The translations under genes were made by a program, and so were the position numbers. A stretch of 48,399 nucleotides of DNA from a virus: IMG/VR virus record IMGVR_UViG_3300044797_000086, positions 1 through 48,399 of that record; one strand, written 5' to 3'. Position 1 is the first letter of the stretch. Every line of letters starts with the position of its first letter. The notes beneath the pieces are model-generated. The model was not told the origin of the DNA and did no database searches. It saw only the letters and a list, made by a program, of their open reading frames with translations. This document shows positions 1 through 48,399 of this stretch, one piece after another.

Positions 1-247
1 CGCCGGCGATAAACCCCGTGAAGCGCACGTCGGCGGTCGTGTCGTAATTGGTTTCCAGGCGCTCGGTGCGGATCGGCGTGATGACGCAGAAGTCTGACCC
101 GAGCGGCTCGGGCACGCGGTTGGCCTGGCCAGCGATCACCGATACCGGATTGCCGTCGCTGCCTGTGGCCGGGAGCACCGTCTTCAGGAAGTTGACGAGC
201 GCGGCCTGGACCGTCGACTGGTTTGGAGTTGGGAGGCTGCCGGCCAC
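1..247 (-). CDS. Phage tail terminator/neck protein, LIC_12616-like (3' part off the edge)
   Basis: The reverse strand reads an open frame of about 82 residues that continues past the left edge. It contains the string NRVPEP, then a hydrophobic strand (SDFCVITPIRTERL) and DVRFTGFIAG. This pattern is typical of the LIC_12616/neck-terminator proteins that close the tail tube of contractile-tailed phages, usually followed by a DUF3383 tail sheath. I chose the GTG start because a GAGG ribosome site lies five bases upstream, inside the end of the preceding fibre gene. Family assignment is by recognition of the motif pattern; only the N-terminal part is visible. Confidence 0.6.
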   Translation of the reverse strand, partial: MAGSLPTPNQSTVQAALVNFLKTVLPATGSDGNPVSVIAGQANRVPEPLGSDFCVITPIRTERLETNYDTTADVRFTGFIAG

Positions 248-254
248 ACTGACC

Positions 255-677
255 TCATGCCGCGACGAGCAGCGTGCTCGTGGTCAACGCCGTTCCCGCC
301 TTCTTCCCGGTGTTCGCGGTGATGAGGGTGCCGTCGCCGTTGTAGTAATAGCTCGATCCTGGCGAGAGACCCGAGAGGCCGCTGGCGACACCGTTCTGCT
401 GAATCGTGACTTTGGCGCCCTCGCTGGCGGCGGCAGCCGTAAAACCAATGGGGCCGTTGTTGATTGGGTTGAATTTGATAACGCGCGCATACGGCACGTT
501 GTTGAAGTCCACAAGCGTCGCCAGTGCCCGGCTGCTGTCCAGTCCGTACAGCCAATAGGCGGTCAGGCCCTGATGCTTAAGTGGATCGGACAGTTGCGTG
601 TCGTTTCCTCCATAGATGGCAAAGTTTGCATCGCTGAGAATGAAGCCGCCGTCCGCGAAGCCGGACGCGACCGTCCA
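255..677 (-). CDS. C-terminal part of tail-fibre protein, separated from its N-terminus by a frameshift
   Basis: About 140 residues, beginning at WTVASGFADGGF and including AIYGGNDTQLSDPL, AYWLYGLD and a C-terminal SYYYNGDGTLITA module. It looks like the usual C-terminal domain of phage fibre proteins, but no start codon exists between an upstream in-frame TGA (at about 723-725) and this domain. It lies in the -1 frame relative to the long ORF immediately upstream; joining the two at about base 677 gives a continuous protein of about 532 residues. Either a real disrupted fibre, a frameshifted expression product, or a one-base sequence error. No classical slippery heptamer is seen. Confidence 0.7.
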   Translation of the reverse strand, partial: WTVASGFADGGFILSDANFAIYGGNDTQLSDPLKHQGLTAYWLYGLDSSRALATLVDFNNVPYARVIKFNPINNGPIGFTAAAASEGAKVTIQQNGVASGLSGLSPGSSYYYNGDGTLITANTGKKAGTALTTSTLLVAA

Positions 678-1852
678 GCGACGGTCAAGTAATGCGGGCT
701 TGAGCCGGTGAAGCTGTAGAGATCAGACGGGCTGAGCAGTAGCTGCTCGAATGTGAGGGCCGATGGGGTTACCGTGCCGACAGACGCCGACGAGACGCCT
801 TCCTCGTTGCTGATGCTCCAGATCAAAAAGTGCGTTGCGTCCATCGGAGCAAACACTCCGAATGGTCCGTCACTCTGATCCCACGAAGCGTTGTGCCCCA
901 AGGTCAAGGTCGTGCCGCTGATGCCAACAAGGTACACCTCATATCCGCCAATTAAATAAGACGTAACCGCCGCCTGCGTCGGGCTCAAAAGCATGACCGC
1001 ATTGTTGCCGGAGCTTTGAGCGACGCTTATGGTTAGCGGCGTCCCGAATGAGACATCCGTCCCGGACACCGTTGCGACGACGAGCTTAAGAAAGTTGCTG
1101 TCGTTTCCATCCTGATAGGCAACCAGGATGTGGGTGGCGTCCATTGTGGCTAGGGCCACGGGGTTGCCGTTCACATTGGCGGTGATCTCGCCAGGAGAGC
1201 CAAGGGTGATCGTTGTGCCGGACACCGATCCGATGACGAGTTCGTTCTGATACGTCAATGCAAAATGCGAAGCGTCCAGGGCAAAGATGTTTAGGCAACA
1301 TGGGTTCAATGTAATGCTTGCCGCAACGGCCTCGACCGGGGTGCCGTAGGTGATCACGTTGGCTGCAATGGATCCGACGACGACGTTGAGGTTGCCCGTG
1401 TTCGGGTCCGAAAATGCCAGCACGAATTTGGAGGCACTCAGTACCGCCGCTTGAACGCTCCCGCTGTTGCCGTTCCAAAGCTGGGCATTTGCGCTCGGCC
1501 CTGAAGTGTCGACGGCGCCGACCGACACGACATTGTTGCTGTCAATTGAACCAGCCTGCGCGCTAACACCAGCGATAAAAGAAACAAATTGCGAAGGACT
1601 GAGGATGAGGGTGCCAATGGTGTTGGAGCCCTGACCATCAAACGTTACGGCCGTTCCCGGGACCTGAGGGGCCGGGCCCCAGGTCTGCGCGGCGTTGCCG
1701 CTGGAGTTGATCGAGACGCCGGTGCCTGCGGCGATGTTGGTATCGGCGGTAAGCGTGGCATTGCTGCCGCCTCCGCCACCGCCCTCGCCCGGGACGGCGC
1801 TCGACGCAACGACAAGACCGCTCGCCGCGTCTTGAACAAGAAATTTCGACAT
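563..1852 (-). CDS. Tail-fibre protein, beta-propeller-like repeats (N-terminal part)
   Basis: The start ATG follows an AAAGGAGG ribosome site. The N-terminus (KFLVQDAASGLVVAS, then a run of Gly) is a short anchor-like module that recurs in the 48-residue gene at 16338-16484. It is followed by six or seven repeats of about 45-50 residues with the pattern (S/D)A(S/T)(H/K)F(V/A)L.Y ... V.V..SGT.(I/V)..G.P, which suggests a beta-propeller. The last about 37 residues after LTVAG look out of frame; the natural continuation is found in the -1 frame from base 677. Probably a structural, receptor-facing fibre or side-tail protein; the exact location on the virion is not shown by the sequence. Confidence 0.75.
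   Translation of the reverse strand: MSKFLVQDAASGLVVASSAVPGEGGGGGGSNATLTADTNIAAGTGVSINSSGNAAQTWGPAPQVPGTAVTFDGQGSNTIGTLILSPSQFVSFIAGVSAQAGSIDSNNVVSVGAVDTSGPSANAQLWNGNSGSVQAAVLSASKFVLAFSDPNTGNLNVVVGSIAANVITYGTPVEAVAASITLNPCCLNIFALDASHFALTYQNELVIGSVSGTTITLGSPGEITANVNGNPVALATMDATHILVAYQDGNDSNFLKLVVATVSGTDVSFGTPLTISVAQSSGNNAVMLLSPTQAAVTSYLIGGYEVYLVGISGTTLTLGHNASWDQSDGPFGVFAPMDATHFLIWSISNEEGVSSASVGTVTPSALTFEQLLLSPSDLYSFTGSSPHYLTVAGRSRPASRTAASFSAMQTLPSMEETTRNCPIHLSIRA
670..685. repeat. Perfect 6-bp hairpin at the fibre frameshift
   Basis: Inverted repeat accgtc-cagc-gacggt with a four-base loop. It sits exactly where the fibre reading frame changes by -1, so it may have promoted a deletion, or may have caused a read or assembly error. 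Confidence 0.6.
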
Positions 1853-1868
1853 CTCTTGATCTCCTCCT

Positions 1869-2522
1869 TTAGAGCGATCCCGGCACGCAAGGCACCGTGT
1901 AGTACAGCACCGTGATCGTCATGTTCAGATCGCCACCGAGGTATGGAGTGCCCGAACCATAAACCAGCGGCAATCCAGCCAACTCATCATTGTCGACCAC
2001 GAAGTCATTCGCGTAGGTTCCGTGTGAGGCCGCGGTCTTGTTTTTGGTTGCGGCAGTTGCCGGAACGCTTTGGTCTCCGGTATCGGCCTGAAACCCGCCA
2101 ATGGTACCGTAGACTAGCGCACCCGTGCCGCCACTCGTGTAGACTCCGGTGCCGGATACAATCGAATAGGTGGCACTGATCACGATCAGGGCCTGATCTG
2201 GAGTTGGCGGTGGTACCACCAGGATCGGATTCGTGTTGAGGGCAGCGAACTCGGCCTCGGTGATGGTCACTGAACGAAGGCTCACGCCGGCGCCCGAGGC
2301 CGGGGCGCTGATCACGCCAGCGTCATCAACGAACGTGGTGATGTTGTCGGGCTGTACCTGGCCGGGCGTGGAGGCCGTGGCCAGGGGCGAGACCGCGGCT
2401 TTGACTTGAGCCCAGGTCCAGAGCACATCCTCGTTTCCCTGGCGCACACCGAACGCCTGATCGCTCGGCGCCGGAGGATCGCTCGCCTGCTCAACCTGTG
2501 AAAACCGGAGTTGCCCAACCAT
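1869..2522 (-). CDS. Phage structural protein next to the fibre
   Basis: 217 residues. The N-terminus (QAFGVRQGNEDVLWTWAQVKAAV) resembles the short 'which term of the table applies' head found also at the N-terminus of the collagen-like fibre at 3971-7342 ([20 protein letters not shown]). The remainder is Thr/Gly/Val-rich beta sequence with a C-terminal GGDLNMTITVLYY strand. It lies between two other virion genes with only a 16-base gap to the fibre, so a role as fibre, fibre base or baseplate decoration protein is inferred. I do not recognise a catalytic motif. Confidence 0.65.
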   Translation of the reverse strand: MVGQLRFSQVEQASDPPAPSDQAFGVRQGNEDVLWTWAQVKAAVSPLATASTPGQVQPDNITTFVDDAGVISAPASGAGVSLRSVTITEAEFAALNTNPILVVPPPTPDQALIVISATYSIVSGTGVYTSGGTGALVYGTIGGFQADTGDQSVPATAATKNKTAASHGTYANDFVVDNDELAGLPLVYGSGTPYLGGDLNMTITVLYYTVPCVPGSL

Positions 2523-2529
2523 CTCGACC

Positions 2530-2826
2530 TCAACCGACCCGCTTGTAGTAGGCCACGTTCAAGACAGGGCCGCCGGCGGCCGTGATGAACTGAATCGCGC
2601 CAAGGTCTCCGCTGTAGAGGAATGGCGCCGAGCCCGAATCGATCAAGATTCCCTGCGAGGAGGATGGGGGCGTGCCGTCGTCGCGCCAGCGCACTCCAGA
2701 ACTGGACCCGTCGATCGAGATCAGCGCGGTATTGGCCGTCGCCGGCACCGACAGCGGCGACGCCGACGCCAATGCGCCGGAGCCGATCTGCTGATAGCCG
2801 AGTGGAACGTAATTCTGGCTAATCAT
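2530..2826 (-). CDS. Small phage structural protein
   Basis: 98 residues from the ATG at 2826 (MISQNYVPLGYQQIGSGAL). It has the pattern ...ANTALISIDGSSSGVRWRDDGTPPS...SGDLGAIQFI, which is typical of small beta-rich decoration or fibre-associated proteins of this phage type (the family usually contains RWRDDGT.PT). There is a one-base gap after the preceding gene, so the two are likely translated together. A longer reading frame exists upstream but would overlap the previous gene by 38 bases, so I preferred this start. Confidence 0.65.
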   Translation of the reverse strand: MISQNYVPLGYQQIGSGALASASPLSVPATANTALISIDGSSSGVRWRDDGTPPSSSQGILIDSGSAPFLYSGDLGAIQFITAAGGPVLNVAYYKRVG

Positions 2827-2827
2827 T

Positions 2828-3115
2828 TTATGCTCCTGTTGGTCCGCTCGGTCCTGAGGCGCCACTTGGGCCGTGAGCGTGGAGTCCCGTGCGTCGACCG
2901 GCTGGCTGTTGCAATTGCTGCTTGAGTAGTGCGAGTGCCTGACGTGCGGCCTGCACGTCGGAGCCCTCAGCCGCGGCGAGCTGCTCTCGGAGGTTTTTTA
3001 CCGTCGCCATCGCCGTCGTCAGTTGCGCGCGCAACGCCGCCGTGCTGGCCTCGCCGGCGTCGATGATCGCCTGCAGGCCGGCAACGGTTGAATTGATCAC
3101 ATCTTGCGTCGCCAT
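2828..3115 (-). CDS. Small coiled-coil protein with a collagen-like tail
   Basis: 95 residues. Residues 1-65 form a long heptad-like helix (DVINSTVAGLQAIIDAGEA...LTTAMATVKNLREQLAAAEG), followed by a Gln/Leu helix and a short Gly-X-Y collagen-like tail GPSGASGPSGPTGA. Such proteins usually trimerise; it may bridge or stabilise fibres. Two adjacent ATGs overlap the stop of the sulfotransferase (ATGATG with an internal TGA); a GAGGAG site is spaced best for the second (3115). Confidence 0.65.
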   Translation of the reverse strand: MATQDVINSTVAGLQAIIDAGEASTAALRAQLTTAMATVKNLREQLAAAEGSDVQAARQALALLKQQLQQPAGRRTGLHAHGPSGASGPSGPTGA

Positions 3116-3963
3116 CATGCGACTCCTCTCTTCGGCACCTCTTGGGGCGGCACGAACACAATAACAGGAACGCGCCGCGTATTCGCTTTGTTGTTTCGCC
3201 AGAAGGCATCGCCGGAGAAACGGTTGAACAGCGACGGCGGCAATATTGTCTGGCGCGGCCGCCACGCTACCGGACCTTTCACGCGGTGCAGGCCAGGCGT
3301 CCCCAGCGACATGTCGAAGTCCTCGGCTTCGTACTCGACGTTCTCGAAGTCGTGGGCGAAGAGGTCCTCACCCAAGAACTGATAGAGCACTTTCATTGTC
3401 GGGCCCGGATGGCGCGCCAGCGCTTCGTAATCCACCAGGATCAACCGGTCTGCAAATTCGCTCCAGTAGGCCTCCTGCAGCGCGTTGATGGCGTAACCAA
3501 CGAGGCCATCCGGGGACGCGAGACCGTTCACTCGGCTGAAGACGGTTCCCGCTGACGAAAAACCGAAGATCCCGGACAGGTCCAACGGCTGTGAGCGCAG
3601 CAGGCGCTCGACGGAGTCCATGATCCAGCCCACATCGCGCACGCAGCAGATCATCTTGCTGGCCGGGAACAACTCGGCGATGAGCGGTAGCTTCGCACAC
3701 CAGGATCGGCTTGTATCGAGAACGACCTTTGATTCCAGGTCGTCGCCATAGAAGCTCCTGAAGAGTCCCTGCAGGATGTCCCGGCGCTGGCGCTCGCTGA
3801 TCAGGACTCCGCTCTCAGACTTGCGACTGGTCGCCTCCTGCATTCGCATCACCAGGTTAGCGAGCGGCGACGACATGCCGGCGACAAATCGCGGGTTCTG
3901 GCGGAGGATGGCCGCCAGCAGCGTGGATCCAGATCGCGGCAGTCCTGAAATGAAATGCAGCAT
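3115..3963 (-). CDS. Sulfotransferase family protein (PAPS-dependent)
   Basis: 282 residues. The 5'-phosphosulfate-binding loop is clear at residues 6-16 (SGLPRSGSTLL) and the 3'-phosphate-binding segment follows at about 105-122 (ICCVRDVGWIMDSVERLL, with Arg109 and Ser117). The C-terminal half (DYEALARHPGPTMKVLYQFLG) matches the usual Sulfotransfer family end. Members transfer sulfate from PAPS to sugars, lipids or proteins. It is embedded between the collagen-like fibre (8 bases upstream) and a coiled-coil fibre-associated protein (1-bp overlap), so the acceptor may be a virion glycan or the host surface; this is inference. An AGGA site precedes the ATG. Confidence 0.85.
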   Translation of the reverse strand: MLHFISGLPRSGSTLLAAILRQNPRFVAGMSSPLANLVMRMQEATSRKSESGVLISERQRRDILQGLFRSFYGDDLESKVVLDTSRSWCAKLPLIAELFPASKMICCVRDVGWIMDSVERLLRSQPLDLSGIFGFSSAGTVFSRVNGLASPDGLVGYAINALQEAYWSEFADRLILVDYEALARHPGPTMKVLYQFLGEDLFAHDFENVEYEAEDFDMSLGTPGLHRVKGPVAWRPRQTILPPSLFNRFSGDAFWRNNKANTRRVPVIVFVPPQEVPKRGVA

Positions 3964-3970
3964 GTCTGTC

Positions 3971-8049
<4,079 letters not shown>

Positions 8050-8056
8050 CTTTGGC

Positions 8057-10036
8057 CTACCCCGCGATCAGCGCCGACGTTTCGATTTCAAACGTCGTAT
8101 CGGCGGATGTCGCCACCACCTCCCCGATGCCCTGCCACTTGTAGGTCCATGTTCCTGAAACAGAAGGCGTCAGTGTGTAGCTGTAAATACCGACGTCGAC
8201 GCGCGTGAGGTCCGGCGGCGATGGGTAGTGCAGGTTGGTCACGCTTTGGTCTGGCGCCAGGACGATCAGCGTAACCTCACTCGGATCGGCGGGCTCGCCA
8301 TTCTGCAGGTTCACGAAAGTGCCCGTGATCTGGATGGCCGTATCGATCTGGTAAGTCGCCATGGTCGGGCCGCCCAAAGCCGGACTCGTGCTTGTCTCAA
8401 TGTCGAAGAGAGCAGCGTCCCCGGCAAACGCTTGCCATAGCGCCGTATCTTGCCCCGTCGCCGACGCTTGAGGGAGTGCGTCAGTGCCCGCGGCCGAGAA
8501 CAGGGCGAAGTCGAGCGCTGCGACCGCCCACAATGCGAGGTCATTCGTAAAGGCAAAGTTCGGCAGCAGCGGGAAGAACTTTTGGACGATCTCCAGCCAG
8601 ACGGCGGCGTTCGATCTGACTACGGCTTGGCCCCATTCCAACTGCACGACGCCGTCCGCGTGCATCTTCACCAGGCCGAGAAACTCGAGGGGGGCGCCGG
8701 CGTCGCTCCGGACGCTGAGTTTCATTTCCAGGTTGGCGCGTGTGTCCGCACGCATGGCCGTCAACGTCTCCGACGGCACCCGATCGTCGGCACGTGCGCT
8801 GGTGAGACTTTCGGCGGCCGTGCTGGTGTTGCGGCTTACCTCCAATAGGATTTCGAGCGGGATCGCCGAGTCACTGCGTACGGCAATGCTGCCGAGGCTC
8901 TCCAATGGGACGGCGCTGTCGATGGCCGCCGCGATCGCGCTTTCGGTGGGAGCCGAATCGTCGGCGTGCCAGCTACCCAAACTCTCTGCGGGCGCGGCCT
9001 GGTCGCGGGCAACGGTCGATCCGATCTCAAGGATAACGGCCCCATCGTTGACGATGACGATCGTGCCGATGATCTCCGCGGGCACAGCCGAGTCACCGTG
9101 CACGCCGAGCAGCGTCTCGACCGGGGCGGCTGCGGACGCGGTGGAGGCCTGCAGGATCTCGGTCGGGGCCTGGGCGTCTGCGCGCTGCGCGCCTGTGCTC
9201 TCGAGGGGTGCCAAGGTATCGGCTGCAGCACTCGTGATGGACTCTGCCGGCACGGCGCCATCCGCGGCCACGCCCAGGCCGGCCTCGAGCGGGACCGCGG
9301 CGTCTGTGGTGCTCCCAAGCAGGCTTTCGAGAGGGGCAGCCGCATCGGCGGTGGTTGTCCCCAGGAATTCCAGGGGCACGGCCCCATCAAAGTCGGTGCG
9401 CTCGGCACCGAGGATTTCCAATGGCGCGGTCTGATCGCGCGCTATGGCGGCTAGGGCCTCCGCCGGTGCGACGGAATCGGCGTGGGCGCTTGCCGTGTCT
9501 TCCAGCGGGACAGTGGCATCACGGCTCAACACTGTGGCGCTCTCGAGGGGTATGGCGCCGTCGCTCCGGGCCGAGGACCCAACGATCTCAGTCGGGACCG
9601 CTGAGTCTGCCCGTTGCGAGCCCAAGCTCTCAGTGGGCGCGGTGGCATCGCTCCGGGCCGAGGTTGTGGCTTCTATCGGGACCACGGAGTCGGCCCGGGT
9701 GCTGCCGAGGCTTTCGGCTGGGGCAAGCTCGTTCCCGCGAACGCTCGCCCCGATCTCGGTCGGTGCCAACCGATCGATCACTTGGCCTGACAGGCTCTCG
9801 ATCGACGCGGTGTCGTCGAGGCGTAAGCTCTGCAAAATTTCCGTGTAGACGTTGTCGTCGAATGTCAGGCTCGCAAGGGATTCGGCGGGGCCGCCGCTGT
9901 CCGCGGTTACGGCCGTCAGCGTGCTGGCGGTCTCGTTGAGGTAAACCGGACCGGTGGAGATGGCCTGGCGGGTGCCGGTCTCATTGACATAAACCGGGCC
10001 GCCGGTACCCCACGATATAGCCTGCCTCGTTGCCAT
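8057..10036 (-). CDS. Phage surface protein with about 31 degenerate 14-residue repeats and an Ig-like C-terminal domain
   Basis: 659 residues in three parts. Residues 1-39 hold two RQAIS..GPVY(V/L)NET segments, common in phage fibre-attachment sequences. Residues 40-485 are about 31 repeats of about 14 residues with consensus (S/A)-R-A-D-(S/A)-x-(A/V)-P-(L/T/A)-E-(S/I)-L-G-S. Residues 486-659 include hydrophobic aromatic strands and a domain beginning MATYQIDTAIQITGTFVNLQNG which matches the common phage Ig-like/DPs.VTL domain (EPADPSEVTLIVLAPDQ). The C-terminal domain could be translated separately from its internal Met. The repeat probably forms an extended beta stalk; the function is unknown. 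Confidence 0.75.
   Translation of the reverse strand: MATRQAISWGTGGPVYVNETGTRQAISTGPVYLNETASTLTAVTADSGGPAESLASLTFDDNVYTEILQSLRLDDTASIESLSGQVIDRLAPTEIGASVRGNELAPAESLGSTRADSVVPIEATTSARSDATAPTESLGSQRADSAVPTEIVGSSARSDGAIPLESATVLSRDATVPLEDTASAHADSVAPAEALAAIARDQTAPLEILGAERTDFDGAVPLEFLGTTTADAAAPLESLLGSTTDAAVPLEAGLGVAADGAVPAESITSAAADTLAPLESTGAQRADAQAPTEILQASTASAAAPVETLLGVHGDSAVPAEIIGTIVIVNDGAVILEIGSTVARDQAAPAESLGSWHADDSAPTESAIAAAIDSAVPLESLGSIAVRSDSAIPLEILLEVSRNTSTAAESLTSARADDRVPSETLTAMRADTRANLEMKLSVRSDAGAPLEFLGLVKMHADGVVQLEWGQAVVRSNAAVWLEIVQKFFPLLPNFAFTNDLALWAVAALDFALFSAAGTDALPQASATGQDTALWQAFAGDAALFDIETSTSPALGGPTMATYQIDTAIQITGTFVNLQNGEPADPSEVTLIVLAPDQSVTNLHYPSPPDLTRVDVGIYSYTLTPSVSGTWTYKWQGIGEVVATSADTTFEIETSALIAG
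8582..9919 (-). repeat. About 31 x 42-bp degenerate coding repeat
   Basis: Consecutive units such as TRADSVVPIEATTS, ARSDATAPTESLGS, QRADSAVPTEIVGS and ARADDRVPSETLTA repeat throughout the protein. Units vary from 13 to 17 residues; the fixed positions are an acidic residue (D) and P-x-E. The DNA is much more diverged than the protein pattern, so the repeat is old and maintained by selection. Confidence 0.85.
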
Positions 10037-10043
10037 CCTGCCC

Positions 10044-12698
10044 TCACAGGACTACGAGCGGGTCGAAGATGGTGGTGGTACTCAGCACTGCCATTTTCAC
10101 CGTCGTGTAGACGTATCCGGCGAGTTGCGGCGTGAAGTTCACCGACATCGAGAACCGGCAGCCGGCGCGGAAGGTTGCGGCACCATCGGTAACCGTCCCG
10201 CCATCGATCGCGGTGGCGTAGCCCGCTGGCTGTGCACCGCTTGTCGAGCCACTGACCGTGCAAAAAAAGACGCGGTTTGGGTTGGCGGCGATACCGATCG
10301 CGGCGCCGACCGCGTAGGTGTGCGAGTTCAGACGCGCGGAGACGCCCGTTCCCCAATTTGAGGTACTGTCGGCGGTGAGTGGCGTTCCTGCAGCGAGATT
10401 GTTGGCCTTTGTGCTCGTGGCAAACGATCCGGTGGGAGCGCCCGATGATCCGAAGTATTCGCACTCGATCCAGATTTGGTCGTTGTTTGGTACCGCCGAG
10501 CCGTTGATGATGCCGTAGACGGTGGCGCTGGTCGCTCCGGTGCCGCTCCACTGTCCGATTGGGTTGGAGAGAAATGGCCATATCCAGGTCGAGTTCGCTG
10601 TGGTTGTGATCTGTTTGCCGACTGGAGTGGTTCCGTCCGAGGCGCCGCCTTGGCGGTAGATGGACGTGCTGGTCGTGAGCGTACCGGCGATCGTGTAGAC
10701 TTCCTCGCGGTAGGTGGTACCGCCATTGTCTGAACTCACCACCGAGACGCGGCTGTCGTAAGTGCCGGGGGCGGCAGCCACCGTAACTCCGGACCCCAGG
10801 TTGCAGTCGACCAAGGTCGCGTTCCATCCGGGCTGCTGATTGCTGATCTGCGGAAAGAGCGTGCCGGTGATGGCGCTGAGATCCAAGCCGCTGAACAGCG
10901 TCTGGAAGCCGGCCGGATTGTTATTGGAAAAGCAGAGTGTGGTCGGCACGGCGGAGCCGGCGGCAAGAATCGATCCGGAACCGTTCCTCCATGTCCATTT
11001 GGCGGTGCTGGCGATAGTCTGTGAGGCGTTGCCGAAATAGACTTGGCAGTTGTTCCAGGTGTCAGTGAGTTCTCGGCCGCTCAGCATGTTTATGGCGCTG
11101 CCGGCATTCGTGTTTTTGATTGCGAATGTGCAATTGTCGTAAACGACATCGATCGCGGTGATGCCAGATCCGGAGCCGGGATATAGGCTGACAGAAGCCG
11201 TAGGGCCGGTGCCAGCATTGAAAGTGAAGCCGTTGAAGTATTGCACGCTCGTGCCGCCGATCGTGGCCAAGTTGATTGACGTCCAGGTGGATAGTGAGGC
11301 CCCTGCCAACAGGTCTCCGGAGCCGGGTGGTGTTGATCCTGGCGCGTTGTTAACGCTGTAATAGTTGACAGGAAGTGGTGTGGTGCCGAGCGCGCCGACG
11401 CCGGTGAAGACGAGATTCTGCGCTTCAGCATGACTTGCCGAGACGAAGACGCTGTTGCCGGCCTGCACCCAGTTCGTGGTAGCTGCGTTGAGCAGCCGCG
11501 AGTGCGGTGAGTTCCAGATCGAATACTTGTTCACCGCCCCTAGCGTCACCCACGTCGCCGACGTGTCGGTGGTTGTCGCGCCCGTGGTCGTGTAGGCGCT
11601 CCAGCTCGGCTCGGCGCCGGTGCCGCTCATGTTGCCGGCCACCGTGCACAGCAGCAGCAGCGTGCCCGCGGTATTCTGGATCACCTGCCCAAGCGTGGCC
11701 GCTGCGGTCCCGGCCCGGTATGCGGCCCACGTCGGTGTGTTCGTGATGTCGCCGTTGAGCGCGGCGATGCCAGTGGCCTCCGCCCACTTCACGGTGTTGT
11801 CTGTGACCAGACCGCCGCGCGTAGTCACCCACGCCGGCTCTGAGGCGCCGGTCTGGCCGGTGCCTGATGTCGAGTTGTAGCAGACGAAGCAGCGCTCGTT
11901 GCCGATCGGCACGGTGTTGTTCTGACGGACGATGTCGCCGGCGACGTGGCTTGCGCTCGCGGCCCACAGCGTTACCGCGTTGTAGCCATTGGCAGCAGGC
12001 GACGAGGCCCTGATGCCGATGACGATCAGTGCGACGCCCGTCGGCGTCACCGACAGCGTCGGATTGTATTGCGATCTTCCTTTGCCATAGGCGATCAGGG
12101 CCCCGCCGCTGCTTTGCGCGCGCGTTTGAGCGGTCACGCTCGTCGCGCCGGCTCCCCATGATGCGGCCACCGCTTGCGTATAGGTCGCCGCGGCCGAGTG
12201 CTGCACAAAGCAGGCGCCGATAATGAGGTCGCCGGCGACTGTCGCCGCTCCGCTCGTTAGTGACGGCGAAGAGCTCGCCGCCGAGAGCGTGGCCGTCACG
12301 TTCGCGTCCAGCGATCCGGTGCCGGCGGTCGCCGACATGCCCGTCGCATAGAACGCGGTGATGGAGGCCTGAGTGCCCGTCGTGTGTTTGGTGTAGGTGA
12401 GTGTGCCTGAGACCACGGCCGACATGTTCGGGCAAACGAAAACCATCCCGATACCGGTGCCGTTGACCGTCTGAGAACTGGCCAGTGTGTAGTTGTTGGT
12501 ACCGTCGGAGAGGGTGCCGGCCGTCGTCGATCCGGCCTCATTCACCAGTGCTACGCCATAGGCGCCGGCTGGGATGTTGGCGTAGGTGGCGTTGGTGATG
12601 GTGACGGTGGCGCCGGCAGCGTTGTTGCCGCTGCCGAGGTCGGCGAGGGAGGCCGATGTCCCGCCGTTGACGTACCACGCCTTATCCGTGAGGGCCAC
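10044..12698 (-). CDS. Large phage tail/fibre protein with carbohydrate-binding-like modules
   Basis: 884 residues, GTG start with AAGGAG six bases upstream. The N-terminal about 230 residues are a beta-rich domain (DKAWYVNGGTSASLADLGSG). They are followed by two clear and one C-terminal copy of a module with the pattern W.A...V.AGD.V......F.C...G.SG..EP.W......G..V.D....W, seen in phage tail proteins with binding roles. A beta-helix-like section follows (NGFTFNAGTGPTASVSLYPG...VDCNLGSGV) and a conserved C-terminal end. No hydrolase motif can be named with confidence. It lies directly upstream of the 14-residue-repeat protein (7-base gap). Confidence 0.75.
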   Translation of the reverse strand: MALTDKAWYVNGGTSASLADLGSGNNAAGATVTITNATYANIPAGAYGVALVNEAGSTTAGTLSDGTNNYTLASSQTVNGTGIGMVFVCPNMSAVVSGTLTYTKHTTGTQASITAFYATGMSATAGTGSLDANVTATLSAASSSPSLTSGAATVAGDLIIGACFVQHSAAATYTQAVAASWGAGATSVTAQTRAQSSGGALIAYGKGRSQYNPTLSVTPTGVALIVIGIRASSPAANGYNAVTLWAASASHVAGDIVRQNNTVPIGNERCFVCYNSTSGTGQTGASEPAWVTTRGGLVTDNTVKWAEATGIAALNGDITNTPTWAAYRAGTAAATLGQVIQNTAGTLLLLCTVAGNMSGTGAEPSWSAYTTTGATTTDTSATWVTLGAVNKYSIWNSPHSRLLNAATTNWVQAGNSVFVSASHAEAQNLVFTGVGALGTTPLPVNYYSVNNAPGSTPPGSGDLLAGASLSTWTSINLATIGGTSVQYFNGFTFNAGTGPTASVSLYPGSGSGITAIDVVYDNCTFAIKNTNAGSAINMLSGRELTDTWNNCQVYFGNASQTIASTAKWTWRNGSGSILAAGSAVPTTLCFSNNNPAGFQTLFSGLDLSAITGTLFPQISNQQPGWNATLVDCNLGSGVTVAAAPGTYDSRVSVVSSDNGGTTYREEVYTIAGTLTTSTSIYRQGGASDGTTPVGKQITTTANSTWIWPFLSNPIGQWSGTGATSATVYGIINGSAVPNNDQIWIECEYFGSSGAPTGSFATSTKANNLAAGTPLTADSTSNWGTGVSARLNSHTYAVGAAIGIAANPNRVFFCTVSGSTSGAQPAGYATAIDGGTVTDGAATFRAGCRFSMSVNFTPQLAGYVYTTVKMAVLSTTTIFDPLVVL

Positions 12699-12745
12699 GT
12701 TCGCTCCTTCGCGCCCTCACCCCGGTAGGCGCCAGCGCGCGGTTT

Positions 12746-13864
12746 TTAGGTCGTGGACCCGTTTGTGCGCAGGTCGGACGTTCCGTTGTAGGTCGCGGTG
12801 CCTGCCGGCAGCGTGAGCCGCCACCAGATGCCTTGCGAGACCGCGGCACTGTTGCCCGCCGGCAATGAGCCAGGGGACGCGATCACGCTGATCGGCGACG
12901 GCTGGGTGACGAACGTCAGCGACGACGAGTCTCCGTTGGTCGGCAGCGTCTGCCGGTTGGCCGAGGTCTGCGTGTCGTTGAGCGCCTTGGTCAGTGCGAG
13001 GTCGAGGAGCGCGCCCGCCGGCAGCGATGGGGTCTCGCTCAGCACCTCTATCGTGGCGCCCAGTAGCGATGTCGTGGTGTTCGTGTTGACCACGAATCCT
13101 TTCTCGTAAAACACGCGCTGTGACCCGCCGGGGATGTCGGCGGTGGCGGTCGCAAAGATGCGTGTGATCGCCACCACGGGATTCGGCGATATGTCGAAGA
13201 GCATCCCGTAGGCGATGTCGTAGGTCGAGGTGTTGTCCGGGAGCGGGCTCCAGTCGCGGTTGACCGCGACCTCGTCGGCCCCGTACGCGGCCGAGCTGTA
13301 CTGCGCCGAGATCATGCGCAGCTGCCCGGCGCCGGTACCACCGGTGATCCTGATGATGGCGGCCAAGCCCGCGTAAGTGAGCGCGGCCACAGCGGTGCCA
13401 TCGCCCGATTGCAAGTGGAAGAGCGGCGGGGTTGTCCCTGTCGTGTTCGCGGCGCCCTGGGCGGTGTGCCCCGCAATCGCGCGGGTGTGAGCCATCACGG
13501 CAATGTCGCCGACGGCGGCGGTGCCACCCGGATTTGAGAGGCCGGCAATGCTGCCGCCAGTGATGACGCCGGCGAGCAGGCGCTGAAATTGCTGCCCTCC
13601 GAACGCGTTCGCCTGGACGGCGGTGCCGTTCGTGGTCGCAAACGCCGGCGTCTGGACGGTGCCCGTGGAATCACGACCTGTGACCTGGACGTGGACACCG
13701 GTGTCGCTCGATGACGAGGAGACGATATCGAGCGTGCCCGTGGCTGGGATGTCGTAGAAGCTCACCCTCTTGGTGAAGTCGACGGCGCCGCCGACGGTCT
13801 GGCCGTCGGCCTCCGGCATGTCGGCCGACCCGTAAATAGTTACGTTGTTTGGCGTAACTGTCAT
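12746..13864 (-). CDS. Phage structural protein (MTVTPNNVTIYGSA family)
   Basis: 372 residues. The start, TPNNVTIYGSADMPEADG, is the standard beginning of a structural protein widespread in phages with this head-tail module; the rest alternates short beta strands (FYDIPATGTLDIVSSSSSDTG, RVFYEKGFVVNTNT) with SGDG and GTGAGQLR.I turns. A GGGGAG ribosome site precedes the ATG and a 14-bp palindrome lies just upstream of it. Structural role inferred from family and position between head-tail genes and fibres. Confidence 0.7.
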   Translation of the reverse strand: MTVTPNNVTIYGSADMPEADGQTVGGAVDFTKRVSFYDIPATGTLDIVSSSSSDTGVHVQVTGRDSTGTVQTPAFATTNGTAVQANAFGGQQFQRLLAGVITGGSIAGLSNPGGTAAVGDIAVMAHTRAIAGHTAQGAANTTGTTPPLFHLQSGDGTAVAALTYAGLAAIIRITGGTGAGQLRMISAQYSSAAYGADEVAVNRDWSPLPDNTSTYDIAYGMLFDISPNPVVAITRIFATATADIPGGSQRVFYEKGFVVNTNTTTSLLGATIEVLSETPSLPAGALLDLALTKALNDTQTSANRQTLPTNGDSSSLTFVTQPSPISVIASPGSLPAGNSAAVSQGIWWRLTLPAGTATYNGTSDLRTNGSTT

Positions 13865-13876
13865 TTTAGCTCTCCC

Positions 13877-13890
13877 CGCGAGCGCTCGCG
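13877..13890. repeat. 14-bp perfect palindrome upstream of a structural gene
   Basis: CGCGAGCGCTCGCG lies immediately upstream of the ribosome site of the gene starting at 13864. It could be a hairpin that affects translation, or an operator; no T-tract follows on either strand, so it is not a standard terminator. Confidence 0.6.
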
Positions 13891-13939
13891 CACTCTAAGG
13901 GAGGCTGTTCGCCTTCAATACTCTTGCGTTGACGTACTT

Positions 13940-14293
13940 TCAGTAGGAGCGGTGCGAACGCAGCGTGCGCTTGGCGCGCAGCGGGATCATGGATGTGTTC
14001 ACGTCCTCAGCAGTGTACTTATCGCCCGAAAGCCATTTGGCCGTCAGCTGGCGAACGTTGTGGGATAACATTGCGTCCACTGCAGGATCGTTAGGGTTTA
14101 GGTCCAGCTTGATGCACTCTTGAATGATCGGAAATGCGACGACGTTGCCTGGCAATTCGGTCATCGTGCGGCGCATAAGCGGTCCGAGCATATCGAAGGC
14201 ATCCATCTCGTCCTGACGCGACCATGTGATGGTGACCTTTCGTTCCTGGCCTTCGACCGGGATTTCGATCTTGCCGTAGGCCTGCGCGCTCAA
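13940..14293 (-). CDS. Hypothetical phage protein coupled to the glycosyltransferase
   Basis: 117 residues with an ATGA overlap with the end of the upstream glycosyltransferase-like gene. It reads KIEIPVEGQERKVTITWSRQDEMDAFDMLGPLMRRT and then a helical stretch. The beginning is like a small beta sheet; no family recognised. Phages of this type often have a short tail-assembly chaperone-like protein here, but the sequence does not prove it. Confidence 0.6.
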   Translation of the reverse strand: MSAQAYGKIEIPVEGQERKVTITWSRQDEMDAFDMLGPLMRRTMTELPGNVVAFPIIQECIKLDLNPNDPAVDAMLSHNVRQLTAKWLSGDKYTAEDVNTSMIPLRAKRTLRSHRSY

Positions 14294-15363
14294 CCGTTCA
14301 GTTCCTTCTCGATATAGCCGTCGTAGGTTGGCGGCGGTCGATCGGCGTCGAGGGTGACTACCGCGTCTTCCGGGATCGGCGTGTCGATGGTCACTGCGCC
14401 GTTAATCGGCGCCATCGGCGTTTCTTGGCTCACGGACGGAGCGCCTCCAAACGTTCCCTGACCGTCGACTACGCCTATTTGGGCGAGCGCTTGCCCAAGG
14501 CAAATATCCGGATTCATCTTCGCCTTAAACTTCGCGATCTGGTCCGCGTAGATGCCGCGCCAGGCCATGCGGGCGATGTTGGCCACGTGGATGAAGCCCT
14601 CGATGGTGTCGGTAAAGCGAACCACCTCGTCCCACGGCTTTGCGAGGTCGTGGGGCTCGGCGACGACCGGCCGGCCAATCGTGAGCGCGGTGTTGCACCG
14701 GCTGGAGGACACGAGTCCCATGGCGTCGAACTTGCGCACCTGGACGATGACCTTGGCGTGCTGCATGGCCTCGTCGCGCTCGGCCTGCGTCTTGAAGTCG
14801 GCGATGAGGCGGACGGCTTTGGCGAGGCCCGTCGCGTTCGCCAGGCGCTTGAGGATCTTGCGCCGGCGGGGCGTGAGCGATCCATAAAACCCGAATTCGT
14901 AGTCTGGGGTGATTCCGCGATCGCGCATGAGCGTGGGCGCGTATCCGAGCTCCGCCGGCGCCGACGGCGCGAACTGGCTGAACCACTTCGTAACGCGGTC
15001 GCCGGGCACGAGATGCAATATGCCCTCGCAGTGCTTGGCCGCTTCAGGAAATATCTTTTGTCGCCAGATCATTTCCTTTTGGGTGCCGTGGTTGAATCCC
15101 TTCTCAGTTGGCTCCTCGGTCGCCAGGATGATGAAGCGCGCCCCTTCGCCTTTGGCGCGCGCCATCAACTCGATCACGGGCGGAGTGAAGCCCTCGATGA
15201 TGATGTTGATGCCGTTTTCCTTGTTCAGGAACTGGTCGTTTTTCGGGTTCCAGATCGCTTCATGGCCCAATGCCTTGAACTGATGGCCTTGCACGCCGAT
15301 AATATCTTCGAGCGATCGCTGGCCGAGCGAACTGTGATTGCCTGTCCAATATAAAAAACGCAT
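14290..15363 (-). CDS. Glycosyltransferase-like protein (CgeB/GT4-like) inside the structural operon
   Basis: 357 residues. The N-terminal half has the Rossmann-like pattern of GT4/CgeB proteins; the central motif FGFYGSLTPRRRKILKRL and later CNTALTIGRPVVAEPHDLAKPWDEVVRF (the donor-side region) match those of the protein at 26129-27304 (FCFFGGMTTRRQRVL; CQRPVVAETRSPHAQRGWENAVRF), so the two are paralogues. The enzyme presumably transfers a sugar to a virion or DNA acceptor; the substrate is not known. It sits between the regulator at 15375-15740 and a small protein with a 4-bp overlap. The last 60 residues are a low-complexity Pro-rich tail. Confidence 0.7.
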   Translation of the reverse strand: MRFLYWTGNHSSLGQRSLEDIIGVQGHQFKALGHEAIWNPKNDQFLNKENGINIIIEGFTPPVIELMARAKGEGARFIILATEEPTEKGFNHGTQKEMIWRQKIFPEAAKHCEGILHLVPGDRVTKWFSQFAPSAPAELGYAPTLMRDRGITPDYEFGFYGSLTPRRRKILKRLANATGLAKAVRLIADFKTQAERDEAMQHAKVIVQVRKFDAMGLVSSSRCNTALTIGRPVVAEPHDLAKPWDEVVRFTDTIEGFIHVANIARMAWRGIYADQIAKFKAKMNPDICLGQALAQIGVVDGQGTFGGAPSVSQETPMAPINGAVTIDTPIPEDAVVTLDADRPPPTYDGYIEKELNG

Positions 15364-15374
15364 TTTGTTTCTTC

Positions 15375-15740
15375 CTAGTCGTCGTCGAGAACAGCCTCGA
15401 TCATGTTGTCGCGGAGAATAGCGCGCAGCAGTCGGCGAGCGAGTCGACGTGGGGATATCTGCCGCTTGTCGGCCGCGGCCTTAAGCAGTGCGAAGTCGTC
15501 TTTGGATACGCTGACGGAGAACTCCTGCGGTCGCTCCGGTGGAGGCAACGGCACGGGCGGTGGTGGTGGTGGCTGAGCACCGAAAACCTTTTTGAAGCTT
15601 ATTCGCATCTCCGAGCACTTGACGCGGACGCTGCCCGGAGTGGATCCGAGTGCAACGGCAATCGCCACGGCCGAGTGACCGGCCTCGACCATGCTCCTCA
15701 TCTGGGTGATTGCGTATGGAGTAAAAACGCGCCTTGGCAT
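15375..15740 (-). CDS. Small DNA-binding regulator (HTH N-terminus, ribbon-helix-helix-like C-terminus)
   Basis: 121 residues. The first 50 (RRVFTPYAITQMRSMVEAGHSAVAIAVALGSTPGSVRVKCSEMRIS) form a helix-turn-helix of the GcrA/SANT-like kind common in alphaproteobacterial genomes. A run of prolines then links to SVSVSKDDFALLKAAADKRQISPRRLARRLLRAIL, which looks like a ribbon-helix-helix domain. A DNA-binding role is a reasonable inference; target unknown. It is not near the other regulator at 21972-22283. Confidence 0.6.
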   Translation of the reverse strand: MPRRVFTPYAITQMRSMVEAGHSAVAIAVALGSTPGSVRVKCSEMRISFKKVFGAQPPPPPPVPLPPPERPQEFSVSVSKDDFALLKAAADKRQISPRRLARRLLRAILRDNMIEAVLDDD

Positions 15741-15801
15741 CCAATGCTTTTACACTGAAAATATATCACCCGGAAAGATTTGCGCTGAGGCTCTCCCGGT
15801 C

Positions 15802-16335
15802 TTACTGGACTTCATAGTCAACGCTGCCGAGCATGATGCCCTGCCAGACCAGCGGCTTGGTGGAGACGCCGGCAGTCGACTCGCCTGCGCGCACGGCCGC
15901 GGCTGCGCGCCAGACGTCACGCTTGCGGATCTGTTCCGGGTGGTTGCCGAACCACTTGCGGAGCATGAGCGTGACCGGGGACAGCGCCGGCGAGTTCGTT
16001 TTGATGATCGATTCGCGGAGTTGCCCGGCGATCGCTTCTCCGGTCTGCGCCAGTGTCTTGGCGGCGTCGCCGCCATTGGCTTTGAGCAGCGCCGCCATCG
16101 CTGGGGGCCACTCGCGCTGGTGTTCGGCGATCATTGTGCGGAAGAATGGCCGAGGGGGAATGTTGACCTTCGGCGCGCCGTACTCCTGGATAGCAGCCAC
16201 AAGGGCGACGGGTGTCCCGTTCGGATATTTCGAGCCTTCCAAAAAACCAATGCGGACTGTCTTCGCCGACGTCAGCTTGGCCGCGAGGTCCTTGAGCTTC
16301 TGCTCGATCCGGTCGCCGCCTTTGGTTGTTACCAT
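15802..16335 (-). CDS. HK97 gp10-like / virion morphogenesis protein
   Basis: 177 residues. The region VRIGFLEGSKYPNGTPVALVAAIQEYGAPKVNIPPRPFFR is the signature of the HK97-gp10-like and virion-morphogenesis families that complete the head-tail connection. The gene begins two bases after the stop of the small gene upstream. Location next to DUF4054 (about 1.1 kb upstream) fits the head-tail module. Confidence 0.7.
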   Translation of the reverse strand: MVTTKGGDRIEQKLKDLAAKLTSAKTVRIGFLEGSKYPNGTPVALVAAIQEYGAPKVNIPPRPFFRTMIAEHQREWPPAMAALLKANGGDAAKTLAQTGEAIAGQLRESIIKTNSPALSPVTLMLRKWFGNHPEQIRKRDVWRAAAAVRAGESTAGVSTKPLVWQGIMLGSVDYEVQ

Positions 16336-16337
16336 CC

Positions 16338-16484
16338 TTATGACGAGATGTTCAGCGGCATTTTATTGGATGTCGCCGCGCCTATGAGCATAGAACTTCC
16401 AGAAGGCACGAGCTTTGCCGATGCGCGTTCGGGCGAGGCAACAACAAGTCCAGACGCCGCGTCCTGTACTAAAAATGTGCCCAT
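16338..16484 (-). CDS. 48-residue protein made of the fibre N-terminal module
   Basis: MGTFLVQDAASGLVVAS followed by 30 residues ending in a stop two bases before the next start. The first 17 residues are almost identical to the beginning of the fibre at 563-1852 (MSKFLVQDAASGLVVAS). Short genes of this kind may be a functional small structural protein, a decoy or a truncated fibre; the reading frame is intact and flanked by normally spaced genes, so I call it as a gene. Confidence 0.65.
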   Translation of the reverse strand: MGTFLVQDAASGLVVASPERASAKLVPSGSSMLIGAATSNKMPLNISS

Positions 16485-16493
16485 CCGCCCCTC

Positions 16494-16628
16494 TCAGTGC
16501 GCAAGCCACCGAGCGCACAAAGCCCCAACGGCCATCAGTATCATAGCGAGCGTCATCCAGCCAATGTAGGCCTGCTGCTTGCGTAACAGCATTCGCTCCC
16601 GGCGTCGCTCGTCAGACTTATCGACCAA
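16494..16628 (-). CDS. Small single-helix membrane protein
   Basis: 44 residues if read from TTG at 16628 (AGGA eight bases upstream); alternatively 32 residues from the ATG at 16592. A charged N-terminus (KSDERRRERMLLRKQ) is followed by one hydrophobic helix (YIGWMTLAMILMAVGALCA). Position directly behind a four-helix membrane protein and an 11-base overlap with it suggest a lysis or membrane accessory role; inference only. Confidence 0.5.
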   Translation of the reverse strand: MVDKSDERRRERMLLRKQQAYIGWMTLAMILMAVGALCARWLAH

Positions 16629-17091
16629 GATCTCGGTCCTGCGGCGGCGCCGAATGTGAGCCGCCGAAACTCAACGGCCATCGCACCGAGCCCGACAGCA
16701 GCGCGTCGCCGGCAACGAGCAGCAAGGCAATGACAGCAATCACCGAAACTATGAAGCGGATAGCCTCGACCACTGGACCAGCAAGGCCCATCTGTGGGGC
16801 CAGCCAGTTCAGGAAGAGATCAATGATGTACATCACGACTAGAAGCACGAGCACGCCGACCGCGAAGATGATAATGCCAGAGGGATTGACGCCGGCATTC
16901 CCGCCGAAGCCGAGCACGCCGGCGACCGCGAGCACGAACGCAATGAGGATCAGGCCGCCGATCGCAATCTTGGCAATAGTCGCCAGCAGCGGATTCTTCG
17001 CCACCCCGTCGACGGTCTTGAAGAAGATCGCACCCACCACGAACAGGGCAATGATGGACACAAAAAAGCCAACGAGAGATCCTCCGGTCAT
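16618..17091 (-). CDS. Four-helix membrane protein, holin candidate
   Basis: 157 residues with four hydrophobic helices (about residues 5-25, 38-60, 72-92 and 107-130), separated by short polar loops, and a polar C-terminus. This is the size and layout of some holins, and a second small membrane protein follows. No endolysin is seen in the window, so the lysis role remains a hypothesis; it may instead be a phage membrane protein with another purpose. Confidence 0.6.
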   Translation of the reverse strand: MTGGSLVGFFVSIIALFVVGAIFFKTVDGVAKNPLLATIAKIAIGGLILIAFVLAVAGVLGFGGNAGVNPSGIIIFAVGVLVLLVVMYIIDLFLNWLAPQMGLAGPVVEAIRFIVSVIAVIALLLVAGDALLSGSVRWPLSFGGSHSAPPQDRDLGR

Positions 17092-17110
17092 GGTCGCTTT
17101 CCTCTTTTGT

Positions 17111-17497
17111 TTAGCTCATGCTGCTTGGCATGAAGCATCTTATCTGCGTGACGCCCGCCGAGTCCTTGTAGGGCCACGCCACCGCCGGCCCGTATCGATT
17201 CGGCTCGGTTATCAACGCCTCAGGCGGAACAACGATCCACTGCCCATCGATGCGCACCCGGTACCGCACCGCGGTATCCCCATCTGCGCCGGCGACTGCG
17301 GCAGTATCCCAGTCCACGTCCGCGATGCTCCTGCCGTCAGCAAATGAGCAGCACAGCCCTTTCTCGCTCGCGAGGCCGTCGAACCATTTTTTCAGCTCTG
17401 AGTCCGCATAGCGCCCGTCGTCGTTTCGTGCGCTCGTTACGCTGCCCGTCGAGGTCAGGGCGGCAGCAACGATGGCTAACGTGCACCACCTGGCCAT
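17111..17497 (-). CDS. Small secreted/periplasmic phage protein
   Basis: 128 residues from ATG at 17497 (MARWCTLAIVAAALTSTGSVTSA), a signal-peptide-like start that overlaps the end of the DUF4054 gene by 22 bases. The mature part has KWFDGLASEKGLCCSFADGRSIADVDW and then a beta sheet with PPEALITEPNRYGPAVAWPY, and a late Cys, a pattern I associate with small exported proteins in rhizobial phages and genomes. Function unknown. Confidence 0.6.
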   Translation of the reverse strand: MARWCTLAIVAAALTSTGSVTSARNDDGRYADSELKKWFDGLASEKGLCCSFADGRSIADVDWDTAAVAGADGDTAVRYRVRIDGQWIVVPPEALITEPNRYGPAVAWPYKDSAGVTQIRCFMPSSMS

Positions 17498-17961
17498 GAC
17501 GGGAATATCGCCGTTGCCGGGGCGGTGGGCCGCCGCGGTGGGACAAACAGTCCGGTCCTGAACTGGGCGGTAGCGGCCCAAAATTCAGAACCAAATTGCG
17601 TTTGCATGTACCAGGCTTGGCTCGGGCTGCCGGCATTCGCATCGCCCATGTCCAGTGCGACCGAGACCGATCCTTCGGATGCGTTGCTCACGCGGCCGAC
17701 GGCCGACGGCGGCGGGATCGTTCCCGTGGACGACGGCATGCCGTTGTCGTCGCGGAAGGCGCTCAGCCACGCAATGTGGGACGTGAGCAGGTTGAGCAGG
17801 GTCTCCTGCTGGGCAGCGCTCGCTACCGGGCCGGTGCCGTCATTCGCCCAGATGATGGTGGCCCGGTTGAAGAAACCGGTCGCCTGGGGCGCCGACACCG
17901 CAGCGAACATCGGAAACTGGCCGACCCAGTCCGAGTAGCTGAAGGTGTAGATGACGCCCAT
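17476..17961 (-). CDS. DUF4054 head-tail connector protein
   Basis: 161 residues. The pattern MGVIYTFSYSDWVGQFPMFA, then FFNRATIIWANDGTGPV, TLLNLLTSHIAWLS, VGRVSNASEGSVSVALDM and AWYMQTQFGSEFWAAT matches the DUF4054 family closely. These proteins form part of the head-tail junction between capsid and tail tube. It is the second gene after the major capsid protein, the usual location. Confidence 0.8.
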   Translation of the reverse strand: MGVIYTFSYSDWVGQFPMFAAVSAPQATGFFNRATIIWANDGTGPVASAAQQETLLNLLTSHIAWLSAFRDDNGMPSSTGTIPPPSAVGRVSNASEGSVSVALDMGDANAGSPSQAWYMQTQFGSEFWAATAQFRTGLFVPPRRPTAPATAIFPSWPGGAR

Positions 17962-17978
17962 GGCGACCGCCCTCTCGT

Positions 17979-18524
17979 TTACGCGGCCGCTTGCCGATCG
18001 GCCGGCTGGATCTTGCTCACGGCGCCGTTGATCGGTTTCGGATCCCGGCGATCGCCCTTCGGATTGAGGGGCCCGAGTCCGCTGTCCACGTCGGTGTTCT
18101 CTTTCGCCACTTCACAGGCGGCGTCGAGATCCTCCTCGGCGTAGATGACGCGGTTCGCCACCATCTCCGTTTCGGCGTTTTGTGCCACCCACTCGCGCCA
18201 GAAGTCGACCGGGATGTTGTAGGTGCACGCGTAGCCGTTCGCCTTGTCCGGGCGGTTGGGGTAGCCTTCCGGGACCTGGCCGGCGGGATAGGCAGTGCCG
18301 CGCGCAATGTATATTGGGCCAAATCTGCGTGCGCTCGTCTGCGGCACTGGCCCGTGGCGCCCGGGTACCTCGGCGGTCTCCAGTTTCTGCAGCTGAAGCT
18401 CAAGGTCGTGTGGCAGTTTCGAGCAGACGATGACGAACTTGGCTGCCTTCGGTGCCGGCGGCGTGCGGGCTGCGCCGGCTACGACTTTGGACTTCGGTGG
18501 GGTGACGGTGGTGTCTTCGCTCAC
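17979..18524 (-). CDS. Hypothetical protein of the head-tail module
   Basis: 181 residues; GTG start with AGGAAAGGAA upstream. It has a basic Pro/Ala-rich N-terminus, then KFVIVCSKLPHDLELQLQKLETAEVPGRHGPV and a central Phe/Trp segment (IPVDFWREWVAQNAETEMVANRVIYAEEDLDAA). This protein commonly follows the major capsid gene in this phage lineage, but its function is not known to me. A strong terminator lies between it and the capsid gene. Confidence 0.65.
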   Translation of the reverse strand: MSEDTTVTPPKSKVVAGAARTPPAPKAAKFVIVCSKLPHDLELQLQKLETAEVPGRHGPVPQTSARRFGPIYIARGTAYPAGQVPEGYPNRPDKANGYACTYNIPVDFWREWVAQNAETEMVANRVIYAEEDLDAACEVAKENTDVDSGLGPLNPKGDRRDPKPINGAVSKIQPADRQAAA

Positions 18525-18542
18525 GGCTGGTTCCTTTCCTTC

Positions 18543-18577
18543 AAAAAAGCAAAAGGGGCACGGTTTACCCGCGCCCC
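18543..18577 (-). terminator. Intrinsic terminator after the major capsid gene
   Basis: On the minus strand a 9-bp GC-rich stem (GGGGCGCGG / CCGTGCCCC, one G-U pair, five-base loop) is followed by TTTTGCTTTTTT. It lies 26 bases downstream of the capsid stop and would end or reduce transcription there. Confidence 0.85.
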
Positions 18578-18602
18578 GACTGCGAAACGATAGGCGCGCT
18601 CT

Positions 18603-19709
18603 TTAGACGCCAATCATCGTGGTCACGGCCGCGGGGATTCTAAGGATAGTGCCCCATGACCCCGACGTTGTCTTCTGCTGCCAAGCGGACATTTCGGCGA
18701 TGATCTTGTGCGCGCGAAGCTTCTCGTTGAACGCACAATAGACCACGGTCTGGCCCTGCAGCTTGTCGGCGATGAGCTGCAGCACGTTGCCGGCGGTCGA
18801 GAAGCCCTGAGGATTCGTCGCCGACTGCACGCCGTACTGCGGTGCCGTCTTCACCTTCAGGTTCGGATAGCCCTTCTTGAGCAGGTCCTCGACGTAGACG
18901 CCGAAGGTGTTCGCGAAGGTCATCGCGATCTCGGAATTTGGGCTCATCGCCAGCGTCATCGGCGAGCGGATGTTGAGCGCGCCGTTGGTCTGGGCGACCA
19001 GCTTGGTCACCATGGAAACGATGTCGTTGTAGACCTCGTTTGCCTGGGCGTTCGGGTTGTTGCCGCTGAACCAGGCAGTGCCGCCCGCGGCCTTGATGGA
19101 CGGCGTGATGGCCGCCGAAAGGTACGGGTTGTTGAGGATGCCGTAGTTCTGGAGGCCCGCAACGCCGAAGGCGTACGAGAGGTTCTGGAACCGGTTGAGC
19201 AGGTCGGCCGCGGCGACATTGAGCTCGGAGACGTAGGAGATTTTCGCCAGGCCCGCGCGCTCGATCTCGCGCTCACCATACTTCACGATCGTCTGGAAGA
19301 GGTACGACTGGAACTGCGGCCAGTTCAGGTTGACGCCCGCGCGGCCGTTGTTGTTGAAGTCGCCGTAGGACGAGACCTCGCCCGTCGCTTCCACGATCGG
19401 GAACATGCGGGTGTCATCGACCCAGGTGCCGGCCCGGCGCTCACTGAGGATGTCGGGGAATTCGAGCGGTGAGAACACCGCGCGGATCACCTCCGGATCG
19501 ATCGTGGTCGTCAGGATGGCGGGGATGGACGAGTTGGGGTCCGTGACAAGCGGTCCGGGCAGCCCATTGGCCGCGTCCATCGCGAGATTGTAGTTTTCGC
19601 GCCACTCGTCGGGCAGATACATCTGGACGGAGCGCGGAAGGACGAGACCTTTCGACTCCAGAAATGCCCGGTCACGCTGCCACTTGGTGCGCGCTTCCTG
19701 AATATTCAT
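18603..19709 (-). CDS. Major capsid protein, DUF2184 family
   Basis: 368 residues, ATG with AGGAG upstream. The sequence has the complete pattern of DUF2184 major capsid proteins: PLEFPDILSERRAGTWVDDTRMFPIVEATGEVSSYGDF, then PQFQSYLFQTIVKYGEREIERAG and LSYAFGVAGLQNYGILNNP, MTLAMSPNSEIAM, and the C-terminal AFNEKLRAHKIIAEMSAWQQKTTSGSWG. It forms the HK97-fold shell. The upstream neighbours are the cement protein and scaffold in normal order; a terminator follows. Confidence 0.9.
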   Translation of the reverse strand: MNIQEARTKWQRDRAFLESKGLVLPRSVQMYLPDEWRENYNLAMDAANGLPGPLVTDPNSSIPAILTTTIDPEVIRAVFSPLEFPDILSERRAGTWVDDTRMFPIVEATGEVSSYGDFNNNGRAGVNLNWPQFQSYLFQTIVKYGEREIERAGLAKISYVSELNVAAADLLNRFQNLSYAFGVAGLQNYGILNNPYLSAAITPSIKAAGGTAWFSGNNPNAQANEVYNDIVSMVTKLVAQTNGALNIRSPMTLAMSPNSEIAMTFANTFGVYVEDLLKKGYPNLKVKTAPQYGVQSATNPQGFSTAGNVLQLIADKLQGQTVVYCAFNEKLRAHKIIAEMSAWQQKTTSGSWGTILRIPAAVTTMIGV

Positions 19710-19757
19710 CTCGGTCCGCTCCTAGTTTCCAGCTCTGTCCGGGTTGCCCTTCGCCAA

Positions 19758-20708
19758 TTACCCGAGCGGGTGACTGTCGATCTTCACGAGTTGGCCCGGC
19801 GCGCCCACGCTCATCGCGACCCACTTGGTCTCGACGTTGCCCAGGGCGTCGATCGTGCCTGACGCCACCAGCGTGTTGTTGTTGACCACGAGGGTCGAAC
19901 CGCTGCCGCCGGTGCCGCTGATCAGTTGAGTGAGTGCGCTGCCAGCCACGACGCCGGTGCCCGAGAGTGTGTCGCCGACACCGAAGCTGCCGGTGACGGT
20001 GCCGCCGACGGTGAGAAGCCCGTAGGTGAACGACAGCGTCTGGCTCGCTGCGGTCTGCAGCGGGATGCTGACGTAGTAGGTGCCCACGCCGCCCGGCGTA
20101 CCGCTGATCTGAGAAATGACCTGGCAGGTGGTGACGCCGCCGGTGCCGGTGACAGTCGCTCCGGGGTAGATCGTGCCGGAGCCGACGGCGGTGATGGTCA
20201 TCACGTCGCCGGTAATCGAGCCGGTGGCGGATGCGGTTTCCGGGGTGATCGTCGACGCGGTGGAGGTCGCGCCCGTGTTCGGCGTTCCGGTTGGCGCAAA
20301 ACTCGCCAGTCCGTTTGCGAAGTTGGCGTAGGTCTTGTTGCCGAGGGCCGAGGTCGTCGTGCCGTTGTTGACCACCCAGAAGCAGCCGCCGGTGAACAGG
20401 GTCACCATGAAGCCGACAGGGATCATCATCGATGCATCGAGGAGGTACGTGGTGTTGAGGCCCTGCAGCGCGCGGCCGATGAATCCGGAGACCGGGCCTG
20501 CTCCCGAATTGAGCACCGTGGTCGGCGCGCTGTTCGGATCGGCGGGCGGGTAGGCCCAAGCGAAGGCACCGACCTGGACGCCGCCGACACCCGCAACCAG
20601 GCCTCCGGGGCCCGCGTCGTAGGTGAAGTACGGGTTGGTGCTCGCGAAGTCACCAGCGACGCCCTGCGCCGGCTGGTTATAGACTTGCTGCTGGAAGCCA
20701 CCGCTCAT
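19758..20708 (-). CDS. Gp24-type structural cement protein with an inserted beta-repeat domain
   Basis: 316 residues. The N-terminal part (QVYNQPAQGVAGDFASTNPYFTYDAGPGGLVAGVGGVQVGAFAWA) and the end (VETKWVAMSVGAPGQLVKIDSHPLG) are those of the Gp24-like capsid cement family, usually about 190-200 residues. Between about 150 and 295 lies an insertion of two related beta modules (TAVGSGTIYPGATVTGTGG...ISGTPGGVGTYYVSIPLQTA and VGDTLSGTGVVAGSALTQLISGTGG). Cement proteins strengthen the shell; the insertion is likely exposed on the outside. Confidence 0.8.
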   Translation of the reverse strand: MSGGFQQQVYNQPAQGVAGDFASTNPYFTYDAGPGGLVAGVGGVQVGAFAWAYPPADPNSAPTTVLNSGAGPVSGFIGRALQGLNTTYLLDASMMIPVGFMVTLFTGGCFWVVNNGTTTSALGNKTYANFANGLASFAPTGTPNTGATSTASTITPETASATGSITGDVMTITAVGSGTIYPGATVTGTGGVTTCQVISQISGTPGGVGTYYVSIPLQTAASQTLSFTYGLLTVGGTVTGSFGVGDTLSGTGVVAGSALTQLISGTGGSGSTLVVNNNTLVASGTIDALGNVETKWVAMSVGAPGQLVKIDSHPLG

Positions 20709-20751
20709 GGTCTAGCTCTCCTCAAAAAGTGGATTCGGCTCTCCCAGCCGG

Positions 20752-21873
20752 TTACGCGGCCTTGATCCGGTCGAGACCCGGGAACATTTTGTTGCGGTCG
20801 GACACGGTGTCTTCGTCCATGGCCAGAGCCTCGCGGCTTTCGGTCCGCTGCGTGTCGGCACCGGGCTTCGGCAAGTTCAAGAGCACCGGGCGGAGCGCGT
20901 CGGCGTGCATCGTCTTGGCACCGTCGACCCCCTTCATCTCCAGAGCGTGGCGGTAGACGTCGGCGGCGCTGTCAAAGGCCATGTCCGACTTGAGCTCGCC
21001 GACCCACGGCTTGACCTCGTCAAGCGCCAGTCGGACGCCACGCTCGGTCTCGCGCACGGACTTCGCGGTGGCGGCAGAGGCGACCTTGATCGCCTCGTCC
21101 ATGGCGGTTTTGGAGACCATGTTCTTTTCCATCTCGGCGTCCTTCGCCTTTTTGTCAGCCGCTTCTTTTTCCTCGCGCTCTTTCTTCTCGCGATCGGCGA
21201 GGCTGGTGCCTTCGCTCTCGTCCTTTTTCTCGGCGGGGGTGGCATCGCCGGCGCCGCCGGGCATACGCGCGGTGCCCAGGCCGAGCGCATCGCAGGCGCC
21301 CATGATGTCGTCTTCGGACATGCCCTTGCCGCGGAGGAACTCTTTGAGCCCGCCGGTCTTTTTCTCGTTTTCCTCGTCCTCGGCCTTTTTCTTGTCGGCG
21401 TCGGCGAACTCCTCACCGACCTTCTTGGGGATCCCGATTTCGGACTTTCCGTGGGCCGCGGCCTCCATGGCCTTGTGCTGCTCAGGGGAGACGCTCTCGT
21501 CGCGGCCTTCACCGGACACATGCTCGATGTGATCGAGCATCTGGGCGACGTGGCCCATGCCGGCCTCGGCATCGACGGCGAGTTTGCCCTTGAGTGCGGA
21601 GTCGAGTGCGAGCTTTACGGTTTTGGCTTTGAACGACTTGGAGGTGACGTCCTTGAAGATCGGCATGAGGTCGATCTTGGCGTCCTTCGCGAGCACCGGC
21701 GCGAGAGCGTTGGCCGTCAGCTGCATTGCGAAGTTTGCAAACTTGGAGGGGAGCTTCGTCGTGGCGGCCATCAGGTTCTCCCGTGCGATCAAATTCTCGT
21801 CGAGCCCGAGCGCGTGGATGGCATCCAGCGGGGTTGGGTATTTTTTTCGGAGTGCTTCACAGAGTTTGCCCAC
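20752..21873 (-). CDS. Capsid scaffold protein
   Basis: 373 residues; GTG start with AAGGA seven bases upstream. The start MGKLCEALRKKYPTPLDAIHALGLDENL, then the helix region NALAPVLAKDAKIDLMPIFKDVTSKSFKAK, followed by a highly charged Lys/Glu stretch (about 155-260) and a C-terminal part DAADVYRHALEMKGV and ALRPVLLNLPK correspond to the scaffolding segment usually joined to or following the DUF2213 protease. Predicted mostly helical/coiled-coil and probably cleaved or expelled during maturation. Confidence 0.75.
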   Translation of the reverse strand: MGKLCEALRKKYPTPLDAIHALGLDENLIARENLMAATTKLPSKFANFAMQLTANALAPVLAKDAKIDLMPIFKDVTSKSFKAKTVKLALDSALKGKLAVDAEAGMGHVAQMLDHIEHVSGEGRDESVSPEQHKAMEAAAHGKSEIGIPKKVGEEFADADKKKAEDEENEKKTGGLKEFLRGKGMSEDDIMGACDALGLGTARMPGGAGDATPAEKKDESEGTSLADREKKEREEKEAADKKAKDAEMEKNMVSKTAMDEAIKVASAATAKSVRETERGVRLALDEVKPWVGELKSDMAFDSAADVYRHALEMKGVDGAKTMHADALRPVLLNLPKPGADTQRTESREALAMDEDTVSDRNKMFPGLDRIKAA

Positions 21874-21929
21874 CCAGCATTCCTTCGCGAGGAAGCCCGA
21901 AATCTCACGGGTGAATTTTTTGCTTATTT

Positions 21930-21952
21930 TGACGCTGTAAAATAGTGCGTCA
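21930..21952. promoter_or_regulatory. Candidate operator: TGACGC-N11-GCGTCA
   Basis: A perfect 6-bp inverted repeat with an AT-rich 11-base spacer lies 20 bases beyond the stop of the HTH gene and about 57 bases upstream of the scaffold start. Its spacing (centre-to-centre about 17 bases) suits a dimeric HTH protein. Binding is hypothetical. Confidence 0.5.
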
Positions 21953-21971
21953 TGGAAGTATCAATTAAAGA

Positions 21972-22283
21972 TCAGGCCTCTAGCAGCGTCTGCATCTCCT
22001 GGAGCGCCCGAAGCGCGGCGTCCACTGTGTCGGGGGCGTAGCAAATGACGGCCAGCAAAACGCGCGCCGATCCGTCGGGAAGACGCCGGCGTTGCTCCCA
22101 CTGACGGAGCGTGCTCAGATTGAATCCGAACCGCTCTGCAAAATCCGGCTGACTGAGATCCATCGTCTCACGCAACTGCCGAACGTTGAGCAGTGGCGTC
22201 TTTTGTTGGATCGGCTCGCCGTCTTCGCCGTATTCTAGCTGCGCATCCCCATAGCCAGCAGCTCCCGCTCGATCACCGCCCAC
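21972..22283 (-). CDS. XRE/HigA-type HTH regulator embedded in the capsid operon
   Basis: 103 residues. GTG start with GAGG seven bases upstream, overlapping the end of the protease gene by 49 bases. The helix-turn-helix is clear at about residues 36-62 ([35 protein letters not shown]), a layout like HigA/NadS-type antitoxin regulators. No RelE/HigB-type toxin gene lies next to it. Placed between the prohead protease and scaffold, it may control expression of this module; an inverted repeat follows it. Confidence 0.75.
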
Positions 22284-24313
22284 TGCATATCCTCAATGCT
22301 GTCGCCGACCACGACATCGTCGCCGGCGCGACCGTCTTTCACGAGGGCGAGATGATTCCCGACAATTTCACGCATCACCCCGTCGTAGTGCACACGGTTC
22401 CCCTCTTCGTCCTCATATTCGCCGGTCGTCGTCATGTCCGGCCGATAGTGATACCCGCAGCTCAACTCTTTTTTGCGCTCGGTCTCGATGTCTTCGATGG
22501 AGTCCTTGGTCCAGAAATAGAGGCTGTTGTCGAGAAATGGCTTGTCAAAGTTTGCATCGGTGCCGGTGGTGCCGATGATGTCCCAGGCCTGGTGATCCTC
22601 GACCGAGACCGGAACGTGACGGCCCAGGATTTGGATTCCGTTGAAGGTGGGCGCGGCCTTTCGCAACTCCTCCGGATCTCGGAGCAGGTTGTAGACCTTG
22701 TTCGGATCCAGTCCGAGTTCTTGCCATCCGGGAATTTCTTTGCCGCGATAGGGATTCACGCACGCCCGCGAAATGTGGGCCACCTCGACGCGCATGCGGC
22801 CGTCGCGATCGAAACTGCGGACCGATTCTCGATCGAGCGCCATGGTGGTGTTGGCATCGAGTGCGCAGTCGACCGTCGTCTCTAGGTCGCCGTGACCGTG
22901 CGGGAACGGCTTGACGTCGGCATCGTCCGGCTCGTTCTCAAATGGGCCCTTCTCGATCTTGGATTCCTGCCCGCGGCACCAGGCGTTCCAGGCTTTGCCG
23001 CCGTCGCCGTCTTCCGCGGATACGAGATCGCGCTCGGCGACCACGCCGGCGCCGTGGTGCGCGATCGTATAGATCAGCTTGCGCTCGTCATCGTTTGGCT
23101 CCCGGCCGTTCTCCTCCTCGAAGGTCTCGAGCAGCGTGCGCAGCGCCTTCCACTCGGCGGTCTCGTGCGCCTTGAGGCGCTCATCGACCTGGACCGTGCG
23201 GCCGCGGATCTCAGCGGTCTCGGGCACGTTCTTGTTGCGATACATCGTGGAGCCGTCTTTCGACATGCACGACATCCACGGGCCGTCGTGGCTCGAGTCG
23301 ACCGCTACGCCGTCGGCATCTTCGGCGCCCCCGAACTCGCGCTTGCGGATGGTGTCAGCGCGAGCGGCCAGCGCCTCGTGGCCGTGCATGCGGGCTTCGC
23401 GGGCGGCCGCGAGCAGCAGCTTGCGGTTATAGGCCCAATCGTCGCCCTGTTTCTCCTTGACCGGGTACTTGCGGCTGGAGGGCATGAGGAATGCGGCGGC
23501 CGGCATCTCTTCTCGGTGCCCGCTGCCTACGCGGCCGATTTCTGACTTATCTCGCTTGGTCAGTTTACCGGCCGCTTCCGGTGATTCGTCGCGCCCACCG
23601 GTCCCGGCGAACTTACCGTCAGCCTCGCGAGGTTGTTCGCCGGAGGACTTCAAGCCGTTCTTTTTGATCTCTTTGGCGTCGCGCTCGGTGCGCTCGAGGC
23701 GGCTCGTGATATTGAGATTGCGCGGCATGTGGATCTTCGATCCGAATGGAGCATCCTGTGCTTGGTGCTCCTCCTCGGCCGCTTCCTCGGCGAAGAACTC
23801 CATCAGTCCATTCACGAGGCCGCGCCACCCTTCCGGGGTCATATCGTCGGCGGTATCCATCGCTTCCTGTAGTCGCTTGCGCGCTCCGGCAAAGGCCGGC
23901 ATCCCGGCGTTGGGCGTAGTGGCGATCGGCATGGCCGCGTCCTCCGCGATCAGGTGGATGGTATCTCTCAAGCCCGGGTGCAGTGGCTCGGGCGGGGCAT
24001 CGAGCGGCGCCCAGGCGTACGCAATGTTCTCGTGGTCCAGCGTCGGGATGAAGGGCGAGTTGATGCGCTGCCGGTAGATCGCGTAGAAGCCGCTGCCGTC
24101 GATCAGTGTCGGTGCTGCAGTGCCTTCGGGTGCCATCCAACCAGTTTCTTCTCTCGTTTCTCTGATGGCGCCGATTTCGGGCGGTTCCTTCGGCTCAAGC
24201 ATGCCGCCTGGCAAGCTCCAGGTGAGGGGATGGTCGTGGCCCGCAGCCCGCTTGAGGAAAAGGGTCATCTTATCGGGCAGCACCAGGGCAAGCCCGGCGG
24301 CCTCTGCACTCAT
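22235..24313 (-). CDS. Prohead protease (DUF2213) fused to an N-terminal Nudix hydrolase domain
   Basis: 692 residues from the ATG at 24313 (ATGA overlap with the upstream gene). Residues 1 to about 165 are a complete Nudix domain; the Nudix box runs from Gly37 to Trp59 with the expected G-x5-E-x7-REUxEExGU order (GGMLEPK...RETREETGW). About 248-335 look like a DUF6582-type segment, about 340-455 is a conserved phage domain ([19 protein letters not shown]), and about 490-675 is the DUF2213 maturation protease, with candidate catalytic His566 and Ser618 ([13 protein letters not shown]). DUF2213 proteases process scaffold and capsid. A Nudix domain on a capsid protease is unusual; its substrate is unknown. 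Confidence 0.85.
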
Positions 24314-24579
24314 TTTTGGGCCTGTGCCTGCTGCGATCGTTGCTGGGCGGCGGCCCGCCGCTGTGCACGCACAATGGACTCCCGCGCTTCTGGCGAAAGG
24401 TTCTCGACGCAGCCGGGAATCATCGCCAATCGCATCAGGTACTCGTCGGGGCAATTTTTCCAGCCGCCCGTGGGGTTTACGAACCACGACCGCATGAATC
24501 GGAAGAAGTAGACGCCGCAACCCAAGAGCGCCTGGCGCCGCTGGCGAACTGAAGGGATGTAGTGGACTTGTTCCGACAT
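24310..24579 (-). CDS. Hypothetical protein upstream of the protease
   Basis: 89 residues from ATG at 24579, ending in a 4-bp overlap with the Nudix-protease start. Aromatic N-terminus ([35 protein letters not shown]) followed by a basic Gln/Ala-rich helix ([26 protein letters not shown]). Coupled translation with the protease suggests a role in head assembly; no family recognised. Confidence 0.55.
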
Positions 24580-24656
24580 CTGGTTCCGCTGGGGCTTCGT
24601 CGGGAACTTAACGGACCGACACCATTTCGTCAAAATCCGCCCACCGTTAACATTTT

Positions 24657-24676
24657 CCTGTTCGCTTCTGAACAGG
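24657..24676. promoter_or_regulatory. Candidate operator between divergent genes: CCTGTTC-N6-GAACAGG
   Basis: A perfect 7-bp inverted repeat with six bases between the arms, in the 157-base divergent interval between the gene starting at 24579 (-) and the small gene starting at 24737 (+). There is no T-tract next to it on either strand, so a protein-binding operator is more likely than a terminator. Confidence 0.45.
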
Positions 24677-24736
24677 CACCAGGTCCCGGACTTGTCTATT
24701 CGCCGGATAGGTGATGGGCGTCAGGCAGGCTGGATC

Positions 24737-24952
24737 ATGTCGGAGTACGAACCTTGCGATGTCATTTACCGCGCGATGGATGGCTGGTGCGCCATCGTCA
24801 ACGGCAAGAAGATCGGCCCTTACCCCTATCGACCGCAGGCGCTGCGTGCGGCCGTGAGCGAGCGTCGGGGCCTCAACGAGGAGGCGTTGGCCCATAGTAG
24901 GACTTCGTCTCAAAATATGGAGCGTGGCACAGCCGATCGATCTCCTGCTTGA
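24737..24952 (+). CDS. Small hypothetical protein on the plus strand
   Basis: 71 residues from ATG at 24737 (MSEYEPCDVIYRAMDGWCAIVNGKKIGPYPYRPQALRAAVSERRG). The central part resembles small phage proteins with a DUF2188-like layout (short beta strands, 'NGK.IGPYPY' turn and one helix). It overlaps the end of the minus-strand glycosyltransferase by 80 bases in a convergent arrangement, so the last part may be noise. Confidence 0.5.
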   Translation: MSEYEPCDVIYRAMDGWCAIVNGKKIGPYPYRPQALRAAVSERRGLNEEALAHSRTSSQNMERGTADRSPA

Positions 24953-26132
24953 GCCGCACGCGGTCGCGGTTCGAGCGCATGGCTTCGAAGTGCGCCTCGA
25001 TCATTGACGCCGTGTCGCTCCAGTCGACATCGACGCCTTTGTTCTCGATCGCCTGAGGCACTAGCTCTGCCAGGAGGTCGAAATTGCGGGCGTGCAGTTC
25101 GATCAGCTGATCGAGCAGCGGGTCGACGGCCTGCGGCCACAGCCATTGGCGGCGAGCCTCATCGTGCCGCTGATATTCGCGCTCGATCGCAGCGCGCTGG
25201 TCGGGACTGAACTTCTCGCGCTTGACCGTGAGCACCGCGAACCGATCGAAGAAGTCCCCGGGCGTGAGCGGCAACGTGACCGACTTGGTGGGTGCCGGGT
25301 CGTGCGGCCAAAGCCGGCGCGCGTTCGCGCCCTCGAGGATCAACTTGATCACGCCGTCGTGGTTTGATCCGACCTTGTACTCCTCGATGTCGGCGTCGAC
25401 GCCGGCGAATGCCGTGGAGTACGCGTAGGGGAATGTTTGTCGGGCCCAGTAGGCCGGCGCGGTACCGTCGTCGATCGAAGGGGTGGCCAGCGTCTTCCGG
25501 CAGGGGAAGCCACCGGTGATGAGGATCGACATCAGCCCGCACTGCGGACCAATCACCCACTCGGTTTCGGCGGCTCTCGTGAACACCTCACTGAGCGGTA
25601 CCCGGGGCGGCGCGTCCACATTGATCCACACTTCCCGACCTGACCGGCGCAGTGCATCGACCAGTTTTGGGTAAAACCCTGGCTGGGTGTTGGGCCAGGT
25701 GACGGCGTCGACGATCATCACCGTGTTCGCTCGGTACGCGCAGTGAGGAGCGGCCGCGCGCGTCAACGGCGCCGACAACGGCAGCCCGAGCACCATGCGG
25801 AAGAGGTCTGCCTGGCTCACACGGAGTTTGGATGGGAGTTCGTCGATCGTGAGCCGTGTGCGCTTCATGCACGGGTGCGCGTAGAACGGGGCGCCGGTCC
25901 ACAGGTCGTTAAGATAATTGCGTTGCCGGTCCTGATCGCCCTCCATGGAATAGGTGATCTTGTCGTCGACCTGGATGCGAACGCCTGGGAAGAGGCCGGC
26001 AACAGCTCGGTGCTTGCTTTTGATTACCAGCACGATTTCGTTGCCGGGATGCGCCTGCACGAATGCGGCGTAGAGCGCCATCATCAGGTAAACGTCGCCT
26101 AGCCCTCCCAGCACCACGATGTCTTGTCTCAT
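24873..26132 (-). CDS. Glycosyltransferase, GT9-like
   Basis: 419 residues from ATG at 26132 (ATGA overlap with the upstream CgeB/GT4-like gene). The start MRQDIVVLGGLGDVYLMMALYAAF and the NDLWTGAPFYAHPCMKRTRL segment are like GT9/heptosyltransferase-type proteins; the C-terminal donor site has IGPQCGLMSILITGGFPCRKTLATP, in the position of the GPDTG motif of GT9 enzymes. It is clearly paralogous to the protein at 27280-28110 (both share IGPQCG(L/V)MSIL and the QADLFRMVLGLP / QADMYRALMQLP segment). It adds a sugar, probably to a nucleotide- or lipid-linked glycan; donor and acceptor unknown. The last about 100 residues form a helical tail. Confidence 0.7.
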   Translation of the reverse strand: MRQDIVVLGGLGDVYLMMALYAAFVQAHPGNEIVLVIKSKHRAVAGLFPGVRIQVDDKITYSMEGDQDRQRNYLNDLWTGAPFYAHPCMKRTRLTIDELPSKLRVSQADLFRMVLGLPLSAPLTRAAAPHCAYRANTVMIVDAVTWPNTQPGFYPKLVDALRRSGREVWINVDAPPRVPLSEVFTRAAETEWVIGPQCGLMSILITGGFPCRKTLATPSIDDGTAPAYWARQTFPYAYSTAFAGVDADIEEYKVGSNHDGVIKLILEGANARRLWPHDPAPTKSVTLPLTPGDFFDRFAVLTVKREKFSPDQRAAIEREYQRHDEARRQWLWPQAVDPLLDQLIELHARNFDLLAELVPQAIENKGVDVDWSDTASMIEAHFEAMRSNRDRVRLKQEIDRLCHAPYFETKSYYGPTPPR

Positions 26133-27304
26133 CGTTTTTTTACCCCCTGCCTTGCGGTCGCGAGATCTCCGAACTTTCGGATTCCAGGAAACCTGCTGAT
26201 GTCGGCCTTGTCGATTTCTATTTTCCCGACACGTTGCGGGATTGCATAGACCGCTCCCTGCCACTCCACGAAATTGGTCCCGGCCTGGACCTCGAGCAGT
26301 CGCGGCGGGCCACCCCTTCGGCCTGGCTGGTGCGGCGGTGGCTCCACGCGCGCCGGCGGGGATGGTGGTGGTGGTGGCGCGACCTCAAAGCGGGGCGCAG
26401 GGAGCGGCGTGGGCAGCATGCGGATCGCTGCAGCGATCGTGTCTGGCTTGCCCTTGAGGGCGGTGACCTGGCGCTCGTACAGTTGCGCCCAGAAGGCTAG
26501 GCACTCGGCCGCAGTCTCGGCAAATGTCTCGGGCGACGCAAAGCGGACAGCGTTCTCCCACCCGCGCTGCGCGTGCGGCGATCGTGTTTCGGCCACCACG
26601 GGACGCTGGCATGCGAGTGCGGTCACATATCTGACGGACGAGACAAGTTCCCACCAGTGGTACTGCTTGATGTCGAGGACGATCTTGCTGTGCGGAATCC
26701 GCTCGTCGCGCCTCGCCAGCGTGCTCGAATGGGGGATGATGTCGAGTTTGTGTCCGCGCTTGGCGATCGCGGCCAGGACTCGCTGACGGCGTGTCGTCAT
26801 GCCCCCAAAAAAGCAAAAATCGAACTGCGGGACCGCGGTCGATCTTATGCGATCGAACCTGGCACCCCACGCCATTTCAATGTCGGCGGCCGACCGGACA
26901 AAGCGGCGGAGTACCGCGGCCGCGCCCGGCACGTAACTCCATGCGGCCGTGAGTGCCGGCGCCACCTCGACGAAGATCTCCGCGCGGCGCTCCCAGCTCT
27001 CGCTGGTCATGTAGTTCCAGACAAGGCCCTCTCGCGTCACTAGCGTTGGCTGTTCGGTCACGAGTGCAATGAGGGCGTAGCCGGCGCGCGCCATCTCGTG
27101 CATTCGGTTGGGGTGCTGCAGTGTCTCGCGCGTTCCCTCGCTGAAGACATTCTGAATAGGCGGGGGCAAAAACTGGCCGCGGGTGACCACAAAGATGTGG
27201 CCTTGCGCCTCGATCTGATCGCGGAGGTCGTCGACCTGGTCGCCCGCCTGCGCGTCCGCCGACAGCACAAAATTGAAACTCAGACGTCCCCGTTCGCCAG
27301 CCAT
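26129..27304 (-). CDS. Glycosyltransferase-like protein (CgeB/GT4-like), paralogue of the gene at 14290
   Basis: 391 residues from ATG at 27304 (a GTG 12 bases upstream at 27316 is also possible). It has a conserved FCFFGGMTTRRQRVLAAIAKRGHKLDIIPHS section and CQRPVVAETRSPHAQRGWENAVRF, matching the gene at 14290-15363. The C-terminal 130 residues are a Pro-rich tail (PPPPPSPPARVEPPPHQP) followed by a globular end. Two of the phage's glycosyltransferases (this and the next gene) overlap by four bases, so they are probably co-expressed. Confidence 0.65.
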   Translation of the reverse strand: MAGERGRLSFNFVLSADAQAGDQVDDLRDQIEAQGHIFVVTRGQFLPPPIQNVFSEGTRETLQHPNRMHEMARAGYALIALVTEQPTLVTREGLVWNYMTSESWERRAEIFVEVAPALTAAWSYVPGAAAVLRRFVRSAADIEMAWGARFDRIRSTAVPQFDFCFFGGMTTRRQRVLAAIAKRGHKLDIIPHSSTLARRDERIPHSKIVLDIKQYHWWELVSSVRYVTALACQRPVVAETRSPHAQRGWENAVRFASPETFAETAAECLAFWAQLYERQVTALKGKPDTIAAAIRMLPTPLPAPRFEVAPPPPPSPPARVEPPPHQPGRRGGPPRLLEVQAGTNFVEWQGAVYAIPQRVGKIEIDKADISRFPGIRKFGDLATARQGVKKR

Positions 27305-28110
27305 CCCCGTCGGCACCCCTCGACGATCACGTCGACTCTCGATTCCCAGTCTTGGGGTGAAACTCTGATATGGTCAACATTGGGGTGATCGTTGCCGGCG
27401 AACGTGGAACAGTGGCCATAAGGCATCGTCTGCTGCAGGCCGAAAAGGTAGGGGCAGTCGGGGCCGAGTTCGCGGATGCAGAGGGTCTTGTGGCCGCCGA
27501 TGCCGGCCTCCAGCAGGATCGACATGACGCCGCACTGAGGGCCGATGATTTCCTGCGCGCTGGCGCAGTGCCTCAGCAACTCCTCGAGCGACCATGACGG
27601 CGAATTCGAAGTCACTTCGCGCCCGCTGCTTCGAAGCCGTTCGGCAAGTTTGCTGTAAAATGGCCATTCCATATTTGGCCACGATCGCGAACTGGTGATC
27701 ATCACAACGTCTCGCGTCAGCATGACGTTGAGGCCATTTGGCTTCTCCATCGAGGCGTCGGGCGGCAACTGCATCAGCGCCCGATACATGTCAGCTTGGC
27801 TCACCCTCGGCTTGATCGTGAGTTGGTCGAGGCGAGTTGGCGTTTTCACAAAGTGCGGGTGGACATAGATGGGGGCGCCGTCGACGATCGCGTTATCGTA
27901 GGTCTGCCAAAGCGCGCGCTCGCCCGCCTCGGCCATCGCCACGATCCGCTCGTCGGTCTGGTGCAGCAGGCCAAACCACTCGGGGATGAACTTCTGAGAA
28001 GGCTTAACGACGACGACCGCGTGCACGTTGTGGTGACGCTGAAAGGCGCGCGCCAGCGAGCAAACAAGATAGGCGTCACCAACGCCATAAAGAGCTACGA
28101 GCGGTATCAA
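27280..28110 (-). CDS. Glycosyltransferase, GT9-like
   Basis: 276 residues from a TTG at 28110, chosen because an AGGAGAG site lies eight bases upstream and because the protein then begins MIPLVALYGVGDAYLVCSLARAF, matching the start of its paralogue at 24873-26132. It retains IGPQCGVMSILLEAGIGGHKTL and KLAERLRSSGREVTSNS. Its end overlaps the start of the next gene by about 25 bases. Substrates unknown. Confidence 0.65.
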   Translation of the reverse strand: MIPLVALYGVGDAYLVCSLARAFQRHHNVHAVVVVKPSQKFIPEWFGLLHQTDERIVAMAEAGERALWQTYDNAIVDGAPIYVHPHFVKTPTRLDQLTIKPRVSQADMYRALMQLPPDASMEKPNGLNVMLTRDVVMITSSRSWPNMEWPFYSKLAERLRSSGREVTSNSPSWSLEELLRHCASAQEIIGPQCGVMSILLEAGIGGHKTLCIRELGPDCPYLFGLQQTMPYGHCSTFAGNDHPNVDHIRVSPQDWESRVDVIVEGCRRGWLANGDV

Positions 28111-28121
28111 ATAAAACTCTC

Positions 28122-28883
28122 CTATGCCTTTACGGGGGTTTGAGACAAATCCGATTCCGCGATGTGGCACATGACCGAACATTCGATGTCAGGCTCGTCG
28201 TGCTGCACGCCGCGGTTCGGATCAAGCTGGTCGAGATAGAGTGGCGAGCCATCCGGTTCTAGCCAGAATGACACGTCCAGTTCTCGCTGCAGTTTTGCCA
28301 TCCGATCAAACGCAATCGGGAAATGCTTTCGGATCATGTTCCAGTAGCCGCGCCCGCCCTTCGGACAACCGATGCAGTTATTGTTTCGGAAGCCCAGGCG
28401 GTACATCACTGGCAACTCAATGCCAGCGCGCTCGATCATGCCAAGACAGTCTGCCTTCGTTAGGCCAGCCTCGATCAGCGGAGCCTCAATGGTGCGCTCA
28501 AAATCCTGCTTTTGTAGCAGTTCGAAGCGATCCGTTTCCTCGCAGGTATATCCCAGAACTAAAATGTCAGTCGGTCGCCCGAACGTCAGCGATGGCTGAC
28601 GTTTCAGGAAGCCGGTGCAGGGTGCGCCGTGCCGCGACGCAATGAACCGTTCTCCCTCCCACACCGCCCATGTGTCGGCATATTTGTCGGAGCGAAGGAC
28701 GATGACTTTCCTCCCAAACCACCGCTCACAATCGGCCATGAACCGCTTGTTGTCGGGATGCTCAGAGCCAGGGTCGCAATAATTCACCTCGACGCGATCC
28801 TGGCCGTACTTGCGCAAGGCAAGTTTCGTCGCAACCGCCGAGGCCGCGCCACAAGAAAACCGGCATATGACGCGGGGTTCCAT
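28122..28883 (-). CDS. PAPS reductase-family protein (PP-loop ATP/PAPS-binding)
   Basis: 253 residues. The N-terminal PP-loop-like motif SCGAASAV (residues 10-17), NYCDPGSEHPDNKRFMADCERW, LGYTCEETDRFE and a C-terminal zinc/iron-like Cys group (NNNCIGCPKGGRGYWN) identify the phosphoadenosine-phosphosulfate reductase superfamily, which includes DndC-type enzymes that use the same fold for DNA phosphorothioation. Whether it reduces PAPS, modifies nucleotides or handles sulfur cannot be decided here. A sulfotransferase at 3115-3963 would also depend on PAPS, but no direct link is shown. Confidence 0.8.
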   Translation of the reverse strand: MEPRVICRFSCGAASAVATKLALRKYGQDRVEVNYCDPGSEHPDNKRFMADCERWFGRKVIVLRSDKYADTWAVWEGERFIASRHGAPCTGFLKRQPSLTFGRPTDILVLGYTCEETDRFELLQKQDFERTIEAPLIEAGLTKADCLGMIERAGIELPVMYRLGFRNNNCIGCPKGGRGYWNMIRKHFPIAFDRMAKLQRELDVSFWLEPDGSPLYLDQLDPNRGVQHDEPDIECSVMCHIAESDLSQTPVKA

Positions 28884-28898
28884 GCGGCTCCTGTGCCT

Positions 28899-29105
28899 TT
28901 AGGGGCCAGATGGCCCATTGTTCCTGTACGTGCTGATATATCTTCGCTCAGCACCGCTCCAGTACGAAATTCCGCCTATCGGCTGACACGACGCAGACGC
29001 CATGAGTTCTATTCTGGCAATCTCGCATTCATCCCGCGTATCAAATAACGGCGCTCCAAATGCGAAAGGCGCGTAGGCCAACATCCAAAGCGTGCAGCAC
29101 GTCAC
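28899..29105 (-). CDS. Small exported cysteine protein
   Basis: 68 residues; GTG with AGGAG seven bases upstream. A hydrophobic signal-like N-terminus (CCTLWMLAYAPFAFGA), then DTRDECEIARIELMASASCQPIGG. Two Cys after the signal could form a disulfide. Unknown function; similar small secreted proteins occur elsewhere in the window. Confidence 0.5.
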   Translation of the reverse strand: MTCCTLWMLAYAPFAFGAPLFDTRDECEIARIELMASASCQPIGGISYWSGAERRYISTYRNNGPSGP

Positions 29106-29132
29106 GATTTGCTCCTATTTTGTTAATCGGGT

Positions 29133-29354
29133 CTAGCTGTCCCTTACCCCGATCCGGCTCTCTGTTGCGACTACCGAAGCGTCGCCTTGTAGGACAGCGG
29201 GCCCGTATTCATGGTCAAGAAAAATATCATGCAGATCTTTCGTAAGTAAGCGCATCTCATTTGCGTGCCGCGCATTCTCCTTGGCGACAAGCTGCCGTAG
29301 TTCTTCTTTGCGTTGTTTGACGCGAGCAGCGAACCAGACGGACCAATTGTCCAA
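29133..29354 (-). CDS. Small helical hypothetical protein
   Basis: 73 residues, TTG start with AGGAG eight bases upstream. The sequence is mostly a charged helix (RVKQRKEELRQLVAKENARHANEMRLLTKDLHDIFLD), possibly a coiled coil. No family recognised. Confidence 0.45.
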   Translation of the reverse strand: MDNWSVWFAARVKQRKEELRQLVAKENARHANEMRLLTKDLHDIFLDHEYGPAVLQGDASVVATESRIGVRDS

Positions 29355-29371
29355 TTAACATTCTCCTGTTC

Positions 29372-29905
29372 CTACGCAGTCGCATTTGCGACCGGATAAT
29401 GCTTGTAGAGCCAGCCGCGTGTCACCTTTCGTGGCGCAAGCCTTTTGTTGATCGCCGCTTCGCTGGCCTCAACAGTTACACCTCGTCTCGGTGGCCAGTA
29501 TTGCTCGATGATGCGGCGCTCATCGTCGCTGAACGGCTTTCTAGGTCTGCCATTCCTGCCGACGCCAGCGCGCCCCATAGCAATGCGACTGATCTCGATG
29601 GATGCCTGCATGGCCAGTTGGTTGCCGGTCAATGGCGGCTCGGCCGATATCAACTTTACGCCTTTCTTCTTTTCAATCGCAGTTGCGCGCTCTGCCCAAA
29701 TGCGTTTGGCTTTTTCCACATAGCCCTTGCGCGGCTTCGGCGCTAGATACGCTGGCCGAGCTACCCTAACGATGCTGCCAGGGCGCAGCGACCGCATGAG
29801 CGGCGGAATGTCCTTGTAGGTCGTACCGCCGACCAGGATGGCAAGCTGCGAGTCCTGCGGGTAATCCGGATTTATGTAATCGCGGAAGTCTGGCGTCTTT
29901 TCCAT
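29372..29905 (-). CDS. Resolvase-like DNA-binding protein with degenerate catalytic domain
   Basis: 177 residues from ATG at 29905. The order of segments is that of serine-recombinase proteins: PPLMRSLRPGSIVRVARPAYLA, AEKKKGVKLISAEPPLTG-like region, then GRPRKPFSDDERRIIEQYWPP with a C-terminal helix-turn-helix VTRGWLYKHY. The expected catalytic-serine region (Y.RVS..) at the N-terminus is not seen, so it may be a regulator derived from a recombinase. Similar short proteins occur in Bradyrhizobium-type genomes (from memory). Confidence 0.45.
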   Translation of the reverse strand: MEKTPDFRDYINPDYPQDSQLAILVGGTTYKDIPPLMRSLRPGSIVRVARPAYLAPKPRKGYVEKAKRIWAERATAIEKKKGVKLISAEPPLTGNQLAMQASIEISRIAMGRAGVGRNGRPRKPFSDDERRIIEQYWPPRRGVTVEASEAAINKRLAPRKVTRGWLYKHYPVANATA

Positions 29906-29933
29906 CGGTTTGCGAAAACTAAGGAAGCACTTG

Positions 29934-29944
29934 TTGACTGTCAA
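29934..29944. promoter_or_regulatory. Palindrome TTGAC-T-GTCAA in a divergent promoter region
   Basis: An 11-base perfect inverted repeat that also contains a -35-like TTGACT on the plus strand, in the interval between the resolvase-like gene (-, start 29905) and the small plus-strand gene at 30003. The -10 at the correct distance is weak (TTACGT), so the promoter call is tentative. Confidence 0.35.
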
Positions 29945-30002
29945 GGCATCTTGCGCTTACGTTTGCTGCTTAGCTTGGAACCGAGGTGCAAGGAGAACGC
30001 CA

Positions 30003-30257
30003 ATGACGTATCACGCCGAAGTCGCCAAGGAGTTCTTACGCGACGCCTTCATGAAAGGCACGCTCGACATCACCGACAGCTTCGGGAGCGTGCGCGGCTT
30101 CGTCGTCATCTTTGCCGGCGAAATGGAGGCGCTAGTCGCAATCCAGAACTGCCGCTTTCTCTCCCGCCAGGAGACCGAGCAGCTTGTAAAACTCGCCGCG
30201 CCGACTGCGCAGACGCGCCGAGAATTTAAGGCGTGGTACGAGCACGCAACAGCCTAG
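30003..30257 (+). CDS. Small hypothetical protein
   Basis: 84 residues; ATG at 30003 with AAGGAG upstream. MTYHAEVAKEFLRDAFMKGTLDITDSFGSVRGFVVIFAGEMEALVAI is an alpha/beta sequence without a recognised motif. First gene of a three-gene plus-strand group. Confidence 0.6.
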   Translation: MTYHAEVAKEFLRDAFMKGTLDITDSFGSVRGFVVIFAGEMEALVAIQNCRFLSRQETEQLVKLAAPTAQTRREFKAWYEHATA

Positions 30258-30272
30258 AGGAGCACGCCGCCA

Positions 30273-30569
30273 ATGCTGAAACCGATTTGCATTCCCTGCC
30301 AGCGCTTCTTTCGAAAGAAGAAGTCCGGCTTCTACTTTACGGAGGGAATGCCAGCTAATGGGCAGACGCGCCCTCAATCTGGATTAGCTGAGCCGCAGAA
30401 CTGGAAGCCATACAAAATTTGGTCAGGCGATATTTGGGAGTGCAAAGGTTGCGGCGCAAAGATCATTAGCAGCGTTGGGAGCCAGCCCGTGAACGAGCAC
30501 TACGTTGAGAACTTTGAACTATGCCGGAAGCAACTCGGCGCAGACCAATTTCAAGTCAACGACTGTTAA
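30273..30569 (+). CDS. Small zinc-ribbon-like protein
   Basis: 98 residues. Cys pairs at CIPCQRFF (residues 6 and 9) and CKGCGAKI (about 57-60), spaced as in a zinc ribbon, with a basic and aromatic linker. The family is familiar from rhizobial phages. Role unknown, possibly nucleic-acid binding. Confidence 0.65.
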   Translation: MLKPICIPCQRFFRKKKSGFYFTEGMPANGQTRPQSGLAEPQNWKPYKIWSGDIWECKGCGAKIISSVGSQPVNEHYVENFELCRKQLGADQFQVNDC

Positions 30570-30584
30570 AGGGAGACCCCCCCC

Positions 30585-31010
30585 GTGAGCGCAGGACACA
30601 ATCCGGCTCGCCGACCTTGGACGGTCGGCATGTGGCGGATCAACAATAAGAGCGTCGGCAAGCATTGGACCGACTCCCTCTCGATCATTGATGCCGATGG
30701 CGGGGAGGTCTGCGTCCTAACCCGTGGCTACGAGGGCGATCCTCGCACGGGCGATGGCTGCCCATCGTGGAAAAACGCGTGCTTGATCGTCTCCGCCGTT
30801 AATGCTTTCCGCAATGAATTTTCTGAAGGAATGATACCGGCGGATTGGGCGCCAGCTCCAGAACTCGCTGTGGGAGACATCATCGAGGCCGACATATCTC
30901 CACCGTTGACTTGGTGGGACCGCTTTCTGTGGCGCTGGTTTGGCGTTGAGCGGAAGCGCCCTAAGTCTCCCGGACGGCTTGTTGCGACGGTTACCTCGCA
31001 ATCAGATTGA
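30585..31010 (+). CDS. Hypothetical phage protein
   Basis: 141 residues; GTG start with AAGGGAG about nine bases upstream. It has a Trp-rich N-terminus, then SIIDADGGEVCVLTRGY and a C-terminal hydrophobic-aromatic stretch (LTWWDRFLWRWFG). The 3' end overlaps the end of the dioxygenase gene on the other strand by 20 bases. Confidence 0.55.
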   Translation: MSAGHNPARRPWTVGMWRINNKSVGKHWTDSLSIIDADGGEVCVLTRGYEGDPRTGDGCPSWKNACLIVSAVNAFRNEFSEGMIPADWAPAPELAVGDIIEADISPPLTWWDRFLWRWFGVERKRPKSPGRLVATVTSQSD

Positions 31011-31683
31011 TTGCCTTCCGCAGTCGCTCCTCGCTCGGATAGCGGTCCCCGAGCAGGCTCGCGTCGATCGGCTGCAATTTATCCCATTGATAACTGGCCG
31101 GTGGATTCGATACCCCCCATCGCGCCCAGGCAATGATGCGCTCTGCATGCTGCGGCTTGAGGCCTCGGTGCTCGCGCATTGTGTCCGAGAAGAATGTTTT
31201 GCCTCGTGGGCCCACGATGAGGGTGGTGTGAGTTTTGTGCACGCGCAGTTCCTGGCCAGCGTCCATACCGACATCGGTAAGATAGAAAAACATCGGCAGG
31301 AACTTCTTGTCGTCGCTGTCGCGGTGCCAGTCCTGAATGTCGGGTCGCACGGGTTGCCCTGGGCGCGTGCAGAAGACGTTCATGGAATAGAGCAACGGCG
31401 TCTCCACCTCCAAATACTCGGACGCGAAGTTGATCTGCTCGAGCGCGCGCGCGAGGAGGTGTGGTGCGAGCACTGCATCGCCCATTCGCCAGCACAGCAC
31501 ATTCGCGCTCGCGGCCTGCTGCCATGTGGAGAATCCGGTCGTGTCGGCCTGGACGACGTGCCGGCCGCTGAAGACCTCGCGGGTCTTGAGCCACGCAAGG
31601 GTCTCGTCGACTTGTTCGGGCGTCAGCGGCTGCAGGTTCAGACAACCCTGCTGGCGAAATATTTCTACAGCTTCTGAAGCCAT
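30991..31683 (-). CDS. Fe(II)/2-oxoglutarate dioxygenase, phytanoyl-CoA dioxygenase (PhyH)-like
   Basis: 230 residues from ATG at 31683. The HxD iron-binding motif is visible at His120-Arg-Asp122 (IQDWHRDSDDKKFLPMFFYL), followed by DAGQELRVHKTHTT and a later Arg-rich region; the pattern is that of PhyH-type hydroxylases. In phage sugar clusters such enzymes often hydroxylate nucleotides, DNA bases or sugars; the actual substrate is not known. It overlaps the methyltransferase upstream by 19 bases. Confidence 0.7.
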   Translation of the reverse strand: MASEAVEIFRQQGCLNLQPLTPEQVDETLAWLKTREVFSGRHVVQADTTGFSTWQQAASANVLCWRMGDAVLAPHLLARALEQINFASEYLEVETPLLYSMNVFCTRPGQPVRPDIQDWHRDSDDKKFLPMFFYLTDVGMDAGQELRVHKTHTTLIVGPRGKTFFSDTMREHRGLKPQHAERIIAWARWGVSNPPASYQWDKLQPIDASLLGDRYPSEERLRKAINLIAR

Positions 31684-32267
31684 GCGATGCCTACCTCCTG
31701 TCCAATTTGAGACGGGGCAAGCCCGCTCTCTTTCAGAAAGCGCCACACTTCGACTTCTGGGTAGCGCTCGCGCGGTAGCGAATCGTGAAAGGCGATGATG
31801 CCGCCGGGGCGCACCAATGTGACGTAGGCCGCATAGTCTTTGGCCACATCGTCATAGGTGTGGCCGGCGTCAATAAACAGCACATCATAGAAGCCATGCG
31901 ATCGCGCCAACTGGAATGCCTGTTCGCTGTGCGTGTCCATGCCTGGATGGGTCATGCCATCGGTCATGCACACGCCGAAGTCGATCGTTGTCGCGCAGTC
32001 GAAGAGGTGGCGCCACACTGCGTGACTGGCGCGACAGTTACCCATTCCGAGCTGTAGGGCGTTTCTGCGCTTCGCGTTGCCGTAGCCGCGCGGGCCCAGA
32101 TAACGGTCGATTTCCTCGACGAGCTTCGCAAACTCGGCGCGGACCTGCATCAGCGCCGGACGATATTCGGCGGTGCCGTCCTTCTCGCGATGGTCGTCAT
32201 GCCAGCCATGATAAGGCGCAAAATTTGGAAGCGCGATGATCGCGTCGATTTCGTCGATGGTCGTCAT
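31665..32267 (-). CDS. Class I SAM-dependent methyltransferase (Methyltransf_24-like)
   Basis: 200 residues from ATG at 32267 (AAAGG upstream). The nucleotide-binding first strand is LQLGMGNCRASHAVWRHLF and the distinctive YDVLFIDAGHTYDDVAKDYAAYVTLVRPGGIIAFHD segment is that of family-24 methyltransferases, common in sugar-modifying clusters. It may methylate a sugar O- or N-position in the glycan encoded by this region; inference. Confidence 0.8.
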   Translation of the reverse strand: MTTIDEIDAIIALPNFAPYHGWHDDHREKDGTAEYRPALMQVRAEFAKLVEEIDRYLGPRGYGNAKRRNALQLGMGNCRASHAVWRHLFDCATTIDFGVCMTDGMTHPGMDTHSEQAFQLARSHGFYDVLFIDAGHTYDDVAKDYAAYVTLVRPGGIIAFHDSLPRERYPEVEVWRFLKESGLAPSQIGQEVGIAWLQKL

Positions 32268-32277
32268 TGCTGAGCCT

Positions 32278-32760
32278 TTAAGGATGTTGGTGAGGAGGCC
32301 ACTTTCTTCCGCCGCGAATCGCGCACACTGTGACGCGATGGATTCCAAGTTCGCTGGCGAGAAGAACTGGGCCTTTTTCGGTGCTTCTGATGTAATCAAC
32401 AATATCCCACGTCAACTTCGCCATGCCGTTCTTTTCGCCGGGTTGGGATTTAGCCGCGCCATTGCATCGGCCTTTCTTGGCTGCGTCGGCCATATTGTCG
32501 GCGTGGGTTCCAAGAAATAGATGGTCCGGGCGAATGCAGGGCGGATTATCGCAAGAGTGACAAACCTCGGCTCCCGGTGGAATCGGCCCGAAGTGAATCA
32601 CCCAAGAATAGCGGTGGACGCGGTATGAAATGCCATCGATCTTAATATCCCCATAGCCACCAGTCGTTGGGTCGGGCCTGTCCCACAGCCAACAGGTTTC
32701 AGTTTTCGTCACTCGGCGCCAGAAGCGAGCTTCCGCGCTTTCGTTGGGCCATCGCGGCAT
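32278..32760 (-). CDS. HNH homing endonuclease
   Basis: 160 residues. The HNH_3-type core is visible (ETCWLWDRPDPTTGGYGDIK, RVHRYSWVIHFGPIPPGAEVCHSCDNPPCIRPDHLFLGTHADNMADA) followed by a C-terminal helix-turn-helix (LASELGIHRVTVCAIRGGRKW). These genes insert between or into host-phage genes. It lies between the methyltransferase and the epimerase with a 0-base gap to the latter. Confidence 0.85.
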   Translation of the reverse strand: MPRWPNESAEARFWRRVTKTETCWLWDRPDPTTGGYGDIKIDGISYRVHRYSWVIHFGPIPPGAEVCHSCDNPPCIRPDHLFLGTHADNMADAAKKGRCNGAAKSQPGEKNGMAKLTWDIVDYIRSTEKGPVLLASELGIHRVTVCAIRGGRKWPPHQHP

Positions 32761-33693
32761 TCAAGCATTCCCATATCGGCCGTTTCGGATTGTCGCGTAA
32801 CCCTTAATTAGTTCAATGATGCCATCATCCAAACTGTAAAACGGTTTCCATCCCGTCCCCTCCATGCGAGCGTTGCTCACAACATAATCTCTGCGGTCGG
32901 GGTCCTCGCCGATGGCGGCCTCGTGAAAGTAGAACTTCGGAATCCTTTTTTGGATGTGCTCGCACAGCTCCAGCTTCGAGAGGTTCGCGCTGGAAAGGCC
33001 AACGTTGTAGGCCTTGCCGCGCATCTCTGTGAATTTCGACAGCGCGTGGATGAAGGCATAGGCAACGTCGCGGACGTGGATGTAGTTGCGTTTGGCGTGG
33101 GCCTCGAACAGCGTCACCGTGCGGTCGTGAACCGCCCTGTGCACAAAGTCATTAACCAACAAGTCGAGGCGCATCCGCGGCGACATTCCAAAGACGGTCG
33201 CGAGTCTCAGGCTGATCGAGTTCTCGCGCTCGAGCAGCTGCTGCTCGGCTGCGACCTTCGATCGTCCGTAGAGCGACACCGGCCGCATCGGCGTTTCCTC
33301 GGTGCATTCGATCCCGGGCTCGCCCACGCCATAGCCGCTGTTGCTGATCGGCGCCACAATGGCCTGGTCCTTGGCCGCGTGCTTGCACAGAAGCCCGATG
33401 GCCTCGACGTTGGTTGTCCACGCTGCGAACGGATCCGCGTCGCAGATCGGGGCACCGACCAGGGCCGCGAGCGGGATCACCACGTCGACGTTCGTGAGTA
33501 GGTCGCGGATAAGGCGTTCGTCGCGGGCGTCGCCGCGCACTGGTTGAAACTCGGGCGAGCAGCAGTATGCAGCGAGGCTGTTCTGCCGGTGGCTGAACGT
33601 GTCGAGGACGATGACCCTGTGGTTGATCTTGAGGAGCGCCGGCACCAGCACCGAACCAATAAAGCCGCCCCCCCCAGTAACCAATATCCGCAC
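32761..33693 (-). CDS. NAD-dependent epimerase/dehydratase
   Basis: 310 residues. The Rossmann motif TGGGGFIGS is at residues 6-14 and the catalytic YxxxK is at Tyr142/Lys146 (SLYGRSKVAAE). Extended-SDR order is complete (NVEAIGLLCKHA, RLATVFGMSPRMRLDLLVNDFV, YIHVRDVAYAFIHAL). Members act on NDP-sugars as epimerases, dehydratases or reductases. Placed near the ColD-like gene and the ThDP enzyme it probably belongs to an NDP-sugar pathway. Confidence 0.85.
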   Translation of the reverse strand: MRILVTGGGGFIGSVLVPALLKINHRVIVLDTFSHRQNSLAAYCCSPEFQPVRGDARDERLIRDLLTNVDVVIPLAALVGAPICDADPFAAWTTNVEAIGLLCKHAAKDQAIVAPISNSGYGVGEPGIECTEETPMRPVSLYGRSKVAAEQQLLERENSISLRLATVFGMSPRMRLDLLVNDFVHRAVHDRTVTLFEAHAKRNYIHVRDVAYAFIHALSKFTEMRGKAYNVGLSSANLSKLELCEHIQKRIPKFYFHEAAIGEDPDRRDYVVSNARMEGTGWKPFYSLDDGIIELIKGYATIRNGRYGNA

Positions 33694-33697
33694 TGGA

Positions 33698-34330
33698 TCA
33701 CCCCCATCTGTTTCGCGCGTTGCTTTGCCCTGCGCATTCGTAAGAACAGAACTTCGTCTTATCGAGTCTGGACGGAATGACTTCGTAGGATTTTCCGCAC
33801 TCTTGGCAGGAAACGGCTACTCGTATCTTTTTTTGTTCCCTCAATTGATAGCACCCTTGAGAGCAGAACTGTCCACGCGATTTGTCACGCAGGCGCCATT
33901 TCTCGATTTTGAACGAACCACCGCAAGTGCCGCATGACCGCTCCACCATCTCGACAGTTTTCGGATTGTGAAGCCGAGAATGGACCGGATGGTCCAATCT
34001 TTTGAGGTTGTCTAGGCGATCGTCGATCTTGTCCTCATTGTCATGATGAACGTCGATCTCCCTACCGATGATCACTTCGCCGGTATGCAACCACCACACG
34101 ACACGAGACCGAAGAGCGTAACCGCTGGCGTGCGCGCCAGGAAATAGGCCTCTCACATAGATCAAGACGTGCTCATGCGTCTTGTTGATGCAGCCACCAG
34201 CGATGTTTTCTATTCCGGCGGCTTTGGCCTTCGCGATGGTGGCTTCATCGACCAAACCAACCACGCGCCCTCGATACCTGTGATTACTGCCGATCTTTCG
34301 CATTTCGGCAGCGTATATACGATTCGGCAC
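33698..34330 (-). CDS. HNH homing endonuclease with two zinc-finger-like segments
   Basis: 210 residues. HNH core: VVWWLHTGEVIIGREIDVHHDNEDKIDDRLDNLKRL; then Cys pairs in SCGTCGGSFKI...CSQGCYQ and SCQECGKSYEVI...CSYECAG, which look like two treble-clef/zinc fingers for DNA binding. The start could be the GTG at 34330 or the ATG at 34303; no clear ribosome site supports either. Four-base gap to the epimerase. Confidence 0.8.
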   Translation of the reverse strand: MPNRIYAAEMRKIGSNHRYRGRVVGLVDEATIAKAKAAGIENIAGGCINKTHEHVLIYVRGLFPGAHASGYALRSRVVWWLHTGEVIIGREIDVHHDNEDKIDDRLDNLKRLDHPVHSRLHNPKTVEMVERSCGTCGGSFKIEKWRLRDKSRGQFCSQGCYQLREQKKIRVAVSCQECGKSYEVIPSRLDKTKFCSYECAGQSNARNRWG

Positions 34331-34345
34331 CTATGACAAGATTTC

Positions 34346-34597
34346 TCACGGCCGCCACCCGTTTTCGAAGTGAAGCTGACATCCGTGCGTGCAGCGATAC
34401 CAATGCTCCGGAGCTGGTGCCCCTTGCGGGAACGGCCTCAGCTGCTGCTGCCAGTTGGTGCACATGCTCGCGTCCCAGACCATCCCGTAAAAGATATTGA
34501 CCTGCAGCTGGCAGACGCGCTCGCCGGTATCGTCGCTCGTGACCCACTCGCCGGAGTAAGCGATCGCCGCAAGCGCTACCAGCAACAGATTTCTCAT
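34346..34597 (-). CDS. Small exported cysteine protein, paralogue of the gene at 48073
   Basis: 83 residues from ATG at 34597 (ATGA overlap). A signal-peptide-like start (MRNLLLVALAAIAYS) then GEWVTSDDTGERVCQLQVNIFYGMVWDASMCTNW and FENGWRP at the end. The protein at 48073-48372 has the same order (GEWITRC...KVCRLTKDIDSGMAWEPNNCENW and FADGWRP), so they are members of the same family. Unknown role, probably outside the cytoplasm. Confidence 0.65.
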   Translation of the reverse strand: MRNLLLVALAAIAYSGEWVTSDDTGERVCQLQVNIFYGMVWDASMCTNWQQQLRPFPQGAPAPEHWYRCTHGCQLHFENGWRP

Positions 34598-34761
34598 CGC
34601 CACCCTTCCTTGATCTCAGAGGCCGGAAACTGAAAAACTGGATCGAGCTCTTGGTTCTTGACGACCAAGATTATCTTGTCGCCGCCGGCGATGCGCCGAA
34701 CGTCCAAGTCCGACTCCATCGGATATTCCCGCAGCTTATCGATCAGTTCTTTCACCGTCAT
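34594..34761 (-). CDS. Small hypothetical protein in an overlapping gene chain
   Basis: 55 residues, with 4-base overlaps at both ends (ATGA on each side). MTVKELIDKLREYPMESDLDVRRIAGGDKIILVVKN resembles the short helix-strand proteins common in phage early operons. The intact frame and tight overlaps support it as a gene. Confidence 0.55.
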   Translation of the reverse strand: MTVKELIDKLREYPMESDLDVRRIAGGDKIILVVKNQELDPVFQFPASEIKEGWR

Positions 34762-35018
34762 TTTAAGATCTCCGCTTTGACGGCATCGATCTCATCGAGG
34801 AATGCGATCGCGGCCTTTACGAGCCGCAGCTGCTGTTTGAGGCTCTTGCTGTAGAGCACGTCCCGATACAGCGTGATCAGGCTTTGCATGGTCTCGCGGT
34901 GCTGGCCGATCATGGCGTAGAACAGGCTGATCGCCTGCATGGCGGCCTTGTGCTCGGGCGAGACCATGTCCGCGTACTTTTTCAGGATCTGTTCGTCGAG
35001 TTCGTCGATTGTTGTCAT
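34758..35018 (-). CDS. Hypothetical helical protein
   Basis: 86 residues; ATGA overlap upstream and downstream. Almost entirely helical (AISLFYAMIGQHRETMQSLITLYRDVL), no motif recognised. The N-terminal MTTIDELDE resembles the start of the methyltransferase at 32267 (MTTIDEIDA), but the match is too short to show homology. Confidence 0.55.
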   Translation of the reverse strand: MTTIDELDEQILKKYADMVSPEHKAAMQAISLFYAMIGQHRETMQSLITLYRDVLYSKSLKQQLRLVKAAIAFLDEIDAVKAEILK

Positions 35019-35296
35019 GGGCAGCTTCCGTATTCGCCCCCGAGCTTAAGACCCATCGTCAAAGGCTTTGGCCCTTTGATGGTGCCGTCCGGCAAAACAA
35101 CGGTGACGGTATCGCCCTGAGGCTCGGGCTCTGGCGCCGTCAACAGTTTGTAGGCCTCATTCGACAGTTCGCATGGCACCATTTTGAAGCACGGCTTGCC
35201 CATGTAGGTGACCAGGAACTCCTCGCGGTCGGCGCGCACGCGAAAAGCGTATTCGCCTGGGCTCTTGCGTAGGTCCATCATCGTGATCGTTTTCAT
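35015..35296 (-). CDS. Phd/YefM-like antitoxin-fold protein
   Basis: 93 residues from ATG at 35296, with a 4-bp overlap with the end of the ColD-like gene. MKTITMMDLRKSPGEYAFRVRADREEFLVTYMGKPCFKMVPC matches the Phd/YefM dimerisation and DNA-binding fold. No toxin gene is adjacent, so it is either an orphan antitoxin, a regulator of this operon or a protector against a host toxin. Confidence 0.65.
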   Translation of the reverse strand: MKTITMMDLRKSPGEYAFRVRADREEFLVTYMGKPCFKMVPCELSNEAYKLLTAPEPEPQGDTVTVVLPDGTIKGPKPLTMGLKLGGEYGSCP

Positions 35297-36459
35297 GGGC
35301 GTCCTTTCGTTACCTTGATGACGATCTCGGCGGCGCGCGCGATCTTCTCGGAGATATCGAACGGAGCGTTGCCAAGAAACATGCCAGTGTCGTGGATCGC
35401 GTCTGCCACCGGTGTATGAAAATGACGACGCGACAGCAACCTGCAATGCTCTAGCAGCTGGTGCCGAGCGAAGCTGCCGCCCGTCGGAAGTCGGCAATCA
35501 ATGCCTTCAGTGCGCAGCGCTATGGCCAGCCGCTCGCGCGTCTCTTTGCTGTCGACGGAAAAAGACAATCCGAAGGCACTTGGACTTCCTTCCCAGCGCC
35601 GATGCTGAATAGGCAACTCGGCAGTCAACTGATAAAATAAATCTAAGTTGCGCTGGCGTTCAACCATGAATCCATCCAGCTTGCGTAGCTGGCAACGCTG
35701 CACCGCCGCGTTGATCTCCAGCGGTCGCGTGTTGGTGCCGGGCACGACAAAACGGTATTCACTCGCGAAATCGGTCGCCCGATTTGTGTCCCGCAGCCAG
35801 CCATGGTTGCGCAGCTGCCGCAGCAAATCGTTCAATTCGGGATCGTCGGTAAGGACTGCCCCTCCCTCGATGCCGGCTATCTGGTGGGACATGAAAAACG
35901 ATAGGGTGCTCATGTTGCCAAACGTCCCGACTTTCTTTTTTTGCGTTCGGGCTCCGATGCTCTCACAGGCATCCTCGATCATATAAACCGGGCGCGAACC
36001 GGCGCGGGCTTCGAAGTGATCTTGCCATGCGTCTAAATGGGCAGGATTTCCCAAGATCGGACAACACACCAAAAGTTTTGGCTCGAGATGGTCGAAGTCA
36101 CTTGTCGGGGGAGAATTCCAGGTGTCATCGGCATCGGCTATGACGAGGTTGAGTCCGTAAACGATCAGGGGCGCCCATGTCGTGGCCCACGCTATCGATG
36201 GGACGACAGCGAAGTCGCCGCGCTGTAGCGGGTCTTCTTGCTTGTAGAAGAGAGCGGCGACAGCGATCCAATTGGCCGACGATCCGCTGTTGGTTGCCAC
36301 GCAAAACCTGCGGCCATGATAGGCGGCAAGCTCATGCTCTAGCGCTTCGGTTTCCGGCCCATAGGTGAAGCGGTCGGAGGTGATCACCCGGCGGATCGCT
36401 TCTTCCTCGTCCTCATTCCACAACTTGAAGCCGGTAGGATAGAACCATTCAACGGACAT
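35293..36459 (-). CDS. ColD-like PLP enzyme (GDP-4-keto-6-deoxymannose 3-dehydratase-like), active-site Lys replaced by His
   Basis: 388 residues from ATG at 36459 (GGGGGAG upstream), the same length as the ColD enzymes. It aligns with them throughout: SGSSANWIAVAALFY, VPSIAWATTWAPLIVYG, EDACESIGA, FVVPGTNTRPLEIN. The usual PLP-binding Lys of DegT aminotransferases is His192 (SFFMSHQIAGIEGG), exactly as in ColD and DdhC/RfbH, which perform 3-dehydration of 4-keto-6-deoxy-NDP-sugars. Aminotransferase activity is therefore unlikely. The natural partner is an NDP-sugar pathway making a 3,6-dideoxy sugar; the epimerase and ThDP enzyme nearby fit. Inference: substrate uncertain. Confidence 0.85.
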   Translation of the reverse strand: MSVEWFYPTGFKLWNEDEEEAIRRVITSDRFTYGPETEALEHELAAYHGRRFCVATNSGSSANWIAVAALFYKQEDPLQRGDFAVVPSIAWATTWAPLIVYGLNLVIADADDTWNSPPTSDFDHLEPKLLVCCPILGNPAHLDAWQDHFEARAGSRPVYMIEDACESIGARTQKKKVGTFGNMSTLSFFMSHQIAGIEGGAVLTDDPELNDLLRQLRNHGWLRDTNRATDFASEYRFVVPGTNTRPLEINAAVQRCQLRKLDGFMVERQRNLDLFYQLTAELPIQHRRWEGSPSAFGLSFSVDSKETRERLAIALRTEGIDCRLPTGGSFARHQLLEHCRLLSRRHFHTPVADAIHDTGMFLGNAPFDISEKIARAAEIVIKVTKGRP

Positions 36460-37216
36460 AGGTGCTCCCCCGCCCATATTGCCATCCGTCAGGCAATGCG
36501 TCGCCCGGCCTTAAGCGCCTCGATAGCTGGCCACTATTGATCCACCGTCCGCCGCGCGTGCCGGCGCCAATCCGCTCTCTCACAGCCGGATCCTGGTGTG
36601 ACCGTTTAATTGCTGCGTTGCGCGCCGCGATTTGCGCTGGACGCCTTTCTCGTTTGTCGTCCAGCCGCTTTTGTTCACGTTGCTCGCGTTCTGGTGCGGC
36701 CAGCGCACGTTTGATGTTCCACGTCTCGTCTAGTTTCTGACGAAACTCAGGATCAGCCCATCGAGACAGTGCATGCAAGCGATGCAAGCTGCTCGTCTCC
36801 GGCGACGAATGAACCTCGCTCATCTTGCGCTTCAACTCATCGGACTTAAGACCTGCAGCTCCCCCTTCTTGGAGGTTGTAACCATAAGGCGCCATGGTTC
36901 CGTAGAGTCGGATAAAGTACGTCTCCATTGCGTTGAGCGATGCTTGGTCGTCGCAGTTTGCGATAACCTCAAACCCGAAAGCCTCGACCCCGTGAGCTCT
37001 CATTGCGCGATAAAGAAGGCCGTCCGTACCGCGCCGCGCTTCCTTGATGTGACGCAGATACCTCTCGTAAGGGACAACCGCTATCGTCTGCCCCACATAG
37101 GCACTGTCGCTGTCCCGGCACGAGATCAAATAAACCACGCCGTAGGCTCGCCGCCCCATCTGGCGCATTGCCGGCATGATTTCACGCATCGCGGCCGCTA
37201 ACGTCATTTCAGTCAT
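36449..37216 (-). CDS. GIY-YIG homing endonuclease
   Basis: 255 residues from ATG at 37216. The GIY-YIG catalytic region is visible (AYGVVYLISCRDSDSAYVGQTI, KEARRGTDGLLYRAMRAHGVEAFGFEVIA) followed by the conserved Glu (LNAMETYFIRLYG). The C-terminus has a NUMOD-like DNA-binding end GRWINSGQLSRRLRPGDALPDGW. The end overlaps the ColD-like gene start, a common position for freestanding homing endonucleases. Confidence 0.85.
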   Translation of the reverse strand: MTEMTLAAAMREIMPAMRQMGRRAYGVVYLISCRDSDSAYVGQTIAVVPYERYLRHIKEARRGTDGLLYRAMRAHGVEAFGFEVIANCDDQASLNAMETYFIRLYGTMAPYGYNLQEGGAAGLKSDELKRKMSEVHSSPETSSLHRLHALSRWADPEFRQKLDETWNIKRALAAPEREQREQKRLDDKRERRPAQIAARNAAIKRSHQDPAVRERIGAGTRGGRWINSGQLSRRLRPGDALPDGWQYGRGSTYVR

Positions 37217-37226
37217 GCTTATCCGG

Positions 37227-37258
37227 TTGGCTCCCACAGCCACTTGTGCTAGTAGAAT
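37227..37258 (+). promoter_or_regulatory. Candidate promoter for the plus-strand pair
   Basis: TTGGCT at 37227 with TAGTAG 17 bases later (TAGAAT at 37253-37258, three bases downstream) lies in the divergent interval before the gene at 37278. Moderate agreement with a sigma-70 type promoter; unproven. Confidence 0.35.
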
Positions 37259-37277
37259 GGACGTTATGGAGGTTTAG

Positions 37278-37565
37278 ATGGCTCAGAACGTAGTTGCTCT
37301 TAAAGAGCTGAATCCGGTCGTGTCGGAACTGCCAGATCGCGACAATCGACTGCTGTTTTTGTGCCCAAAATGTCGCCAGCGTATGATTGCGGTAGAGTAT
37401 TGGGGTTTCCCCGCAAGCGAAAAGCCGCAGCGGTGGAGTGGCCATGGGACGATTGAGACTCTGACGCTCAGTCCTAGCATCAACTCTGAACACAGCAGCC
37501 CGTCTCACAATGGCTGCCTCGGATGGCACGGCGTCGTGAAAGACGGCGAATGTCGGAGCGCTTAG
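37278..37565 (+). CDS. DUF6527-like zinc-finger protein
   Basis: 95 residues, ATG with GGAGG upstream. LLFLCPKCRQRMIAV, then the characteristic 'TIETLTLSPSIN....' and ending CLGWHGVVKDGECRSA resemble DUF6527 proteins with a zinc ribbon. Function unknown. It is the first of two plus-strand genes that interrupt the minus-strand cluster; the 144 bases after it hold no gene I can support. Confidence 0.65.
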   Translation: MAQNVVALKELNPVVSELPDRDNRLLFLCPKCRQRMIAVEYWGFPASEKPQRWSGHGTIETLTLSPSINSEHSSPSHNGCLGWHGVVKDGECRSA

Positions 37566-37709
37566 GCAATGTCTCCTACCCATGACGTTCACCAATGAGA
37601 AAATCTGCCGTTCCCGCGCTCGCTGCTTGGTATCGGCGCAAACGGCGAGAGCCCAACCTATGACGGCCTCTATAGCGGGAAGTGGAAACACGCCACGGTG
37701 AGCGGTTGA

Positions 37710-38000
37710 ATGTTCATCGCTGATGCCTTTTTTACATTCGCAGGCGGAGCCGGATACGAAATCGGCTGCGTGCTTTGGGTGCATTACTCGGAGCGCGGAG
37801 ACGCGGCTAAGACCGCACTGTGGGCGGCGGTCCTGGCGTCCTGTCAAGTCTGCGGCGTTGCCGAGTCCGTTCATGATTGGCGCTTCGCACCCTTCTTTGT
37901 CGCTGGCTACGCTTTCGGAAGCTTCGTTGGCGTCAAATGGAAACGTGCCATGGTTAGTGTCACGACGATGACGACAAGGGCATCGCTTGCCTCACCATGA
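37710..38000 (+). CDS. Small membrane protein
   Basis: 96 residues. Three hydrophobic stretches (FFTFAGGAGYEIGCVLWV, TALWAAVLASCQVCGVAE and APFFVAGYAFGSFVGVKWKR) are those of a small phage/bacterial integral membrane family with the WVHYSERG loop. Its last 40 bases oppose the remnant at 37960-38061. Role unknown. Confidence 0.65.
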   Translation: MFIADAFFTFAGGAGYEIGCVLWVHYSERGDAAKTALWAAVLASCQVCGVAESVHDWRFAPFFVAGYAFGSFVGVKWKRAMVSVTTMTTRASLASP

Positions 38001-38061
38001 ACAAGACGTAAAGCTGCAGGACCATTTGCTTGTCCGGCTGTAGGCCAATGAAAACTTTCAC
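37960..38061 (-). pseudogene. Remnant of a glycosyltransferase-type N-terminus
   Basis: 33 residues beginning MKVFIGLQPDKQMVLQLYVLF from a GTG that overlaps the stop of the ThDP-beta gene (GTGA). Many sugar-cluster glycosyltransferases start MKVFIGYD...; here the frame ends after 33 residues. It looks like a gene cut off by rearrangement. Evidence is modest. Confidence 0.35.
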
Positions 38062-38591
38062 GACAGCTCCTGTTCGTAAAGCGCCGGGTATTCGACCAGG
38101 ATCGTCGAGCCGCCGCGCCTCAAGGCGTCGTAGTAGGACGGAAACACCATGGCCGTGTTGATCATCATGACAACGCGCACGGTCCGCAGCATCAATTTGA
38201 ACGCTGGACCAAAGTCTCCAAGATGCTGCGGACCGGGATCGAGCGGCGACACGGAACCGGATGCCACTCGGATCAATACGCGAGGCTTGAACGCGGAGTA
38301 GACCGGAATCTTGTCGAGGTGATTCACTAGCTGGCACGCGGCGGCAATCAAAAAATTCCACCGAGGAAATACGCTGATCGGGAGGAATCCCTGCAGAGAC
38401 AGGCCGATCGACATCCCGAGTTGAGTGTTCTCGAATACTGGGAGTTCGAGCAGCTTGTCGCGTGGCACGCCGTCGAACGACTTGGTCATGCCGGTGCCGG
38501 CGTACTCAACCGCTTGGCCGAGGAAGATCGTGTCGTCGCGCTCGCCGAGAATCTGCATTGCGCGGCAGAGTTCTGAGAAGTAGGTCGCCAT
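38058..38591 (-). CDS. Compact thiamine-diphosphate enzyme, E1-beta-type (transketolase pyrimidine-binding) chain
   Basis: 177 residues, GAGGTGA upstream. It carries the pyrimidine domain with the catalytic Glu54 (PVFENTQLGMSIGL), HLDKIPVYSAFKPRVLIRVASGS and DPGPQHLGDFGPAF, and ends VEYPALYEQELS. Pyruvate-dehydrogenase E1-beta has about 320 residues because of an extra C-terminal domain, but the short form found in polysaccharide loci has this size. It would pair with the alpha chain at 39654-40253. The donor may be a 2-carbon unit, as in branched-sugar enzymes; inference. Confidence 0.75.
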   Translation of the reverse strand: MATYFSELCRAMQILGERDDTIFLGQAVEYAGTGMTKSFDGVPRDKLLELPVFENTQLGMSIGLSLQGFLPISVFPRWNFLIAAACQLVNHLDKIPVYSAFKPRVLIRVASGSVSPLDPGPQHLGDFGPAFKLMLRTVRVVMMINTAMVFPSYYDALRRGGSTILVEYPALYEQELS

Positions 38592-38597
38592 GGCGAC

Positions 38598-38822
38598 TCA
38601 CCTCAAGGGGGTCATGGGCGCGGCGCCGCCCTCGTCGATGATCCTCTGCCCCACCTGGAAGGCCTCGGGGTCCTTTTGGGGTGGCGCGCCGGCGCCGCGG
38701 ACCTCGGTGCGGCCGTCACCGTAGAGCCAGACGACGTTGACGTAGCGCGCGCGCCCAGAGATCACACCGACCACATGAAAGTCCGGATGCTTATCGAGCC
38801 ATGTTTTCTGAGCAGAGGTCAT
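38598..38822 (-). CDS. Small hypothetical protein
   Basis: 74 residues from ATG at 38822 (ATGA overlap with the GIY-YIG stop). TSAQKTWLDKHPDFHVVGVISGRARYVNVVWLYGDGR then a Gly/Pro-rich end. It is similar to small proteins of other phages with 'MTSAQ..WL......V.GV.GGRA.YV.VV'. Lies between the endonuclease and ThDP-beta. Role unknown. Confidence 0.6.
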   Translation of the reverse strand: MTSAQKTWLDKHPDFHVVGVISGRARYVNVVWLYGDGRTEVRGAGAPPQKDPEAFQVGQRIIDEGGAAPMTPLR

Positions 38823-39685
38823 GCTGCCACTCCCGAACGTCCAAGCATCCATCCATCTGGTATTGTACGAACGCGGCGATTAATGGTGCCGTCGGTAACC
38901 CAACGCGTACCGGCGGTCGAAAGGCCGGCTCTTTCATTTTTGAAATTGATTCGTCCTCGCTCCCAACCGGAGGGAAGCTGCTCCAATCGGTTAATACGGC
39001 GATTGTTCTGGCCGTTGTTGATCCAAACTTTTTCTCTGGTTTGACCTAGCTTCGCCAACACCTTTGGGCGACGATATGCTTCGGCTTTTTTGGCCTTTAC
39101 CGCTGGATCGTTTTGGACGATCAACGCAACAGCTCTTTTCTTCTCGCGCACTTCGGGGCGAAGTTGCGACGCTTTATTTATTTTGGATCGACGTATCTGC
39201 TCTCCAGGACGGCTCCAGGCCTCGATCAATCCTGCACGTTGTTTGGCCTTAACCTCCGGTCTCGCTTGAACTGTCTTTTGTGAAAGGCTCTGACGCTCGC
39301 GATACTCCGGTGTCCCTCGCATTGCAATTAACTGCTGGACTGATTGATCTGAGTGACGACCTCCGCCTTCCCCGCCAGCCCGCAAGTTATAGCCGCGTGG
39401 CGAGAGTGTCCCTAGCGTCTCAATCCATTGGATCTCAGCAGCGTCCAGCTCTGATTGATTAGTGGCGGAGGCTATAATTTCGATGACAAAAGCTGCCTTT
39501 CCGTATTTTTGAATCGCCGCATAAAGAGCCTTAGTGCTTTCGCCAGATCTCCAAAAGTGAGCCATGCATCGTCTCAAAGGATTGCGTTGGCACGTCTGCC
39601 CCACATACTTTTTGCCGGTGACTGTGCAGGTAAGAGTGTAGATTGCCCCATAGTTAAAATTCGACACGTTTTCCTGCCCCTGCAT
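38819..39685 (-). CDS. GIY-YIG homing endonuclease, inserted between the two ThDP chains
   Basis: 288 residues. Catalytic core NYGAIYTLTCTVTGKKYVGQT, KALYAAIQKYGKAAFVIEIIA and LDAAEIQWIETLG; C-terminal DNA-binding repeats VWINNGQNNRRINRLEQLPSGWERGR and RWVTDGTINRRVRTIPDGW, a NUMOD-type end shared with the gene at 36449-37216. Its start lies inside the end of the ThDP-alpha gene (32-base overlap). Confidence 0.85.
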   Translation of the reverse strand: MQGQENVSNFNYGAIYTLTCTVTGKKYVGQTCQRNPLRRCMAHFWRSGESTKALYAAIQKYGKAAFVIEIIASATNQSELDAAEIQWIETLGTLSPRGYNLRAGGEGGGRHSDQSVQQLIAMRGTPEYRERQSLSQKTVQARPEVKAKQRAGLIEAWSRPGEQIRRSKINKASQLRPEVREKKRAVALIVQNDPAVKAKKAEAYRRPKVLAKLGQTREKVWINNGQNNRRINRLEQLPSGWERGRINFKNERAGLSTAGTRWVTDGTINRRVRTIPDGWMLGRSGVAA

Positions 39686-40253
39686 GAGGATATTTTAGAA
39701 CATAGCCGTAGCCGATCACAAAACCATTCTTTTCGGCGATTCCGTCGCCCCAAACTTTGCGCGACGGCGTGCACACGCTGATGTTGTTGTCCTCAATCAC
39801 GTAGGTAATGGGGAGATCCCAACCACGGGCGTACATTTGGTTTTCATGAAAAGCTCCTGTGCAACTTGCCATGTCCCCGATGAAGCACCAGACGTGATTC
39901 GTGCTGCCGCGCAGTTTGTTGCCCAGGGCAATGCCGGTGGCGATCGGGATGATGCCGCCGACGATCGCGCTGGTGATCACGCGTTGTTCGGGGAATGCCA
40001 GCGTGATCGAGCGCTTGTCGAGGATGGCCTGCTTAAGGACCGCCGGCGTGACGCCTTTGAGCAAGCAGTGGAGATGGGATCGCCAGGTCCCGCACACCCA
40101 GTCCGCCTCATTGACCTTCGAGAAGATGTCTAGGAGTTGCCGCTCATTACCGCCAGCGAGGTGGATGGGCGCCCGAATCTGTCCCGCATTAAAAAGTTCG
40201 GCGATCTCGTGCTCAAACGCCTGCAGGCTCTCGACGGTGTGCTCGGTGATCAT
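39654..40253 (-). CDS. Compact thiamine-diphosphate enzyme, E1-alpha-type chain
   Basis: 199 residues from ATG at 40253 (ATGA overlap). The ThDP/Mg motif runs from Gly126-Asp127 (FIGDMASCTGAFHENQM) to Asn156-Asn157 (ITYVIEDNNISVC). Earlier: QIRAPIHLAGGNERQLLDIF and GTWRSHLHCLLKGV, the alpha-chain signature. It ends KYPHAGAGKRVEF, which I know as the natural end of the short alpha chains in polysaccharide loci (pattern PHVGTGKW), so the protein is not truncated. With the beta chain it should transfer a two-carbon or acyl unit; the separated gene order is caused by the endonuclease. Confidence 0.8.
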   Translation of the reverse strand: MITEHTVESLQAFEHEIAELFNAGQIRAPIHLAGGNERQLLDIFSKVNEADWVCGTWRSHLHCLLKGVTPAVLKQAILDKRSITLAFPEQRVITSAIVGGIIPIATGIALGNKLRGSTNHVWCFIGDMASCTGAFHENQMYARGWDLPITYVIEDNNISVCTPSRKVWGDGIAEKNGFVIGYGYVLKYPHAGAGKRVEF

Positions 40254-40411
40254 GCGACCGCTCCGCAGTTGTCGCACTTCAGCGAGATCAGACCGTTGCT
40301 CGCTGTTATGAAGCGAACGGTGCCGCCGCACGAACAGGTGGGGCGCGGACAGTTATTGGTGTCCACATCATTGACTTTGATTTTACCCCCCTCGCGGAGA
40401 CTCGGTCTCAT
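40250..40411 (-). CDS. Small zinc-ribbon protein
   Basis: 53 residues. CPRPTCSCGGTVRFI...CDNCGA is a typical zinc ribbon. Both ends overlap neighbours by four bases (ATGA), so it is translated together with the gene on each side. Possibly nucleic-acid or protein binding; no family known. Confidence 0.6.
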   Translation of the reverse strand: MRPSLREGGKIKVNDVDTNNCPRPTCSCGGTVRFITASNGLISLKCDNCGAVA

Positions 40412-40653
40412 TTGAGCCGCTTCCCGGCAACACATTCGTCGCAAAACTTCAGCGTGACGCGGGCCGTGCCGCTCCGGTCTTTTGACGAATAATAGCGGGT
40501 GAACATCGCGTCGCAGCGCTGGCAGCGGACCTTGACCTCGTATTGCTGTTCCGGCTGCAGCTTCTCGCAGCTGGCGCCGACGACGCCGACATAGAGTTGG
40601 AGCGCCGCGACCGCGATCTTGTCGTCGACCGGGCGGATGTTGGTCATCTTCAT
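40408..40653 (-). CDS. Small zinc-finger protein
   Basis: 81 residues from ATG at 40653 (ATGA). Helix DKIAVAALQLYVGVVGASCEKL, then VRCQRCDAMFTRYYSSKDRSGTARVTLKFCDECVAGK, a four-Cys zinc finger. Role unknown. Confidence 0.6.
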   Translation of the reverse strand: MKMTNIRPVDDKIAVAALQLYVGVVGASCEKLQPEQQYEVKVRCQRCDAMFTRYYSSKDRSGTARVTLKFCDECVAGKRLK

Positions 40654-40850
40654 TTTTTGACCTTCCCCTTCCCCTTGCGGGTGCGGTGTCGCTGGACGCG
40701 CGCTGCCGTCTCCTCGCGCCGGCGCCGGCACTCCGCGCAGCCTTCGGCGAGATGGGCCTCGACCGCCTCGACCAATGTGAGCACCTCGGTCGATCGCGCG
40801 TTGCGCTTGACCTTCTGGACGATCTTGGTGAGTTCGGTCGCGTCCATCAC
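40650..40850 (-). CDS. Small helical basic protein
   Basis: 66 residues (or 65 from the second ATG). ATGA overlap. A helical body with EGCAECRRRREETAARVQRHRTRKGKGKVKK, strongly basic at the C-terminus, which may bind nucleic acid. The pair CAEC may take part in metal binding with a partner. Confidence 0.55.
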   Translation of the reverse strand: MMDATELTKIVQKVKRNARSTEVLTLVEAVEAHLAEGCAECRRRREETAARVQRHRTRKGKGKVKK

Positions 40851-41326
40851 TGCTTCACGGCGTGGTTGCTGAAGATCGCAATGCCGGGCATGTTATCGAC
40901 CTGATTGTCCTGCAGGAACTTTGCCCACTCGATCTCTCGGCGGTCCGTTGACTCGATCACCATCATGGTGCGGCCGCCGGCGGCGCAGTTGCCGACCTCG
41001 GCAATCGTGGGGCGGTGAAAATGGCATATTTGCAAGATCACACCACCGCCAGCGTTCTGAATGTAGCGCATGGCCCGGACCAGGCTCGGCTTGTGGAATC
41101 CGTCTGGGCCCTGCGCCGGCGGATAAGGCCGCGGCATGTCGTCGCCGATCTGGATCACGCATTCAGGCCGAGGAACAGCCCATGGTTCCTGCGTATTGAT
41201 GACGGACAAAAATGCGATTTTTCCTTTGGCCACCAAACGAAAGACATCAGCCCACGGATGGTGTGTGAACTCAGGCGAACTCAAAATCTCGAGCGCTCTC
41301 TGCGGATCGACGATCTCTGCGGTCAT
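40847..41326 (-). CDS. Hypothetical protein
   Basis: 159 residues. Alpha/beta layout (ALEILSSPEFTHHPWADVFRLVAKGKIAFLSVI, GGVILQICHFHRPTIAEVGNCAAGGRTMMVIEST) reminiscent of small nucleotide-binding or regulatory phage proteins, without a named family. 16-base gap to the next gene upstream. Confidence 0.55.
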   Translation of the reverse strand: MTAEIVDPQRALEILSSPEFTHHPWADVFRLVAKGKIAFLSVINTQEPWAVPRPECVIQIGDDMPRPYPPAQGPDGFHKPSLVRAMRYIQNAGGGVILQICHFHRPTIAEVGNCAAGGRTMMVIESTDRREIEWAKFLQDNQVDNMPGIAIFSNHAVKQ

Positions 41327-41342
41327 GGTCCGGCAGGTAACG

Positions 41343-41825
41343 TTACGCGCTCATGCGTGTCAATGCTGGCTGTCCACAGACGATTGGCTCCCACTTGATT
41401 AGCACGCCATTGAACTTCTGGACATCTGGGTGCTCTTTTTTCCAAAAGGCCCGCATGTCGAGTGCGTTCACGAAGCCATCGGCGCGGACGGGGGCCAGCA
41501 TTCGGCGAGTTCCGATGAGCTTGCCGTCGATGAGGATGGTCATGCTGTCGGGCCAGATCACGACGCGGTGGAGCGACGTGCAGCGGCCAGTGCCAATCAA
41601 GAAGCAGTGCTTGGTCCGCATGCCGCAATACAGTTTGAGCTCGGCGCCGATCCTGGCGAGCAGGCGACCGCCCTTCGAGTAGGCTTCGCCCTGGCCGTTG
41701 GGTGCGCCAGCGCGGATGGTCTGCAATTTAGGCACAAAATCCAATCCGTCCATTGACTCTATCGGAATTCCAAGCCCTTTGCGGATCGGGTAGACGAACC
41801 TTTGCTTGAACGAAAGCGCGGTCAT
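41343..41825 (-). CDS. Hypothetical protein
   Basis: 160 residues. The C-terminal half contains HCFLIGTGRCTSLHRVVIWPDSMTILIDGKLIG and LDMRAFWKKEHPDVQKFNGVLIKWEPIVCG. Looks like a small alpha/beta phage protein. No recognised motif. Confidence 0.5.
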   Translation of the reverse strand: MTALSFKQRFVYPIRKGLGIPIESMDGLDFVPKLQTIRAGAPNGQGEAYSKGGRLLARIGAELKLYCGMRTKHCFLIGTGRCTSLHRVVIWPDSMTILIDGKLIGTRRMLAPVRADGFVNALDMRAFWKKEHPDVQKFNGVLIKWEPIVCGQPALTRMSA

Positions 41826-41837
41826 TACGGCGTGTTC

Positions 41838-42089
41838 CTATGCGGCATGTGCTCCTCCTCGGAATGCTGCGGCGTTTTTGATATCGATCGGCACGCAGGC
41901 TGCGCAATGGAGCAGGTACGGCCCGCCGTACAAGGCTGTCTGCTCGTTCTTGCGTTGGCAGAGCACCCAGCCCTGGCTCCATAATTCCTGGCTGGCGTTC
42001 TCCCATGAGAGGCATTGGGGTCGGTACTCGGCCTTGCAGATGCGGCAAACGAACCGGAGGGAATGGTCGCGTATTATCTGGTCGGTCAT
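41838..42089 (-). CDS. Small Cys-rich zinc-binding-like protein
   Basis: 83 residues from ATG at 42089 (ATGA). CRICKAEYRPQC...CQRKNEQTALYGGPYLLHCAACVPIDI contains several Cys pairs for metal binding. Function unknown. Confidence 0.55.
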   Translation of the reverse strand: MTDQIIRDHSLRFVCRICKAEYRPQCLSWENASQELWSQGWVLCQRKNEQTALYGGPYLLHCAACVPIDIKNAAAFRGGAHAA

Positions 42090-42268
42090 GGCCTGATCCT
42101 GATCATTTCCTGGATAGCCCACAGCGCGAGTTCGGCCTGGTCCGTGGTGATTTGTCGGCTCTCTTCGCCGCCGCGCACCGAGCATCCGTCTTTGCTCATG
42201 CGGACGCCGATGGGCTTTCCGGCCAGGCGCGCATCGCACAGAAAGTCTCCGAGTTCTTTGTTGGTCAC
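42086..42268 (-). CDS. Small hypothetical protein
   Basis: 60 residues from a GTG at 42268 that makes a GTGA overlap with the upstream stop. TNKELGDFLCDARLAGKPIGVRMSKDGCSVRGG...TTDQAELALWAIQEMIRIRP. Longer reading frames would overlap more; I prefer this start because of the 4-base pattern. Confidence 0.5.
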   Translation of the reverse strand: MTNKELGDFLCDARLAGKPIGVRMSKDGCSVRGGEESRQITTDQAELALWAIQEMIRIRP

Positions 42269-42618
42269 GGGAGCCGCGGGCGATCGCACATGGCGGATTG
42301 GTGGAGGTGGATGTGGAAACTGCGCAGGTTGGATTCGATGTGAGTCTGCATTAAGCCACGGTGCAGTTCGTCGCGGTTTAATCTTCCTTCGGCGTCATAG
42401 AGCGGCTGTTTGGGCGGGAGCTTGATTCGTCGCCATATCATCACGCAGTGGAGCGCGTACCGCGCCTGGTTGAACTCGTCCCAGCCCTGCCAAACTGAAA
42501 ACGGCTCCACCCAGCCCCGAGCATTCGGTCGGCAACGGATATCGTCCCAGAAGCGCTTGTTCTGGATGCCCTGCGGCTCCATGCGGTTCATGCCTTCGCG
42601 ATCCATGCGACGGCTCAC
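42265..42618 (-). CDS. Hypothetical protein
   Basis: 117 residues from a GTG at 42618 (GTGA). NKRFWDDIRCRPNARGWVEPFSVWQGWDEFNQARYALHCVMIWRRI is Trp- and Arg-rich. No motif recognised; ATG at 42606 is a possible alternative start. Confidence 0.5.
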   Translation of the reverse strand: MSRRMDREGMNRMEPQGIQNKRFWDDIRCRPNARGWVEPFSVWQGWDEFNQARYALHCVMIWRRIKLPPKQPLYDAEGRLNRDELHRGLMQTHIESNLRSFHIHLHQSAMCDRPRLP

Positions 42619-42848
42619 GGCCTCGTTTCCTCGACGGCCTTGTTGAGCCTGCACTCAAATCTCCAGTCGTACTTAGACCACGGCGGTGTGCCCGCATATT
42701 CTAGGGCCTGTCTTTTGGTTTCGTCGCGACACTCTTGTTCGGTATGGAAGATGATGGGGTGGTGTTTGGCGTCGACGGCCACGCTGCCGGCACACCAAAT
42801 AGATATGGTCCACTGCGTCACACACAAAATAAACCCCGTCCAAGTCAT
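42615..42848 (-). CDS. Small exported cysteine protein
   Basis: 77 residues (ATGA). A hydrophobic N-terminus (FILCVTQWTISIWCAGSVAV) followed by a charged part with Cys in HTEQECRDETKRQ and WRFECRLNKAVEE. Resembles the small Cys proteins elsewhere in the window in size only. Confidence 0.45.
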   Translation of the reverse strand: MTWTGFILCVTQWTISIWCAGSVAVDAKHHPIIFHTEQECRDETKRQALEYAGTPPWSKYDWRFECRLNKAVEETRP

Positions 42849-43891
42849 CTGGGCTCTCCAGGCATTTCATCCCATGTTCGGCCATCGAGTAAGCGACCGG
42901 CGGCTTTCTTGCCGACCCGGATAATCGACCAGCGCTCGTCGATCGGATATGGCTGATCGTCTCCGCGCATTAGCTTTTGCCCGACACGTTCGTCGTATAG
43001 CCATTCCCCCCATTGTTTGAAAAAGTATGGGACGTTGGCTTTGTTGCACTGGTCGCGCAGGCTCCGTGCCCACTCGGGATTCATCGGCCGCGCTTGCTGC
43101 CCACTCTCTCCGCCGACAATCACCCAATCGACGTGAGGCTGCAGCGGGTCGCTGGTCTCGGTATAGCCTGCCTTGCTCCCGTGCCCTCTCCGTCCCGTGA
43201 GCGCGTTGATAGTCCGGTAGACGGTATTCTCGTCTGGCTCCGTCAACCTGAGGTGCTCGAGGTCGGTCGGGCCCAACAGCGGCTCTGCCGATATGCATCG
43301 TATTGCCGCTGGAGTACGGAGCAGGATCGGTACAAACTCTTCTGCTTCCTTCTGGCACGATACCGAAACGCCCTCGATGACGTTCGGTAATGGCCACACG
43401 AAGTGTCTAGCTCTCGGCTCCCCATTCAAGTGAAACTGATCAATCGTCGCCTCGATCTCATCGCGACGACCTAGTTCTATCTCTGGCGCCACAAGATAAT
43501 TGCGCCTGCGCTCTGGCCGCTTGCTCAGGTTGATATACGTGTGCTGCGGGCTAAGCGCCATCACGGCATAAAGCTGGTCGATGAATTCGTCCGGCCACCA
43601 CTCGCCGAACGCGTCGCTCATGCTCTCGACGAATATGCGCGTTGGTTTTTTCCTGCGCAGCGGCGCCAGCAGCTTCTTTTCGTCTACGACGAATGTATAG
43701 TACCTGCGATAGCCTGGCTTAAACGGAAGGCCGCTGAGGCGGAAGTTCTGCCGCTCCGCGTAACAAAACCGGCAGGCTTCGTTCACGCGCTCGCAGTGAT
43801 TTGCTGATCGCCCATTCCGCACGGCACGCAGCGCGTTCCAGGACATGCCTTCGGAGCCATCATCGCCCCTTACCCACTCTATTTTGGTCAC
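42845..43891 (-). CDS. DUF5131 (phage Gp37/Gp68-like) radical-SAM-type protein
   Basis: 348 residues from GTG at 43891 (GTGA overlap). MTKIEWVRGDDGSEGMSWNALRAV, then three Cys (Cys33, Cys40, Cys43 in HCERVNEACRFCYAE), YINLSKRPERRRNYL, ISAEPLLGPTDLEHL and WVIVGGESGQQARPMNPEWARSLRDQC match the DUF5131 family that is common in phages. It has the three-Cys motif that could hold an Fe-S cluster. The true reaction is not known; it is often paired with a three-Cys-motif partner, not seen here. Confidence 0.8.
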   Translation of the reverse strand: MTKIEWVRGDDGSEGMSWNALRAVRNGRSANHCERVNEACRFCYAERQNFRLSGLPFKPGYRRYYTFVVDEKKLLAPLRRKKPTRIFVESMSDAFGEWWPDEFIDQLYAVMALSPQHTYINLSKRPERRRNYLVAPEIELGRRDEIEATIDQFHLNGEPRARHFVWPLPNVIEGVSVSCQKEAEEFVPILLRTPAAIRCISAEPLLGPTDLEHLRLTEPDENTVYRTINALTGRRGHGSKAGYTETSDPLQPHVDWVIVGGESGQQARPMNPEWARSLRDQCNKANVPYFFKQWGEWLYDERVGQKLMRGDDQPYPIDERWSIIRVGKKAAGRLLDGRTWDEMPGEPR

Positions 43892-44064
43892 GGGTCGGGC
43901 CTTCCTTCCGGGAGAAAGACAACGGCGAGGTAAACCGCGCCTGCGATCATGCACATCAGACCGAAAGAGGCTTTTCCGACTGAATGCTCCATCGCTGCGG
44001 CAAGGATCACCCCAAGGATCGGCACCGGCAAAAAGAATAAGGCTTTCTGGATTCTCTCGTCCAT
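43888..44064 (-). CDS. Small two-helix membrane protein
   Basis: 58 residues, ending in GTGA overlap with the DUF5131 gene. MDERIQKALFFLPVPILGVILAAAMEHS and FGLMCMIAGAVYLAVVFLPEG are two hydrophobic helices. It is too short for standard gene lists but the frame is intact. No family known; no clear ribosome site. Confidence 0.5.
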   Translation of the reverse strand: MDERIQKALFFLPVPILGVILAAAMEHSVGKASFGLMCMIAGAVYLAVVFLPEGRPDP

Positions 44065-44108
44065 GGCGCGACTGCAACGTTACAGGAGGAGGAAAGTCAA
44101 ATCGGCGC

Positions 44109-44195
44109 TCATGGCAGCCATCCCCAATCCGTTCGCGCGATGCGCAAGGGTGTCCATGTGGACTCGCTCCATTCAATTTTTGTTTTTGTGCCCAT
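44109..44195 (-). pseudogene. N-terminal stub of a second DUF5131 gene
   Basis: 28 residues: MGTKTKIEWSESTWTPLRIA followed by RTDWGWLP and a stop. DUF5131 proteins usually begin M.TKIEWTDATWNP., so this is a fragment of another copy, about 0.2 kb upstream of the full-length gene. Deleted or recombined. Confidence 0.6.
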
Positions 44196-44460
44196 CCTCA
44201 TAACCCTGGTTGTAAGCCGCCCGCAGTGCGGATTCGGCCGCCGCGATCGAGTCCCGCAGATGCGCTTCCGCACGCAGTGCTCGATCCATCCATGTGCGGC
44301 CGGTCCCGTCCACGATCTGGGCGTTATTACCGCTGGCCGCGTTGACAACGGCAAGCCCAAATTTGCGCAGTTGGCCCATGATCCACGGCGTGTCGAACGG
44401 CCATCGGCTCATGTCGATGCCGGTCGCCTTCATCGCGTACTTTGGGCAGACCGCATTCAT
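44173..44460 (-). CDS. Hypothetical protein
   Basis: 95 residues (ATGA overlap with the gene upstream). DMSRWPFDTPWIMGQLRKFGLAVVNAASGNNAQIV and a C-terminal helix ALRAEAHLRDSIAAAESALRAAYNQGYEDG. Its last bases overlap the DUF5131 stub. Function unknown. Confidence 0.55.
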   Translation of the reverse strand: MNAVCPKYAMKATGIDMSRWPFDTPWIMGQLRKFGLAVVNAASGNNAQIVDGTGRTWMDRALRAEAHLRDSIAAAESALRAAYNQGYEDGHKNKN

Positions 44461-45197
44461 TTTTCGAAGACGCGCCAGTTGCCGTGCTCGGGAGGGAGTT
44501 CGGCCGCGAGCGCGTCCACCTTGTAGTCCAACCTCCCACCGTCAAACGCGGCGAGGGCGTTCTTTGCCGTGTTGCGCACGCCGTTCACCGAGTGCGTGGC
44601 CCGCAGGTGCCCCAACTGCGCCTCTGGCGACTCCTTCGTGGAGTCATCCCTGATCGTCGATTCTCGTTCCCAAATGAATCTATTTGCGAGCTGCAGGACG
44701 AATAGCGCCCGGATTTGGTCAGCCCTGATCGGGTCCCTCTCGGCAAGGATCAGATCGATGTCGTGCATGATCGCTTTCTGCTCAGTCCGGTAGATGTTGC
44801 GATGGTCCTTGATGAAGATTTCCTTCATCAGCACGATCGAGAGCCGATCGCACAGGTCCGACAGCGTCGGCAGATACTTGCGCTCACGCTTTTGCTTTTC
44901 ATCATCTTCGTATTGCGAAGGCACCCCGTGCTGCGCAATCTCACTAAACGTTCGCGTCACTCGACCTACCCTCTCAACCGGCTTGAACATCTCGCGCGAG
45001 GCAAAGAACTCCACGAACGACGGCCCCATCATCTTAATGCGGTATAACGGAACGCTGTCGCCCCTTCTTTGATCAATCGCCTCGATCACCCCATTGAAGC
45101 CCGCAATATTCTTAAGGTCTACTTCCAGTCCTTCATAAGGCACGACGTCATCCACGATTGTGACCTCGTCGCCGACTTTCGGATTCGGATCGCTCAT
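44457..45197 (-). CDS. Hypothetical protein with an N-terminal KOW/SH3-like domain
   Basis: 246 residues. N-terminal: PKVGDEVTIVDDVVPYEGLEVDLKNIAGFNGVIEAI, a small beta-barrel (KOW-like), followed by a helical region (about 95-200; DRLSIVLMKEIFIKDHRNIYRTEQKAIMHDI and IRALFVLQLANRFIWERES). C-terminus KNALAAFDGGRLDYKVDALAAEL. No named family; may bind nucleic acid. Confidence 0.6.
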   Translation of the reverse strand: MSDPNPKVGDEVTIVDDVVPYEGLEVDLKNIAGFNGVIEAIDQRRGDSVPLYRIKMMGPSFVEFFASREMFKPVERVGRVTRTFSEIAQHGVPSQYEDDEKQKRERKYLPTLSDLCDRLSIVLMKEIFIKDHRNIYRTEQKAIMHDIDLILAERDPIRADQIRALFVLQLANRFIWERESTIRDDSTKESPEAQLGHLRATHSVNGVRNTAKNALAAFDGGRLDYKVDALAAELPPEHGNWRVFEK

Positions 45198-45201
45198 CAG
45201 G

Positions 45202-45360
45202 TCACCCCTTCATCGGACACGGGCTGTTCTGGCAGAAGGCCATCAGCGGCCCCGTCGCCATCTCGCAGCGGGGGCAAACCTTCACGGACACCGGCTGAAC
45301 GTCAACGGGCTCCACCGGCTTCTGCACAGCGTTGTCGGCACGCTCCACGTAGATCGCCAC
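45202..45360 (-). CDS. Small zinc-ribbon protein
   Basis: 52 residues from GTG at 45360. VCPRCEMATGPLMAFCQNSPCPMKG gives a four-Cys zinc ribbon at the C-terminus. The stop is four bases before the next ATG. It lies in a stretch where no longer reading frame is visible on this strand. Confidence 0.55.
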   Translation of the reverse strand: MAIYVERADNAVQKPVEPVDVQPVSVKVCPRCEMATGPLMAFCQNSPCPMKG

Positions 45361-45369
45361 CGGCGGCTG

Positions 45370-45585
45370 CTATCCAATCACCCTCAGGATCACCGAGCCG
45401 CCAGCGTTCAGCTGCTCCAGCTCCGCCGGTGTCGGCTCCCACGCGCTCTCGCAGTAGCCGTCTTTGCCGTGGCGCGGATCACCGCTGGTGCGGATGGCGA
45501 GGTGACCGCAGTTGCCGTCGCTCTCCGGCTTCCAGCCGGCGGGCGCGCCGAGCCAGTGGTTAGCTTTGAGGATGCGGCGCGGGAT
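45370..45585 (-). CDS. Small phage protein without a standard start codon
   Basis: 71 residues in an intact frame: PRRILKANHWLGAPAGWKPES, CGHLAIRTSGDPRHGKDGYCESAWEPTPAELEQLNAGGSVILRVIG. The ending 'SAWEPTP.EL..LNAG....L...G' is a known small phage family that usually begins M(P)RRIL. Here the codon at that position is ATC and no ATG, GTG or TTG occurs in the frame after an upstream stop. A non-standard start, a lost start, or a sequence error are possible. It overlaps the end of the gene upstream by 26 bases, so reinitiation is plausible. Confidence 0.55.
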   Translation of the reverse strand: MPRRILKANHWLGAPAGWKPESDGNCGHLAIRTSGDPRHGKDGYCESAWEPTPAELEQLNAGGSVILRVIG

Positions 45586-45757
45586 CGTCCCGCGCTTCGA
45601 TCATCGCATTAGCGATCATATAGGCGGCCTCCGCCAGCAGCGGCGCCCATTGAGCGGTGGCGAGATGACTTGGCGGCGGCTTCAAACTCAGCAATGTGCA
45701 CATAGCCGCCTCGGCGAATTGGTCCCTCAGCGCAACGCACTCGTCCGGCGTCGCCAT
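45560..45757 (-). CDS. Small hypothetical protein
   Basis: 65 residues from ATG at 45757, sharing a base with the radical SAM stop (TGATG). MATPDECVALRDQFAEAAMC...HLATAQWAPLLAEAAYMIANAMIEA is a helical protein without a recognised motif. Confidence 0.55.
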   Translation of the reverse strand: MATPDECVALRDQFAEAAMCTLLSLKPPPSHLATAQWAPLLAEAAYMIANAMIEARDDPAPHPQS

Positions 45758-47247
45758 CACGCAATCTCCCCTGCCAGCAGCTTTCGCTTGAGTTGGTATT
45801 CCGTCATCGTGCGCACGTGGGCTGCGGTCTCGGCCCCGAACTTCTTGGTCACATGATCGGTGTACTCGAGGCTGCGGAAGAACGTCGTGAACGCGGCGTC
45901 GCGATATCCGAGCACACGGCGACCGCTGATGTGTTCGGTGTCCAGTGGCCGACAGTCGTCGTTGTGCTGGGAGAATCCACGCCATGTGGCCGGCAACGTC
46001 CAGCCTTCCTTCCGCGCCTTCGTATAGAGCGCGGATCCCGGGTAGGCCATCGTGACGTAGAAATTCGCAAAGTCTGGCATGCACTCGATCGCGAGCCGAT
46101 AGGTCTGGTCCATTGTGTGGACGTCGTCGTCGCGCAGTCCAAACATGAAATTGCCGATGACCTTAATGTCGGCGCCCTGGATGGCCTTGACGGTCCCGAC
46201 GATGTCGTCGTTGCGCAGCTGCTTTTGGGCACCGTCGCGCACGAGCGCGCTGCCGCTCTCGATGCCGAGGGCGAGCCACTGAATGCCAGCACCCCGCAGC
46301 AGCTTGAGCGTCTCTGGCTTGACCGTGTCCACTCGGGCATAGGCCCAGATGTTGAGTTTGTCGCCGAGGTTGCGGTCGATGAGTTGGTGGCAGATCTCGG
46401 TGTAGTGGGCTTTGTTGAGCACGAACATTTCGTCCGTGATCTTGAAGGTCTGCACGCCGTACTCGCGGTGCAGGAGCTCGATCTCGTCGACCACGTCTTC
46501 GGGCCGCCGCATGCGGTACCGGTTACTGTCGAACGGGGCGTTGATGCAGCAAAACCCGCATTTGTAGGGACAGCCCAGCGACGTGTAGATCGAGGCATAC
46601 GGCTGGCGCTTGGAGAGGTCGCCGAAGCATTGCCAGTTGTGGGCGCGATAGCGGTTCATGGGCAACAGGTCCCACGCGCCGTCGCCGAACTCGCGCAGGT
46701 CTTCGATCAGTGGAGCGCGCGGGCTGATCCGGACTTCGTCCCGGAAGCGAAAGGCAAGGCCGGGAATATTGTCGATGTGGCTCATGGTGGGACCCGGGCC
46801 GAGCAACTCATGCAGCATGGTCTCGATCGTGATCGCGCCCTCGCCGACGCCGACATAGTCGACCGCCTCCTCGCGCAGTGTGCGCTCGGGCAGCGCGCTA
46901 GGATGGCCGCCGACCATGATGAGGGGCGCCTTGGTGCGCTTACGCAGTTCTTTGGCGAGCTCGCCGGCGCCCCACATTTGCTGGGTGGAGGCGGAGGGCT
47001 GGTGGCCGTAGACCGCGATGCAGATCAGCCTGGTATTTAGCCCCATGGCGACGGCGGCAGTGGCCGTCTGCTCTGCGGTGCAGCCCCAGGCCTCGGCGTC
47101 GATGATGTCGACACTGAAGCCGGCGCGTCTCACGTAGCCGGCCAGCAGGCGACACCAAAGTGGGGGCTCGACCGCGATGAGGCTGTCACCGAGGGGGCCG
47201 TACACACCATGTGCGGCCATCGGATTAATTATCAATAAATCAGACAT
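45757..47247 (-). CDS. B12-binding radical SAM enzyme
   Basis: 496 residues. Residues 1 to about 150 are a cobalamin-binding Rossmann domain (LLIINPMAAHGVYGPLG, LICIAVYGHQPSASTQQMW, PLIMVGGHPSALPE). The radical SAM cluster is Cys226-x3-Cys230-x2-Cys233 (SLGCPYKCGFCC), followed by the TIM-barrel strands (FKITDEMFVLNKAHYTEIC, LNIWAYARVDTVKPETLKLL, WLALGIESGSALVRDG). This class performs methylations or rearrangements at unreactive carbons. In this cluster a sugar C-methylation or ring change is a possible role. A start overlaps the HNH gene (8 bases). Confidence 0.85.
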   Translation of the reverse strand: MSDLLIINPMAAHGVYGPLGDSLIAVEPPLWCRLLAGYVRRAGFSVDIIDAEAWGCTAEQTATAAVAMGLNTRLICIAVYGHQPSASTQQMWGAGELAKELRKRTKAPLIMVGGHPSALPERTLREEAVDYVGVGEGAITIETMLHELLGPGPTMSHIDNIPGLAFRFRDEVRISPRAPLIEDLREFGDGAWDLLPMNRYRAHNWQCFGDLSKRQPYASIYTSLGCPYKCGFCCINAPFDSNRYRMRRPEDVVDEIELLHREYGVQTFKITDEMFVLNKAHYTEICHQLIDRNLGDKLNIWAYARVDTVKPETLKLLRGAGIQWLALGIESGSALVRDGAQKQLRNDDIVGTVKAIQGADIKVIGNFMFGLRDDDVHTMDQTYRLAIECMPDFANFYVTMAYPGSALYTKARKEGWTLPATWRGFSQHNDDCRPLDTEHISGRRVLGYRDAAFTTFFRSLEYTDHVTKKFGAETAAHVRTMTEYQLKRKLLAGEIA

Positions 47248-47716
47248 GCTCGGCCCCTTTCGAGAGGTTTTCTAATGCCCATAATGGCTGCAGGTTGCTG
47301 TAGTGAGACGCAGCAACGAATTGTTGCCTGTCGGTCAGATCAAATGAAGCCAGCGGTCGTCGATGATCAATGTGCCAGCATCCCTGCTCGCGTCCCCAGT
47401 TGCCCCATGACATTCCAGGCATAAACTGCGCTTCGATATGCTGCTTAAATTGCTCAATCGAGCAACCAAGATCGCGAACGGCCGAACCGTTCCGATAACC
47501 ACCTTTGATCGCAAGATATAACCGAGTTCGCAAGGCCGTTCGAAGCCTATAAGCAAGCTGGCCGCCTTCCTTGATTTTGCGCAGCCTCAACTCGGCACGT
47601 TTTCTGTTGTGTTTAGCCCTCTTCTCCGCCGTTGATCGCCTATTTCGTTTCGTCCGTTCCTGCCGGCACACTATACAGCGATTGCCGGCTACCAGCCTCT
47701 CTGCAATATGCCCCAT
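47240..47716 (-). CDS. HNH homing endonuclease (T4-type), probably the second half of a frameshifted protein
   Basis: 158 residues. HNH core CWHIDHRRPLASFDLTDRQQFVAASHYSNLQPLWALENLSKG with a preceding zinc-binding part (GNRCIVCRQERTKRNRR). Its N-terminus GHIAERLVAGNRCIVC is the natural continuation of FTGVPCVN in the HNH frame immediately upstream; an extra G in the run GGGG (at about 47714-47717) would break a once continuous protein. It could also be two genes with an overlap. Confidence 0.75.
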   Translation of the reverse strand: MGHIAERLVAGNRCIVCRQERTKRNRRSTAEKRAKHNRKRAELRLRKIKEGGQLAYRLRTALRTRLYLAIKGGYRNGSAVRDLGCSIEQFKQHIEAQFMPGMSWGNWGREQGCWHIDHRRPLASFDLTDRQQFVAASHYSNLQPLWALENLSKGAEHV

Positions 47717-48017
47717 TCACACAAGGAACACCGGTGAAGTAGCGTTTTTCCCCACGTTCCACGGCTTGCTTGCAAAACTGATGATGCTGCGTTCCTTCAT
47801 AGAGATGGCCCGGTCGAACGCACTTCAAATTATCGCACGTGTGCAATACGTCTTGCGTTGGCCATTTTCCGGCGTGCAGAAACCATGCGACGCGCGAAAT
47901 CTTTTGCGCCCTTCCGTTAACGCCAAATCGCAAACAAGCTCCGCCGATCCAATTCCAGCACGTATCCGTCTTTCGGACCTTTTCCCAAAACTTCTCGGCT
48001 AATGGTCGTCGTCGCAT
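47640..48017 (-). CDS. HNH homing endonuclease (HNH_3-type)
   Basis: 125 residues from ATG at 48017, which makes a TGATG overlap with the stub upstream. FWEKVRKTDTCWNWIGGACLRFG, RVAWFLHAGKWPTQDVLHTCDNLKCVRPGHLYEGT is a complete HNH_3 core; then RGEKRYFTGVPCVN (zinc-finger-like start) before the frame diverges. See the entry at 47240-47716. Confidence 0.75.
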   Translation of the reverse strand: MRRRPLAEKFWEKVRKTDTCWNWIGGACLRFGVNGRAQKISRVAWFLHAGKWPTQDVLHTCDNLKCVRPGHLYEGTQHHQFCKQAVERGEKRYFTGVPCVNGAYCREAGSRQSLYSVPAGTDETK

Positions 48018-48076
48018 CACACGAAGCCGCAAGATGGATTGACGATGAGAAGATCAATCAAATGCCGGTCGCTCAT
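48017..48076 (-). pseudogene. N-terminal stub of a radical SAM gene
   Basis: 19 residues, MSDRHLIDLLIVNPSCGFV, with ATGA at its start and a stop that overlaps the HNH start. The downstream radical SAM protein begins MSDLLIINPMAAHG. It appears that an original gene start was separated from its body by the insertion of endonuclease genes, or that a different copy was cut. Confidence 0.5.
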
Positions 48077-48372
48077 TTTGGGCACACCATCGCCGGCTGC
48101 TCCGGCCGCCACCCGTCGGCGAAGTGGAGCCACACAAATCCTGGCATGCCCGCGGCCCAGAAGCGTGCCGGCGATCCGGCGATTGTCTGGCCGGTCACTG
48201 GCCGCGATTCCGTCCAGTTCTCGCAGTTGTTGGGCTCCCAGGCCATGCCGCTGTCGATGTCTTTCGTGAGCCTGCAGACCTTGCTGTTGTCGGTGCAGCG
48301 GGTGATCCACTCGCCGGCGATCGCCAGCTTGGAGCCTGCATACGGCGGGTTGATCAAAGGACTCTCTGGCAT
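48073..48372 (-). CDS. Small cysteine protein, paralogue of the gene at 34346
   Basis: 99 residues from the ATG at 48372; the frame stays open to the window edge, so the true start may be further upstream. GEWITRCTDNSKVCRLTKDIDSGMAWEPNNCENW and the end FADGWRPEQPAMVC match the order GEWVT..VC.L...GM.W...C.NW...GWRP of the protein at 34346-34597. Unknown function. Confidence 0.6.
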   Translation of the reverse strand: MPESPLINPPYAGSKLAIAGEWITRCTDNSKVCRLTKDIDSGMAWEPNNCENWTESRPVTGQTIAGSPARFWAAGMPGFVWLHFADGWRPEQPAMVCPK

Positions 48373-48399
48373 CTCGTGGTGCTGCTTGGGTCCGAAGGC

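Follow-up and report, generated by a model that had tools for sequence, protein, structure and literature searches.

What does a sulfotransferase gene do in the structural operon of a phage, directly beside a gene for a giant collagen-like protein? We study this question through the sequence, predicted structure and gene context of a viral stretch of 48,399 nucleotides (IMG/VR record IMGVR_UViG_3300044797_000086, positions 1 to 48,399; hereafter the window). The initial annotation of this DNA, made from its letters, suggested that the enzyme might sulfate a fibre glycan or a receptor on the host. Phage sulfotransferases have been described as auxiliary genes whose function is unclear (PMC10580990), and in a search with partial coverage of the literature, which leaves absence unproven, we found no paper tying one to fibres or virions.

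The enzyme and its predicted cofactor site

The gene at 3115-3963 (minus strand) is an intact reading frame of 282 codons, with its ATG at 3963 and its TGA at 3117-3115. The product matches PF13469 (Sulfotransfer_3; 4.2e-17, 63.6 bits against a cut-off of 27), PF00685 (Sulfotransfer_1; 1e-5, 25.5 bits against a cut-off of 22) and phrog_27463 (7.5e-36, covering residues 2-261), and both the PAPS-type identity and the coordinates given in the initial annotation hold. An AF2 model built from an alignment of 38 sequences reaches a pLDDT of 93.9 and a pTM of 0.90. Its best PDB matches in Foldseek are sulfotransferases without exception: human TPST2-PAP comes first (4.7e-9, TM about 0.54), and the TPSTs are followed by polyketide-linked sulfotransferase domains and then by heparan sulfate 3-O-sulfotransferases. 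A profile search with the enzyme agrees, with TPST1 at 6.6e-16.

TPST1 and TPST2 are thus the nearest solved structures, and they share with the window enzyme the PAPS loop and an R...S pair. The predicted 5'-phosphosulfate-binding loop, P9-R-S-G-S-T-L15 (3919-3939, minus strand), aligns with the PRSGTTL loop of the TPSTs, and its P9, R10, G12 and T14 are invariant in 38 homologues. Equally invariant is the predicted 3'-phosphate-binding pair R109 ... S117 (3613-3639, minus strand), aligned with the RDG...S segment of the TPSTs. The family further conserves E119, Y179, D217, an invariant H226 (3286-3288, minus strand) and an invariant signature, R86-x-W88 (3700-3708, minus strand). Cofactor site and fold are both intact and of the sulfotransferase type, and by family and fold the product is a PAPS-type sulfotransferase.

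Judged by its catalytic residues, the enzyme nevertheless appears not to be a TPST. The Glu and Lys that we take to be the catalytic residues of the TPSTs are replaced: at the Glu position stands S31, where 29 of 38 homologues have S or T and a single one has E, and the Lys position, in the NKDP segment, is T84, immediately N-terminal of the R86-x-W88 signature (K in 6/38). The enzyme also differs from TPST1 and TPST2 in having no evident signal or membrane segment, and identity is about 20%. With T84 in place of the TPST Lys and no counterpart of the Glu, the catalytic arrangement may not be that of the TPSTs, and the activity of the enzyme is presumed. It is not of the NoeE type either, scoring 20 bits with the NoeE model (an NCBIfam equivalog) against a cut-off of 500.

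A cassette inserted in the head-neck module

The neighbours of the gene, all on the minus strand, explain why we call this locus a cassette. Upstream, at 3971-7345, lies the gene of a collagen-like fibre or decoration protein, the candidate substrate, which bears out the initial annotation's giant collagen-like neighbour: it has 1124 residues, matches PF01391 (Collagen, 2.7e-19) and tail-fibre PHROGs, and contains 70 G-X-Y triplets in three blocks (9, 15 and 46), mostly GPT, GAT and GST. Downstream, at 2828-3118, is a 96-aa protein, Ala/Gln-rich and helical-looking, with a short collagen-like end (C-terminal sequence GPSGASGPSGPTGA). The genes had been described as having overlapping ends; this is true downstream, where the sulfotransferase stop and the following start share 4 bp (ATGA, 3118-3115), but upstream a 7-bp gap (3964-3970) separates the enzyme from the collagen-like gene. 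Three more genes follow, each without a Pfam or PHROG match: a small protein (2530-2826), an uncharacterised protein (1869-2522) and a protein that is fibre-like by its GSTN-rich composition (563-1852).

The borders of this group reveal where it sits. The head genes of the window resemble those of Popoffvirus-like myoviruses, whose gene order, as in Aeromonas phage 56 and Pantoea phage PA-1, runs from the MCP region through a small gene, a structural protein, Neck1, gp63 and gp64 to the sheath, with gp63 (annotated 'head protein') and gp64 overlapping by 4 bp. The window retains this order: MCP at 18603, a gp59-like gene at 17979, a gp60-like gene at 17476, Neck1 at 15802, a gp63-like gene at 7342-8049 (minus strand; phmmer 4e-24 and 4e-20, phrog_1912) and a gp64-like neck/tail gene at 2-247 (minus strand), truncated by the window end. 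The last assignment rests on a modest phmmer match to PA-1 ORF066 (4.8e-5) and alignment z values of 7.0-8.7 against shuffles; for the gp63-like gene, no relatives in IMG/VR were confirmed. Two insertions interrupt the order. One, at 8057-15363, separates Neck1 from gp63 and includes a decoration-like protein at 10044-12698 (minus strand; weak match to phrog_20658, head decoration). The other, of about 7 kb (248-7341), separates gp63 from gp64 and holds four genes besides those for the collagen-like protein and the sulfotransferase. The description 'embedded in the tail-fibre operon' is thus inaccurate: the gene is not among distal tail or baseplate genes, and the locus is, by gene order, a fibre/decoration cassette inserted in the head-neck module, before the sheath position, between gp63-like and gp64-like genes. 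Elsewhere in the window, 22235-24520 (761 aa) has a C-terminal head maturation protease domain and an N-terminal part that weakly matches NUDIX and portal PHROGs.

Relatives of the enzyme and the genes around them

Relatives of the enzyme are encoded in at least 594 viral-contig matches in IMG/VR. Among cultured phages the family is nearly confined to cyanophages, of which three carry it; it also occurs in marine single-cell viruses. Outside viruses, a sample of 200 genomes from Acetobacteraceae, the family of Acidisphaera, contains it in 39, and a sample of 385 from the class of this genus contains it in 6; chromosomal homologues in Acetobacteraceae are as much as 60% identical to the enzyme of the window. 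That enzyme forms a group in the tree with those of loci L014 (62% identity) and L017 within a mixed phage-bacterial clade, and the phage or bacterial label switches on supported branches at least four times, which shows that these genes have been transferred between phages and bacteria. L014, the closest phage relative, encodes four genes upstream of its sulfotransferase a homologue of the window's decoration-like protein 10044-12698 (phmmer 2.3e-48). One Acidisphaera homologue (L005:9659-10504) has a rearranged or degraded 5' part, and that genome has two more intact copies.

Now we consider the genes around these relatives, with 133 loci reduced to 62 groups at 80% identity. A gene is called fibre-like by the composition of its product (G+S+T+N of at least 0.36, D+E+K+R of at most 0.20, length of at least 120 aa). 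Applied to a stretch of T4, this rule picks out gp37 and gp48, passes over gp34-36 and catches none of the listed enzymes; in Synechococcus phage S-SKS1 it flags three of three annotated tail or fibre proteins and both immediate neighbours of the sulfotransferase. Some structural proteins of other kinds, such as T4 gp48 and window 19758-20708, also receive the label, and some fibres escape it.

Rather than lying at random places, the possibility that the initial annotation had named as counting against its idea, the homologues are strongly concentrated beside fibre-like genes. Such a gene lies within five same-strand genes in 49 of 59 sulfotransferase clusters, which are partly non-independent and whose genes are simple ORF calls, as against 1/45 clusters of a control enzyme (Fisher 2e-18) that comes from the same collection and probably sits in a non-structural region. 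The fairer control is random positions in the same viruses (n=20), where a fibre-like gene is near the sulfotransferase in 20/20 and near the random position in 4/19; in these 20 viruses 24% of sulfotransferase-neighbouring genes are fibre-like versus 3.3% of genes elsewhere. The position of the sulfotransferase relative to fibre-like genes is not random, and these genes are commoner upstream of it than downstream.

The pairing with collagen-like fibres, proposed as something to look for in other phages, occurs in some relatives. L018 and L020-L023 have, in order, an SU10-like portal, the sulfotransferase, collagen-like genes and a gene that we read as a family-2-like glycosyltransferase; L100 has a 1627-aa neighbour containing collagen; and among the Pfam families of downstream neighbours Collagen occurs most often (8 proteins). 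In L002 and L006 a repeat-rich fibre-like gene immediately precedes the sulfotransferase. Some relatives also have genes for PAPS supply and glycans nearby. The commonest neighbour family is a P-loop kinase of the APS-kinase type (19 clusters), the kinase of PAPS synthesis; beside the L103 sulfotransferase the kinase is a complete APS kinase (2.3e-62), and the viruses of L026 and L107 encode a full-length one at another place, the matches in the remaining clusters being weak and partial. Other clusters contain GT9, GT2 and GT25 glycosyltransferases, NodU-like carbamoyltransferases, 2OG-oxygenases and methyltransferases. In L133 (5995-7752) the sulfotransferase is fused in one 586-aa frame to TPR and a glycosyltransferase-like domain, homologues of which are separate sulfotransferase neighbours in six other clusters; of this fused region the TPR alone is confirmed, and a protein of TPR plus an uncharacterised domain (A9) matched the PDB in its TPR part only. 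Many proteins in L001:6056-16377 share a short C-terminal motif (..SYS, ..SYT, ..SYE, ..NYS), possibly a common C-terminal tag.

The cultured phages S-SKS1, S-SRM01 and S-SCSM1 encode Sulfotransfer_3 proteins of the same family, linked through phrog_27463 at about 28% identity. S-SKS1 is found by tblastn with the window enzyme (3e-29). The S-SRM01 gene is surrounded by glycosyltransferase and nucleotide-sugar epimerase genes, and that of S-SCSM1 (fold match 3.3e-13) sits amid DNA-metabolism genes. Unlike the window gene, none of the three was seen directly beside a collagen-like gene.

In the Acetobacteraceae, the gene is stand-alone in the chromosome in all 16 sampled loci, outside phage structural operons, yet a Gly-rich or secreted protein lies at most two genes away in 6/16. 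These six are the only such proteins among the 228 genes of the 16 loci (hypergeometric 5e-4), and one of them has a PEP-CTERM sorting motif. Very long Gly/Ala/Asn-rich proteins of 1457-2467 aa, at L287:9099-16499, L296:3-6830 and L297:2783-7156, adjoin chromosomal sulfotransferases. Phages and bacteria thus share a theme, a sulfotransferase that adjoins a repetitive, Gly/Ser/Thr-rich surface protein.

What the enzyme may sulfate

Because such a protein adjoins the enzyme in phages and bacteria alike, we favour modification of the repetitive surface protein or of a glycan that it carries. Our main reading, to which we give a probability of roughly 45%, is that a PAPS-dependent sulfotransferase travelling with phage fibre cassettes sulfates the virion's fibre or decoration proteins, most likely via an O-linked glycan. 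The enzyme would move among phages together with surface-fibre cassettes, and would draw its PAPS from the host or, in some relatives, from a phage APS kinase; our search found no APS kinase in the window, and here PAPS would therefore be host-made. The most likely acceptor of the sulfate would be a short glycan O-linked to Thr or Ser of the collagen-like GPT/GAT/GST repeats, and the outcome would be a fibre with negative charge and altered adsorption, stability or antigenicity. We infer catalytic activity, substrate, glycan and biological effect alike; gene context supports a part in the modification of a virion or surface structure, and in this way it partly supports the initial annotation's interpretation.

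The window itself has sugar genes, among them a nucleotide-sugar epimerase (32761-33693, minus strand; PF01370 1.1e-33, phrog_540) and a DegT-type sugar aminotransferase (35293-36477, minus strand; PF01041 1.1e-54). The latter directly adjoins the second of two GIY-YIG homing endonucleases (36449-37243), in a region with the epimerase and methyltransferase genes. No recognised glycosyltransferase adjoins the sulfotransferase in the window. An enzyme-like protein within the structural operon (14290-15363, minus strand), a paralogue of 26129-27316 (alignment z 31), looks glycosyltransferase-like by reading only: it has no HMM or PDB match, and its single-sequence AF2 model is useless (pLDDT 34). 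We do not adopt a glycosyltransferase identity for 14290-15363, 26129-27316, 24873-26264 or 27280-28182, which is without Pfam, PHROG, phage or PDB support; the GT9-like proteins that neighbour other sulfotransferases are not similar to 24873 or 27280. These four form two paralogue pairs of uncharacterised enzymes within 24873-28182 and beyond (24873/27280 and 14290/26129), and a small protein from the L001 and L046 sulfotransferase clusters is similar to the C-terminal end of 24873-26264. A PAPS-reductase-like protein (28122-28883, phrog_424, below the PF01507 cut-off) was set aside as a PAPS source, which it would not be; a homologue lies on the same contig as a sulfotransferase in L029. The window further contains an E1-type TPP enzyme that seems split (38058-40331), with an E1_dh-like part (39654-40331), a weakly Transket_pyr-like part (38058-38591) and the other GIY-YIG endonuclease between them (38819-39685), and a BchE/HpnJ-type B12-binding radical SAM protein (45757-47247), unusual for a phage.

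The main and serious rival, which we consider unlikely but keep in view, is that during infection the enzyme adds sulfate to a glycan of the host surface, LPS or capsule, altering or masking the receptor so that other phages are excluded or release is aided. Recognition genes and surface-altering enzymes would then co-evolve in one variable region, which would account for the proximity to fibres. Rhizobial NodH, NoeE and LpsS sulfate surface or signal glycans in a PAPS-dependent manner, and NodU-like carbamoyltransferases adjoin several phage relatives. The sugar genes of the window fit this rival, as do the neighbours of many relatives, which include LPS-type genes such as those for GT9, GT25 and NodU-like carbamoyltransferases as well as GT2, methyltransferase and 2OG-oxygenase genes, and so does the closeness of the enzyme to chromosomal genes of Acetobacteraceae, which have no virions. 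Bacterial LPS sulfotransferases exist (LpsS, PMC12445080), and the 'host recognition cluster' of pelagimyophages, in which tail fibres are combined with LPS-type glycosyltransferases, has been interpreted as modifying the host surface (PMC7029224). That cluster is comparable in placing fibres and glycan-modifying enzymes in a variable region inside structural genes; it differs in that its description mentions no sulfotransferase, while the cassette here contains a collagen-like gene and is inserted in the neck module. Against host-surface sulfation, the gene lies within a structural operon beside a fibre gene in the window and in L018-L023, presumably late expression would leave exclusion little time, and the bacterial gene is near Gly-rich surface proteins rather than recognisable LPS loci.

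Could the enzyme instead be a phage counterpart of TPST and act on the fibre protein directly, at Tyr or at the hydroxyl of Ser or Thr? The TPSTs are nearest by sequence and by fold, but we think this improbable and rank TPST-like Tyr sulfation below our first choice: the enzyme lacks the catalytic Glu and Lys, and none of the 24 Tyr of the collagen-like protein has at least three acidic residues within five positions (there is one such Tyr in 8057-10036). For these reasons we favour a glycan over Tyr itself as the acceptor, and also because the Thr of GPT repeats is known to be glycosylated in collagen-like proteins of bacteria. It is very improbable, in our judgement, that the gene is host-acquired cargo (a moron) acting on small molecules or lipids, unrelated to the virion and placed at a tolerated insertion point; the tree that mixes phage and Acetobacteraceae genes speaks for such an origin, but the concentration beside fibre-like genes is far above that of the control enzyme and of random positions in the same viruses.

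Sulfation of fibre or decoration proteins of the virion itself remains our preferred reading, and its extension to the family is a proposal that we hold tentatively: tailed phages may sulfate their own virions through a mobile cassette of fibre and sulfotransferase genes, with PAPS from host or phage and sulfated glycans on collagen-like or repetitive fibres, and the related bacterial enzymes may likewise act on Gly-rich surface proteins. The link to fibres, seen across many uncultured viruses and against two controls, turns an auxiliary gene into a specific hypothesis, that of a sulfated virion surface. Synechococcus phage S-SKS1, whose sulfotransferase is flanked by fibre-like proteins, offers a cultured test system. 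If the hypothesis is true, sulfation would be a new virion modification, one that would affect adsorption, charge and recognition.
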